From Cliona cf. orientalis (taxonomy: Eukaryota; Porifera; Demospongiae; Clionaida; Clionaidae): a stretch of 64,000 bases of DNA. The stretch spans positions 4,650,001 to 4,714,000 of the forward strand of contig OZ005705.1 of NCBI GenBank assembly GCA_963930775.1. Reading direction: 5' to 3'. The notes beneath the pieces were generated by a model that had not been told where the DNA came from, made no database searches, and worked only from the letters and a program-made list of their open reading frames with translations. Positions 1 through 64,000 of the stretch are shown here, piece by piece (position 1 is the first letter of the stretch; every line of letters begins with the position of its first letter). Made by a program: the position numbers and the translations under genes.

Positions 1-68
1 AACAGCATTCTAGGATTGCCGATCAGTGCAAAATTACAGGTTTTAGTTAATATTTTGGGGTCAAAGAT

Positions 69-130
69 GAGTCCAGTAGTCCAGTCCAGTAGTCCAGTCC
101 AGTAGTCCAGTCCAGTGGTCCAGTCCAGTG
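69..130. repeat. Short tandem repeat, about 13-bp unit
   Basis: AGTCCAGTCCAGT is repeated four to five times head to tail with one A/G variant. It is a simple microsatellite-like tract with no gene next to it. Confidence 0.85.
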
Positions 131-1920
131 AATAGATACACCCTTTAGCTATGAGATTGTTAGCTATCACTCGATCTGGCAGTTCTACCACGTGGCAAGT
201 TCAACTGCAAGTGAACTGTACTAGCTGCAAGTCCAAGTCTCAATAGCCATTGCCCGAGTTTGTTGAACAGTAAAACTATTCTATTTGTTTTCGAAGCTAC
301 CTGACTGTCTTGTGTTCATGGAAAGCTGAAGCACTGGTTGATTCAACTAGCCATGGTTCAGTGACTCAGGCCATCCGTCATCGGTTGCTTCTTTGCTGGT
401 TTGTTTTTTAATACTATGCAACTCTCTTTCTGTTCAGAACTATTGTTGTTAGGTTAGAACGGTTATTGCTATGCATGTAGACATAGGCTCCAACTGTCCC
501 TGAATCTCCGGGACAGTCCCGGATTTTTAGCAATTGTCCCGCGTCCCGGAAGGCTCTTCTATAATATTATTGTATTAGCATAAACACTGTAGTAATACAT
601 GTAGTACAACTAGTCACTTCTTGGTGGTAAAATGAACAACCTGCTTGTGGTAGTGCCTTACAAACTTTGGTTTTTTGCAGTAGCAACACTACAGTGCTAC
701 TGAGCAAGAGAGTACATTTTTTTATAACTTTGCATGTGCACTTATTTTGACCTGTAATGAACAGAAATAGTGATTTTAGCTGCAGTAGTAGTGTATAAGG
801 CTCCAAATGAAGACCGTTCCGTAACAGAAGGCATGACGTGCCGTGACGTCGATGTAATATCACGTGCACAATATATAGCAATGTAAATCAAGAAAAAATC
901 GGCCGTTGGAAGATTTGGAGAGCATAAGGCAAGACTTAGTAAGTAGAAAATGCCTAGCATATGCCTATTTCTGTACAATATTAACGTACAAGGCTGATAC
1001 GAGCGGCCGCCTAGTCAAGCACAAAGTGTCCGCCCTACCACACTTCTTTTGAGGCTTTGGAGGAAAAAAACGTTATTGACCCGACTATTGCTAGTATCTT
1101 ACCTCGTTTAGATCGATAAGAAGCGATGAGCTTCTCAACGTTCGACGTTTACAAGGCCATTCTCGCCATCGTCTCGTTTCAGATCGCCAGGGGGCGTGGT
1201 CAATTAAAACGTCATTTTAATTCACGTGCGTTCAGGGCAACGTCATCAATGAGGACCCTGACCCGTCTGGAGCAACTGGCGGAAATGTTTGCTTCCGGAT
1301 TCGGCGTTTCCTGCAAAACATTCGCAGTTTCATGCATGCATTAGGATTGTTAATGCATAAGGATGCATAAAGTGTAATATCAGTTCTTAACTAAAAGTTT
1401 CATGCAAGATTGAGTGCCTAACTTAACTTGGCCTTATTTTGTACTATTTTTGTAAATATCTCCAAGACTGTTTATAGTTAAGACTTCATATTTGGCACAA
1501 AGATGTGTCCTATTGGTGCCTATCTTCATCTCAAATTGGTGTTCTTAACTATAATCGAGTGTTGTGATAGAGTGCCTAACGTAAAAATCAGTGATTTTCG
1601 GACATTTTTGCATGCTGAAGCCCTATGAAAGGTGAGCTCAGCCTGCCGCTTGCGGTGTAGATAGTCCATCCATTGACCTAACTGGGTACCAAGTGGGAAC
1701 AGAATACATGCAAGTTTCACCCGAAAAATTTGCAATAACCATACACTGGTAATTATGTACTCTCTTGCTCAGTAGCACTGTACAAGAGTTCTATTAGGCT
1801 TGCAAATTCATGCTCTAGAAAGTACATGTGTATATTCTGGGCATTGTGGTCATCAAATTCAATCGTATTGGGTGTGGTGTGGGTGGAGTTTTAATTAATG
1901 ATGGCCACATCTAGTGGGTG

Positions 1921-2285
1921 TGGTCTATGTCCCTGGAGCTAGGTGTGGTCGATAAACCACAGGCATGTTGAACAGAAAATGCACGATTTGTAGCACCAGT
2001 AAGCCTTATTGAGCAATTCGAAGCCCATACAAACCAGTTTTTCACCGATATCTACCGATTGGTTGTGCTTACAGCACATACAGATGCCTAGAACTCGAGA
2101 TCTGGCAATTTTCGTGCCGCCGACAACGACAACGACAACGACAACAGACGGACAAACCGATTGCTTTATCCCTTGCGCATGCGCGCGGGGTAACAACAAC
2201 GATAACGACAACGACAACGACGACACGACCGATTACTTTACCCCTTGCGCATGCGCATGCGCGCGGGGTAATAATTATATGGGCT
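1921..2285 (+). repeat. Dispersed repeat copy 1 with CGACAA microsatellite
   Basis: About 250 bp from GTGTGGTCGATAAACCACAG onward is closely repeated at 60598-60842. The shared body runs through CTAGAACTCGAGATCTGG and ends in a purine-poor CGACAA microsatellite and the palindromic GCGCATGCGCGCGGGGTAA. In this copy the microsatellite and terminal palindrome are duplicated, so it is longer. No coding capacity is visible; the simple-repeat tail suggests a SINE or MITE-like dispersed element. Confidence 0.75.
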
Positions 2286-2580
2286 CCAAAGGCCACTGGG
2301 CTGCCTGGAGCACATCAATTCAGTTTTGATTGGCATGTGGTCGCAAGAGCGGTGGAGGGTGGGTAGAATTTGATTCAGCTGATCCCTGTAAGCTTTCATT
2401 GATTTACATTCAATGGAGTAAGTTACCAATCATCAGACAGTACCAGATATCGGATGTGGCTATCGATTGTCCGGATATTTTACTTTTGAGACACGCCCAG
2501 CTATCTATTCACTGGCCTGGGTAGCACACGGGCGTTATGCCCGCCGTAGCTGTACGGGTTATATAATAATATCAAAATTT

Positions 2581-2698
2581 TACGCATGTGCAGTTGGTCC
2601 TTGAGCTATCACCTCATGCCTCATTTTGTGTGCATGTGGATATGCTCACCACAAAAATTATGTTACGGCGGGGTTAGTACGGGAACTGCACATGCGTA
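2581..2698. repeat. Small inverted-repeat element
   Basis: TACGCATGTGCAGTT at the left end is matched in inverted orientation by AACTGCACATGCGTA at the right end, about 90 bp apart. A second inverted pair around CCCGCCGTA lies just outside the left arm. The size and structure suggest a short MITE remnant. No target duplication was recognised. Confidence 0.45.
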
Positions 2699-3869
2699 GA
2701 ACGGATTGGCGAGGATGCGATCAATCGTGGAGGGGTGCCAAGGTAGTCAACCCTCCCAGTGATACAGTTGATTGATCGAAGCATTGTATTCAATTTATCC
2801 TACAAAAGGTTGCAATATCTGATTCTCATCATAGCAGTGCCTCACTTCAAAGTGGAATATCTTCGTAACCTCTGCAACTACTGAAATGGGACCTTCACTG
2901 ACATTATAGAGAATTGATTTAAGTTTCCAAAAATTCTAAAAGCGTTCAAAACCCCCCAATAGCGGCAAAGTTGGAGCAGCTTTTCTAAAACATGGTTGAA
3001 ATTCGATAATTCACTCTACTGTAATTTGAATCTTTTTAGTCAGTTGAATTAAACATTCAATTTTAAGTATTGAAAATTGACAGTTAGTGTATCCACAATT
3101 AGCAATAAATTCGGAATGAAAACCAATCGGATAAGAGCACTCCTGTTTGCTTGGAGAAAAAGATGGTTGCTATTCAAGGATTGTTGAAGAGAGCCAAAAT
3201 AATTATTATTCACATTGTTTGATTTTAGTTCAGTAATGGAATATTATATGCATGCACCCCCAAAGCCTCCAGCATTGGAGGCATTATGGAGTTTAGCTAC
3301 AATATCGTACCCATGCAAACATACTTAGTGGTTGTTTTAATCTCTCTGAAGTATCAGTATTAAACTTCTAAGAACCAGCTTCAAGTGTATCTCACAGAAC
3401 CATGGCAAGATATTTATATAGTAGTATAGAGGAAGTTAAGTTGTGGTAGTATGGTATAATCTGGGAGATTTATCAAAGGATGTTTACAATACAAGGTATA
3501 CGTGGAGTGATTTACTATCATTGGTACATTTACTATAATAATTATTGCTAGTAAAGAACTCACAGCTGGTGCTATACTATAGTTTTGGTTACGTATTTAT
3601 ATATCTAGGGTATAATATTATTGACTAGTAATAATTATTATTATAAAGCACTACTAGGTATACACTCTGAGTGCAAGTGAGTGCCAACAGTTGTTAGTGA
3701 AATTAATATGGTTGTATGAATATAGGCCTAGTGCTTCAAGCTGCTATTGATGTATAGCATGCAATAAACTGAGCCTTATTCATGATTGCCAAGTACATTA
3801 GCAGGAGGCATCTAATTCGGCAGTATGATCTCATGTATGTACGTCACACTTTGGAATGCAATAATTACC

Positions 3870-4270
3870 CCCACACACATATGCATATGCAAGGGGTAAA
3901 GTACTCTGTGGTACGAAAATCGCCAGATTTTGAGATCTAGGCAGCTTAGCGACTCCTAAACACAACTAATCGGTTGAAATTATAAAAAAAAACTGGCACT
4001 GCATGGCTTCAGTATGCTTCAAATCGTTTGGTAAGGTCTATAAGTGCATAAACACTGCATGCATGTGGCATGGTTATCACTTTGCGACTCTGTTACCATC
4101 GGCATGAAATTGACTGATTTGGAGATCTAGCCATCTGAGCGACTGTTAAGCACAAAGGTCGAGATTGTCTGTAAATTGGAATCATGCTAAGAATCGTTTG
4201 GCAAAAGTCCATGAGTATCATAGACACTGTATTCAAGTTTGCTGGCCACACCTATCGCCTGTACCCACTG
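3870..4270. repeat. Degenerate dispersed repeat (CCAGATTTTGAG family)
   Basis: The stretch holds CGCCAGATTTTGAGATCT, a repeat of similar text about 190 bp further on (GATTTGGAGATCTAG), then AATCGTTTGGCAAAAGTCCATGAG and GGCCACACCTATCGCCTG. The same order of motifs recurs at about 12440-12620 inside a PDS5 intron. Part of the tail resembles 24335-24380. It is non-coding and its type is unknown. Confidence 0.5.
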
Positions 4271-5357
4271 TAGGCCATAATAATCTGCTACTATTTTGCG
4301 CTTGGCACTCACTTGCGCTCAGAGTGTATACCTGGTAGTGCTTTATAATACGCTGCACAACACGTATCTCCAGATGCCTGAAATTTCTCCCTTTGGACAT
4401 GCCATAGTGCCCTGGGTAAGTGTCCATGGGCACTTAAACATAACTAGCATTTTGGCCTGCATGGGCGCTTACATGGGATACAAATACCGTACATTTCTAT
4501 AGAAACTGCTGCATTGACTAGTGCGTGGATGCTTACCCGGGAGTGGGCACTTGTCCGGGACACTACGGCATATCAAATAGACAGACAGACATACAGAACG
4601 ACTACTGTAACCTTCATACAATGTCATGAGTGCCAAGGTTTAGTTAATGCTTAACTATACATGTAGTTACTATAGCAGGATGTGTAGTACAGGTCCATCC
4701 AACAATCGCAAGGGCCTTTGAAGATTAAATGTGACCAGCTATGAGAAAAGGGAACATTTACTACGTAGCTTATTGTATTCTTGTATGGAACAATGTACTG
4801 TAGTGCAATCCGTTCTGTGTTTGTGCCTATACACTGATACTCACTACTATACTTGTAAAAGCAAAATTAATTAGATAATATTTACTACCATCTTCCGCGA
4901 ATGGTCCCTTTTCTTATAGCAGACCACAAACAGGAAAACCTTCAGGTACATAGTAATTGTACAGCTTACTTGTACTTACAAGCTGGCCAGCACACGATAG
5001 CTAGCTCGCACAATGTCATGCATGCATACATGCACTGTTCCTTGAGATGTATACTGGTACTAAAAGCAGAAGTCAATTTAAAGTGGGATGCAACATCATT
5101 AAACTTCAGTAAAGCTACCTGTAGTTGAAAACCATGCAGCAACATGAAAGCAACTTGTTTGCCAGAGGGTTATTAATCATATTTTCATTTAGTGCTACTC
5201 CTAGAAATTATAATGTAATTAGTGCCCGATTTGGTCCGATAGACAACTACAGGCATGCACTGTGATGGGTATGCATAATTTATAATAATATTAGGAGCCA
5301 TGCATGCAGCTGCCCAAACAGACTAAGTTTCATTAATTTTATTCATACCAATGACAG

Positions 5358-8105
5358 GAGTGGCTGGAGAGCTGGATAATTTAGATGATGTGAATGAGCA
5401 ACAGTGCCTGGATTACATTGGAAAGCACCTGGATAAGATTGTTGGAGTGAAGATTCGCCTCACCGCTCAGATTGCCAATGGTGGAAAGAATGAGAATGAA
5501 GCATTTAGGTACTGCTCAATACTACTAGTATAGGTGTGAATCAAAATTCCTCAAGGTCAAATCCTTAGTTTCAACCCATTCTGCGTGCCCATATAAAAAT
5601 TGTGGCATAATATGCTTTATAGACCCCTAAGACTTTTCTTCTTCCCTATTCCTTTTTTCTTTTTTCAAGACCACACACTAAGCAGAAAAAATTGTCCCAA
5701 AACCACCACATAGAGCTGGATGCATAATAGAGCCGTACAGATAGCCTGTATACATCAATTTTGACCAAAGTGGGTAATGGTCGTCACGTTGATGTGCGCG
5801 CGTGGGCAGAATACATTGCAAATGCATGCCTTCCTATACAAACATATGGGTAACTTCAAAGGGCCGTAACTTTAATTTTAAGGTGTGAATCAAAATTCCC
5901 CGCCGTCAAATCTCTAATTTCGACCTATTCTGTGTGCCCATGTAAAAATTATCTCCCCAAGTGCTCCCAATTCCCCAAACATTAATTAATTATTTTCTTT
6001 TTAACTATATACTTAGGGTGTAACTACTTAGTGTGTTAATTTGTCTACATGTATAACATTTTATGCTTTCGTTAGCAAAGGATACACATTTAGCAAACAT
6101 TTGCTAATATAAAAGTGGACCCTTAATAAGATACAAGAAAAAACTAATAAGGTGAAGGTGAGATGGTTAGTGAGTAGGATGGTTACAAAATTAATGATTA
6201 TAATTACGAAAGTTAGTTTTGAAAGCTTGGAGTGATGGTGCAGTCACAAGTTCCTGTGGTAATGAATTCCAGACAGAAATTGCATGTGGCACAAATGAAT
6301 AATATTATAAATAAGAATTTGTATGAGCAAATGGTTGTTGTAGACAAAGATAATGAATGTAGCGAGTACAACTAATTGACTCAGTTGTTTGTTCCCTGAA
6401 TCTGATGATGTCATTTGGGAAAAAGCATAGGTTATGAACTATTTTAAACAAGTGGCGGAGTTTTAGCTCTAACCTTCTCTCCAAGCTGGGCAGGTTAACG
6501 ATGGGATTGTAGCTCACTGTAGCTCGAGTTCCAGTTACGAGTGGTCATTCTACCAGCAAATCTCTGTACCCTCTCCAATTCAAGGATGTCCTTGGCCGTG
6601 TGTGGTGCCCACACAGGGAAGGCGTACTCTGGATGAGGTCGTACTATTAACACATAAAGTTGTAGTAAGGTATCGGCGTTGGAAAAATTATAGAATCTGT
6701 GGTAGAGTAGGCCAAGAACTTGACGTGCTTTCGAGCAGACTGCATGTATATGGGGAGTCCAGGCAAGGTCTTCAGCAAGCAGCACACCCAAATACTTGAA
6801 TGTGTCCACTTTATTGAGCACGAGTTTGTGGAGTAAAAGTGGAATTGCAGGAGCTGTAGGAGCTTTCTTCCTCGATATGAGCATGTACTTGCACTTTTGT
6901 GGGTTTAATATAAGGAAGTTCTCATCAGACCACCTTTCAATAGCTGCTATGTCTTCCTGGACAAGTGTATAGTCATCCCTGTTGTTCTACAGAGAAAGAA
7001 ATATTTTTCAAATTTGTAGGAAAAATCACTGTCACTTGGCAAATATTTGCTTAAATTATCATGGCTTGAATTTCCTTGCATAGCGAGTTACAAAGTTATA
7101 TGCAAATAGTTCTAAGCATTATACATCATGAGTGATTTTTACAGGGGTATAATTCTTGCTAATGACCATGGCAATGTCTCTTATTAATTTTTATCATGCA
7201 GGAGGGCATTATCCGTCACAAGTCAGTGCAACCTCCCACTTATGGTCCACCATAGCTTTTCAACTGTTCCTCTTGGTTCAGATGGTGAGTAAAAAAAGTA
7301 ATGTACAGTGGAACCTCTGAACTCACAACTGTTTTAAGTTGATGCTTTATGGAAGTTGTCCTCCTTTATTATAGTGGCTTTGTCTTTCTGGGACCTCAAG
7401 AACATGCAATAATATAATTATCGTGCAGGGATCAACTTTTTGTTGGTTACTTGTCAGTGCCACACCAATACCTTTCCTGCAGATCCAAGTGAACTCTCTT
7501 CACCAGGGAGTCTGAGAAAGGGAGATATCCGCACCCACATGCTACATGCATTTGAGTCAAGCATCCTGGATGACTCCAGCTCTCCTCCTTCCCTGCACCC
7601 TGCAGTCCTGGCCTCCAGGGAGAGAGGTGTTCTCCATGACATCGGTCACGGCCAGGGAAGCTTCTCGTGGCCACTGGGTGAACTATGCGCGGAGAATGAC
7701 TTCTGGCCAGACACCATCAGCTCAGACCACCACAAGAAGAGTATTGACGGTCCAGCCTATGATCTGACTACTGTGATGACTAAGATGCTCCATCTTGGTA
7801 TGCCCCTCTACAACATCATCAAAGCTGTGACAGTGAGCCCAGCCAAGGCAATCAGGAGAGATGGGGAGGTGGGGTCGCTGTCCCCTGGAAGATGTGCTGA
7901 TGTCACTGTGCTAAAGTTGAGTGGGTGTGACATAATGCTAGAGGACAGCCACCTGGAGATGAGGAAGATCACAAAACGCCTTGAGCCAGTCGCCGTCTGG
8001 AAGAGTGGGGAGAAAATTACTATTGAAGAACGCTGGCCTGAGTGGCCCAACAGGAGCAGTGACTACCTCAAGGAGCAAGAGAGAGTCAATACATGGAAAA
8101 AGTGA
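5358..8105 (+). CDS. Metal-dependent amidohydrolase, N-terminus not found
   Basis: Three exons fit GT-AG rules and keep frame: 5358-5508, 7202-7284 and 7483-8105 (stop 8103-8105). They encode about 285 residues. The product resembles the EF_0837/AHA_3915-type amidohydrolases, close to dihydroorotases, which hydrolyse cyclic amides or N-acyl amino acids in a TIM barrel with two metals. Visible family positions are VGVKIRLT (likely carboxylated metal-bridging lysine), MVHHS and THMLHAF (metal-binding histidines), DIGHGQGSF, and ISSDHHKK (catalytic aspartate). The C-terminus holds SPAKAIRRDGEVGSLSPG, the usual return to the small beta-sandwich. The family is about 360-400 aa, so about 130-170 N-terminal residues, including the first HxH, are missing. 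They lie upstream, possibly before the window. An ATG at 5351 just precedes an AG acceptor at 5357 and is probably intronic. Intron 1 carries a repeat array and a LINE fragment. Substrate unknown. Confidence 0.85.
5524..6036 (-). repeat. Reverse-oriented copies of the 400-bp CACTAAGTAG unit
   Basis: Read on the minus strand, one full unit and part of a second are present. They run from CACACTAAGTAG at about 6034 to TTTTTCTGCTTAGTGTG at about 5676, then into a partial second unit. The body is the same as the units inside the TTAA elements at 27435 and 38241, including GGGCACGCAGAATGGGTTG-like text, CGGCCCTTTGAAG and GTGACGACCATTACC. Here it sits outside any TTAA element, in the first intron seen of the amidohydrolase, starting about 15 bp after the exon. 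So the unit can exist on its own. Confidence 0.8.
6191..6990 (-). mobile_element. 5'-truncated non-LTR retrotransposon (LINE) fragment
   Basis: Minus-strand translation gives the C-terminal part of a non-LTR reverse transcriptase. It runs from DDYTLVQEDIAAIERWSDEN through LNPQKCKYMLIS, then TFKYLGVLLAEDLAWTPHI (the thumb-region hallmark), then YAFPVWAPHT, and ends in VPHAISVWNSLPQELVTAP. Such ends are typical of CR1/L2/jockey-type elements; I cannot assign the clade. The catalytic YxDD region is absent, so the copy is 5' truncated. It is also decayed: the frame shifts near 6510, and an in-frame stop lies near 6305. It lies antisense in the amidohydrolase intron between exons 5358-5508 and 7202-7284. 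Confidence 0.85.
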
Positions 8106-8146
8106 TGAATTGCCCAAATACTCAAGCAGTTGGTAGTACCCGTATT

Positions 8147-8152
8147 ATTAAA
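8147..8152 (+). terminator. Possible poly(A) signal of the amidohydrolase gene
   Basis: ATTAAA lies about 40 bp after the stop codon at 8105. It is a common variant signal, but the site alone is weak evidence. Confidence 0.35.
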
Positions 8153-8557
8153 TTGGATGTCATTGCTCAGCTGGTACCAGCTCCTAATACAATAATAGCT
8201 ATTGTGTTACAAGTAGTGATCTTGGAGGTTTCTGGTGTCATAATATACATGTTTGGCCAGACCTCTTCTCTCCACATGCGTGAAAGGGGACTAGGGATGA
8301 GACTAAGATTACCTGCAGCTATGTCTCGAGAATCCCACTGTGCATGCTCAAATAATGTGTGATGCAAAAGGAGACACCCTACGTACCATAAGACTGCCTG
8401 GGATTAGGAGTACCTATATTAGATTCAAGCCTGGTACTGTACGTTTGGGGTATATACCAGCTTTATGCCTCTATGGTGCTCTAGCCACTAAAGCAATGTT
8501 TGGAGACAGCTGCAGTAAGTATAGTGGATGTGATACGTTATCCCTACAAAATTAATC

Positions 8558-8614
8558 TTGTTTCTGTGTACTTTTTGGCACTGCCATCCCTACTTCATCT
8601 TCAATTCTTATAGG
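8558..8614. repeat. Single arm of the GGCACTGCCATCCCTAC long-inverted-repeat MITE
   Basis: GTGTACTTTTTGGCACTGCC followed by ATCCCTACTTCATCTTCAAT matches the right arm of the elements at 50979-51300 and 57113-57560. The opposite arm was not seen, so this is a truncated or solo arm. It lies between the convergent 3' ends of the amidohydrolase and PDS5 genes. Confidence 0.65.
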
Positions 8615-8774
8615 GGTCTATATAATATTATAACCTTTTGATATTAGGGACCTATGGTACACAGTACAACTTAGAAATCACGGCAGTAATGTGTAGCGAG
8701 TGTAACAGTGTCAAGTATACAACACATCCACATCTAACTGACGCACAAATGCATAACAGAAGATTATTCTGTGA

Positions 8775-8780
8775 TTTATT
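8775..8780 (-). terminator. Poly(A) signal of PDS5
   Basis: On the minus strand AATAAA lies about 185 bases past the inferred stop codon at 8963-8965, a normal distance for a short 3' UTR. Confidence 0.5.
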
Positions 8781-8962
8781 ATTATGACTAAGAGAGAAAG
8801 GGAAGGAGAGTGTCCAGTTAACAGGCTAGAGAGAGGGGTAGAGGTTAGATAAATCTGGTTAAAACACTGCCAAAAGCTACTACAGAGAACTGCATGGGGT
8901 GAGTCATGTAGGACGTGGACAATTATCACTGAAAGAAGGGGTGAGTGGGTCGGATGGGGATA

Positions 8963-11900
8963 CTATCTCCGATGCCTTGTCCGCCGTTTGATCTAAAGTG
9001 TGTGGGGTGTACACATAATACATTATCCATGCAGCTTCAAACTTTGGCAACCTTGTAATTATGTAAAAAGAGTTTAGCAAGAAAGCTACTGTACTTACCC
9101 CAGTTGAGGGAGCTTCTGAATCACTTGATTCCTGATCTTTGACCTAATGCAAAAGTATACAGTACAATGTATAGGTATAGGCATACATGTATGTAACCAA
9201 AATACACAGGCCGCTACTAGCTGGTCACATCCAACAATGCTTACAGTCTCAAAGGACTGGGTAGACATACAAACAAGGCTGGTGTAGCTATTACTGTATT
9301 ACTGGTCAAATTTAATTATCATCCAATTATTGATGAAGGTCGTCAAATGTATTACCGTAAATCGTGAATATTTCGATGTTAAAATATTTTCGGACAGCAT
9401 GGCTTGTGCGAAAATTAAACGCATGAAATATATGCGCAATATTAATGACAATATTCGCGATTTATGGTATGCTATAAAAGAAAGTAAAATGTATGAAAGC
9501 ATGGTTTGCCTCTAAAAATTAAGCAAAGCAGATGTTATGTCGAAGAAATACGGTAAAAATCAATCATAATCATAAATACACTCAAAATGGACACAAGTAT
9601 GTATATACAACACACATGTATACAATGTCATACATGTACACATTACATGACATGTATATAAAATTAATATTATGATGATATTGTACCTTTACTTCGGATG
9701 ACAACGTTGGTTCTGTACTAATTTCTTCACTCTGTACCTGCATTATAGAACACAATTCAACAGAGACCTGGCAAATAAGTCAACCACTTTGTTACTGCCT
9801 TTAGATACCATACAATAAGAGTTTGTAATAACAATAATTAAATGTTTGTCCTATCCTATCCCAATTGATAGCCTAATGAGCCAATAGTCAGCAAATGGAT
9901 CACAATTTGCTCTTACTTTCTGTTTTTTTGAAGCTGGCGAAACTTCACCATCAGACTGCAAAAAAGATAATAAGAGTAACGGTCATTACTTTAAGCAGCT
10001 TCATTCGTATTATAGGCATAATACTTCACAGACTGACTCATGAATGGTATGTTAGAAAGCAAGACTCAGAGCATAGAAGCAGATGGTATAACATTTCAAC
10101 ATACCGTTTGTGCTAATAGAACACAAGCTAAAAAATAATTCGGGGTGAGCCTGAGCGAGCCCCGAATACACGAGAGACAGGAAGCGGTTTAATATGTATA
10201 TGTGTGTATATGTATATAATATTATATAATATATACAAGGAGTGAGCTTGCTTCACTTGCTCACTCCTTTATCTCTGTACTGCATATTATTGTGCATGTA
10301 CCATCGACGACCTGTACCTACATATTTTTGCACATGTGCACGTGCACATTCTTCCTGGTCATGTGACTTTGTCAATTAGCTAGCTGAAGAAATTCGTCAG
10401 TTGTCTTGCAGCTTCGTTTGCAAGGGCTCCCAAGAGAAGACGCTTAGAATAGAATCGCCTCCTTCTAGAAAGTACCTATGGGCAATATTGACTCCAGAGT
10501 GTCACCCCTTTGCATTCTCCAGGCCACCTTTGTAAGTGGTACTGTTCAGTCTAATTCTGCCCTGGCGTCTTTGAAGCAGCTGACTTTAGTCGCTGCTGGG
10601 GCCATACCTAGCCGTATCAGTGGGCTATCTGTTGTATCGCACCAAGTCCAGCGATGCCTAGAAATAAAATGTTTTAGCTCGGGTCGAATCGCTTCCGGTC
10701 ACCTTTCCGGTCGTACACACACATGCACGCACGGACAACTATAATCTTAGTATAATGATATATATATTATACATATATTATATATATAAGTATGTTTGTG
10801 GGGTGATCATTTTAGTGAGGAGAGAGTTAAATTTTTCAACACGTAAGGTAATGGTCGTCATGCACATGGGCATACGCCCGCACTGCACCATCGATCCGAG
10901 AGCTAGAGACAACTCTGGCCTGTACAGTGTAGGCAAGGCATAAAACTGGAAAGGTGAGTGCTGTACCACTCTGACAAGGCTCAGGTCCACGATTAACATC
11001 ACTGGTAGACTCCACTTTCCTGAGCGTGAAGATGACTGCATGGAGGTTTATCCCCTAAGGGCCTGGCTACAGATACTTGGACTCATGGTCACGGCATGTA
11101 GACTACTAAATATAGTATAGGTGATCAACATTATTTGACTATAGCTATTATACTAGCAATCTGTGATACTTTCACTGTTGTAGTAGCTTCTCAAGCCTAG
11201 CTTTTGGAATACCAACCCCATGTGTGCATGCATGCCTGTGTGCTTTCAAAGAAATCTTGTGACATTCGCGAAGGCTTGCCCTGCACAGATGATTTTCATC
11301 ACCACTAGTTATGATTTTAACTTTCGTGCGATTTTCTGGTAAAGGTCGTCACACTCTACATTAAGATACACTATGAAACGTCCTAGAACGTGAATTTTCT
11401 TGCACTAATTAGATCTTGCGTTCTATTAGCATAAACATGGTACTCTAAGCAGTGACTCACTTGTAACTGGTCCTCTGTTGCATCACCATTAGCTTGTGCC
11501 TCTTCACTGGTTGATTCCTCATCCTTCACTGCCATCTGTCTCTTACCAGAGCGAGTTCTACTGGACTGTTCAACAGACTTTGAATTGGGTAGAGTTGCTT
11601 CTTCAACCTGTAAATTCATAATTTCATTGTTAGTGTTTGTAACTGGCTGCCTTAATGAACATACATGTACATGTATAGTGTACATTTTTTCCTCTTAGCT
11701 TATAGGTCACCTGTGAGTCTGCCTCATCCCCCACATCCATAGCTGTATTCTCACCCTCGTCAACGCCATCACCGTCTTGTAGAACCTTTCTTCGCACATT
11801 TCTCTTCCTATTGCAGTAAAATTTATATGAAAAATAAGACTACCAATCCCAAACTAAGCGGAAATTCTTCAATTGCCTGCTCAGGAAAACCAAAATGCAG

Positions 11901-14900
11901 ACCTACTTACATGTCCCTAGCCTTAGGAATATAATATAATACATGTACCGTAAAATTCCGCGATTATGCCCCACCCCTTTGTGCACCCTAGCATTGGGCA
12001 AAAATGGAGAGGGAGCTTATTATGTGGGATCCGTACATTTCTGTGCTGTAGCTACTGTCTTTAATTGGCTTACGGACTCAAATATCTACACTTTATGGGG
12101 GGGATTTATACCCGAGACGAAGCTACCCATGCACGAACTTGAGCTAAAAGTGCAGGGGGGCTTATGCACGAGGGGCACACAGCTCCATCAGTCATAGCTC
12201 TAGTAAGCAGGTCCACTTACTTGTTAGGCTGCTGAGTGACCCTGGCTCTTTTCCTTCCCTTGCTGGGGGTCGACTCCACCTCATCTTCTTCCCCATTAGC
12301 AGCCTACAAATGAAGAAATTGAAGATACTGCATAACATAATCAAATACGATGGTTTGGTAACTGCAAAAACATTCCAATTTGGAAGTGTTGTATGCATAA
12401 TATGCATTGTTACCCTGCGTACATGTGCAAAGTAATGTTTGTTTTGTTTGTTGTTGGAGTGAAAACTGCCAGATTTTGAGCATCTGATTGATTCATAAGC
12501 ATAGCCAATCTGTGAAAATTGGTGGAAAACTGGCTTCAGATTTCAATCATTTGGCACGGCCCATGAGCGTCACAAGTTTGTTGCTCACACCCATTGACAG
12601 AGCCTACAGCAATACAGGCCATATGCTTCCGCTCATGCACACAACTGCCTAGTATGATATCAGATGGTCAATAAAAACATGCTTGCAGCTGTTGTTGCAG
12701 CTCTCATCTCCATGCAGATTGATGCACATGCAGAATACCCATATTTCTTTTAAAAATTCGGCACGGATGCTTGAGCTTTGCTGAATTTTTATTCAACACT
12801 CCATTGGTGTGCACATTCTATTCCCATTTATAGCATGTATGCGTGATGACCTTTGCTGAAATTTGGAGACAAAGGGTGCCAACTAATTAGAAGGGCAGAA
12901 GGAGTACAGTATGTGCTCTGGGGAGCTCCAGTTGGAAGTAAAGCAAAATTACCAAGCTACTACAATCTTTAAATTAATATCCAAGTTGGTGACTTACATA
13001 CCTCTTCTATACTCTCTTCCTTAACCTCGGGAGGTTTGTTCTTTTTCTTTGGTACTGGCTTTGGCTTAGCTGCTCTGGCAGCTCTGGCCTTCTTGGGAGA
13101 CTGTGGCTTCTTCTCCTTCCCCTTAGCCGGAGTGTTGGACTGACTTTTAGCTCCTTTCCTAGACTTGCTTGGCGTCTTGGAGGTTTCTCGTACTTGCTTT
13201 CCCTTAGCAGCTCTGTAACAAATACAGGTTAACACTTAACACTCCATCTGTAAGGGCTATTAAGGACACCAGTGCACCAGCAAAGGTTCATGTTGGACAC
13301 TAATATTAAGTCCATGATCTAATGAGATAACTTCATGTAAATGTATCCATTATGTTTGAGCATAATAAATAAAGGGATATTTTGGCAAGGTTTTCTAAAA
13401 GCCACTAAAGTCAACATATCCACAATGCTACGTTGACGTCACTGAGGGTTTTTGCATGACAGTACTTCTCTTGTATTTGTTATTGCTGCAAGCATTTCCC
13501 CACATATCCCCTATCCTCTTTAACTTGTGTGAAGAACTATGTTGTACTTTTTTGGTGTTTCAACGACTGAGGTGTTGGGGCTGGCAGATGCCTCTGTCTT
13601 GACTCTCTTGGTTGGAGTGCAGTCATACTCTGGCGGCAGGTAGCGAATATCATTGGGTTGAGCACTCTGAAATATCGCAACAACAATACTCTCCATGCAT
13701 AGTTCAGTTTAATTCACAACAGCCAACCTTTCCTTTGGATTTGAACAACTTGGCAGGGAGAATCACACTTCCATCAAAGCTACCAAGCTTAGGATGATTT
13801 ATCTGTAATTCCAAAAGTTTTAATTTGTAACTTCATTAATTTTAGTATTCAGTTGTACCTTTGACAACAGGACACCCATGGCAAGGTCACAGGCAGCGTA
13901 GATGTTCTTGTTTGACTCTGAGTTGGTTGGATCCTGAGCATCAACTGTCATCTTGATGCTCTCAAGCAGCTTTCTCAAGAATCCATAGTTATCCCCTTTG
14001 ACAGCAATGGGCTCAAGGAAGAACCAAAGGCACCTATGAACCAGGAGACAAAACTAATGCTATAGCCTGGCTAATTAGGAACTTGGAACAGGCTAATATA
14101 TGTAGGTGGTTGTGTGTGTGTGTGTGAGTGGGGGGGGGGGGGGGGGGGGCTTGATTGCCCAAGTTTGTATTGCCCTCCTAGAACTTTCGAACTGGACATT
14201 TATGATACCCCTCCCATTCCACTCCAAGAGAACCATCCAAAACCTCTTTCCCCCATCCCCACAAGAAAAATCATCAAAAACCCCTTCCCTTCTCCCCACT
14301 GCAAGAGAACCATTCAAAACCTCTATCCCAACCCCACCGCCTTTCCCAGTAAATTTGATTGGCATTGTATGTGCAGAGAGACTCACTCTTTGAATACGTC
14401 GAGTTTCTGTGGGTTTGTCCTAGTGAAGTCTGGGTGGTGGGCCACCAAGTATACAGCATGAGACACGGAATACTCTGGGAGCACGGCATGAGGGTTCTCT
14501 ATCAGAAAAAAAAAAAACTTATCAAACGATGCTTTCAAAAAGACAATCAACATTCACACCTTTTGCAAGCGTGTGTTGCTTCAGATATTCTCTTCTCTTT
14601 TCTACACTTGCCATAATCATCCTACGGTACTGTAAGAAAGGACTTCAATAACTCTATGTGAGATGTGTGCCTTACTAGACCCACTTCTAGGCATGGCTTA
14701 TAGTGCTGCACGTGCACTGAAAGTGGTAGTGCATTATACGTAGTATGCTACACATATCTAGATACACAATGATATATGGAGGGTACTAGAGTAGGATCAG
14801 GATGCTTGTACATGTATGCTCTTTCCATATGAAATTGCTAATTTTGTAACCTCCTCCAATTCACCTCATGTTTGGTCTCCTTGTTTGGCTCAATCCCAGC

Positions 14901-17900
14901 ATAAACAAACACTGCGAGATATCTGAGAGGAAGCTGAAGATTCTTAAGACCTTTGTTCAGTTTGATGCCAAACTTCTTCCTGACTTCGTAACATGTATCC
15001 TAAGTAGGAGAACAAGCACAGAATAATCATAAAGACTGCCCCTACAGCCATGGCAACAGGCTCCTCTCTGTGTTTAACACTGGTTGCTATGCTTGAAGTT
15101 GCCACGTTAGCCTTGGAACCAGGCTTTCCCCTCCATGTGCACTTGCTATACTATGGTTTACTTAATAATATCAATCCCATTACTAGACCACATTCTGTAC
15201 TACAAAATAACGGGACAACATGTACGTAAGCGAGAAAGATGGAGACATTGGTTAGCATACCTGCATGGTTAGAGCTATCCTGATGAACTGGTCTGGAGAT
15301 ATCAACTCCTTATAGTTGGGACACTGAGCTAACTTGAGCAGGCCACATGCTGACACCAATCGCAGACGAGAGCGGTCCGGAGCACTGTAGTCAGAAACAA
15401 TACAAGTCAAGAGTGATTTTTTATCAGCAAGTTGTGGTTTAAGACTGACCTGATGTTATCTTCCCCCTGAAGGTCTCCATCATGGAATAGGATAGTGGTC
15501 AACAGCCTCAGAACAGGGGTAGAGGACTTCTCATAGTCTGACATGAGACCCAGTAACCACTTTACCAGTAGCTTGATGCCAAGAACCTAACAACACACAT
15601 ATAACCATGTAAATGTATACATGTAATAGCACTGTCCCCACGTCCATTCCCAGCTTTTCAATTTTGTAATAGGGAGGAGCCTTGGGGACAAGGCTATCAC
15701 AGAGACAGAGAAACTAAGACTGAACTACACATGCATAATGTACATGTAATAGGAGGTACATACATGTACATGTACATGTACAATGTATTACTTAGAGCAG
15801 GAGTTACTCCGGCTTAGAGACAGAGAGTCATCTTGGAATAAGGAGGTGGTTCTAATAGGAGTAGTGACTGACCTTGCTCTGTGTCTCATAGGAAACGTCC
15901 TCATCGCCACACCACTCCTCCCCATCCTCAACATACTCATCTTCCGCCTGTCAACATACAACACAGAGTGTAATCACATAATGGAGACTTGCGTACATGT
16001 GCAGAAAACCCACTCTATCAACGACAAGCAGATTCTTGACAATGAAGTCCCTAATGATTCCTTTGTGCTTTGTTGCAAACACCTCTGGCTGGAGCTTAGC
16101 TATCTGGCCGAGGGAGATGAGCACAGTGTGCAGGTTACTGTCATCATAGTCCAGGTGGGAAACCAGGGACTGCAACAAAATGACTCTTAGTACAATACAT
16201 GAACAAGTAGTGGAGTGTTCTTACAGAGAGCAGCCTCTCCATAACAGGTTTAGGCTCAACCAGGATCTGCTGGATGCACTTGACTGAGTTCTTGGCCAGC
16301 CTGGGATGCCCACTCTGAGCCAACCTTGTCAAGACAGGCTGCAGACACCTGAGCACAGAATAGACAGGTGGGTGAATGTAATGAAAGTCTTTTGTCAGCA
16401 CTACTGACTGCAACAGTGCTGGCATACATATTTCAGACAAACAGTAGACCTACCCTGCAATACTTTTATTGATGTGTTCCCCAGCCAACGTCAGAATCTG
16501 TAACATAGGTCCAGCTATATAGAGGAGGAAATAAAGTTCATTATAGATATAAATCATTTGCATATATATACACGTATTATATTATGCCCACATACACATG
16601 TACCTATTTCCAGATCTTCATTTCTGATCAGACTAACTAGCGGTTCACAGACTTCCTGGCTGCCAAAGTTGGAAGGATTTATTGTAGCCAGCACCTGAAA
16701 TAGGCAAACTTGATTCAAAAGGACTGGCAGATTACTAACCCAGGGCAGGTTGGCAATAGTGGTAACGTGTCATAGAATAGGCTAGTATTGTAGCTGTGCA
16801 CAGACCTTGAGAAGCTGGATGGCTTTCTTTGCTTTTGTTTTCTCTTCCTCCTCCTCCTCCTGGCTGAGACTCAGTGATGGATCACACAGGGAGCCACAAA
16901 CCTAAATAGACAAGCAACTCCACTCACCCTCAACACACACACACACACACATACACTAATGGCATACCTTTTCCGTGACAATCTGGACACACTGGGCATC
17001 TATTAACATGGGGCAAGTTCTGTCCAATAGGCTTCGCATTGTGTCCAGTAGACCAGACTTGGAGCTAAGCTTACTGACCACTTCGGCCTGGATGAATTTA
17101 CAGAGATCATAATGTAAACACCCACAAACTTAAGTGCAAAATTCTCTTTGATCTAGAAGAAAGTGGAGCTTGAAAGCTTTGATGTGGTCGGTAACACCTC
17201 TGCAACTATACAGTATGTACTCTCCCACACTACCTTTAGGGAATGTTCACTACATTTATGCACCTTACCTTTGCCTTGAGTATTTCTTGACACGACAAAC
17301 TGGTGTTGATAGCATTTGACAGAGCACTACTGAACTTGGAATCATCTAGCATAGCAATGAGCTCCCGGAGGTTGCTTTGTACCTTGAGAGGATCAGGAAG
17401 ACCTCCTGCATCAGCACAAAAAAAATCACTTTTAAGTACAAGGCACAGGCCAATGAGTATTCATGTTAGCAGCTGATTTTACAAGCTACATGATACAACA
17501 CACACTAATGAGATATTCTTTGATGGGGTAGGGGCAATTGTCAAGTGACACAAAACAGAAGGGATAATGGATTACAATTAATTGCCAAACTTCAAGGGAG
17601 GGGAAATAGATTAAATTGGCTGTTAAGATTCCAGGGGGAGAGGTACACATCTTCCCACTATTATGATCACAATGCTGTTAAAATTCTCTCTCTGTAACTA
17701 CTAACTGGCCAGCTGGATGATGGTGGAGAGCATGGCTTGCTGCTTCTTGTCCGCATCAAGGTCACTCCTCTTATGAATGGAGAGTAAGTTCAGCAGTCGG
17801 TTACGCAACCTAAGGTAAAAATGCACTGTGAATGTGAGTTCACTTTGAAACACAGTATATTATATCAACTATAGCCGACACTGGTGAAACATACTCAAAA

Positions 17901-20900
17901 CCACTCTGCCTACATGTAGTATATACTAACACAGATATCAACTTACCCATGTCTAGTTAGAAGAATAGCATCAAACGCTCTGCAACAGATACAATAATTA
18001 TGATGCTTTCAATATCAGTATACACGAAGATCAAGACATGCAGACAGACATTGTTTTTTCCACCTACGTACTTGTTAGCATTTTCATCCTCGAGTGTGGC
18101 ATAGACGTTGATCATTCTCTCCATCCTCTCCTGTGGCTTGAGGTTGACTGGGACCAGGCAGCTGAGCAGACACCGCTCCACACACAGCATGTCCTCTGGC
18201 GACTGCCGGTAGTAGCAGTGAAAGATCTTCGTAGGAATCCAACTCAGAGACCTACAATATTATTGGCCATGTATATGTGATTAGTAAGCTAAGTGTATAT
18301 CTGACATGTAGCTTTCCTTAAAAATCAGTATACATACTATTCTTGACAATAGCTAGCCGTGGGTAACAGTCAGTGTAGAAGGATACTACATACAATCATA
18401 CCCGTATAATATTTATTGGCCATCACCTAGCAACCAAAGTTTTTATAGGCAAATTGCTGGCCACCACAGGGGTGTGGGTGATCATAGGGTAGGCCAATTA
18501 TGAGAGGGGGTCACGGGCCAATAAGACAGTTACAAGACCTTAATTGGGGTGCATTCGACCATGCATCTCATGCACCCCAATTAAGGTCTTGTAACTATAA
18601 CGTATATGCATGTGCACATGATATAATTATGAGAAATTTGATACTGCAAGAGACAATACAGTAACAGTGTAGAGTATTGGCTTACTTTGCATCAGATGAT
18701 TTCATGGAGGAAGAGCCTGACGAAAAAGAGCTGGACATCAGCTGCCTGTAGAGGCGAGCCACGTTCCCAATTGACTCTTTACGAATATTCCACTACAGTG
18801 ATTGGGTGGGGATGATGGGAGGGAGAAGAGGATGAATAAAATTAATGAGAAGCTACCGTCACAAAAATATATAGCTTACCACTTTATCTCTCATCCTTCC
18901 CTGCAGATCCTCCCATAACTGAAACAGTACCAATAACAATAATATTATTATGACAAACAATACAGTGCAAGTGATACAGTACTATTTCAAGAATTTCAGC
19001 ATTTTGAATTACCGGTATATTATGTTGTACATATGTAATTGTTACTAAATAAATGGGAATAGATTGCAGGCACAGCTGGAATGTTGAATACTTGCCTCTA
19101 AAATCAAGAGCTACCTATGCTGAATCACCTTAGGATGGATTTTAAATGCGTAGTTTAATGGTTGCATTTTGGTTAAGTCACCAATAAATGCAAAGAAAAC
19201 TCCGTACTGCAATTATTACAGTGTATGTGCACGTTTATGTCTGCGAATCAAATGGACATAAAACACTTCTCATTTAATGGATACTTGCATGCATAAAAAT
19301 TGTCCTGTGGTATTAGAAGAAATACTATGGTATATAGTTTACACTCGCTCTAATCATACTTGTCACTGACCTGCTTGGGCACGGCATCAAAGTTGTCAGC
19401 AGCTGCCTCACAGACAGCTTTGACTACCTCAAGCCTCACTCTCTCCTCCCTGTCATAAAACCTCTCATGGAGGCGCAAGGTGGCATCTTCCCTCAGGTGG
19501 GAGTGGTAGACAAGAAAGTACTTGGAATATCGGACACACTCCACTCGAATCCCAGGGCTCACATCATTAAACCTGGACAGAAAGCATAAAATCATCAAAA
19601 CAGTTGTGATGTATCCAGTGTGTAGCTACAGTGTACATGTAGTAGGATAATGGATAGATTACCTCTGGAGGAAGCAGTTCCAGAGAGGCCTGTTCTCCAC
19701 GGCTAGCTGAGATCCTTTGGGTGAGAACATCCTAGCCAGCAGTTTGGTCACCTCATGGCGCTCGGATATGTCGGTACTCTGAATGGCAAGATTAGTTAAG
19801 TCTATAGCAAGAAACCCTACACCCAACATTTAATGATGAATAACACACTAAGACTACAGTGACCAGGATAGGGAATAAAATTAATGTTTATTATCGGGAA
19901 AGGACTATAGTTTGTGAATATCAAAGAGGTCTTATGTATATATATACATAACCACACAGAGTAAGAAACAGACGTACATACACAAATCTAGATTTGCTGC
20001 CTACACAGAGAAGAGTAGGAATACACTCACCCTGAGCTTGAACTCGAGCTGAGGTAGGACTGAGAGGAGGACAGAGGAGTCAATGCCATGCAGCTCTAGG
20101 ATGAGGTCATAGATATGCTCAGCCACCTCACTCTCAGCGGTCTTCCCCGTCACAAGCATCTTGTTGAAGAACTATCAGAAAAGAAGGCATTACCTATATT
20201 GTAGCTGGATTGAACAGAAAGAGTGTCTCACCAGATGGATATAGGGTTCAATGTAGGAGCTGGTCTTTCTAATAAACTCCACTGTGAAGTTGTAGAGAGG
20301 CTTATTGTCCGACTGCAAAGGAAGATGATTATAGGGCACAACTTAGTCATTAACACAATTTTTAACCAGGCTCTCCCTTGGTTGTTTATCTAAAATTCTA
20401 CGTGAGGTGAGAGCCTGGTTAGAGACTAGGTTTGTACACTCCCAAACTTAACAAGCTAAATTGTATTACTTCAGTTGTACCATATTATGTACATGTACCT
20501 TTACTGGCTCTACAATGTTCAGCAGCACAATATCAATGATCTCCTGTGAGAGGCTCTCTCCCTCCTGCATCAGAGAGGAGAGAATCTCCTGCATGTAGTT
20601 CTTTACTTTGGATGATTGCTCATTGCTGAAGAAAAGGAAAGTAGGGTAGCTACCTCCAGCACAGAAGCCAGCACAAATAATTATCAACTTACTTGATGAT
20701 GGAGAAGATCATCTTGAAGAGGTCAGCTAGAATGTCTTGAGCGTCTATCGTCAGACAGAGAACAAACACACGCAGGTTTGCTAGACTCTGGATAGAAATA
20801 AGAAGATATGCACACTATCATAGCAGAATCACACACACACACACAGCAGACGAGCCATAATATAAGGCAAAATGACAAGTTTTACGTTTACTTGAGCGTG

Positions 20901-21634
20901 ACACAGTTGGGCCCAACACTAAAGGCAATGCATACCTCCAAGAGCTGGAAGCTGTGCTTAAAGGCTGGCTGAGATGGCTTCTCTAGCCCTTGCAACTGGC
21001 TCACAAACAAGGAAAACACAATCTGTATGAGGAAGAAATAGTAATTCCATCACATAAGCAATAAGCTATCATTTGACAGACCTTTGTTTGGTCGTCGTCA
21101 TAAGGGGGATCAGGATAGAATATCCGGAAGACATCAGCAATGCAGCAGGCAGCAAGAGTTCTGACCTCGCGGCTGCGATGATGGTGGAGAAATGGCTGCA
21201 CCAAGTCCTCAGCCGCCTTGTGAAGCACTGAGCTATTGTCATCATCCAGACACTCACACTCACTCAGATACTTATTGCAGGCCTGGACACAAATTACAAT
21301 CAATAGTTCTGTAATACATTCCTTTGGTAGGACACCAAATTATTAAAGACATATTATTCCCTTAATGGGACATCTCTAGCTTAACAGTACAATTACTGAT
21401 AGCAAGAGAAGAGATAAAGCTGTGCTCTGAGGATTTGGTGAGATTACAGCTACCCAATTTGTATAATATACAGCTCGGAATTGACATTTCCCCAGGCCAT
21501 GGGTGTGGTCAAAGAGTATTAATTAATTTCGCTTAGAAGCATCATACCTTGAGTCTTTTAATGAGCTCATCCACACTCAGCTTTGCGTTGAGTTCCTGAA
21601 TAGCACTGGATGAATTGCTTTTTGATCCTGGCAT
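8963..21634 (-). CDS. PDS5: Sister chromatid cohesion protein PDS5, complete
   Basis: I infer 38 GT-AG exons: 21548-21634, 21082-21282, 20936-21022, 20693-20787, 20499-20625, 20232-20312, 20031-20171, 19663-19778, 19371-19572, 18880-18918, 18686-18792, 18072-18251, 17947-17979, 17706-17809, 17269-17405, 16968-17087, 16806-16901, 16604-16694, 16454-16514, 16225-16348, 16014-16169, 15873-15947, 15450-15586, 15261-15384, 14865-14999, 14560-14629, 14387-14498, 13859-14033, 13728-13802, 13548-13666, 13002-13212, 12221-12303, 11711-11807, 11461-11607, 9917-9955, 9687-9737, 9099-9143, 8963-8992. They sum to 1370 codons (1369 aa), like human PDS5A/B (about 1340-1450). PDS5 is a nuclear HEAT-repeat protein that binds cohesin with WAPL and sororin and controls its release and acetylation. 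Recognisable blocks are SVLLSVLPQLEFKLR, LGIKLLVKWLLGL, LRLLTTILFHDGDL and EYLKQHTLAK. Residues from about 1136 on are a basic, low-complexity KGKEKKPQSPKKARAARAA-type tail ending IKRRTRHRR. Least certain are the GT-TAGT donor of exon 14 and the last small exons. Confidence 0.95.
9355..9553. mobile_element. MITE with TA-flanked CCGT ends, in PDS5 intron
   Basis: The element starts TA|CCGTAAATCG and ends ATTTC-type text then ATACGG|TA. Only about the last 8 bp pair well, so it is old or has short terminal repeats. It is AT-rich with no coding potential. It lies in the intron between PDS5 exons 9099-9143 and 9687-9737, and shares its flank and end pattern with the elements at 24164, 36811, 42449, 43467 and 54356. 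Confidence 0.6.
10141..10269. repeat. Two adjacent GC-rich hairpins in PDS5 intron
   Basis: CGGGGTGAGC...GCGAGCCCCG (10141-10164) and AAGGAGTGAGC...GCTCACTCCTT (10237-10269) are short hairpins on either side of a TATA-rich simple stretch. They could be the ends of a small decayed element. No target duplication was recognised. The rest of this intron (9956-11460) holds no exon I can support. Confidence 0.4.
11285..11445. mobile_element. Partial copy of the TACCGTGTTTATGC MITE
   Basis: The right end reads GATCTTGCGTTCTATTAGCA then TAAACATGGTACTCTA, which matches the right end of the MITE at 24164-24326. The interior holds GGTAAAGGTCGTCACACTC, the inverted form of that copy's core. The left terminal repeat is degraded. 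It overlaps the intron just downstream of PDS5 exon 11461-11607, within about 15 bp of the donor. Confidence 0.6.
11944..12190. repeat. Possible decayed MITE in PDS5 intron
   Basis: It begins GTACCGTAAAATTCCGCG and contains ATTATGCCCCACCCC. The far side contains GGGGGCTTATGCACGAGGGG, a rough inverted counterpart of the left interior. The far terminus is not clear. It lies between PDS5 exons 11711-11807 and 12221-12303. Confidence 0.35.
12440..12620. repeat. Second copy of the CCAGATTTTGAG dispersed repeat
   Basis: TGCCAGATTTTGAGCATCTG, then ATTTCAATCATTTGGCACGG and CCCATGAGCGTCACAAGTTTG, follow the same order as 3905-4260. It lies in the PDS5 intron between exons 12221-12303 and 13002-13212. 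It is diverged and non-coding. Confidence 0.5.
14128..14149. repeat. Poly(G) tract in PDS5 intron
   Basis: A run of about 20 G follows a TG-rich stretch, between PDS5 exons 13859-14033 and 14387-14498. Similar G or C runs occur at about 36775, 37681 and 61253. Such runs are prone to sequencing and replication slippage. Confidence 0.8.
18528..18596. mobile_element. Near-perfect palindromic mini-MITE in PDS5 intron
   Basis: Two 27-bp arms are perfect inverted copies: AGTTACAAGACCTTAATTGG leads the left arm and CCAATTAAGGTCTTGTAACT ends the right. They are separated by 15 bp. Transcribed, this would fold into a strong hairpin. It sits between PDS5 exons 18072-18251 and 18686-18792. Confidence 0.75.
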
Positions 21635-22108
21635 AGCTGGTGGAATATGGTGTGCTCTATTTAGAATACCCAACGTTCAACGTATAGAAAGAGCGCCTTA
21701 GGCATTTAATGCTTTTCTTTCTGACAACACATACGAAGAGTTCTCTACTTGGAGCCAAGTAGTGACAGAAAGACAACCGGATAAGGCTTCACTTTTAAAT
21801 GAGATGGGCGATCAGGAAGTACAGCTGCCTTGTTGAAAAATATACTCAGCCGATAATTCTTTGGTCTTTACTTGTTCAGCGTGTGTGAAATAGCCTCAAG
21901 TGAACAGTTTAGCTTAGCCTTGGGCGACTAGCTGGGGAACTGCAACACTCAACGACAGCAATTAACTTTTAATAACTGAAGATAGGAACCGCGCTTGGAT
22001 GAACCTTGACCTTGACCACCCATGTCCACGTGCACATATTAAAATTTGCAGGTATAAACATCTATGAGCCAGCTAAGATTCAGCTCTGCCGTTCGCGTGT
22101 ATTAAAAG
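21635..22108. promoter_or_regulatory. Divergent PDS5-GNPDA promoter region
   Basis: Only 474 bp separate the PDS5 start codon (21632-21634, minus strand) from the GNPDA start codon (22109, plus strand), so both promoters must overlap here. A TATAAA at 22053-22058 is 51 bases upstream of the GNPDA ATG, followed by an ATTCAGCTC initiator-like stretch about 27 bases later. No TATA box is evident on the PDS5 side. A CACGTGCAC E-box-like site lies at about 22028. These are sequence-only guesses. Confidence 0.55.
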
Positions 22109-25100
22109 ATGAGATTGGTGATTTTGGACACATACGATGCTGCCTCTGAGTGGGCTGCTAAGTATGTACGTAATAGGATTCACAAGTTCAACCCAGGACC
22201 AGAAAGATACTTCGTCCTTGGACTCCCTACAGGTACCTAGCTACGTACCTACCTCCTTTGTCATATTTGGGCTACCCAGAATAAGTTGTGCAGTGCAAAA
22301 AAGCTAGGCCTATACATTAAACTTACAAATCTGCAAGCATGGTTTTTGCCATTGGCATAGTATCCAGAAGTGACTGAAATGTTTGAAAGTGGCTACAGAG
22401 ATATTCTGTGGGAAAAATTCATATAGATCATTACATATGACATCAGTGGGCATGTTTGGTAGGGTGTCTTGGAGAACTGGAGCTCTTTTTTTATGGGGAA
22501 AACTGCCTTTGCTGCTCATTAGTCTCGCGAGCCAGACCCTCACACTCTGCAACGTTTTAGTTCTTTCAGGAAAACATGGAGGGAGAGTCTGGCCCACTGC
22601 CTATACTCGTTTGGATCCATCCCGACAAGATTCACATTTTCATGAATCTGATTGGCCAGACAACATCTTGCCCACGTCACGTTAAATGTTTATCCCACGT
22701 ATACAATGTAGCTGGTGAACAGTGAGGTATTTGGGAAATTAACTTACCGTTTGGGTATTTTCTACTATCGAAAAAGTAGTGTCACTTGTTACATTTGTTT
22801 CTTTGTGCTTCCATGGCTAGTATTTCGAGTGAGATTTTGAATTACATCATCCAGTGGCGAAATGTTGTGCAATCATGGATCCAAACGGGCATAGGCAGCG
22901 GGCCAGATCCTCCCTCTGTGTGTTATCCTGAAAGAACTAAATGCTGTGGAGTGTGAGGGTCTAGCTTACGGATGAATGCAGCGTACCTTGAGGTACATTT
23001 ATATAGTTGGCTGGAGTCTATGCACAACTATTTAGTAATACTAGTACAATAGGTGCTGATAGATAATGATTCAATTTAGGGGTGGGGCTTATTTACTACT
23101 GGCTTGGAGGTCACAGAGAGGAAGGGGGGCTTACATGTATTTTTGGGAGGATAACGTCTCCGAGTTATTTTGAGAGCATGCCCCCTCGTGTTTCTCTAGC
23201 ATCTGAACCATGCTCCCCTCCCCACCTTGACGCATATTTCCTAAACAACAGAGACACTTCCCAGAGCCAAATACTAGCTTCAATGGCAGCTTATTATTTG
23301 GTCAATGCAATCAGTGAGTGGACTGAAGCTCAGTACTATTAGAGCCAAAATTCACTCAGCCCTACTATCAATCTTTAATTATGGTGACAACATACATGTA
23401 CATGTAGGTATCCTGAGAATGAGGCTACAGCACTGTACCGCCTGCTTGGCCAGCTGGGTGTCTGTTGTCCCTTACCCACACCACTTGTGTGCTAGCTAAT
23501 GTATTTATCTAGCTGATTATAGCTGCTAGCGTGCAAGTGCCCAAAAGAAGAGATTTGCATACAAATTTAAGTACTGAATATGGGAATATCCACTCACTGT
23601 CGAGGATCAGTTAAAACAATTATTTGAGTAACCACTTCCCCCTTTAGTGCAAATGTGCAAGCTCTGAATACTGAGCATCATTAAGCTCAGTATGGATGCA
23701 AGCAGCCATGTTACTATGCATTGAGGGGTTTTACGTGATGAAAACTATTTTCACTGTTCTTGTGGTAGATACCGGTATGATCTGAAGCATTGAGCAGTGC
23801 ATCAGTTAAGCAGAGATCCTTGCATTTGAGCATTAATTCAAACATGATTGCTTATATTATTATTATTGTGAATCAAGCTTTACGCATGTAGTTTCACATC
23901 TCTTTCTGTATACAGGGAGTACTCCACTTGGGATGTACAAGAAACTCATACAGTTTTATAAGCAAGGACAGCTTTCGTTCAAGTATGTGAAAACTTTCAA
24001 CATGGATGAATATGTTGGTATACCAAGCGATCATCCAGAAAGCTACCATTACTTCATGTATGAGAACTTCTTCAAGCATATAGACATCGACCCAGGTATG
24101 CCTTGCCTTTTTCGGTATACATACACTTAGAGTTATTGCTAACATGCCTGCCGAACATACATACCGTGTTTATGCAAATAGAATGCAAGATCTAATCAGC
24201 ACAAGAAAATACGTGTTCTAGGACTTCTCTTAATACATTTTAATGTAGAGTGTGATGACCTTTACCAGAAAAATCTTAAAAATCATAATTATTTTTTTAG
24301 CTTGCATTCTATTAGCATAAACACGGTACTCTATTAATTGCACTTGTTGATTGGCCACACCTATCAACTATACCTACTCAGAGCATGCATTATGTGGCAT
24401 TGTATTCCTTGACAGCTATAATTATAGGTCCAATATTCCAAGTGTAAATGATTGATTCTTCAGATTTCAGAAACTTGACACTCTTGTTTGATATAAATAT
24501 TGCTTGACTTGCAGCTAATGTGCATATTCCTGATGGCAATTCTAAGGATCTGGAGAAGGAATGCAGTGAGTATGAAGAGAAGATTAAAGCGGCTGGTGGG
24601 GTGGAGCTCTTTATTGGAGGTATGAAAGTACTCATTCTCTTGGTGGGAGAGGGTAGGGGAATGCAAGCATCATAAGGTGTATAAACAAGCCTTTAGTATA
24701 GAATGGGTGCAGAGAGAGCTCCTACCACAGACCACACCCAAACTAAGCCCTCCTATCTGTCGTGAGTTTTGGCTGGGGAGGACATAGATAGTAGGCATAG
24801 AAACTACCCAGCCTGTGAATTTAAATCTTGCTGTGCTGATGTGATAGATTTTCTTATGATTGCTATGCTCTAGTTCATACTCTGGGATTGTCACTCCATG
24901 CATCGTGATGGTGCTTCATTAATTTGGCGATTGGTAAAGTGGGTGAAAATTAAATTTAATGTCTGCATGCCTATGATATTCCGATTGTCAAATTAAAATG
25001 TCATCAATACCAAGTAAGAGTCATAAATTTTCACCAAATTTAATCAGTATAGTGATGGTGTATTTTATTTATTTCAGGCATTGGTCCTGATGGACACATA

Positions 25101-25809
25101 GCTTTCAATGAACCTGGCTCCTCCCTCGTGTCTCGCACTAGAATCAAGTCATTGGCAGTGGACACCATTGAAGCCAATGCTAGGTTCTTTGGTGGTGACG
25201 TAACCAAAGTGCCCAAGTCTGCTCTGACAGTGGGCGTGGGAACTGTCATGGATGCTAGAGAGGTATAATCAAGTAATAAAACTGCGGAGTTTGATAGTGA
25301 ATTTCATAGCACTGTATACGTAGAAATTTTTACCGGGAAAAAAGTTTTTGTTCTGTGTTAAACATTGCATAGAGGATATGGCGACCTTTACTGCATTGGC
25401 GAAATTTTTTCCGCTAAGTTTTTCTGCAATACAAAGGAAGCTAGAGTTGGCGAAATTTTTATCCGGCGAATAGCTTTGCTTGGCCATTTCAGAGCCTCAC
25501 CAGCATGCTATAATTTTATATACCTTCCTTATTTTACTGATACCCCATGCAGCTTTTGGACACATGAATGTAGCAATAATTATCAATTTCATTCAGGTCA
25601 TGATTATAATAACAGGGGCCCACAAGGCATTTGCCCTGTACAAGGCTATTGAGGAGGGAGTGAGTCACATGTGGACTGTGTCGGCATTCCAGATGCACCC
25701 CAAAGCACTATTTGTCTGTGATGATGATGCCACACTTGAACTGAGAGTTAAGACTGTCAAATACTTTAAAGGTTTGATGGATGTTCATAACCAGCTTGTG
25801 AAGGATTAG
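22109..25809 (+). CDS. GNPDA: Glucosamine-6-phosphate deaminase/isomerase, complete
   Basis: Five exons, 22109-22232, 23916-24095, 24515-24619, 25078-25262 and 25597-25809 (stop 25807-25809), give 268 aa. The enzyme converts glucosamine 6-phosphate to fructose 6-phosphate and ammonia in the cytosol, feeding amino sugars into glycolysis. It is a NagB/Rossmann-like fold. The LGLPTGSTPLG phosphate loop is at 37-47. The catalytic set falls at the canonical NagB numbers: Asp72 in FNMDEY, and Asp141, His143 and Glu148 in [14 protein letters not shown]. Both EEKIKAAGG and [16 protein letters not shown] match animal GNPDA1/2 closely. It lacks the 15-20 residue C-terminal extension of vertebrate GNPDA1, ending at VHNQLVKD like bacterial NagB. 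Introns 1 and 2 carry MITEs. It is divergent from PDS5 across a short shared promoter. Confidence 0.97.
22520..22975. mobile_element. Long-inverted-repeat MITE in GNPDA intron 1
   Basis: Left arm 22520-22622 begins TAGTCTCGCGAGCCAGACCC and ends near GTTTGGATCCAT. The right arm, 22875-22975, begins ATGGATCCAAACGG and ends GTGTGAGGGTCTAGC. The arms of about 100 bp are imperfect inverted copies. The outermost bases of the right end have diverged, so target duplication cannot be judged. Its end is shared with the shorter palindromes at 27165, 50857, 59790 and 63628. Confidence 0.7.
24164..24326. mobile_element. 163-bp MITE with TA-flanked CCGTGTTTATGC ends
   Basis: TA|CCGTGTTTATGCAAATAG at the left pairs with CTATTAGCATAAACACGG|TA at the right. 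The repeat continues inward (AATGCAAGATC and AGCTTGCATT). It is located in GNPDA intron 2. The interior has GTGATGACCTTTACC, a motif shared with several other repeats. A partial second copy is at 11285-11445. Confidence 0.8.
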
Positions 25810-26600
25810 GCACCTAACAGTTTCTGTGTGGTGTTAGTGTATTGAGTTTGTATATTATTATTATGTCAGAATTCTGACACTATATTTTTCTGTTGGTTTC
25901 AGATAATAATAATATTATTATGAAATGATCCCTAGAATATAGCTTCATTTTATATGGTAAAGGGTCACTGTGACAATGTATATAAGTAGCATACTTATAT
26001 AATATGACATTGTAATCGTCAAATGCTTTATGGCATAACTTGAAAATGATAAACTTTAAAAAACCATTTTCCATATTCACCTGTATCTACCAAATTTCAC
26101 GATTCGATACCCTTACAATTTGATACTGTTTCAGAAAAGTAAATTGCTATATTAAATATACTAGGGATGTATATATATTATAGTAATAATTATTGTGAAA
26201 TATCCATAATAATAATATTATTGTTGTGATTTTCAATGTATTTAAGCGCAGGATCCTCATCACTGCCCTAACTGCTTGGGTTTACATTCAAGAAGATGAT
26301 GGGGAGGAATAGCTGCTATGATAGGCGTATATGACCTGGCCTGAATAATAATTATCATTATGCTACTAGCTATAATAAGGCAGCTATTCTGCTATACTTA
26401 TCACCCTGTGCACACATGCATGACATTTGGATGACTTTGCTATTGTAGTGCACTAGCTTTACAGCCATGTGCACAGAAGTATTTGCAACAGCAGCTGGCA
26501 CACAAAATATTACCCGGTAAACTATTATTATGATTGTCACTTAGTAGTTTTATTATTATTATTTAATATATCTACAACGAAAAATATTTTTCAGACGATC
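25810..26600. other. AT-rich stretch without a gene
   Basis: This is the 3' flank of GNPDA. It is AT-rich with many ATT/AAT triplet runs and no supportable exon. There is no clear AATAAA close behind the GNPDA stop; an ATTAAA lies about 340 bp downstream. Confidence 0.5.
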
Positions 26601-26796
26601 AATTTTCTTATATAGTCCGTGTCCTAACCTGGAGGGCATAAAAGATGCGCTCTCCTACACGTTCAGAAGACTCGGGATTGGGCAGAATTGTTGTGCCGTG
26701 TGCACAAACGAGGTTGCCAAGCCATACTATACTCGAGCTCGAGCGAGCGGCGCAAGCGCCGCGCGTTTCGACAGGCCTGCTTTGCAGGCCACCGAG

Positions 26797-27350
26797 TAGG
26801 CCTTGGCACATTATGCTCAAAAATTGAGCTATTATGCTTTGCTCCCATGCTCTAAGAATCACACCATTATGCTTCCTAGTCCTATGTAGCCCTGCTCTCA
26901 ATGTAACCCATTATGCTCATTTATAGTGACCTTTGACCGTGTCATGTGATCTCAATGGCCAAAACAGAGTGCTAATTTAAATGGCTATCAGTACAGTACA
27001 CAGTACAGTACACATGCACGTGTTCATGGCGACATGGCTTCAGCTTCACCACCAGTGGATACTGAGGCTGATAAAGATAGGAAAAGAGATGTTTGAATTT
27101 AACAACATTTTACTGTTTATAACTTTTGTACATGTACATTAATTTTTATTGTGATATTGACTCATTAGTCTCGCGCGCCACACCCCTCAATCACAAGGAA
27201 AGAGGTTTTCCTTGCGATTGAGGGGTGTGGCGCGCGAGACTAATTGACTCATTATGCTCACAAAATGTTGCTATTATGCTCAATTATGCTCAAGTCAGAG
27301 AAGAGAGCTATTATGCTCAAAATTATGCCGGCATAATGTGCCAAGGCCTA
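26797..27350. mobile_element. hAT-type MITE with 8-bp target duplication
   Basis: The element begins TAGGCCTTGGCACATTATGC and ends with its exact inverted copy GCATAATGTGCCAAGGCCTA. CCACCGAG is present directly on both sides (26789-26796 and 27351-27358), an 8-bp duplication typical of hAT transposition. The interior repeats ATTATGCTC many times. It carries a second, younger element at 27165-27243. There is no transposase, so it is non-autonomous. It is itself inserted in an older GC-rich stretch containing CTCGAGCGAG-like text on both sides. Confidence 0.88.
27165..27243. mobile_element. 79-bp palindromic element nested in the hAT MITE
   Basis: TTAGTCTCGCGCGCCACACC at the left and GGTGTGGCGCGCGAGACTAA at the right are perfect inverted repeats. 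They continue inward as CCTCAATC.../...GATTGAGG, so almost the whole element is a hairpin. TTGACTCA flanks it directly on both sides (27157-27164, 27244-27251), or ATTGACTCA if the terminal A is counted. It inserted after the hAT MITE, whose ATTATGCTC array it interrupts. Confidence 0.88.
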
Positions 27351-27434
27351 CCACCGAGCCTCGAGCGAAGCAATCCAACCAACACATTTGTTGTTGTCAC
27401 TCCATTTGTCTTCATGGATGGAGCTGGTAATTAA

Positions 27435-30400
27435 GGTACCATTTAATTGCGTGGGCGTGAGCGTCAGGATTGGCTAATTCAATTAGCGAATCGTGAAGGG
27501 GCGTGGCCGAAGAGGCCATACGAGTGCTTTTGGCCGCAGGTGGGCGTGTCCAGAATCGGCCAGGGATGATTATGCGCGTGTAATTAGCGACCGGAAATGG
27601 CCCCTGAAGAAAACACCGGTAATTGCCCACATCAAAGCAAGATCAAAGCATTCTTTCTTAACTATTAACCGCAACGACATTAAACACTAAGTAGTTAAAC
27701 ACTAAGTAGAAAAAAAAAGCATATTTAAATAATCTAATTCATGGGGGGATTGGGAGCACTTGGGGGGATAATTTTTATATGAGCACGCAGAATGGGTCAA
27801 AACTAGAGATTTGACCGGACAGATTTTTTATTCACACCTTACAATTAAAGTTATGGCCCTTTGAAGTTTTCCCATGTTTGTATAGGAAGCCATGCGTTTG
27901 CAATGTTTTCCACCCACGCGCTACGTGAGGGGCGGGGCCACGCGCGCGCACATTAACGTGACGACCATTACCCACTTTGATCAAAATTGATGTATAGGCT
28001 GCCTGCTTGCATTGTATGGCTCTACTATGCATCCAGCTCAACTATGTTGCCGTTTTTGGACAATTTTTTTTCTGCTTAGTGTTCAGGTCGCCTTGTTATA
28101 CACTAAGTAGAAAAAAAAAGTAAATTTAAATAATTAAATAATCTAATTCATGGGGGGTTTGGGAGCACTTGGGGGGATAATTTTTACATGGGCACGCAGA
28201 ATGGGTCGAAACTAGAGATTTGATGGAAGAGAATTTTGATTCACGCCTTAGAATTAAAGTTATGGCCCTTTGAAGTTTTCCCATATGTTTTTATAGGAAG
28301 CCATGCATTTGCAATGTTTTCTACGTGAGGGGCGGGGCCACGCGCGCACATCGACGTGACGACCATTACCCACTTTACTCAAATTGATGTATACGCTGCC
28401 TGCTTGCATTGTATGGCTCTACTATGCATCCAGCTCAATTATATGGTGGTTTTCGGATAATTTTTTTCTGCTTAGTGTCTGGTCTCCTTGAAAAAAAGAA
28501 AAGATTTAAATAATTAAATAATTAAATAATCTAATTCATGGGGGGTTTGGGAGTACTTGGGGAGATAATTTTTACATGGGCACGCAGAATGGGTCGAAAC
28601 TAGAGATTTGACCGGACAGATTTTTGATTCACACCTTACAATTAAAGTTACGGCCCTTTGAAGTTTCCCCATATGTTTGTACAGGGAAGCCATGCGTTTG
28701 CAATGTTTCTGCCCACGCGCTACGTGAGGGGCGGGGCCACGCGCGCACATAAACGTGACGACCATTACCAATTTTTTTGACAAAATTGAAATTTAGGCTG
28801 CCTGCTTGCATTGTATGGTTCCATTATGCACCCAGCTCGATTATATAGTGGTTTTTGGATAATTTTTTTTCTGCTTAGTGTTCAGGTCGCCTTGTTAAAC
28901 ACTAAGTAGAAATTAAACACTAAGTAGAAAAAAAACAAAAAAACTTAAATAATGTAATTCATGGGGGATTTGGGAGTATCTGGGGACATAATTTTTACAT
29001 GGGCACGCAGAATGAGTCGAAACTAGAGATTTGACCTGAAAGAATTTTGATTCACGCCTTAGAAATGAAGTTATGACCCTTTGAAGTTTCCCATATGTTT
29101 GTATAGGAAGCCATGCGTTTGCAATGTTTCCGCCCACGCGCTACGTGAGGGGCGGGGCCACGCGCGCACATAAACGTGACGACCTTTACCAACTTTTTGA
29201 CAAAATTGAAATTTAGCCTGCCTGCTTGCATTGTATAGTTCCACTATGCACCTAGCTCGATTATATGGTGGTTTTTGGACAATTTTTTTTTCTGCTTAGT
29301 GTTCAGGTCGCCTTGAAAAAAAAGAATTTAAATAATTAAATAAATAATCTAATTCGTGGGGGTTTGGGAGTACTTGGGGACATAACTTTTACATGGGCAC
29401 GCAGAATGGGTCGAAACTAGAAATTTGACCTGAAAGAATTTTGATTCACGCCTTTGAATTGAAGTTACGGCCCTTTGAAGTTTTCCCATATGTTTGTATA
29501 GGGAAGCCATACGTTTGCAATGTTTTCCGCCCACGCGCTACGTGAAAAACGGGGAATCCCCGTTAGGCGCGCGCACATAAACGTGACGACCTTTACCTAA
29601 TTTGGTCAAAATTGGAGTATAGGGTGCCTGCTTGCATTGTATGGCTCTACTAAGCATCCAGCTCAACTATGTGGCGGTTTTCGAACAATTTTTTTTTTCT
29701 GCTTAGTGTTCTGGTCGCCTTGTTAAACACTAAGTAGAAAAAAAAAAAGATTTTTAATTAATTAATTCAGGGGGGAACTGGGAGCACTTGGGGACATAAT
29801 TTTTGTACCGGCGCGCAGAATGGATCGAATGCAGAAATTTGACCTTCAGGAATTTTGATTCACGCCTTAGAATCAAAGTTACGGCCCTTTGAAGTTTCCC
29901 CATATGTTTGTACAGGGAAGCCATGTGTTTGCAATGTTTCCGCCCACGCGCTACGTGAAAAACGGGGAATCCCCGTTAGGCGCGCGCACACAAACGTGAC
30001 GACCTTTACCTACTTTGGTCAAAATTGGAGTATAGGGTGCCTGCTTGCATTGTATGGCTCTACTAAGCATCTAGCTCAACTATGTGGTGGTTTTGGACAA
30101 TTTTTTTTCTGCTTAGTGTTCAGGTCGCCTTGAAAAAAAAAAAAAAAAAAAAAAAAGCTTAATTAGGCCTAATTAAGCATGTGGGCGTGTTCCTGGCACT
30201 GTGTGGAGTGTGTGCATGTGCGTTAATGCAGGTTTTATTGCTTCCGATTGGGCGTGGCCTCACGGGCCAGTGCTTGGATATCGGCGCCTAAGACTTGACC
30301 TCGGCGATAGGTGGGCGTGTCCCGGATGCGGTGGTGACCTTTGAACCCCGGCAGGAGGTCAAAGGTGAGGCCATGTCAGTTAATGAGGCACTGTACGCCG

Positions 30401-30879
30401 GTGCGATCGAGGGGACCGTACGGCTGGACGGAAGCTGACGATGGTTTGAAGCGGATGTGGTTGCGATGACGTGTTGTTACTCCGCCCACACAGGAAATGA
30501 GGTGAGCTCTTGTGTGGGCGGTGTGGCAGAACGGCCTCTAAGTGTTTGTGTGCGTTTTGGCCTTGAGGAAGCTGTGGGTTTTAATTGGGATTGATTGTGG
30601 GCTTCCGGTGGACATCCGGTGGCCAGTCGGCACTTGATTGAAAATGGTGGTCCTTGAGGCACAGGGTGGTGATGTTTTGGGCGTGGCCTGGCCCCTCCCT
30701 TCCGGCTCGGCTTCCGGTCCATGGAGGATATTAAATGAACACTTCCGGCTCTAGCAGCCACACCCCTGAGACCTGTGCAATTAAAAGGGCGTGGTTACAC
30801 AACATGCACCTCACTAATGACTTTGATGTGGTTTAGGTGTCATATCCCCCACCTCACGCCCACGCAATTAAATGGTACC
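27435..30879. mobile_element. 3.4-kb TTAA-flanked non-autonomous transposon, copy 1
   Basis: The left end is GGTACCATTTAATTGCGTGG and the right end is its inverted copy CCACGCAATTAAATGGTACC; the match covers about 27 bp. TTAA lies immediately outside on both sides (27431-27434, 30880-30883), as for piggyBac-type insertion. No transposase frame was recognised. The left 250 bp and right 740 bp are shared with copy 2 (38241-39665). Between them sit about six tandem ~400-bp units (27684-30132) where copy 2 has one. The right part is GC-rich with repeated GGGCGTGG and CTTCCGG. It was inserted beside the hAT MITE. Confidence 0.85.
27684..30132. repeat. Tandem array of about six ~400-bp units
   Basis: Units start near 27684, 28095, 28494, 28896, 29317 and 29721. 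Each begins ACACTAAGTAGAAAAAA (sometimes eroded to a poly-A run) and ends TTTTTTCTGCTTAGTGT, so each unit has its own inverted ends, followed by a short TCAGGTCGCCTTG linker. The conserved core reads GTTACGGCCCTTTGAAGTTT, then CATATGTTTGTA, GCGTTTGCAATGTTT, CACGCGCTACGTG and GTGACGACC. Units 1-4 carry GGGGCGGGGCCACGCGCG after CTACGTGA. Units 5-6 carry a hairpin AACGGGGAATCCCCGTT instead. There is no coding frame through the array. Confidence 0.85.
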
Positions 30880-30883
30880 TTAA

Positions 30884-31692
30884 ATTTTGTTTGAAGGTAT
30901 TCGTCCAGATATACCCAGAAGCATCAACTTCTTTGCCGATGTCTCGATGTAATTCGTTAGCTGGGGTTGCACTGTGCTCTAGGCACCCTCGGCCGCTGGG
31001 CTAGCAACGAGAATGGCACATGCAAGAACTTGACGAAGATTGACAGGAGTGAGACACTGATTAATTTATTATAAGGAATTGTTTTTTGTTGTTGTTGTTA
31101 TTGTTTTCTGTTCTGTGATTCCCAAATTTAATGCTTTGATCTTTTCTATTTTTAGCATTTTTATGATGTCTGCTCTTTGTCATGGTCTGGTGGTAGATTC
31201 GACGTTCGAGCGGAGTGCGAGTTTGATCAGCTACTCTTGGCCTCCAGTGAGGGGTGCGGTCTTCATCTGCGCATGCGCACTATACTAAATGGCACTCGAT
31301 TGTACTATAATAATATATAGCATGCTGTTAGTAGTGTTCAGCCACATTATCCCATGATTGTGACATCAAACATACTTGTAATACAATAATATTATTATAC
31401 CACACTGTTTCAAGCTCATTATAGCACATATTTAATGACTTATAGTAGAGCACACTTGTTTGATACCTTTGCTTCTCAATTAACGTTGCTAATTAGTAGC
31501 ATAACTACCGAAGTTTAGTTGTAGACATTGCACATCAGTGAGTACACACATGCCAACAATACTTGTGTGTGCCATAGTAAGACTGTTCCTATACACAAGA
31601 AGTAAGGAACACTTCTGCAAATTTCCAAAATAAGGAGAAATACAGCCACTTTCTTTACTTGAAGGATTCATATTCTCAAAAGCTAATAGGGT
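30884..31692. other. Flank upstream of membrane-protein copy A
   Basis: No gene was recognised. From about 31495 the sequence (AGCATAACTACCGAAGTTT onward) is homologous to the flanks at 43847-44012 and 40855-41000, so it is the 5' flank of the duplicated unit rather than unrelated DNA. Confidence 0.6.
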
Positions 31693-33721
31693 ATGAAATT
31701 GCTGAGTGGAGAAATGGTGGTGGTGGTAGCCTTGTTCACTGGTTTGATTTACTCAGTCCTAGCTTCTGACGATGTTTGCTCTCATCCTTGGACAATTGTT
31801 AGTGAAGACAATGGAACCACAAAATGTGAGTGTGGAGACACAGTGCATGGGATAGTTAGGTGTGATTCTAATACATTTCAGCTGCAAGTCTTGGAATCAT
31901 ATTGTATGACACACAGTGATGCGCAAGGTACCACAGTTGGTCACTGCATAGTGACATTTCTTCACTTGTATACAACTTTGTAATGTCTCTACTCTGAATG
32001 ATGCCATGTGTGGTAGTCTTCACAGGACTGGTCAGATGTGTGGTGGCTGTGAGAAAGGCTATGCTCTCATTTAAGCCCCCCGTGCATGCAATCCACATAT
32101 TGACACCTCAATTATTGGGAATGGCAACAGCAGTGCGAGCCGAGCCAGCAAAGTATAATGACGAACATCATAGTGTATTAAGTACTAATACACAAAGAAA
32201 TAATAATAAGCCTAACAGTAACTGGGATGGGCTGTGAGTATTGCACTTTTAATTTTGGCTATGCTAGCCAACATAGCCATGGAAAAAAAACCTCTCCAAA
32301 AAACCTCGTTCATTGAGGAAAAATAAGAGAGGAAAAAAACTGGAAAGAAAAGCATCCCAGGCTATAATTAAATAGTAACAGTGACAAAACTATAATAGCC
32401 ATTCCTGTGCCAGTCCGTGTATATAATATATACAGAGCTTGCAGTTGGTCCTGGTCTCTTGTGCATCACTACCGATAGCCACTCCAGGGATGTTGATGCT
32501 TCACGTCCATATCTTCTGCATTTCACTCAAGAACAATGTGCAGTAAGTGCCACCCCCAAACGAATTAATAATAATTATATTATTATTGTTACCTTTAGAA
32601 ACTTTGCTGGGCAACAATGGAACTGTTGCGAGAGTGGCTATTTCCAACCCCGCAAGCCCATTTTATGCCAACACGCTGTCTCTGCCAGCTTAACTGGATT
32701 CAGCCATGCAGCCCTTGCTTGTCTCTGTCTTGTCTTTCAAGAATGCAATTATAAGCGCTAGCTAGCTGCCAGGCGCCACCGCCCACCTTATGCGCATGCG
32801 CACTATATGCATGCAGCTATAGTGCAGCAATAAGAGCTTATTTTCTGCCTAATTCACTACTGCAACACTCAAACGTCAGAAAATATACCTCCTCCTGTCT
32901 ACTCCTATAGTTTGACTTGTGTTGATTGTTCTGAGTACAAATATCACTGGCTAAAGTTTATTGCCATTGCACTAATGCCACTGACCACCTTTTATATAGC
33001 AGTATTGATCGGTCTTAGAATTAGTGCATTGTCACCAAATTTGGAAGTCTGTAGCTATAATACTTTGTCAACTGATAAGTGCCCCTGGTTCAGTGAGAGT
33101 TTACAGTCTTTATCTTCCTCTAATGCCCTTGACTCTTCTTAGGCTGACACAACTGATATTGTCCCTCTATGGTGTTTGGAATTTGGACTTCTTTCGTACT
33201 ATGTACACACCATTCTGCTTGCACCCTGATCTGACAACACTGCAAATACTGATCCTCGACTACACAGTTGCAGTCTATCCACTGTTGCTGATTTTCATCA
33301 CCTACATCTGTGTATCATTGCATGATCGCTACAGGGTGTTAGTTCTGCTTTGGGGTCCATTTTATCGATGTTTTGCCCGTATTCGCAGGGAGTGGTACAT
33401 TCGTAAATCTCTTGTTGATGTATTTGCCACTTTTCTACTATTATCGTATGTGAAAATACTCAATGTTTCCATTTCTCTTTTGATCCCAACTGCTTTATAC
33501 AATGTACATGGTCAGAAACTTCCTGAATATGTCCTTTATTTAGATGGCACAATCCAATATTTGAGCAAGATATCACATTCCTTATGCTATTCTTGCAATT
33601 TTTATGCTATCAATATTCAACATTTTTCCTATTATTGTTCTTAGTTTCTATCCCTGTCGATGTTTTCAGCGATGCTTGAATCACTTTCCATGCCAGGTGC
33701 AAGCACTACAGGTATCTATCA
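31693..33721 (+). pseudogene. Membrane-protein array copy A, decayed and interrupted
   Basis: This starts with a signal-peptide-like MKLLSGEMVVVVALFTGLIY, then a Cys-rich ectodomain with CSHPWTIVSEDNGTTKCECG and MCGSLHRTGQMCGGCEKGYA. It breaks off at 32066 at an insertion of about 825 bp. It resumes at about 32890 with PPVYSYSLTCVDCSEYKYHW and the membrane part WNLDFFRTMYTPFCLHP, EWYIRKSLVDVFATFLLLSY and LNHFPCQVQALQ. It stops near 33721, where unrelated sequence begins. A stop after the first 96 residues and several frame changes (near 33050, 33130 and 33580) confirm decay. It is closest to copy D (44013-45725), sharing most of its sequence base for base. The last three membrane segments and the C-terminus are missing. 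Confidence 0.85.
32436..32764 (+). other. Two exon-like pieces inside the insertion in copy A
   Basis: Within the 825-bp insertion, 32436-32542 follows an AG acceptor (TATACAG) and ends at a GTAAGTG donor. 32599-32764 follows TTACCTTTAG and reads in frame to TAA. The joined text includes DSHSRDVDASRPYLLHF, then TQEQCAKLCWATMELLREWL, and looks like folded-protein sequence. I do not recognise the parent gene. It may be a host-gene fragment carried by a transposon or a small segmental insertion. No terminal repeats were identified for the insertion. Confidence 0.4.
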
Positions 33722-33821
33722 AGGTCAAGAGCCGGTCTCAGACTCCATGCACCTCTACGATTGAGGGGCCGATATCATGCATGTATGCACTACATTGATG
33801 ACCTTTTACCACATGCACCAT
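33722..33821. repeat. Short dispersed repeat at the copy A breakpoint
   Basis: GATGACCTTTTACCACATGC followed by ACCATTCAACT resembles 56168-56200 (GACGACTCTTTACCATATGC then ACCATTACACT). It lies at the junction between the truncated membrane-protein copy and the NTPase remnant. Confidence 0.45.
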
Positions 33822-35293
33822 TCAACTATATAATAATATTATAGGGATATGGTCATTACAACATTGAGTATTCCTATCTAGCAGTAATTCCTCCCTTAAA
33901 AAAAGTTTCAAAGTAATATTTGGTGAAGTGTGAATGAAACGAGATTTCCAATTGATCAATAAAAAGGTGTTAATGGCATTTATCAACTCGAGATCTTTTG
34001 TATCAAGTTCCTCGATAAAGGATTTATATTCTTCCAGTGTGAGTGTGCCAGTGGTGGAATCGATAAGACTACGAGCAATCCTGTGAACAACAGTGAGAAC
34101 TCTCTTTGGTAGTGCATGTAATAGTGTTTTTTTTTCAAAGTTCGGTCGAAGTGCCAACAATAATCGCTGTTCCAGTGTTTTGTTCCCACCATTTCCACGT
34201 TGCGAGAGGACCTTAGAAGCAGACAACAAATCAATAAAACGTCCACCTACTAGTTTTACCACAGTTGCTAGTTCATCGCTTGAAGCATCGTTGCACAAAC
34301 AAGTTAAATGGTCCAAAGCTTGTTCATCCGTTATGTCACCTATGACTAATGTCACCTATGACTACCCTACCAATAATCTTGATGCAGACGATCGAGAGCT
34401 CATTAAATTTGGTATGAGGCTATCACTGCTAGCAAATGCCACAATAACCAGCTTATCATCGGACATATGCTTGCAGTGTCCTGCAACAGCTGCATTAAAC
34501 TCCTGCTGCTTCAATATTTGCGATAGATTGTCAAACACCACTATAGGAACATACTGTTTGTTCACGATGATCTCAGCAGCAGCTTTTTGTAATAATATAA
34601 TTATAGTCAAGGCAAACTTAAGACAAGAGTGTGGGTTATCAGGACAAACTTGTAAGGGTAACTTCAGATAGGAGTACAATATTGCCGAAAACCCACACAG
34701 TACTCATCGATTCTTAGCGATCAATACAAACTCTCATAGATACATCACCATCGACACCCACTGGAACATACAAAACACTGGGCCCAATTTCAATCAATGC
34801 CTGTCTAACAATCGTCGTTTTTCCGCAGCCATGTTGTCCTTCAATGAAGAAGTAACCCCCTGGGTGAAGAGGCTCATCATCCACTGATTGTGATCTTAGC
34901 AGGTCCTGAATATTACGTATTACACCATTTCTTGGTATATATATAGCAGGAAACAGAAGTGTTCGGTACCCCCACACTAATTGCAGCTTTTGCATTTGGT
35001 ACTATGCAAACTGTGTCGAGCAGAAATGAAATCACCAAACAGATAGGGAGAGCTGTCGTCATCATCACAGTAGTAATAACCTTTATAATTTTCTCATTTG
35101 CACACATGAATATAGGCAACATGCATCCCAGGACAATGGTGAAAATGGCAGTTTTCAATAAAAGCCACACGACAGAAACCTTTAAAACACCATACAGAAC
35201 CCTAAGATACCTTGCGTTTGGCGTATAAATGAGGTAGGTAGCAGATTTCGTGGTAACAGACAGACAGACAGACAGAGACACACACACACACAC
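33822..35293 (-). pseudogene. Broken P-loop NTPase gene with N-terminal membrane segments
   Basis: Reading the minus strand downward, 35293-34960 has two hydrophobic stretches (FTIVLGCMLPIFMC and MTTALPICLVISFLLDTV). 34960-34714 has YIPRNGVIRNIQDLLRS and a Walker A loop GYFFIEGQHGCGKTTIVRQA. 34679-34362 has a Walker B-like YVPIVVFDNL. 34355-33822 has GDITDEQALDHLTCLCNDA and a helical C-terminal region (KTLLHALPKRVLTVVHRIA). The frame changes near 34960, 34700 and 34360, so no single open frame remains. The GxHGCGKTT plus 'RNGV..I' layout resembles the ATPases found beside Crinkler-like and related expanded eukaryotic proteins; this is resemblance only. It lies next to the truncated copy A. 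Whether it was a host gene or a mobile-element gene is undecided. Confidence 0.6.
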
Positions 35294-35415
35294 ACAGAAC
35301 GACTACCGTAACCTCACGGCGCATGCGCGCCAATGGTTAAATAGAAAAAGTATAAGCAATGGTCAGCCAAAAGTGCATTAGCAGTCAGATGTGCAAAAGT
35401 ACTGTGCTTTGCAGG

Positions 35416-35848
35416 TCAATCCGACTCCCCTACCTGACGCTGAACATGTCTCAGTTCAAACTCTGCCTGGGGAGTTTGCAGTATAGTTGCAACTTGCCTC
35501 ATTGAAGCTGACGAGTGTGCAGAGTATGAAGGCATACTATCGTATACTTCCACTACCCCAGGAGGAGTGAGAATATTTGAGGCACAAATCCAATGGCTCT
35601 GTGAAATATTCATTATCTGGACAAAGTTTTTGGCACCTGAACAATACTTACTAGCAGCAGCTACTATAGTATCCTGAAGGCCATTGACAGTAGGATTGGG
35701 ATTGCAAAAGCTTATTAGCAGCATTAACATGTTTATCACTGAGCCATTTCCCATTGACTAGGGCTTCCTTGTCCTGATTGGTCAAAGCCAAGTCTTTGAG
35801 CCAGAAGCTAAGCAAACAAGAATTATCACTGCCACTACTGACACTCAA
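35416..35848 (-). pseudogene. Ulp1/C48-like protease fragment, broken
   Basis: The minus strand encodes pieces of a cysteine-protease-like domain. WLKDLALTNQDKEALVNGKW precedes LSDKHVNAANKLLQSQ, and later come MNISQSHWICASNIL (HW pair) and GVVEVYDSMPSYS (Asp). The order fits the Ulp1/adenain-like (C48) fold, which occurs in host SUMO proteases and in several classes of large mobile element. The copy is broken and incomplete, with the cysteine end not seen. I treat it as a fossil, probably mobile-element derived; family unresolved. Confidence 0.5.
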
Positions 35849-35859
35849 AGGAGTGTCAG

Positions 35860-36530
35860 GGCTATTCCTCTGCTGGCTGCATACCGGGTACTACATCGGA
35901 GAGGAGTGATTGGCCCCTGTGCCCCCAACCAGCCGCCTCCCGCCAAACCCTTGTGTAGCTTAACCAGACCATTTGCGAATGCCAGGTATTAAACATGTGG
36001 TTGGTGTTTGTGTGTTGTATGCACATGAGCTGTTCAACTTGCCTGTTGTATGAATTTTCCACTGTGAAACAGAATTTGACCACCTTTTTTGGAGTGTCAA
36101 GGTTAATGTCAGTCACTTGATGTCAGTATCTCCATATTTTCCTTCCAAGTTCCTGAAGTGGTAGGACGTACAATGTCATAATAATATGTGACCTGCTCCA
36201 GGAAAAGGGAGCGTTCAGCATAAATATTCATTTTCTAATAATGGCTAAAATGTGAAAAATCAGTTTTTCTTAAATTTTTTCGTTTTTGTCTATCAAAAAT
36301 TGAAGGTTTGGCTTTATTTTGATATAATATTATGTTCATACACTTGTATGAAATAAAATGTAGCTATGGGGGCAATTAATACCTCCGATATATGCAACTT
36401 AATACAAAAACGACTCTATCTACGAGACCCTAGCTACCTGATTGTATAAAAAAGGTCATAATTTCATCATTTTCTTTGAAACTAGCACCATTGTACTCAG
36501 CGTAGATAGAGCTATCTATCCATGCCAAAA
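35860..36530. other. No recognised gene
   Basis: This interval lies between the protease-like fragment and a nested repeat cluster. It is AT-rich in its right half, and I see no supportable exon or inverted repeat. Confidence 0.45.
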
Positions 36531-36582
36531 TCTCAATATTGTTGAGGAACACTTTTCCAGTTCCCCTGAAGATATATAATCG

Positions 36583-36806
36583 AGTAAATTTCCTCCCTAA
36601 GACATAGAGGCAGTGACCCCCAAGATATCGATAAAATGTACCGTCCAGAACATCATTAAAATAGCCTCAACACCCCCCAAGACTTCATCAAGCTCAGCTA
36701 CCCCATCAAGATGTAAGGTAAAATGGTACATTTTAATGATATCTTGGGGGTCACTACCTCTATTTTAAGTCTTGGGGGGGGGGGGGGGGGTGGGGGGATT
36801 TACTCA
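36583..36806. mobile_element. Hairpin MITE with GAGTAAAT ends and a poly(G) tract
   Basis: GAGTAAATTTCCTCCC...AGACATAGAGGCAGTGACCC pairs with GGGTCACTACCTCTATTTTA and a terminal ATTTACTC. The arms of roughly 60 bp close on GATAAAATGTACC/GGTACATTTTAAT. The right arm is swollen by a run of about 20 G. It is nested in the 36535-37383 repeat. Confidence 0.7.
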
Positions 36807-36810
36807 ATTA

Positions 36811-37340
36811 CCGTACCCTCGCGAAAGAGGGCCCACTACGGAATGTCCGCCCACCCCCCACTTTGGGCTCAATTTCCTGTTAAGGTCTAGTGTTTGCTCG
36901 AATATGCGCCCATGTGTAGCTGCCCTTGAAAACGTAGCTCAAATGGCTGGTTTATGAGGACTGAACTTCGTAAGATCGATAGGTAACGTGTTAAACAGCT
37001 GTAAAACGTAGCCTAGCTAGCTTTATTCCACGTTTCAGCAGAAATAAACTAACGCACAAGGCTAGCGATCGTAGCCACGCCCACTTAATAGAGCTGCACT
37101 CAACGAAACACGGTGAAGAATCGCGGCTGCCCTTGCTCTGAATTGGTAACCGTGCTTGAATAAGGCTGAAATCAATAGTAGCCGCTGCTACTATTCATAT
37201 TATGAAGCTAGCGTGGGTAATTTACCTGGGCGCTCTTTCGCGTATAAATGCGATACTGATACCTCGAATATCGGCCCACCCCCCAATCTTGCCCCAATGT
37301 AAGGTGCACCGCCCATGGGCCCTCTTTCGCGAGGGTACGG
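36811..37340. mobile_element. 530-bp MITE with TA-flanked CCGTACCCTCGCG ends
   Basis: TA|CCGTACCCTCGCGAAAGAGG at the left is matched by CCTCTTTCGCGAGGGTACGG|TA at the right, a perfect inverted repeat of about 24 bp. The interior has further inverted text (CCGCCCACCCCCCA and TCGGCCCACCCCCCAA). No transposase frame is present. It is nested beside the GAGTAAAT element. Confidence 0.8.
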
Positions 37341-37447
37341 TATATGTCTTCAGGGGAACTGGAACAGTGTTCCTCAACAGGGGTGTATCTTCATTAACTG
37401 TACTAGCCCATTGTGAGAATCCTCAGGCTATAAGATGACTCGCATTA

Positions 37448-37800
37448 CAGTTGTGGATCCAGGATTTCTAGAATGGGGGTTTAAGGGGTAGTACAGTGAA
37501 ATTTTAGAAGCCACGCCCACTTTGGGGAAAAACCACGCCCATTTCGCTCGTTTTTGAGCCAAACTACCAGCCCTACCAGTCCACATATATAGTCCAATCG
37601 ATCTGTTTTCGAACAAATTTTCTTCTAAAGCATTTTAAGGTGAGCCATAGCAGGAGTTTTCTTAGTTTTATTGCCAGAAAGGGGGGGGGGGGGGGGGGGT
37701 TCCATTTAGTTTATCATCAGTAGCTACTTGTTAGTGTTAGATGCAGCCCATGTGAAGGGGGGTACACTTGCACCCCCCTTACCCCCTGGATCCGCCACTG
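37448..37800. mobile_element. hAT-like MITE with CAGTGGCGGATCCAGG-type ends
   Basis: The left end CAGTTGTGGATCCAGG and right end CCTGGATCCGCCACTG pair with two mismatches, and are typical of hAT elements. The interior holds CCACGCCC repeats and a poly(G) run near 37681. The flanks (TCGCATTA to the left, GAGGCATGG to the right) are adjacent, apart from 5 bp, in the paralogous block at 46342-46356, which therefore preserves a near-empty site. No clear 8-bp duplication remains. Confidence 0.7.
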
Positions 37801-38010
37801 GAGGCATGGTGTTCTATTCACAAGTTTGATTCAATGTAAATCAACATTGATGAAGGTTACAGCAGCAGCATGACAAATTGTTGATACAGCTAGTACATGA
37901 TTCCTTGATGCTGCATAAACAGAGTGCAACAGAATACCTTCAGTAAGTAAACTGAAATGTTCAAGAGGCTTCTACAGTCTAGTATACTCCACGCCAAGCA
38001 GCTTACAACA
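37801..38010 (+). repeat. Duplicate of the 5' flank of the intact membrane-protein gene
   Basis: GGCATGGTGTTCTATTCACA and the following ~200 bp, including AATCAACATTGATGAAGGTT and AGAGTGCAACAGAATACCTT, match 46351-46556, just upstream of the 46647 gene. No coding sequence follows here. The block instead runs into unrelated sequence and then the second TTAA element, so this is a beheaded copy of the repeated unit. Confidence 0.75.
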
Positions 38011-38240
38011 AAATTTCTTCATGCCAAGATTGGTAACCTTTAATCCAACAATAATTTCTGATATTTTCAACAACAGCAGTTGAAGGAACTATGCAATCAG
38101 GCTATAATATTCGAATCCATGAAGAAATTACCTGGGTTTTATGCACACTGGTACCCCTCCCCCTTAAATTCTGCTTGCCCATCAGATCCCAGGAAGTTTA
38201 TGGGTGAAATCCTGCATGGCTACGGCATGCACGCAGTTAA

Positions 38241-39665
38241 GGTACCATTTAATTGCGTGGGCGTGAGCGTCAGGAATGGCTAATTCAATTAGCGAATCGT
38301 GAAGGGGCGTGGCCGAAGAGGCCATACGAGTGCTTTTGGTCGAAGGTGGGCGTGTCCAGAATCGGCCAGGGATGATTATGCGCGTGTAATTAGCGACCGG
38401 AAGTGGCCCCTGAAGAAAAGGCCGGTAATTGCCCACATCAAAGCAAGATCAAAGCATTCTTTCTTAACTATTAACCGCAACGACAAAAAAATTACACACT
38501 AAGTAGAAAAAAAAAGCAAATCAAATAAATAAATAAATAATATAATTATTGGAGCTCTGGGCAACATCTGAGGTTACAATTTTTATATGGGCATGCAGAG
38601 TGACATGCATCTAGAAAGATGATAAAGCCGGATTTTTGATTCACAGCTTTAATTTAAAGATATGCCCCTTACAATATCTCCCATAGGATTGCACAGGGAA
38701 GCCATACGTTTGCAATGTTTTATGCGCATGCGCTACGTGAAAAACGGGGAATACCCGTTTTGCACGCGCACATATTGCGCTGACGACCTTTACCAGATTT
38801 GAGTACAGGTTGCCTGCTTGCACTGAATGGCTCTACTATGCATCCAGCTCTACTATGGGAGGTTTCCGGACAATTTTTTTTCTGCTTAGTGTGTGGTCCC
38901 CTTGAAAAAAAAAAAAAAAAAAGCTTATTAGGCCTAATTAAGCGTGTGGGCGTGTTCCTGGCACTGTGTGGAGTGTGTGCGTGTGCGTTAATGCAGGTTT
39001 TATTGCTTCCGATTGGGCGTGGCTTCACGGGCCAGTGCTTGGACATCGGCGCCTGGGACTTGGCCTCGGCGATAGGTGGGCGTGTCCCGGAAGCGGTGGT
39101 GACCTTTGAACCCCGCGAGGAGGCTTTGGGGGCGTGGCAGGAGGTCAAAGGTGAGGCCATGTCTGTTAATGAGGCACTGTACGGCGGTGCGATCGAGGGG
39201 CCTGTACGGCTGGACGGAAGCTGACGATGGTTTGAAGCGGATGTGGTTGCGATGACGTGTTGTTACTCCGCCCACACAGGAAATGAGGTGAGCTCTTGCG
39301 TGGGCGGTGTGGCAGAACGGCCTCCAAGTGTTTGTGTGTGTTTTGGCCTTGAGGAAGCTGTGTGTTTTAATTGGGATTGATTGTGGGCTTCCGGTGGACA
39401 TCCGGTGGTTAGTAGGCACTTGATTGAGAATGGTGGTCCTTGGGGAAGAGGGTGGGGCTGTTTTGGGCGTGGCCTGGCCCCTCCCTTCCGGCTCGGCTTC
39501 CGGTCCATGGAGGATATTAAATGAACACTTCCGGCTCTAGCAGCCACACCCCTGAGACCTGTGCAATTAAAAGGGCGTGGTTACACAACATGCACCTCAC
39601 TAATGACTTTGATGTGGTTTAGGTGTCATATCCCCCACCTCACGCCCACGCAATTTAATGGTACC
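38241..39665. mobile_element. 1.4-kb TTAA-flanked non-autonomous transposon, copy 2
   Basis: It has the same ends as copy 1 (GGTACCATTTAATTGCGTGG and CCACGCAATTTAATGGTACC), with TTAA directly outside on both sides (38237-38240, 39666-39669). The left ~250 bp and right ~740 bp match 27435-30879. One ~400-bp CACTAAGTAG unit (about 38493-38905) sits in the middle, and it carries the AACGGG-type hairpin variant. A 23-bp segment in the right part (GAGGAGGCTTTGGGGGCGTG) is present here but lacking in copy 1, so neither copy is a simple parent of the other. Confidence 0.85.
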
Positions 39666-39739
39666 TTAATCGGATGGTAAAATTCTGTTTACTATAGCTT
39701 ATGTGGGAGAACAGTGAAGGATTTTCCCTCTGTCCGGTA

Positions 39740-41040
39740 GTGGGACGATTGATAATAAATTTGGGTTTATACTGAATTAGAACACCAAATACTTGCACTA
39801 CCGTGGACCGGTTGTTCTAAACCACAGATCAAACATTTGGACTACATGGTGCAATCACAAATTACATGAAATATTGAGCAGTGATCTTGTTATACAGTTG
39901 CTGCATGTGTGACAAACCCTGCAAATGAATGTTTTTATGCTTGTATTAATTATTATGCTAATTTTATACATTTTCAGTATAATAATTATAGGACAGCGAT
40001 AGATTTATACTTTGACAAAATCCTGATGTGGTATATATAATATTGAGTTTAGTGTGGAATCATACAAATGAGATAGTGTGTCAACTATTCACTCACGAAG
40101 CCTTGGAAACACTACTCGTCATGCTTCTACAGCTATAATATTATTATAATATTAACAGTTCCGTCACAGTCTTCGGTCTCTCGGATAACATAGCTAGCTT
40201 CCACTGGAGATTCCCAAAATCCAAACTAAAGGTTTTCAAAATTTAACTACAATGTTTCATGTCTTGGATAAACTCAACAGCGAATCTGCAGGGGGTGGCT
40301 TGCATTAACAGGGCCGTAGGAAGCAATTTGATACTTGCACGGCCATCACCCACAATGTGTGACCACACGCATTTAGAAGATTAAGCATGTGTATAGGTCA
40401 TCAGTGCCACACTGTGGGCTGAACTAGCTAGCCTGGTATTTAAAATTTAGTACATAATTTTTTTACATTTAATACTATTGATATTCTTACCTGACTGAAG
40501 TGCTTTTACGCAAGTATTAAAAACAATAGGCCAAGTCGCTTAATGTGTCTTAGTGTAGCCATAGCCATCTTTTTCTATAACCGTATATAAACGCTTACTT
40601 GGAGAGCTCTACTTCTGATATTGGCCACACCCACAATTTACGTACGTGTACGATAATATTACCTGCATGTAATAGCAGCATGAAGGAAAAACGTTCAACG
40701 GCTATGGCCGTTGCGACTCCTACAGCCCTGAATTAAGTAATGCGGTGCTCCCCAAGTTAACCACTGAATTTGATGCTGTTACATTACCAATGTAATACAT
40801 AATATTGACACCCATGTCTGTACTTGTGTAGGTGTGTAGAATATATAATCTATGGTAGGTGGAAGCATGGCTACCAAAGTTTCATTGTAGACATGGTACA
40901 CCTGGTCCAATGAGTAAGTTACACATAGTATCTATGCATACGAATTGTTGGTGCATATCATAGTACGATCACAAAACAGTTTCTATGCACAACAAGGTAG
41001 CCTAAGTGAGTATTATTTTTAGGATAGATTATTCATGGGA
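39740..41040 (+). repeat. Duplicated 5' flank of copy B
   Basis: CAAATACTTGCACTACCG...ACCACAGATCAAACATTTGG corresponds to 43130-43200. CTACCAAAGTTTCATTGTAG and later text corresponds to 43855 and 31505. So the 1.2 kb upstream of copy B is a paralogue of the flank of copy D, with unequal loss of pieces. It contains no exon. Confidence 0.6.
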
Positions 41041-41991
41041 GACTATCCACTGTTGCTGATTTTCATCACCTACATCTGTGTATAATTGCATGATCGCTAC
41101 GGGGTGTTAGTTTTGCTTTGGGGTCCAATTTATCGATGTTTAAATTTTGCTCGTATTCGCAGGGAGTGGTACATTCGTAAGTCTCTTGTCGATGTATTTG
41201 CCGTGAAAATACTCAACATCTCCATGTCTCTTTTGATCCCAACGGCACTATAATATTATAATGTACATGGTCAGAACTTTCATGAATAATATTATGTCCT
41301 TTATTTAGATGGCACAGTCCAATACTTGAGCAAGAGTCACATTCCTTATGCTATTCTTGCGATTTTTATGCTATCAGTATTCAAATTTTCCATGTGATTG
41401 TTCTTAGTCTCTATCCCTGCCGATGTTTTCATCGATGCTTGAATCACTTTCCATGCCAGCTGCAAGCACTACAGGTATTTATGGATGTTGTCCAGGGCAG
41501 CTTCAAGACGACTCCATATGACTGTAGATACTTTGCTGCTCTCTACTTGTTACTTCGGGCACTTAATCTTGTATCACAGGGAATACTTCAAAATTCACTC
41601 TACTACCCATTAATAGCTTTAATTATTTCATTGAATCATGGTTTGTTTCATGAAACCTCGAAGATATTTCTGGCATAATTTGATTGATTCACTTCTACTA
41701 GCTGTAACTACTGTCAGCATCCTTATAGTATTCACAACAAATGTAGCCATTCTTGTTATTGATCCAATTCTCTCTCCTGATGGAAATGGTGCCCTAATAA
41801 TCACTTGCCTAATTTTAATATTGCCTGCGGTGTACTGGATAATTATGCTGGTCTATTTTATGACACCAAAGAGTGTATTGACCTACTTCTGTAGAAGGTG
41901 CCATTCAGTCAGGTGTTGGAAATGTTGTCAAGCTGAAGAAACGGACTTTGAGGAGGAATATGAGCAAACTCCATTACTAAGTGCTTATTAA
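41041..41991 (+). pseudogene. Membrane-protein array copy B, C-terminal half
   Basis: The copy starts abruptly at YPLLLIFITYICV, equal to about residue 266 of the intact gene, so the ectodomain and first membrane segments are deleted. It continues through EWYIRKSLVDVFA, YLDGTVQYLSKSHIPYAILA, DCRYFAALYLLLRALN and SLLLAVTTVSILIVFTTNVA, and ends YEQTPLLSAY. A stop within the first line, a 20-bp loss near 41200 (LLLSY missing) and frame changes near 41390 and 41640 mark it as a pseudogene. It is closest to copy D. Confidence 0.85.
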
Positions 41992-42342
41992 CACTTGTGA
42001 AACAAGATTTAACACAAGATAGCTTTTATCTTTAAGAGTATGTGTGCTTGCCTGTAAATTTCAGTCCATATCATGAGTGATAAAGAAGTGATAGTCATGC
42101 TGAAGTCTTGTTTCTTGGAGAAGTGTATAGCTAATTGTATTACTTTGAGCATCTTAATAGTCTGTATGTAATACATGTTCACTTGTATCCCAATGCTATG
42201 TTGCTGCTAAGTAAATATTATAGCTACATCATCGTGCTCTACATAGGAGCAGTGCAATAATAAGCACCCTCACTGAGTCAGATAAGCAACAGGCAGTGCA
42301 ATATGAATAGCTCCAGGATATCACTAGTACAATCTGTGCTAG

Positions 42343-42992
42343 CGATGGTATTGCCCTATGCTCTATAGTACACTCCTCTCCAACCCAATTACGGACTGCT
42401 CTACTAAGAAATGGCTCTAGGAAATACAAAGAATAAAATGGTGGATTACCGTATAGCCGGAAATATTGGTGGGACTTAAATTTGGCGGTTGAGCCCAAAA
42501 TCACTATTGCAAGAATATTGGCGGATTTAAATTTGGCAGTTCAGTACGGGATCGCTATACGTATATATGCGAGTAAGAAATTTTGGCGGATTTTTAATTT
42601 GGCAGTTGTAATACAGACCGCCAAACCGCAAAATTTAATTCCCTGCCAAATTTTCCGGCTATACAGTATATGTGTGGAGTTTTACTACAAGGGATTGTCA
42701 GATGTGATCCAAGTAATTTCAACTTGGAGGTACTCCACTGTTACTGTCTAACCTACAGTGAAATTCTGAATACCACTATAGTAGGGTACTGCCTCACTAC
42801 TTAATTGTCATGCATGGTACTCAAACCGCTACAAAAAGCAATATTCAAAATATAAGTGACCTAGATGGTAGATCTATAGTCTTCATAGGACTAGTCACTG
42901 AGATGTGTGGTGGCTGTGAGAAAGGCTATGCACCTTCTGTCTACTCCTATAGTTTGACTTGTGTAGAGTGCTGGTTGAAGTGCACTAGCTGA
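42343..42992 (+). pseudogene. Membrane-protein array copy C, N-terminal fragment split by a MITE
   Basis: 42343-42440 matches the first codons of the intact gene (compare 46680-46760, CACTCCTCTCCAA... and AATGGCTCT). A 218-bp MITE follows. 42670-42992 then resumes at GTGTGGAGTTTTACTACAAG and covers YSEILNTTIVGYCLTT, MCGGCEKGYA and SVYSYSLTCVECW in shifting frames. The match ends near 42992. It is closest to the intact gene at 46647, not to copies A/B/D. It has no membrane part. Confidence 0.8.
42449..42666. mobile_element. 218-bp MITE with TA-flanked CCGTATAGCCGG ends
   Basis: TA|CCGTATAGCCGGAAA pairs with TTTTCCGGCTATACAG|TA, with one mismatch. The interior repeats TTTGGCGG and its variants on both strands. 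The element interrupts pseudogene copy C, whose two sides give the empty site by comparison with 46760-46815. A truncated relative lies at 62795-62945. Confidence 0.8.
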
Positions 42993-43466
42993 CTTATGCT
43001 AGTAATGAATATTCTTTATTACCACACTAGGTCAAGTTAGCAAGCATACGGTCCTCAAGTAGAGGCTGATTTCGTGGCTAATAACAGTAAATTGTATTAT
43101 ACTACAGTCTCATTTTATTTCTTCATAGGATAAAATACTTGCACTGTCATTGCTGCATCAACCATAGATCAAATACCTATGTTTTGGTTATACACTCGCA
43201 AAACTAGCTATAAGGTGAAATGCAAAGCATTGAACAGTGATCTTTGCATGTATTGCAACAAGAATACAGTTGCTATGCACTTGTAGGCAATACTGGACAT
43301 GTATGGCTATCTCTATTTGCATTTTTAGTAGGATATTGACAGATCTTTATTCTGACTCTGTAAATCCAGATGTGGTATAGAGCTATATTGAGTTCATCAT
43401 GGAACCATGCGACATTACTTAATATGGTCTCAAATTTCACCCACTTTAATATGAGTAAACGCAATA

Positions 43467-43684
43467 CCGTAAAGGTACATTTTTCTGCGCGTGAAAAAAT
43501 TATGCGAATTGGTCAAAACGAGCCTCTTGAAAAATTTACGCGATTTTTATTTATGCGTTTAAACATCGCATGTATTACAAATGTATGGCGCAATAATATT
43601 TATGCGATACAAATTTATGCAACCGCCACTTGACTCGCATAATTTGCATAAATAAAACTCGCGCAGAAAAATGTCGCTTTACGG
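43467..43684. mobile_element. 218-bp MITE with TA-flanked CCGTAAAG ends
   Basis: TA|CCGTAAAGGTACATTTTTCT and its inverted counterpart AGAAAAATGTCGCTTTACGG|TA form terminal repeats of about 26 bp (continuing GCGCG). The AT-rich interior contains several TTATGCG motifs. It lies in the flank upstream of copy D, where copy B's corresponding flank lacks it. Confidence 0.8.
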
Positions 43685-44012
43685 TAGTCAAATCGGGAGG
43701 CACACTATGCTAGCCATTGCTAGGGCACCAGAGTTTTCAATCACTCTTGTTTGATGCTATTGATAAACATAATACACAACATTGCTATTCAATGATGTAT
43801 TATGTGATGCCGATGTCTGTACATGTTTAGTTGGTAGCATAACTACCGAAGTTTCAATGCATATCAGTGAGTACACACTATTGTTCGTGCATACCATAGT
43901 GCGACCACAGTAATGACAAACAAGTAAGAAATGGCTAACTTCCCAAGATTAGGAAAATACAACCTCTTTTTTTTTTACTTAAAACATTCACTTACTCAGA
44001 AGCTGCCTGGCT

Positions 44013-45725
44013 ATGAAACAACTGAGTGGAGAAATGGTGGTGGTGGTAGCTTTGTTCATTGGTTTAATAATTCACTCAGTCCTAGCTTCCGACGAAGCAT
44101 GCTCTCATCCTTGGACAATTGTTGGTGAAGACAATGGAACTACAAAATGTGAGTGTGGAGACACAATGTACGGGGTGGTTTGGGTGTGATCCTAACACTT
44201 TTCAGCTGCAAATCTTGCAGTCATATTGTATGACACATAGTGATGCGCAAGGTACCACAGTTGGCCACTGCATAGTGACATTTCTTCACTTGTATACGAC
44301 TTTGTACACTGCCAGTAATGTCTCTACTCTGAATGATGCCATGTGTGGTAGTCTTCACAGGACTGGTCAGATGTGTGGTGGCTGTGAGAAAGGCTATGCT
44401 CCTCCCGTCTACTCCTATAGTTTGACTGTTTTGAGTACAAATATCACTGGTTAAAGTTTATTGCCATTGCACTAATGCCACTGACCACCTTTTATATAGC
44501 AGTATTGATCAGTCTTAGAATTAGTGCATTGTCACCAAATTTGGAAGTCTGTATAATACTTTGTCAACTGATAAGTGCCCCTGGTTCAGTGAGAGTTTAC
44601 AGTCTTTATCTTCCTCTAATGCCCTTGACTCTTCGTAGGCTGACACAACTGATATTGTCCCTCTACGGTGTTTGGAATTTGGACTTCTTTCGTACTATGT
44701 ACACACCATTCTGCTTGCACCCTGACCTGACAACATTACAAATACTGATCCTCGACTACGCAGTTGCAGTCTATCCACTGTTGCTGATTTTCATCACCTA
44801 CATCTGTGTATCATTGCATGATCGCTACAGGGTGTTAGTTCTGCTTTGGAGTCCATTTTATCGATGTTTTGCCCGTATTCGCAGGGAGTGGTACATTCGT
44901 AAATCTCTTGTCGATGTATTTGCCACTTTTCTACTGTTATCGTATGTGAAAATACTCAATATCTCCATCTCTCTTTTGACCCCAACGGCACTATACAATG
45001 TACATGGTCAGAAACTTCCTGAATATGTCCTTTATTTAGATGGCACAGTCCAATACTTGAGCAAGAATCACATTCCTTATGCTATTCTTGCGATTTTTAT
45101 GCTATCAGTATTCAACATTTTCCCCATCATTCTTCTTAGTCTCTATCCTTGTCAATGTTTTCAGCGATGCTTGAATCACTTTCCATGCCAGCTGCAAGCA
45201 CTACAGGTATTTATGGACGTTTTCCAGGGCAGCTTCAAGACGACTCCATATGACTGTAGATACTTTGCTGCTGTCTACTTGTTACTTCGGGTACTCAATC
45301 TTGTATCACAGGAAATACTCCAAGACACACTGTACTATCCCTTAATCGGTTTAATATTCTTTATTACTTCATTGATGGTTTGTTTCATGAAACCTCGAAG
45401 ACATTTCAGGCATAATTTGATCGATTCACTTTTACTTGCTGTAGCTACTGTCGGTATTCTTACGGTATTTACAATAAATGCAGCCAGTCCTTACATTGAT
45501 CCAATTCTTTCTCCCCATGGAAATGTTGCTGTTATAGTTGGTTGCCTATTGTTACTATTGCCTGCTGTGTACTGGATGATTCTGCTGCTCTACTTTGTGA
45601 CACCTAAGAGTGTATTTACCTACTTCTGTAAAAGGTGTCATTCACTCAGAAGGAAATGTTATCGAGCTGAAGAAATAGACTCTGAGGAGGGTAACGAGCA
45701 AACTCCTTTACTAAGCAATCTTTAA
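44013..45725 (+). pseudogene. Membrane-protein array copy D, nearly intact
   Basis: The start MKQLSGEMVVVVALFIGLII is a signal peptide. The ectodomain CSHPWTIVGEDNGTTKCECG and the MCGSLHRTGQMCGGCEKGYA box follow, but an extra base near 44185 and a loss of about 10 bp near 44428 (at SLTCVDCSEYKYHW) change frame twice. From 44475 to the stop one open frame of 416 residues covers all later membrane segments and ends EEGNEQTPLLSNL. Compared with copy A the membrane part is well preserved, so inactivation is recent, or the N-terminal differences are assembly or sequencing errors. Introns do not explain the two frame changes, since copy E codes the same part in a single exon. Function is as for the intact gene. 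Confidence 0.75.
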
Positions 45726-46646
45726 CACTACTAAAACATTAAGTCCAAGAGACACAAGACAATTTTTATCTTGTATATACTGATAAGAATTACGTGTGCT
45801 GAAGTCATGTTTCATAAAGAGTGTACGAACCTAACATTATTATGATAGCATTTCCGTGATGTGGTGAAGAAGTTGAAGTGTTACACCACTCTTTCTTACA
45901 CCCACAGATAATGACTTGCTCCAGCCTACTATAGCTAGCTATATTCATTGATGTTAGGTACGTGCATGGTATGATTGTGGCTTACCTGAGGGTGCTCACA
46001 ATAATATGACAATGCCATAATGCAGTTAAAGTCTGTACTGAAGATAGACAAAGAATGCTCTGATTATTTTGTTTGTTAGGAGGTGACTATAATATTTGTG
46101 CTGAATCTTTAAAAAGTAGCTATTATAGCCGCACTAATATACAGGTGTAGCTGTGCTCCTATTATCTGGAACCTTCTCCAAGTAAACTACATAGGTCATA
46201 ATACATGTACATGCATGAAGTTCATGTATACATAATCTCAAGTTCAGCTTTCAATGACATCCACGAAATTACATACTGCTATAATATTACACCAGGGCAA
46301 TACTTGGGGTATAACTACTGGAGACAGTGTAATAAAATAACGATTCGCATTATGCTGGAGGCATGGGTTCTATTCACAAAAGTTTGTTGATTCAGTGTAA
46401 ATCAACATTGATGAAGGTTACAGCAGATGTATGACAAACAAATATTGTTGATACAGCAAATCCTTGACACTGCACAGAGTGCAACAGAATACCTTCAGTA
46501 AACTGAAATGTTTATGAAGCTTCCACATATGGATTCGTGTCCTTTGTACTCCACAAAAAACCTTTTTTGCCAGGCTTAAGTTTATAAGCATGCATGCATG
46601 CTGCATGCATATGAAGTACGTTACACTTAACAGAGTGTAGTGCAAA
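45726..46646. other. Spacer between copies D and E
   Basis: No exon was recognised. Its right part (46342-46556) is the flank duplicated at 37440-38010, so it is likely to contain the promoter of the intact gene. No TATA box was identified with confidence. Confidence 0.5.
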
Positions 46647-48371
46647 ATGTCTGAATGGGTGAGCTTGTCTGTGCTAGTGGCAGTATTGTCCCATGGTCTA
46701 GTATACTCCTCTCCAAGCAAGTTACAGACTGCTCTACTGTCAAATGGCTCTGAGATGTGTCTTCGCCCGTGGACTTTGCAATATGAAGAGAATGCAACTA
46801 TGAATTGTAAGTGTGGAGTTTCATTACAAGGGATTATCAGATGTGATCCAAGTAGTTTCAACTTGGAGGTACTCTACTGCTACTGTGTAACCTACAGTGA
46901 AATTCTGAATACCACGGTAGTAGGGTACTGCCTCACTACTTGTCATGGCACTCATACTGCTACAAGAATTGATGCTCACAATGTAAGTGACCTAGATGGT
47001 ATCATGTGTGGTAGTCTTCACAGGACTGGTCAGATGTGTGGTGGCTGTGAGAAAGGCTATGCTCCTCCTATCTACTCCTACAGCATGGCTTGCGTAGAAT
47101 GCTCTCATTACAATTACAATTGGCTGAAGTACATTGTTATAGCATTTCTTCCACTGACTGTGTTCTACATATTTGTGGTTGTGTTTAGAATTAGTGCCTT
47201 TTCAGGTAACTTAAATGCACTCATTCTAACTAGTCAACTGATAACTATCTCAGCACTTTTACGCTACTCTCAACAGACTCTTACTGATATGTCAACTTCA
47301 GCTGTTGTAGTTATGCAGTTCTTTATGACTCTGTATAGCTTGTGGAACCTGGATTTCTTCCGTACTCTGTATGCACCATTCTGCTTGCACCCAAAGCTGA
47401 CAGCAATTCAGACATTGGCTCTAGATTATGCCATAGCTGTCTATCCTCTAGTGCTCATTACTCTGACATATGTTACTGTGACACTACACGATCGCTGTGG
47501 TATACTCATCAAGCTTTGGACTCCATTTCACAGGTGTCTGTCACATTTCCGCAAAGAATGGCACATACGTAGGTCACTAGTAGATGTATTCGCCACATTC
47601 ATCTTATTATCTTACGTGAAAGTTCTGGATATCTCTTTCAACATTCTCACTCCAGTAAAGCTGTGGACTGTGAATGGAACAGAAGCCAAAGAAACATTCC
47701 TATATTTTGATGGAACTGTGAAGTACTTTCGAGGAGAGCACATTCCTTTTGCACTACTTGCTATTGGAATGCTGTGCATTTTCAATGTCTTTCCACTACT
47801 TTTACTTGCTGTCTATCCAAGTCGATGCTTTCAGAGATGTCTAAATCACTGCCATTGTCAGTGTCAGATTTTGAGAATGTTTATGGACAACTTTCAGGGA
47901 GGTTTTAAAACAGAACCACATGACTACCGATATTTTGCTGCTTTCTATTTATTTTTGAGATTTGTGAACCTTACAACTATGGCATGGACCAGGAGCCCTT
48001 TATACTTTCCTTTGACTGGCCTCTTGCTTGGTCTTGGCTCATTAACTGTTGCTCTGGTTCGGCCTTGGAGGTGCTGGTGGCACAATATTCTTGATTCACT
48101 ATTGTTGGCTTCACTTTCTGCAAGTGGAACTTTCTTTTTTGCAATTGGTGTTTCTTCTCGAGCAATTGATCCCATTCATTCATTTGGTGGTACCCTTCGT
48201 GGTGTCTCTGCATCACTCTCACTAGTGCCTGGTGTGTGTGGCACAGTGATGCTGGTTTACTATCTCACTACCAACTGCAGACACAGAGTTAGAAAGATGC
48301 TAAAAAAATGCTGCCTTGCAAGAAGAGTATCATATCTAAACAACTGTGATGAACAAACACCGCTAATATGA
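46647..48371 (+). CDS. Intact Cys-rich multi-pass membrane protein, array copy E
   Basis: This is one uninterrupted exon of 574 codons. I do not recognise a characterised family. Residues 1-21 are a signal peptide. Residues 22-158 form an extracellular Cys-rich domain with several NxT/S sites, CLRPWTLQYEENATMNCKCG (38-57) and the signature MCGSLHRTGQMCGGCEKGYA (120-139), followed by VECSHYNYNWL (150-160). About nine to ten hydrophobic segments follow: near 161-181, 187-207, 219-236, 258-280, 311-332, 366-390, 426-444, 452-471, 482-502 and 521-540. Highly conserved loops are WNLDFFRTLYAPFCLHP (233-249), EWHIRRSLVDVFATF (304-318) and YPSRCFQRCLNH (390-401). The basic, Cys-rich tail ends in DEQTPLI, an acidic-dileucine-type sorting signal. 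The layout suggests a plasma-membrane or endosomal receptor or transporter; the role is unknown. It is the only copy here with a clean frame, so probably the functional member. Confidence 0.9.
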   Translation: MSEWVSLSVLVAVLSHGLVYSSPSKLQTALLSNGSEMCLRPWTLQYEENATMNCKCGVSLQGIIRCDPSSFNLEVLYCYCVTYSEILNTTVVGYCLTTCHGTHTATRIDAHNVSDLDGIMCGSLHRTGQMCGGCEKGYAPPIYSYSMACVECSHYNYNWLKYIVIAFLPLTVFYIFVVVFRISAFSGNLNALILTSQLITISALLRYSQQTLTDMSTSAVVVMQFFMTLYSLWNLDFFRTLYAPFCLHPKLTAIQTLALDYAIAVYPLVLITLTYVTVTLHDRCGILIKLWTPFHRCLSHFRKEWHIRRSLVDVFATFILLSYVKVLDISFNILTPVKLWTVNGTEAKETFLYFDGTVKYFRGEHIPFALLAIGMLCIFNVFPLLLLAVYPSRCFQRCLNHCHCQCQILRMFMDNFQGGFKTEPHDYRYFAAFYLFLRFVNLTTMAWTRSPLYFPLTGLLLGLGSLTVALVRPWRCWWHNILDSLLLASLSASGTFFFAIGVSSRAIDPIHSFGGTLRGVSASLSLVPGVCGTVMLVYYLTTNCRHRVRKMLKKCCLARRVSYLNNCDEQTPLI

Positions 48372-48841
48372 TTAGTTAAGACTACGACGACTTGCTGACT
48401 AATAATGTATTAATCTAGCAAGCAGATTTTTGCTATAATGGACACTGACCAAGGTGATGCAAATGCTGATTTTCAATAATTATTACACTATTTAATAGAC
48501 ACACCCCATCACATTAGTTAGATAATTAACAAAATAATTATTATTCTACTATGGTCGACAGAATATAGATAGGGGTGGCTTCCATGGATAGAAAGCAATT
48601 GGCCAGTATATGTAGCTTTCCATGGGGGCTAAGGTATTACAATTATTGTACTAAGATCATTGCATCAGGGAAGATTATCTTACTTTTTATCACGTTTGAC
48701 GAAAACAATGCGTTGTTGCCATTATTTGCCAAGTGACGTTGCACACATATCACATACGAATCCAACCTGATTGTGTGCTTAGAGAATAAAAGTAACCACA
48801 ATAGTGAGTTTCCCACCTAACAAGAATATCATTCTGAGTTC
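48372..48841. other. Spacer between copies E and F
   Basis: No exon was recognised. AATAAA at about 48784-48789 could serve as a distal poly(A) signal for the 46647 gene. It also lies only about 55 bp before the copy F start. Confidence 0.4.
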
Positions 48842-50615
48842 ATGATGTCGAGGAGGCAGCTGGTGTACATTATTGTGGCTTGGTTGGCTGTGATTGCCTG
48901 TAAATCCATGGGAATCAGAGATGGTATTCTTGGATCAATGGAGTGTCAGAAACCATGGACAATACCAACGGTGGAGAATGGAACAGTAGAGTGTTCTTGT
49001 GGAAGTCAAATAAATGGAGTTGTAGAGTGCCATCCTGAATCATGTAAGATAAAGCTTTTGTACTGCCACTGTATATCTTACAGTACCATCTTGAACACAA
49101 CAGTAGTAGGCTATTGCCTGGGCACGTGCAGTAGAATCATGTACAGAACAATCCATGCTAGTAACACGTCTGAACTAGATGAGGCAATATGTGGTAGGCT
49201 TCACAGGACTGGTCAGATGTGTGGTGACTGCAAGAAAGGCTATGCTCCTTCTGTCTACTCCTATGATCTGGCCTGTGTGGAGTGCTCTGACTATAAATAC
49301 AACTGGTTAAAGTACATTGCTGTTGCATTCCTTCCATTGACCTTCTTCTACATGGCAGTTGTTGTCTTCCGAATAGGTATCATGTCCAGGGAGTTGCAGG
49401 CATACGTCTTGATTTGTCAGCTGTTGAGTGCTCCAGGATTGTTAAGATTTCTTCACTTGTCAACCAAGGATGATGCTATGGGAAGAGATTTCTTTCGTGT
49501 GCTCAGTACCATTTATGGAATTTGGAATTTAGATTTCTTTCGCTCTCTTTACCCACCATTTTGTTTGCACCCAAAGTTAACAACACTTCATATACTTGTT
49601 CTCGACTATGCTGTTGCGGTTTATCCAATGCTACTGATTTTGATTACCTATGTGTGTATTCTCCTGCATGATAACAGTACTGAGACTTGCCGCCTGGCTA
49701 TGGAGTCCTTTCCATAAGTGTATGGTACACTTTCGAAGACAGTGGCTTATTAGACAATACCTGATTGACGTATTTGCACTCTTTCTTATACTATCATATG
49801 TAAAAATTTTAAGTGTGTCCTATGATATCTTAGCTCCAACAAATTTATTTGACATTTACGGACATAGAGTCCAACATTTCTTTGTGTACTTTGATGGAAC
49901 AACACAGTACTTCAAGGGTACCCATGTCTATTTTGTAGCACTTGCTCTGACCATGACTTTCACATTCAATATCTTTCCACTGGTATTACTAAGTCTTGCA
50001 GTTTATCCTTCACGTTACTTTCAAAAAGTCCTTAATCACTTTCAGTTTCGTAGTCATACACTCATTATATTCATGGATACTTTTCAGGGGAACTTTAAAA
50101 TATGGCCATATGACTGTCACTACTTTGCCGCCTTTTATTTGGTTCTAAGAATGGTCAACCTCTCAGTGCTTATTTGGACCAGAAGTGGTTTATATTTTTA
50201 CCTTTCAGGTTACATAATTATTCATCTTTGCCACATTAGTAGTTGCCGCATTTAGACCTTACCCCAAAATGCGTCATACTATTGTTGATATTATACTACT
50301 ATTATCAGATTCTGTTTCCTTAGCAAGCTTTTGGTACTCAGTTTTCTTCACTGCTTCATTTTAGATCCCTCTCATTGTGCTGGTAAGAAGAGCCTTATAG
50401 TCAGCGGCCTCCTTGTCTCTTTACCGGCAATATATGCAGTGCTTTTCCACTTACACAAAATGCTACCAAGGTTGTTAATGATTGAACTAAAAGCTTTGAT
50501 AAATCGATCCAGAGATGACTGTCACAGAGAGAGGAATTATCAATACAATACAAGTGATGAACACATACCAATTTTGCCTAAATTCATCAACATTGTCATT
50601 GTCATAGTTTTGTAG
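48842..50615 (+). pseudogene. Membrane-protein array copy F, diverged, about three frameshifts
   Basis: The first 290 codons are clean: signal peptide MSRRQLVYIIVAWLAVIA, ECQKPWTIPTVENGTVECSC, CGRLHRTGQMCGDCKKGYAP, and WNLDFFRSLYPPFCLHPKLT. The frame then changes at about 49675 (LLHDN) into 49690-50255, with WLIRQYLIDVFALFLILSY, YFDGTTQYFKGTHVYF and DCHYFAAFYLVLRMVNL. It changes again near 50210 and near 50340, and the tail ends DEHIPILPKF. Frame changes are few and the rest is conserved. So it is either a young pseudogene or a working gene damaged by sequence errors. It is the most diverged copy and forms its own branch. Confidence 0.75.
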
Positions 50616-50856
50616 TTCATTACTATTGACTTTGTATTGTCTAACCTAGCATGCGCGAACATTAGTGTGCATTGATCACCTTCATTCATGTTTTATGCTT
50701 CCTAAATTCTTTATAATTCACTTTGCTCACTCACTCACTACAAAAGTTTATTGTCACGATTCATGCTTACTTGTACTCGTCTCTTTTATGCGTGTACCTT
50801 GGTCTATGCCCAAGTGGGCTTACAAGACATGAAAGAATATCTGCCTGGTCCCTTAG
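50616..50856. other. No recognised gene
   Basis: This is the 3' flank of copy F. I see no exon and no clear poly(A) signal. Confidence 0.4.
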
Positions 50857-50929
50857 TAGTCTCGCGCACCCATGCCAGCCCACTCCTCAATATGTGTATA
50901 CATGTAGGAGGGGCTGGCATGCGAGATTA
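50857..50929. mobile_element. Palindromic TAGTCTCGCG element
   Basis: TAGTCTCGCGCACCCATGCC...GCCCACTCCTC pairs with GAGGGGCTGGCATGCGAGATTA. Its ends match the elements at 27165 and 63628. The left arm carries an extra CACCC. No target duplication was recognised. It is about 73 bp. Confidence 0.65.
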
Positions 50930-50978
50930 TAACATATATGCTGTACAAGGAAGTTGAGAGTTATAATATTATAATTAT

Positions 50979-51300
50979 GCAAACCATGTAAGATGGCATT
51001 GATAAATTCCTGAAAGCAATAAAAATAACGTTGAAGGATGATGTAGGGATGGCAGTGGCAATTAAAGTACACATAATTATAAGATTTCTTGGGATAATTA
51101 CGCTTGCTGTGCAGAAAAATAGATAAGAACAGTGACTCAAAGAATAGCATAGGGCTAAAAGGTTGACATCAATAGGAGCATGATAATTGAGAAAAGCAAG
51201 CGTAGGAATGTACAGTGGATGTAAGTATCCCTAAATTAATATCTTTAATGACTTTTTTGGCACTATTATTCCTACTTCCATTTTTCAATTTTATAGTAAT
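50979..51300. mobile_element. Long-inverted-repeat MITE, GTAGGGATGGCAG family, copy 1
   Basis: GCAAACCATGTAAGATGGCA opens the element. An arm with GATGTAGGGATGGCAGTGGC follows, and an inverted arm (TTGGCACTATTATTCCTACT...TTTCAATTTTATAG) closes it. The inner ends read ACGCTTGCTGTGCAG and GAAAAGCAAGCGTAGGAATG. The same order is found at 57113-57560. The arms are about 100 bp and diverged. Confidence 0.7.
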
Positions 51301-52177
51301 ATTATGCCCTGCACAGTCTGCACGAAGGGGTCACGTTTTCCATACACTTTCTTATTTGTACAGGAAATACGTTGTTTACTTTGGTTGCCAGGCGCATGCA
51401 CCTAGGGCTAGCGCATTGCGCAGCGCCAAACGTACGCGTATTCATGATAATATATTGCGCACACATTGTATGAACGTGATTGTATATGGTTGCGCGCATT
51501 TTTACGATTAATATTAGCGCCACCACCAGAAAGGTCAGCGGGCCAGGCAGGGGTCAAGGGAGCCAAGTGCACCATATTACAAAAATCAGGATTTGATACC
51601 AAAAAATCTCTTACAAATAGAAACAATCAAGATTAATATATTAAACTACTGTATCTACACTGGTGTTTTTGAAAGATTGGCTGCTTGTCTTCACCATGTT
51701 CAAAAATTCTGAAAATGCTCCAGACACAAAAATCTCCAAATGTGTTGTACAAAATACCCCATCACTCGAAAACTGTAGTGAATTGGAATACGGGGTTGGT
51801 TCTACTGTAGACTGTTAGGATAGAATCTTAAGACCATCGATTTAATCCAGCCATCAGCGTTGGGTAGGCTCTGACTGGGGGCCTTGAGTATAGTGGAAAT
51901 TTTCGGTTTTATGCACCTCACAGATCCCAGAGAGCTGTGCAGTATTGTACCTTTATATTAGTTATACTTTCTTATGATTATACCTATGAGAACTTTGCAT
52001 TTAATTATACTAAATATACATATAATATACTGTATAATATAATTAAAATTTGTATATGACCAGTATATTTTGTATATTTTATCCTCAGTATTGACTGACA
52101 ATATTATATTATGGCTATATCTAATATTATATAGCTATATAAAATTATCCATGATATAGTATAGCTTCCTCTTATGA
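51301..52177. other. AT-rich stretch without a gene
   Basis: No exon can be supported. The left part has a GC-rich patch with GCGCAGCGCCAAACGTACGC. The right part is TATA-rich simple sequence leading into the repeats below. Confidence 0.45.
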
Positions 52178-52436
52178 AGTTAGCTCTACTGTATAAAGTG
52201 TATAGAATGTATAGTTATACCACTTTATATTTAACCTATACATTATATGTAATTATAGTGTATAATTGTATAACGTATATTATTGTATAATTATTTTCTA
52301 TGTCACGATGAGCTGTATAAAGTGTATAGAATGTATAATTATACAGCTCTATATTGAATCTATACATTATATATAATTATACTGTATAATTGTATAATGT
52401 ATATTTATTTTATTGTAAAATTATTCTTCGTTGAGC
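52178..52436. repeat. Two direct copies of a ~130-bp AT-rich unit
   Basis: CTGTATAAAGTGTATAGAAT followed by TATACATTATATGTAATTAT (about 52188-52260) is repeated at about 52311-52390 with few changes. Each copy is itself partly palindromic (GTATAATTATAC, TATACATTATAT). Confidence 0.75.
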
Positions 52437-52497
52437 TAATTATAATATAATTATATACTATAACTATTAATTCAATATGAAGTGATATAGCTAGCTA

Positions 52498-52880
52498 TAA
52501 TGTCTGACACTTGGAAAAAGTGCTTAGCTAAACTCGACGGCACGGTTGCTTAAACTTATCACGTCTGACACTTGGAAATATTAAGTGCTTATAAACTCGA
52601 CGGCACGGTTTCTTAAACTTTTCACGTCTGACACTTGAAAAAGTGCTTAAACTCGATGGCACGGTTGCTTAAACTTATCACGTCTGACACTTGGAAAAAG
52701 TGCTTAAACTCGACGGCACGGTTTCTTAAACTTATCACGTCTGACACTGGAAAAAGTGCTTAAACTTGATGGCATGGTTGCTTAAACTTATCACGTCTGA
52801 CACTTGGAAAAAGTGCTTAAACTCGACGGCACGGTTGCTTAAACTTATCACGTCTGACACTTTGAAAAAGTGATTAAACA
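52498..52880. repeat. 57-bp minisatellite, about seven units
   Basis: Units start CACGTCTGACACTTGG near 52560, 52623, 52679, 52736, 52792 and 52849, with a variant first unit near 52499. Spacing is 56-57 bp apart from the longer early units. Each unit carries CACTTGGAAAAAGTG, a small hairpin, then TTAAACTCGACGGCACGG and TTGCTTAAACTTATCACG. Variation is low, so expansion or homogenisation is recent. There is no protein frame through the array. Confidence 0.9.
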
Positions 52881-53957
52881 GAGTACATTATACAAGTTAT
52901 ACACTTTATACAATTATACTATAGGCCCAGCATGCATATACGTCTATAAGAGTGAATCAGATTGGGATATAATATTATAATATTATACATTTTATATATA
53001 CTATAATCTAATTGGTATAATTATATATCTATACAAGTTATACATGCATGCATAGCAGATTCATGTACCATCTGTATACAAGTTATACTATGCATGTATA
53101 AAATGATATATTAGTATAATTTAATATAGCTACCATGGCTGTGTTAGACAGTTATACGTATATTTGTAGTATATTTGAGTATACTCTGTATATTGATCCA
53201 ATCCTGCACCCTTATGAGATCCCAACTAGGGCCAACCTGTATCTCTTGAAGAAAGTATGTTGTAGATATTATGGTATTGAAGTCCTGTACCAAGTTTTAG
53301 GTCCATCGCAGGTGTGCAAGTATATGTTCAAAAATTCTGAAATATGTTGAAATGAGGATCCCTGCAGATAGTGGCAGCAGCAGGAGAGCTGTTTTACACA
53401 ACCTACCTCAGGACGACTCTTGAAACGACTGCGTGTAGCTCATAATATAGTTGTTTCAACCAGTGCTTGGCTCAAAATCCTTCGCACCAACGTTGCTGAC
53501 ACGTACCGTCGACTCGAGTTGACCGCCTGTTCTGTCAGCCATGTTGGAATTCAAAATCCCCATAGTGTAAATTAACTTCCGGGTGCGTGATTCACTTCCG
53601 CGCGAATAAGAAATTTGACCCCTTCGTGCAGACTGGCATGTGGTTTACCACAGTAATTTTTAATATATAAGGAGTTCCTGTTATGCATGCAAAGCAATTT
53701 CTGAAGTGCCAGGGAGAATCCAGTCAAATCCTCACCGACTACAGATTTCGGTTCCGACCTGTGGCTAGCTACAGAAAGGGCAGGACCACTCCCCTGTGAG
53801 AAGTCAAGTTGGGGTATACGCACATTGTCATCTGCTTCTCTTGATTCCTGCTTTCACATGACCACATTATTGAACTTGCCATTTACTATCCATTAAGATC
53901 ATATTATATTATGACATTGTACATTATGCATAAAATCATTGGATTATCAATCAATGA
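52881..53957. other. AT-rich flank and downstream region of the hydrolase gene
   Basis: No exon is supported. An 83-residue minus-strand open frame at 53572-53823 is joined only by a weaker alternative acceptor, and does not continue the hydrolase fold. Confidence 0.5.
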
Positions 53958-56900
53958 TCATGTTGTCTGATGGACAAGTGGAAGTAGCTCAGTCACTAGT
54001 GCCAGATGGTCAGAGCAAGGAATGACACTGCAGCAAGAACCAGGAAAGTATTATCCTTTCGATATCATATTCATATTAAAATCAGGGGGCCTGGATAAGT
54101 ACAGCCCTGGGGATGATTATTATTGTGTATGCTCATACTCACCAATACTTGTTGCTGTTCATTACATCAGTGTTGAGCACAAGGGCCATGGGAGGCTCAC
54201 TTTGACCGAGGAAGATGTAGTCGATCTGTATAAATATTATTCATTTTTCACGCAATTTTGTCACCAATAAAACTAGTTTCACTAAGCTGAACTACGGTAT
54301 AATACCTAACCAATTAAAATTACTATACTATAATATATAACAACACAGGTCTATACCGTATAGCGGGAAATTTTCGTTGGTGCTAATTTTCGTATGATTG
54401 GCCAAAACACCCTTAGAATAAATTTTCGTATTTTTTTATTTCGTATGCTTGCTGTGGGACATTGCACGCATGCGCAGCTGGTAGCGCTCGCACTTACGTG
54501 CGGTATACGGTAACGCTAGCATCACTGGCTTCCATGATCGTAATCGACGCCGATAGCGGTCCACTGGGATCAGAAAGGTCACTTCGTTTCAACGCCTTGG
54601 CAAAGAATCGATAAAGAGACATCGTTCAGTGAGCTAGTCTTGCATTTAGCATATGCCGCTAGCGACCGCTTGTGGCTGTGGTAGGCATATAGGTCAAAGG
54701 TCACGCGCGAAAGGAAAAAAATTTCGTACATTCAAATTTTCACAGTTTTTATTTTCGTATAAGGGATGGAGCATACGAAATATACGAAAATTAGCACCAT
54801 ACGAAAATTTCCCGCTATACGGTAGCTGCTGCCACCATTGAATTTCACATCCCTAGTAGCTTTGCGGCTATCATGAGATTCCTTAAAAAAAATCACGATT
54901 CACTAAAGGGATATTAATTTTGGGAATGCAGCAGCTCATTAATAAGTATAGGCAAACTCATGCTAATATCCAGAACTCACACTATGCAGCTCACGTGCTA
55001 TGGGTGAACCTATAATATACGTCCATGCAAACAACCAAACAAATGAAACGGCCTTCTACTGGACGATGTACACACAAGTATCTGGCATTGTCTTCAACTT
55101 GAAGACTTGATCTTAGAGCTACTGAGGACCTTATCATATTAATTTTGCTGATAAATTCACCCTTTTCATCAGCTCAGAGTCCAGAGCATTGAAGGTGAAG
55201 CCAGTCTTGTTTTGATTGGATTCAACGGTAGTCCACATGTCCACAAGATTGTGTGTCACTATTCCTTCCAGGGATACTTCACCAGTTAAGAATCTACAAT
55301 AAACATGATCGTTATGCAGTAGTATACGATACTGAACATCATTCCTACCTAATCGTAGGAGAATGTGGCTCATTATTTAGGTCACCCATGAGAAATTTGA
55401 CTCCAGTAAACTTCTCCATAAATTTCCAAATTTCTATTACTGATCTGCATGTTCAAAAATAATATTATAGGAGTTGATATGGCACACTGTGGTAGAATAA
55501 GTTCTTTCCACTGAGCATGACCGTCACGGTGCACCTTACTTTTCTTGAGAAGTCTTGCTCAGAGATAAGTGAGTAACAAACACATGTACCTACAGTATAT
55601 TGTGAAAGAAACTTCTCAGTGACTGATATCCTAGAGTCGGTAGACTCTATAAGTAGGGATGGCCCGGATATGCCATATTATCTCCCCAGTAGCAATTTAC
55701 TTTTCTGTGGTTATGAGGTAATTATGGTGTAATTATGATAAAACCTATGGTGTAATCTATGAGGTAATTATGAGAAAATTCAGGGCCTCGCTGGAGCCTT
55801 TCTGGGACTTGAAAATCAGTAAATATGTAGAGTATCTTACGCGTGTATCCAGCGAATACATTACAAGCTGAGCGCTACTTTCTCTGAGAAGTACCGTTGG
55901 TTGAACTTCACGTGTTTTCTTGGCTTACGTAATGCCGTGGATAAATAAAGCTAGCCTTGTGCTATATATAGCACGCATTGTCACAAGGGGCTGGCCCGCG
56001 CGCGACTGCAGCAGCGTGACCAACCTGAAGTTCGGAAGGAATACTGTACTGTCGAGTTCGTCCCTGTGATTGAAGCATCGAAACTTGTCGCTGTCAAGGC
56101 TGAGAGTCGATCTTAGACGCCATCTCCATGATTTCTGGGGCGAGCATCGATCGATGTGTACGCATTCTATTGACGACTCTTTACCATATGCACCATTACA
56201 CTGTGCAGCTACTGGGGAGATGGTCAAGGGTTCATATGTAATACATTATAAATACCCAAATATCTCAAAATAGGTAATTTTGTGAAATTTCTAAGTGTAA
56301 AAATCAGAATCTCCAGCAAATTATGCATCTAACAAGACCCAAGATCATTCATCAAAACACATGTACATGTCAGAACCAGATGTTCAAAAAATAGCCATTT
56401 GTCAATGTTTCTTTCTTTCTAGTTTCTTGGGCTAGCTCAAGACTGCCTCCACTACTCATCTTACTTTGAGTATAAATCCACTCTATTTTGCAGCGCGCAG
56501 TGCAGTGGCATGCTAGTTTGGCGTTATCTCGACAGTTACGTAATAGTGGGTGTATATGGCGCATTATCGAATGGGTGTGTCTGATACGCCATTTTGTGAT
56601 ATAATGCGCATGCTCGGAATATGTTGCCATGGTGAAGTCATGTGACAGCGCCTGGCCCTAGGCGCCTATATAATTATTATAATAGGCCTAGCTATATAGG
56701 CGAGCTAGCTATTTAATACTAGCTTGTTCATCGCTAGCGTGTGCAATGGCGCGCTGGACCGATCATGGATATGAAGGTTCAAGGCTGGAGGAGCGGTAAG
56801 GCGCTAGGCATAGGTGAGCTATATACTCGCTAGCGCTTGCAGCACTAGTGCTACGCTGGATCGATCATAGATATAGCTACCATCTGATACGAAGCCTGGG

Positions 56901-59651
56901 CGCAAGGCTAGAGCAGCAGTATTAAACGGTACAGATCATTAAATTATGCCGGGTAGCTAGCTGCTGCCAACAGTAAAACTTGGTTTTCTCCCTAAGCGGA
57001 AAAGTCTCATCACTACTTGGGCCTCCTAAAGCAGCTTTGTTTGTCATCCTGTTTGTTAATGAGGGGTGTGGCAAAGCCTGAATCTCCCATCTTCCACTTA
57101 ATCAGAAGTTGTGAGCAAACCATGTAAGATGGCATTGATAAATTACACTAAGTGCAAATAAAAAAGAACAGAAACAAGTATAAAAACAATTGAATAAAAT
57201 TGAAGAATGAAGTAGGGATGGCAGGATCAAAAAGTACACAAACAAGAGATAATCGCATCTACTATACATCCCTACGCTTGCTTTTTCAGGTGTGCAAAAA
57301 TAACCAGTAATAATGTAATTGAATCAAAACTGATAAACCTGAACCATCGTGACAACTAGGGAACAACCTGCACGAATGTCTCCCACACACAGCACTCAAC
57401 AAACACATTAACCATGATTAAATAGGTGCACAGTAGTCAAGAAAAGCAAGCGTAGGGATGTATAGTAGATGCGATTATCTCTTGTTTGTGTACTTTTTGA
57501 TCCTGCCATCCCTACTTCATTCTTCAATTTTATTCAATTGTTTTTATACTTGTTATAATACGAACTGCACAGTGTGAGCTTATACCTTGCCTAAGTGAGG
57601 GGTGAGCACTTCAGTATGTAGACACACTCTTTGGTGACTGTCTTCCTCATCAGAAGTGTTCCTATACAACAGAGAATTATATATATGCATGCTGATGGAA
57701 TTAAATTTACTGCCAGAGCAGTAGACTGGCTACTATACAGACCTACAATTATGCAAGCACTCCAATCCCATCTCACTGTTCCCCCCACCCTCCTCATACA
57801 CATGCCAACACCCATCCCACATCTCACCTATACAGAAGTATGTAGTCTGAAGAAAGAATCGGAAATCTGGAAAATATGGCAACTCCTTCCTCGCTTCTCT
57901 CTGGTAGCCTGTCTGTGTAGAGCATGGCTGGTTGGTAGACATACTGGAAGCCCGGGAGATACTTGGCCAGCTGGGAAACCTGTGGCTGAGTTGTGGAGCC
58001 CTTCCTCTGAGCAGAGCCACTAGTCTTCCCTCGATGAAACACTTCCAGCCGTACCTCTTGAAATCCAATGATGTCGGCGTCAATGGAATTAATGAACTGA
58101 TATAATTACAAAGGGAAAAAATGAATTACTGCAAGTGCAATTGCAGTTAGATTCCTATCCTGGTATTTCTTTTTACTTCCATGCAACTTTAATTTCTGGA
58201 GGTGGGGAGGTCTGGGTGCTAACCTAACTTTGGCAACACAGTAAAACTATATCATCTCAAGGAGAATGGTTACACTAACTAGTATCCCTTACCAACCTTG
58301 CCCAGCCTGGTGATCCTACCATCATAGCCTTCCTTTACACCAGAGAGACTGTTCACATTCCAAATATTGTAAGAAGTAACACGTAGTGGACGCAGCTGAT
58401 ACTCTTTGTCCATCGCTTGAGCCTTGCACTCTCCCACTTGATCTGGATTAGCAGCACAGTGCTCAGATTTGTATGTTTGTACTATATGCAAAGATGAATG
58501 AGAATTGAGGTGACTGCTGTAAGGATCACTGCTCCATAAAACACTTTCTTGTTGATTCCTGCTCAAATCTTCCTTGTTCAAGTTTTTTGTCCTTTTGGGC
58601 AGTAATAGGGGGCAGGTACAGTTCTTAAACCAGTCTGACATAGATGAACCAGACGTAAGTACTAGCTCGCTGTGACGAGTGGTGTGCTGAAATATGTGGA
58701 AGTCTTTGTTTCTGTCCCTGGTGAGGACCAGTTTGTGTTCAAAGTCACGACACTCCTCACACAAGTGCTCTCCACCTTTCTGGAATATTGACACATGATA
58801 CAACAGCCCAAGAACGAGTTGGATGTTCTGTACTAGAATCTTGCCACTCTGAGACATGGAGCGTTGCTTGAATATGTGTGGATGGGTTCCATTGACAGAG
58901 AACAGCAGCCGCTATGGGACAACGGACAAGAATTGTGCTAGCTAGGGATATAGGTATCACTAAAACTAATACTTACTTGCTTACTGATGGTTTCTACATG
59001 ATGATGGTCAGCATTCTTTTCATCAATCTGATCAAGTGCAATCTATAATAATTATTATAGTAAAATGATTATCAACGAGCTATAAAAGGATTCCAGATGG
59101 TCCTGGGAATGATGTTCTAGGGATACACCACTCTCTATATTACTAAATAGACAACTGCTCTCTCAAGAATTTAATGTGGCCACCCAAGATAATACAGAAG
59201 TAAACTTGGGCGAGGTTTTAATTTGGCGAATTCAAAGATCACCAATTTAACTTAATGCACGCACACCTATGACAACGGAATCAGATTGTCAAATTTAAAT
59301 TTCACCAATACCAATGGAAAGACAGCTTAATTATTATCTGCTATATGGTATGTTTGCTATTGCTAACACTGCTTCTTGGTATCTGCACAAAAGCTCGATC
59401 ATTGACATTAAAAAAATTTCCTATACATTTCGAACTTCACCCCACTGCAATCGTCTAAAAGATCGTGGCACAAGTAGTACTGTGCAAGAGACTACAGCAG
59501 AATGCTTGTGTACCTGAATTGCCGCTGAGATGTCCTCATCTTGCCTGATTGTGTCTGTAAGCTCTTGTCCAAGCACTCCTCCAAAAAGCAATTTGTAATT
59601 GGGAGATCCTGAAGCTGAGAAAATCATTCTCATTATTTTCCTGTAAGTCAT
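53958..59651 (-). CDS. Endonuclease/exonuclease/phosphatase-fold hydrolase
   Basis: Ten exons with consistent phases: 59514-59651, 58977-59042, 58297-58911, 57828-58096, 57586-57661, 55540-55589, 55349-55444, 55161-55293, 54143-54225 and 53958-54027 (stop 53958-53960), 531 codons plus stop. The C-terminal half is a DNase-I-like domain with every expected block: RVTSYNIWN (Asn), DADIIGFQEVRLE (metal-binding Glu), EEGVAIFSRFPIL, HVFVTHLSLSK (His), VKFLMGDLNNEP (Asp-x-Asn), KRIDYIFLGQ (Asp) and CSDHLALVTEL (Asp-His). The domain hydrolyses phosphodiesters or phosphomonoesters; the substrate (DNA, lipid, inositol phosphate) cannot be told. The N-terminal ~230 residues, including a CEECRDF motif, are unfamiliar. 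The start is uncertain: the ATG at 59651 lies just before a CTTACAG acceptor-like site. A signal-peptide-like frame at about 59655-59755 lies immediately upstream but is out of frame, so the product may be secreted via an exon I cannot join. Introns carry MITEs at 54356 and 57113. Confidence 0.85.
54356..54822. mobile_element. 467-bp MITE with TA-flanked CCGTATAGCGGG ends, in hydrolase intron
   Basis: TA|CCGTATAGCGGGAAATTTTC and GAAAATTTCCCGCTATACGG|TA are perfect terminal inverted repeats. Just inside, GGTGCTAATTTTCGTAT pairs with ATACGAAAATTAGCACC. The high identity of the ends suggests recent insertion. The interior is GC-richer and non-coding. It lies between hydrolase exons 54143-54225 and 55161-55293. 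Confidence 0.88.
55600..57112. other. Left part of the long hydrolase intron
   Basis: The intron runs from 57585 down to 55590. This part shows no supportable exon. 56150-56225 resembles 33775-33850 (a dispersed repeat holding GACGACTCTTTACC). Several TAGCTAGC and GCTAGCG palindromes occur around 56680-56960. Confidence 0.45.
57113..57560. mobile_element. Long-inverted-repeat MITE, GTAGGGATGGCAG family, copy 2
   Basis: The left arm, about 57172-57290 (AAGTAGGGATGGCAGGATCA, AAAAGTACACAAACAAGAGA, then ACATCCCTACGCTTGC), is an almost perfect inverted copy of the right arm at 57437-57555. The 115-bp arms are far better preserved than in the copy at 50979. Both copies share the outer AAACCATGTAAGATGGCATT segment on the left, so that segment belongs to the element. 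It lies in the hydrolase intron. Confidence 0.85.
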
Positions 59652-59789
59652 CACCAGTTATGTCCACACCCACCATTGTGATTATTTGCCAGAATAGGGG
59701 GAATGGCAGACAACAATATTATCATTGAACTAAGCAGAATCAGTGTCATTTCCATGTTTCTCTAAAAGAAGAGCACCACATGAGCTACG
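59652..59789. other. Possible 5' region of the hydrolase gene
   Basis: On the minus strand a 34-codon frame starts MEMTLILLSSMIILLSAIPP, a good signal peptide, and ends 3 bp before the ATG at 59651. It is in another frame from the next exon. A GTGGGT donor and CTTACAG acceptor would make an intron of only 33 bp and give the wrong phase. It may be a real leader with an unrecognised splice, or chance. Confidence 0.35.
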
Positions 59790-59910
59790 TAGTCTCGCAA
59801 GCCACACCCTTCGAAAATTCAATCTCCGAGCCTTAGGTCCTAGTCCAGACCCCACCCCAAAAAGCTCCTATATAGCCTCTTTCTCGCGTGCGGAGTGTGG
59901 CTTGCAACTA
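59790..59910. mobile_element. TAGTCTCGC-type inverted-repeat element
   Basis: TAGTCTCGCAAGCCACACCC at the left and GTGTGGCTTGCAACTA at the right are inverted repeats, the right one decayed at its tip. It is about 120 bp, larger than its relatives at 27165, 50857 and 63628. The interior is not palindromic. Confidence 0.6.
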
Positions 59911-59929
59911 CACGTATACATGCGAAAAT

Positions 59930-60345
59930 TATCTGAGATCCACACTCTTTCCCGCCTATTAAACGGAGGCAGGCATAGTCTAAATTTAGTGTGGGGGTAC
60001 ACTTGGACCTTGCCTCCGTTTTTCAGGCAGGAAAGAGCGAGTGCATAGTTAAATTAGAGGGGCCGCTGGCAGTAAAGCGTGTGTGTGAGTTAATCTTTTT
60101 GAATTCCTGCATGAGAAAAGAGTGTAGGGATAAAAAAAATGTACCCCTGCACTCTTTGCTGCCCCCTTAATTTAACTATGGGCAGGAAAGAGTGTACCCC
60201 CACACTCTTTGCTGCCCCTTTAACTATGGGTAGGAAAGAGTGTACCCCTACACTCTCTCTTTGTTGCCTGAGTATAGTAGGCAGGAAAAAGTGTAGGGGT
60301 AAAGAGTGTACCCCCACACTCTTTGCTGCCCCTTTAATTTAACTA
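59930..60345. repeat. GAAAGAGTGTACCCC repeat cluster, part 1
   Basis: GGCAGGAAAGAGTGTACCCC followed by CACTCTTTGCTGCCCCTTTA recurs about four times, in one orientation or as its own inverse, because AGTGT(A)CCCC...ACACT is palindromic. The left border holds a larger inverted pair, CCGCCTATTAAACGGAGGCA and CTTGCCTCCGTTTTTCAGGC. It is non-coding. Confidence 0.75.
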
Positions 60346-60597
60346 GTGCATGAACACTAGCTACTCATCGGCAATTACATGATCACTGCCAGTGCATGCA
60401 CATCAATGACCATGCATGCATCTGAGTGCTGTTTTATATAAAACTAGAGCTCTGTAGAGCACATACCCCGCGCGCCATGTAGCCACTCTAGCGTAGTATT
60501 GCAACACTATGAGGCACACATCATGACGTGACGACCCTTTCCAACACAGTGCTTGAGCATGCGCAGTCGCATCCGCATACTATTATGCTAAAAGAGT

Positions 60598-60842
60598 GGG
60601 TGTGGTCGATAAACCACAGGCATGCTGAACAGAAAATGCACGATTTGTAGAACTAGTAAGCCTTTTTGAGAAATTCGAAGCGCGTGCAAACCATTTTTTC
60701 ACCGATATCTACCGATTGGTTATGCTTATAGCACGCACAGACGCCTAGAACTCGAGATCTGGCGATTTTCGTGCCGACGACGACAACGACAACAGACGTA
60801 CAAACCGATTGCTTTACCCCTAGCGCATGCGCGCGGGGTAAT
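60598..60842 (+). repeat. Dispersed repeat copy 2 with CGACAA microsatellite
   Basis: It matches 1926-2190: GTGTGGTCGATAAACCACAG, ATGCACGATTTGTAG, TTCACCGATATCTACCGATT, CTAGAACTCGAGATCTGG, a short CGACAA tract and GCGCATGCGCGCGGGGTAAT. It is shorter than copy 1 because the microsatellite and last palindrome are single. It sits between the two halves of the GAAAGAGTGTACCCC cluster, which it may have split. Confidence 0.8.
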
Positions 60843-60944
60843 AACATAGCTACATGCACACATATACATAATATTATAATATGTGAATACATTGGCAGTG
60901 ATAATTGCCGATAATTATCTAGCTAGTGCCATAATGCACTGAAG

Positions 60945-61320
60945 GAGTGTATACCCAAGTCAAGAAAGAGCGTACCCCCACACTAATGCTTTCCCGAATC
61001 TACTTTTAAATACTGGAAAGAAAGAGTGTACCCCTGCACTCTTCTCTCCCTACTTATTAACTGGCAAGAAAGAGTGTATCCCCACACTTTCTCTCCCGAC
61101 TTTTACTAATACTGGAAAGAAAGAGTGTACCCCTGCACTCTCCTCTTCCCGATAGTAACTGGCCAGAAAGAGTGTACCCTACAACAGCAGCTTTCCCGTT
61201 ATACTAGCAGGAAAGAGTGTACCCTTCCTCCCAGTAATACGCGGGCATTTTTAACCCCCCCCCCCCCTCCCCAATTTCCCGAGTAACACTGCCAGGAAAG
61301 AGTGTACCCTTTCCTGCCGG
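60945..61320. repeat. GAAAGAGTGTACCCC repeat cluster, part 2
   Basis: At least seven occurrences of AAAGAGTGTACCC alternate with CACTCT(T)CTCTCCCGA and CTGGAAAG-type spacers, including ACTGGAAAGAAAGAGTGTAC twice. A poly(C) run lies at about 61256. Spacing is roughly 40-65 bp. This is a degenerate minisatellite related to 59930-60345. Confidence 0.75.
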
Positions 61321-61628
61321 TGGAGTAAATTCTTGAATAGTGTAATTTAATGTCCACCCAGCAAAATGATCATCGCTGAACTTAGCCTCGTACCCAGGCC
61401 CTTGAAGACGAGGCTACGCTGAACTATGAGTATCGTTCTAACCACTCCCTCGAGTCAATTATAAAATTAATTCCTATCTGTATATTTGTGGGGTTCGCGG
61501 AGGATCGCCCCATTGATGTTACAACATCGACTCCAGTTAGCATGGCTATGACGCAATCACGCGCGCGTATATCGTATAGCTATAGGTCGGGTTTTGAATG
61601 TGAGATTCTTTTGATTGCGAATTGGTAC

Positions 61629-61978
61629 CAGTGGCGTGTCCAGGATTTGAAGGAGGGAGGTGCTGAGCCAATCGCGCGCGAAGCGCGCGCGCAAAAATTT
61701 AAGCCACGCCCACAAAACGTTGACCACGCCCCTCGCTAACGCGTTCTTGAAGAAAGCTGGCTGACAAAGAAGGCTGTTTTGGCCAAATAGCGACGAGAAA
61801 GAGTTGTTTAGAGAGCGAATTTTAGAGACCAGTAAGTTTGTTCTTGGTTCTGGCTACCAATAATAATTATTGTCGATTATCAGCATAAACTGTTGCCACT
61901 GAGCTACTGATCTGGCTGTTGTGCCAGAGCTGAGGGGGGTGCTCGAGCACCCGGAGCCCCCCCTTGGACACGCCACTG
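61629..61978. mobile_element. hAT-like MITE with CAGTGGCGTGTCCA ends
   Basis: CAGTGGCGTGTCCAGG at the left pairs with CCTTGGACACGCCACTG at the right. GGTAC lies directly outside both ends, a 5-bp direct flank that may be target duplication or chance. The interior has a GCGCGCGAAGCGCGCGC hairpin and CCACGCCC repeats, as in the element at 37448. No transposase frame. Confidence 0.75.
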
Positions 61979-62794
61979 GGTACGAGACGCAATCAAAAGA
62001 AAAGAAAACGCAATGAAGATTATACGTGTTTGGTGCGTATGCGTGCCAGTGATCGCAAGTCTCGATCTCGTACATTTCGATCTACTTGTATACCGGTATA
62101 GAAATCGGACACCATTATCGGAAGAATGGAAATAGCTACGATCGTCAATCTTGCGCGAGGATGTAGCCTCACCCAACGGGAGCTTGGAGCGATATTGCGT
62201 TTTCACCAGTTATTTTTCGGACAGCGACGGTGCCGGATATCGAAAGTACGTGGCCCGCACGCAAGGCACGCCTCCTTTCAAACGAATCTCTAGCTCAGTA
62301 GCGTTGCTCGTTTTCTAAATCAATCAAGCTAAGGGAATACAGGCACCATTACATAAGATCAATCTTTTAGTTTGGGCTGCAAGATTGTCCCTCCTGCAAA
62401 CGACCTCGTTTGCGCTTCTCGTTACCTCCTCAGGAGCAATCTTCACATTTGTCCGTCATTTAGAAGTCCAAGCAACGCGGTTTTTGCGGTCAAGGTTCTT
62501 TGCAGGCCACTGGCTCTGCTTCTGGACGCCTATGATAAGCGCTGATCGACACTGGTGTTTCTGGCGAAAACGCAACACCTCCAAGCGGTTTGCAAACATT
62601 GCGTGGGCTATGGGTCGGGCTACCGACAAGCGTAGCTACCCGATATTGGTGTCCGAATAATAATTGATAACCGCACACAACTGTCTATACGATTGAGGGT
62701 GTGGTTTTTCCGTTTGGCAATTCGCAATCGCAATTTGGCTTATATAGCACCATTCGCAATCACTACGCATTCAAAACCCAACCAAGGGTAATGT

Positions 62795-62945
62795 ATTCGC
62801 ACTAAAATTTTTAATTTGGCGGTTTGGCGATTTACAACCGCCAAATTTTCCTACTCGCATATATTATACGTATGGCGATCCCGTACCGAAACGCCAAAAT
62901 TTAATATTCTTATTTTGGGGTCAACCGCCAAATATAATTCGTGAA
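62795..62945 (-). mobile_element. Truncated relative of the 42449 MITE
   Basis: The reverse complement holds TTTGGCGGTTGACCCCAAAA, then GGTACGGGATCGCCATACGT, ATATGCGAGTAGGAAAATTT and CGCCAAACCGCCAAATT. These occur in the same order as inside 42480-42640. The terminal CCGTATAGCC repeats are missing or degraded. Confidence 0.65.
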
Positions 62946-63627
62946 TGTCATGATTTGACTTCTAATCACGAAAATTTTCCTCACAAAAATTTAGAATTAT
63001 TGTGGGCGTGACTACGTTCTGTGTGCACCGCAAGCTCATGCATGCGGTACTAGTGAACGTGTGAACTGTCTCAGAATCGCTGCCAACAATGTACAGACTC
63101 TGTACGCTTACTTTCAATAGGTAGCAAAAGAGACCTCCGAATTTTACCAGTTTTTCCGTGGACCTTCTCCCAGTGGGATATCAATGTTCGAGTATCAGAA
63201 GGTATAATATAGCTCTCCACGAGCTCTATCCAACGGCGCTTGCGTATAGGTAAAACCGTTACGAAGCCACGCCCGCATAAACTTTCTCCAATATATACAA
63301 GTAAGTGATTCCGCGCAGCCGATTTGCAAGGATAGCCGTTTCATTGAGCTATCTACTGCAATTTGTTTCATGAGATATTCACGATCTACTGCAGGTCCTT
63401 TGAGGTCCGTATTAGATCGTTGCCACAAGGATTTTCTTCCTTCGTCTCTTTAATACTAGCGATATCCAACCTCCAAGGGCCTCCAGTAAATCGAAAATAT
63501 CTCGGCTCTGGCTAGGAGTACACTCACGGAAAAAATTGCGCTGGATAGCTCACTGAATGAGCTATCTACTGACGCCTGAATAATGACCATAGCTCTACAA
63601 CTTTAACTGAGAGATTAGGTCAAAGAA

Positions 63628-63700
63628 TAGTCTCGTCCCCAGCCCCTTTTCACGCACGCTTTCTCCCTCTTTGGGTAGGAGGGGCTGGCGCGCGAGACTA
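63628..63700. mobile_element. 73-bp palindromic TAGTCTCG element with 9-bp target duplication
   Basis: TAGTCTCGTCCCCAGCCCC at the left and GGGGCTGGCGCGCGAGACTA at the right are inverted repeats. GTCAAAGAA flanks it directly on both sides (63619-63627 and 63701-63709). The interior has a short unpaired loop. This and 27165-27243 are the two best-defined members of the group. Confidence 0.85.
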
Positions 63701-64000
63701 GTCAAAGAAGCCTCGAACGCAGGCTGATTTTCGAGGAGCCTGAATTCGAGACTAAGTTTGAGCATAGACTTAGCTATTTAATAAAAGGTAGATACTTTCT
63801 ACTACATGCATATTAGCTAGAATAAATAATAATTTACTCTTGCTATTGTCTTGATATTAGTCATTGTTATACTATGATAAATCTACTCTGACTTCTCCCG
63901 AGTCTCCACATAACGTGAGCGTGAGTGTATGATGCTATCATAGATAATAGAGGGGGGAGGAGGGATTGGAAACGCGCGTGTACAGTGCGGGGATAAGCTC

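Follow-up and report, generated by a model that had tools for sequence, protein, structure and literature searches.

Composition of the array and its surroundings

The 64,000-nucleotide window (the whole stretch of DNA analyzed here, from the sponge Cliona cf. orientalis) contains six related gene copies (A-F), all facing the same way on the + strand and located near 31.7, 41.0, 42.3, 44.0, 46.6, and 48.8 kb. An earlier note on this DNA had placed six same-oriented copies at these locations, which we confirmed by a tblastn search of the whole window with the copy E protein (E ≤1e-3): every match beyond E itself was confined to 31717-50219, and all were on the + strand. The E-D match has an E-value of ~1e-137 and the E-F match one of ~2e-134, and given these values, chance likeness among the copies is not an issue. 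Copy E (46647..48371, +) is an intact, intronless coding sequence in which a single open frame of 574 codons runs from the ATG at 46647 to the stop at 48371, and its 574-aa product served as the template for comparing the copies. E was also correctly called the one intact survivor, as it alone has an unbroken frame and the other five copies are all broken.

Copy A (31714..33719, +, with an in-frame ATG also at 31693) carries a 14-base gap and small frameshifting insertions, has lost its 3’ end and stops early at 33719, and is cut after 32066 by an insert of ~822 bp (32067-32888). Copy B (41040..42004, +) is missing its first half and contains an in-register stop together with frameshifting deletions; its EQTPLL tail is kept. 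Copy C (42333..42972, +) consists of E-like ectodomain fragments in two pieces (42333-42418 and 42669-42972) that carry stops and frameshifts. The ectodomain of copy D (about 44013..45725, +) is broken twice, by a one-base insertion near 44180 that is immediately followed by a stop and by the loss of ten bases near 44420, while its membrane part remains open for 434 codons and also keeps the EQTPLL tail. Copy F (48842..50615, +) is nearly full length with a DEHIPIL tail and has three frameshifts, located between 49675 and 49698, at about 50220, and at about 50365. Since the frame-breaking gaps in D and F measure only 1 to 10 bases, introns in place of frameshifts were ruled out for these copies. 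Three sets of gaps were not scored as lesions: one of +2 and +10 (in B, +13) near the tail, common to B, D, and F and adding up to whole codons; a 5-base gap close to the start of A and D, which have their start codon elsewhere; and gaps of 5 and 1 bases at the diverged N-terminus of F, six in total. Assembly error or polymorphism could account for some of the scored lesions. Both C (~42897-42900) and F (~49677) carry an insertion of four bases, aligned as ACTG, at different gene positions, and these insertions are possibly excision footprints, or else chance.

All members with an ectodomain had been said to share one sequence or a close variant of it. This was accurate for A, D, and E, in which LHRTGQMCGGCEKGY is exact, and for F, which has LHRTGQMCGDCKKGY, but not for C, in which the sequence is decayed; B is without that region. 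The WNLDFF and KSLVDVFA-type loops attributed to the long copies were found wherever they could be, with WNLDFF present in 4/4 copies spanning its position (A, D, E, and F) and SLVDVFA or YLIDVFA in 5/5 (A, B, D, E, and F). A further + strand stretch (37798..37976), previously described as a beheaded flank, resembles the upstream flank of E (46355-46527; 79% over 190 columns) and has no gene body after it, as tblastn of E against the window detected no E-like coding sequence there. A dispersed repeat would give the same picture.

The remainder of the window holds a variety of other features. Directly after copy A, there are minus-strand open frames (33822-35757); of three ORFs tested against Pfam in this interval, one gave a weak ATPase hint (E 0.064) and the other two matched nothing. 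The ORF at 35416-35757 may encode a transposon protease of the Ulp1 type. A satellite or dispersed element lies left of copies A and B: a tandem unit of ~400 bp is present in six copies at a spacing of 388-423 (27694-30160), and pieces of 38237-39669 are 71-97% alike to it, as is, in inverted orientation, a relative at 5532-6040. Units of ~57 bp, with copies up to 96% alike, form a tandem array at 52189-52879, and a perfect inverted repeat at 57173-57554 has 113-nt arms that are 100% complementary and 156 nt apart, resembling a recent foldback or MITE-like element. Two direct copies (1942-2198 and 60599-60846) are 89% alike and 58.7 kb apart. Pfam tests of ten window ORFs gave matches of a eukaryotic character, among them an amidohydrolase piece (7413-8102). 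PDS5-type pieces (PF20168) are found on the minus strand at 19353-19625 and 21004-21339 (E 6e-17 and 9e-17, respectively), an exonuclease/endonuclease/phosphatase piece at 57827-58105, and a weak reverse-transcriptase fragment, under its cut-off, at 6498-6986.

Predicted features of the copy E protein

The hydropathy of E reaches a peak of 1.51 over residues 1-19, and a signal peptide with a putative cleavage site is predicted at 46647..46706 (+, ~residues 1-20). The ectodomain (46707..47123, +, ~residues 21-159) contains 13 Cys, four N-glycosylation sequons, and LHRTGQMCGGCEKGY, and two further sequons occur at residues 343 and 441. All 13 of the ectodomain Cys are also found in F (13/13 in the alignment, counted by eye). 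Neither C78 nor C99 is found in A or D, and this joint loss suggests that the two residues may pair, in line with the loss of one disulphide.

From the hydropathy of E and D, the membrane part (47124..48263, +, ~residues 160-539) is predicted to cross the membrane nine times. Beyond the signal peptide, a scan of E at a cut-off of 1.2 also returned nine hydrophobic stretches, but these are not the nine of our reading, which drops 187-207 and adds 427-447, a stretch that scores below the cut-off in E and above it in D. Of the D stretches corresponding to 187-207 and 215-238, only the first passes the cut-off. Either 187-207 or 215-238 may therefore serve as the crossing, which would yield nine crossings and place the strongly basic loop at residues 282-310 inside; if both crossed, there would be ten crossings and the basic loop would be outside. 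A lumenal N-terminus combined with a cytosolic tail requires an odd number of crossings. Under the nine-crossing reading, K+R per residue is 0.158 inside vs. 0.067 outside, a tally that is not independent because the loops were picked by eye. Overall, nine crossings are a consistent reading of E, for which the tally is no test. Two AlphaFold2 models were of very low confidence (mean pLDDT 34.7 and 36.9) and were unusable. The combination of seven crossings and a 7TM profile that marks a GPCR was not seen in E, which has nine hydrophobic stretches at the cut-off used and 0 Pfam families.

A pattern search located an acidic-dileucine motif, CDEQTPLI, at the C-terminus of E (48345..48368, +). The tails of the copies end in CDEQTPLI (E), NEQTPLLSNL (D), YEQTPLLSAY (B), and DEHIPILP (F). 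E and the 434-aa ORF of D each contain a single match to the pattern [DE]xxxL[LI], in both cases in the tail, and the tail of B has one as well, the cytosolic side of these tails being a prediction; DEHIPIL of F does not fit the pattern. In the aligned tails of E and D, we counted by eye 5/26 identities before the motif and then 5/5 within it (EQTPL). A 12-residue tail of E composition shows the pattern in 1.0% of 100,000 random draws, and shuffling the last 30 residues of E produces it in 0.9%. The motif is kept in only two independent lineages, namely E, and B with D.

Searches for relatives and family history

The earlier note had recognized no described family and had suggested a profile search of E as a check, and our searches of Pfam, NCBIfam, PHROGs, and the PDB are in agreement with it, as no named transporter or receptor family was matched. 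Full-length E had no Pfam match at E ≤1 and four other pieces had none above cut-off, with weak hints that included DUF7536 for the second piece of F (E 0.066) and T4SS_pilin for its first piece (E 0.75). NCBIfam returned 0 families for three proteins, PHROGs a single weak match among two proteins (for D, E 0.23), and the PDB 0 sequences with either E alone or an E-D profile. Six scans of viral contigs gave 0, 86, 32, 26, 67, and 3 pattern matches, none of which was confirmed by tblastn, and two scans of prokaryote genome contigs gave 68 and 50, again with none confirmed. As the scanned collections are viral and prokaryotic, this absence of relatives says little about animals. The literature, at the level of abstracts, yielded no description of this protein family.

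A lead at the outset was DUF7630 (PF24633), which matched the membrane-proximal Cys motif below threshold in 2/2 members of the set examined (A4), with a best E of 0.0019. The scores were 13.9 bits for F, 14.0 for the D piece, and 18.7 for the E piece, compared to a gathering score of 27, and the membrane-proximal Cys motif aligned to profile positions 19-45 of 45. Among ten Cys-preserving shuffles, 0/10 matched DUF7630 and 2/10 matched other families (E 0.002 and 0.0033). Since shuffled sequences gave chance matches of like strength, the DUF7630 match is no evidence by itself, and this lead was set aside after the shuffles. DUF7630 was not mentioned in the literature searched.

We placed the copies in an unrooted GTR+G tree. 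Unreliably aligned parts were masked, which in E positions meant everything ahead of 47438 for B and everything except 46808-47103 for C. The proposed subgroups A/B/D, C/E, and F held, as 100/100 bootstraps recovered both the A/B/D grouping and a separation of E+C from all remaining copies; the branching order inside A, B, and D was weakly supported (bootstrap 53). By codon comparison, dS was 0.14 for D-A, 0.21 for D-B, and 0.20 for A-B, whereas E-C was at 0.51 overall (0.38 in the ectodomain) and both E-D (2.2) and E-F (2.5) were at or near saturation; several values among E, D, and F, such as that for D-F, could not be computed. The dN/dS of D-A was 0.31 (35 synonymous changes in 267 sites vs. 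38 nonsynonymous in 891; Fisher p 1.2e-6), that of D-B 0.46 (p 4e-4), and that of A-B 0.40 (p 0.003), with the Fisher tests assuming independent sites and taking rounded counts. Copies A, B, and D therefore show purifying selection against each other. The D-A ratio was similar in the ectodomain (0.33) and the membrane part (0.28). Ectodomain ratios were 0.31 for E-F and 0.39 for E-D, the membrane part of E-F was at 0.11 on a saturated dS of 4.67, and the ectodomain of E-C gave 0.64 (p 0.057), which is not clearly under 1.

A, B, and D carry their lesions at different positions. Together with the ratios below 1, this indicates that these copies worked after duplication and died separately. Thus, the array is supported as a tandem family under birth-and-death evolution, as the earlier note had argued: the tandem paralogues are of different age (three divergent units, one younger subgroup), their inactivating lesions are scattered and arose separately, and purifying selection preceded their death. 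In nucleotide identity, A and D are 94% alike over the body and 81% over the 5’ part. As the latter includes noncoding flank and the codon dS values are 0.19 and 0.12, we do not claim a gene conversion mosaic of A and D.

Proposed place of action, rival readings, and known systems

Motifs of the form [D/E]XXXL[L/I] are signals that AP-1 recognizes at the trans-Golgi network and that AP-2 recognizes at the plasma membrane, according to PMC5297682. Because the tail signal of E resembles those read by adaptor complexes, we favor adaptor-driven sorting to endosomes or lysosomes, and we give about an even chance to the reading that this birth-and-death array produces an adaptor-sorted endolysosomal or recycling membrane protein. 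E would enter the secretory pathway via its predicted signal peptide, its predicted disulphide-bonded and N-glycosylated ectodomain would face the lumen or the outside, and the chain would cross the membrane nine times to end on the cytosolic side with DEQTPLI. The clathrin adaptors AP-1, AP-2, and AP-3 would then read this tail and either bring E to endosomes or lysosomes or retrieve it from the surface for recycling; the motif may indicate surface recycling and not the lysosome. There, the conserved membrane part would function as a cargo receptor, a channel, or a transporter, and the ectodomain would cap it on the lumenal side.

A possible but doubtful alternative is that the copies belong locally to a widespread, uncharacterized family of animal membrane proteins and reflect no more than ordinary copy-number noise within it. 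Apart from the sub-threshold DUF7630 match (best E 0.0019; 18.7 bits vs. 27 for the E piece), this draws on uncharacterized sponge, cnidarian, and lancelet proteins that presumably have similar multi-crossing modules preceded by a Cys motif, and other members of the supposed family would have long ectodomains ending in a DUF7630-like Cys motif. If these animal proteins are related, the array would be one local offshoot of an unstudied family with database entries. However, chance matches of like strength arose in 2/10 Cys-preserving shuffles, and full-length E matched no Pfam model even at E ≤1. It is far less probable still that the whole array is dead or dying and that E is open by chance and without function. 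Five of the six copies are broken, but E has 574 sense codons free of lesions after diverging deeply from both F and D (dS >2).

The earlier note had likened the array to receptor or immune-type arrays. In an array of chemosensory or immune-type surface receptors, a Cys-rich ectodomain would bind variable ligands and turnover would diversify recognition. The tandem copies and their frequent decay suit such an array, as does an E-F ectodomain that evolves faster than the membrane part (0.31 vs. 0.11, the latter on saturated dS). Yet there is no gene-wide positive selection where dN/dS is computable, the two parts of D-A are alike (0.33 and 0.28), every ectodomain Cys of E is kept in F, and no receptor, lectin, or signalling family was matched in Pfam or NCBIfam. 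With dN/dS, where computable, below 1 in both parts, no such family match, and a sorting-type tail, the analogy found no positive support, and we consider it unlikely.

Tandem birth and death is a well-known process, which here acts on an unstudied protein, and the sorting-type tail turns an unknown membrane protein into a hypothesis on its place of action. If orthologues occur across sponges or other early animals, the product of E would be a candidate constituent of endocytic or phagocytic membranes. A bolder version of the adaptor-sorted reading, which we offer as speculation and think improbable as a whole, is that early animals have an undescribed family of endolysosomal or phagosomal proteins with nine crossings, a Cys-rich cap in the lumen, and a sorting code like that of LIMP2, and that its copies turn over rapidly with changes in the diet or symbionts of a filter-feeding host.

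Among known systems, the array resembles the NLR, SRCR, and GPCR tandem families of sponges and corals in expansion and turnover, but a Pfam search of E detected no domain of theirs. Expansions of this kind are reported for sponges, with NLR genes covered in PMC5041008. The TM9SF (nonaspanin) proteins are endosomal and have a lumenal N-terminal domain, nine crossings, and a cytosolic tail, much like our reading of E, but differ in that E matched neither their profile nor any other Pfam family at E ≤1. LIMP2 (SCARB2) is a two-crossing CD36-type protein, unlike E, and as E has no sequence match to solved structures, the sorting code is its sole likeness to LIMP2-type proteins. According to PMC5297682, the LIMP2 signal is DERAPLI and its routing proceeds via AP-1 and AP-3; on that account, LIMP2 (DERAPLI) and E (DEQTPLI) both end in D-E-x-x-P-L-I.
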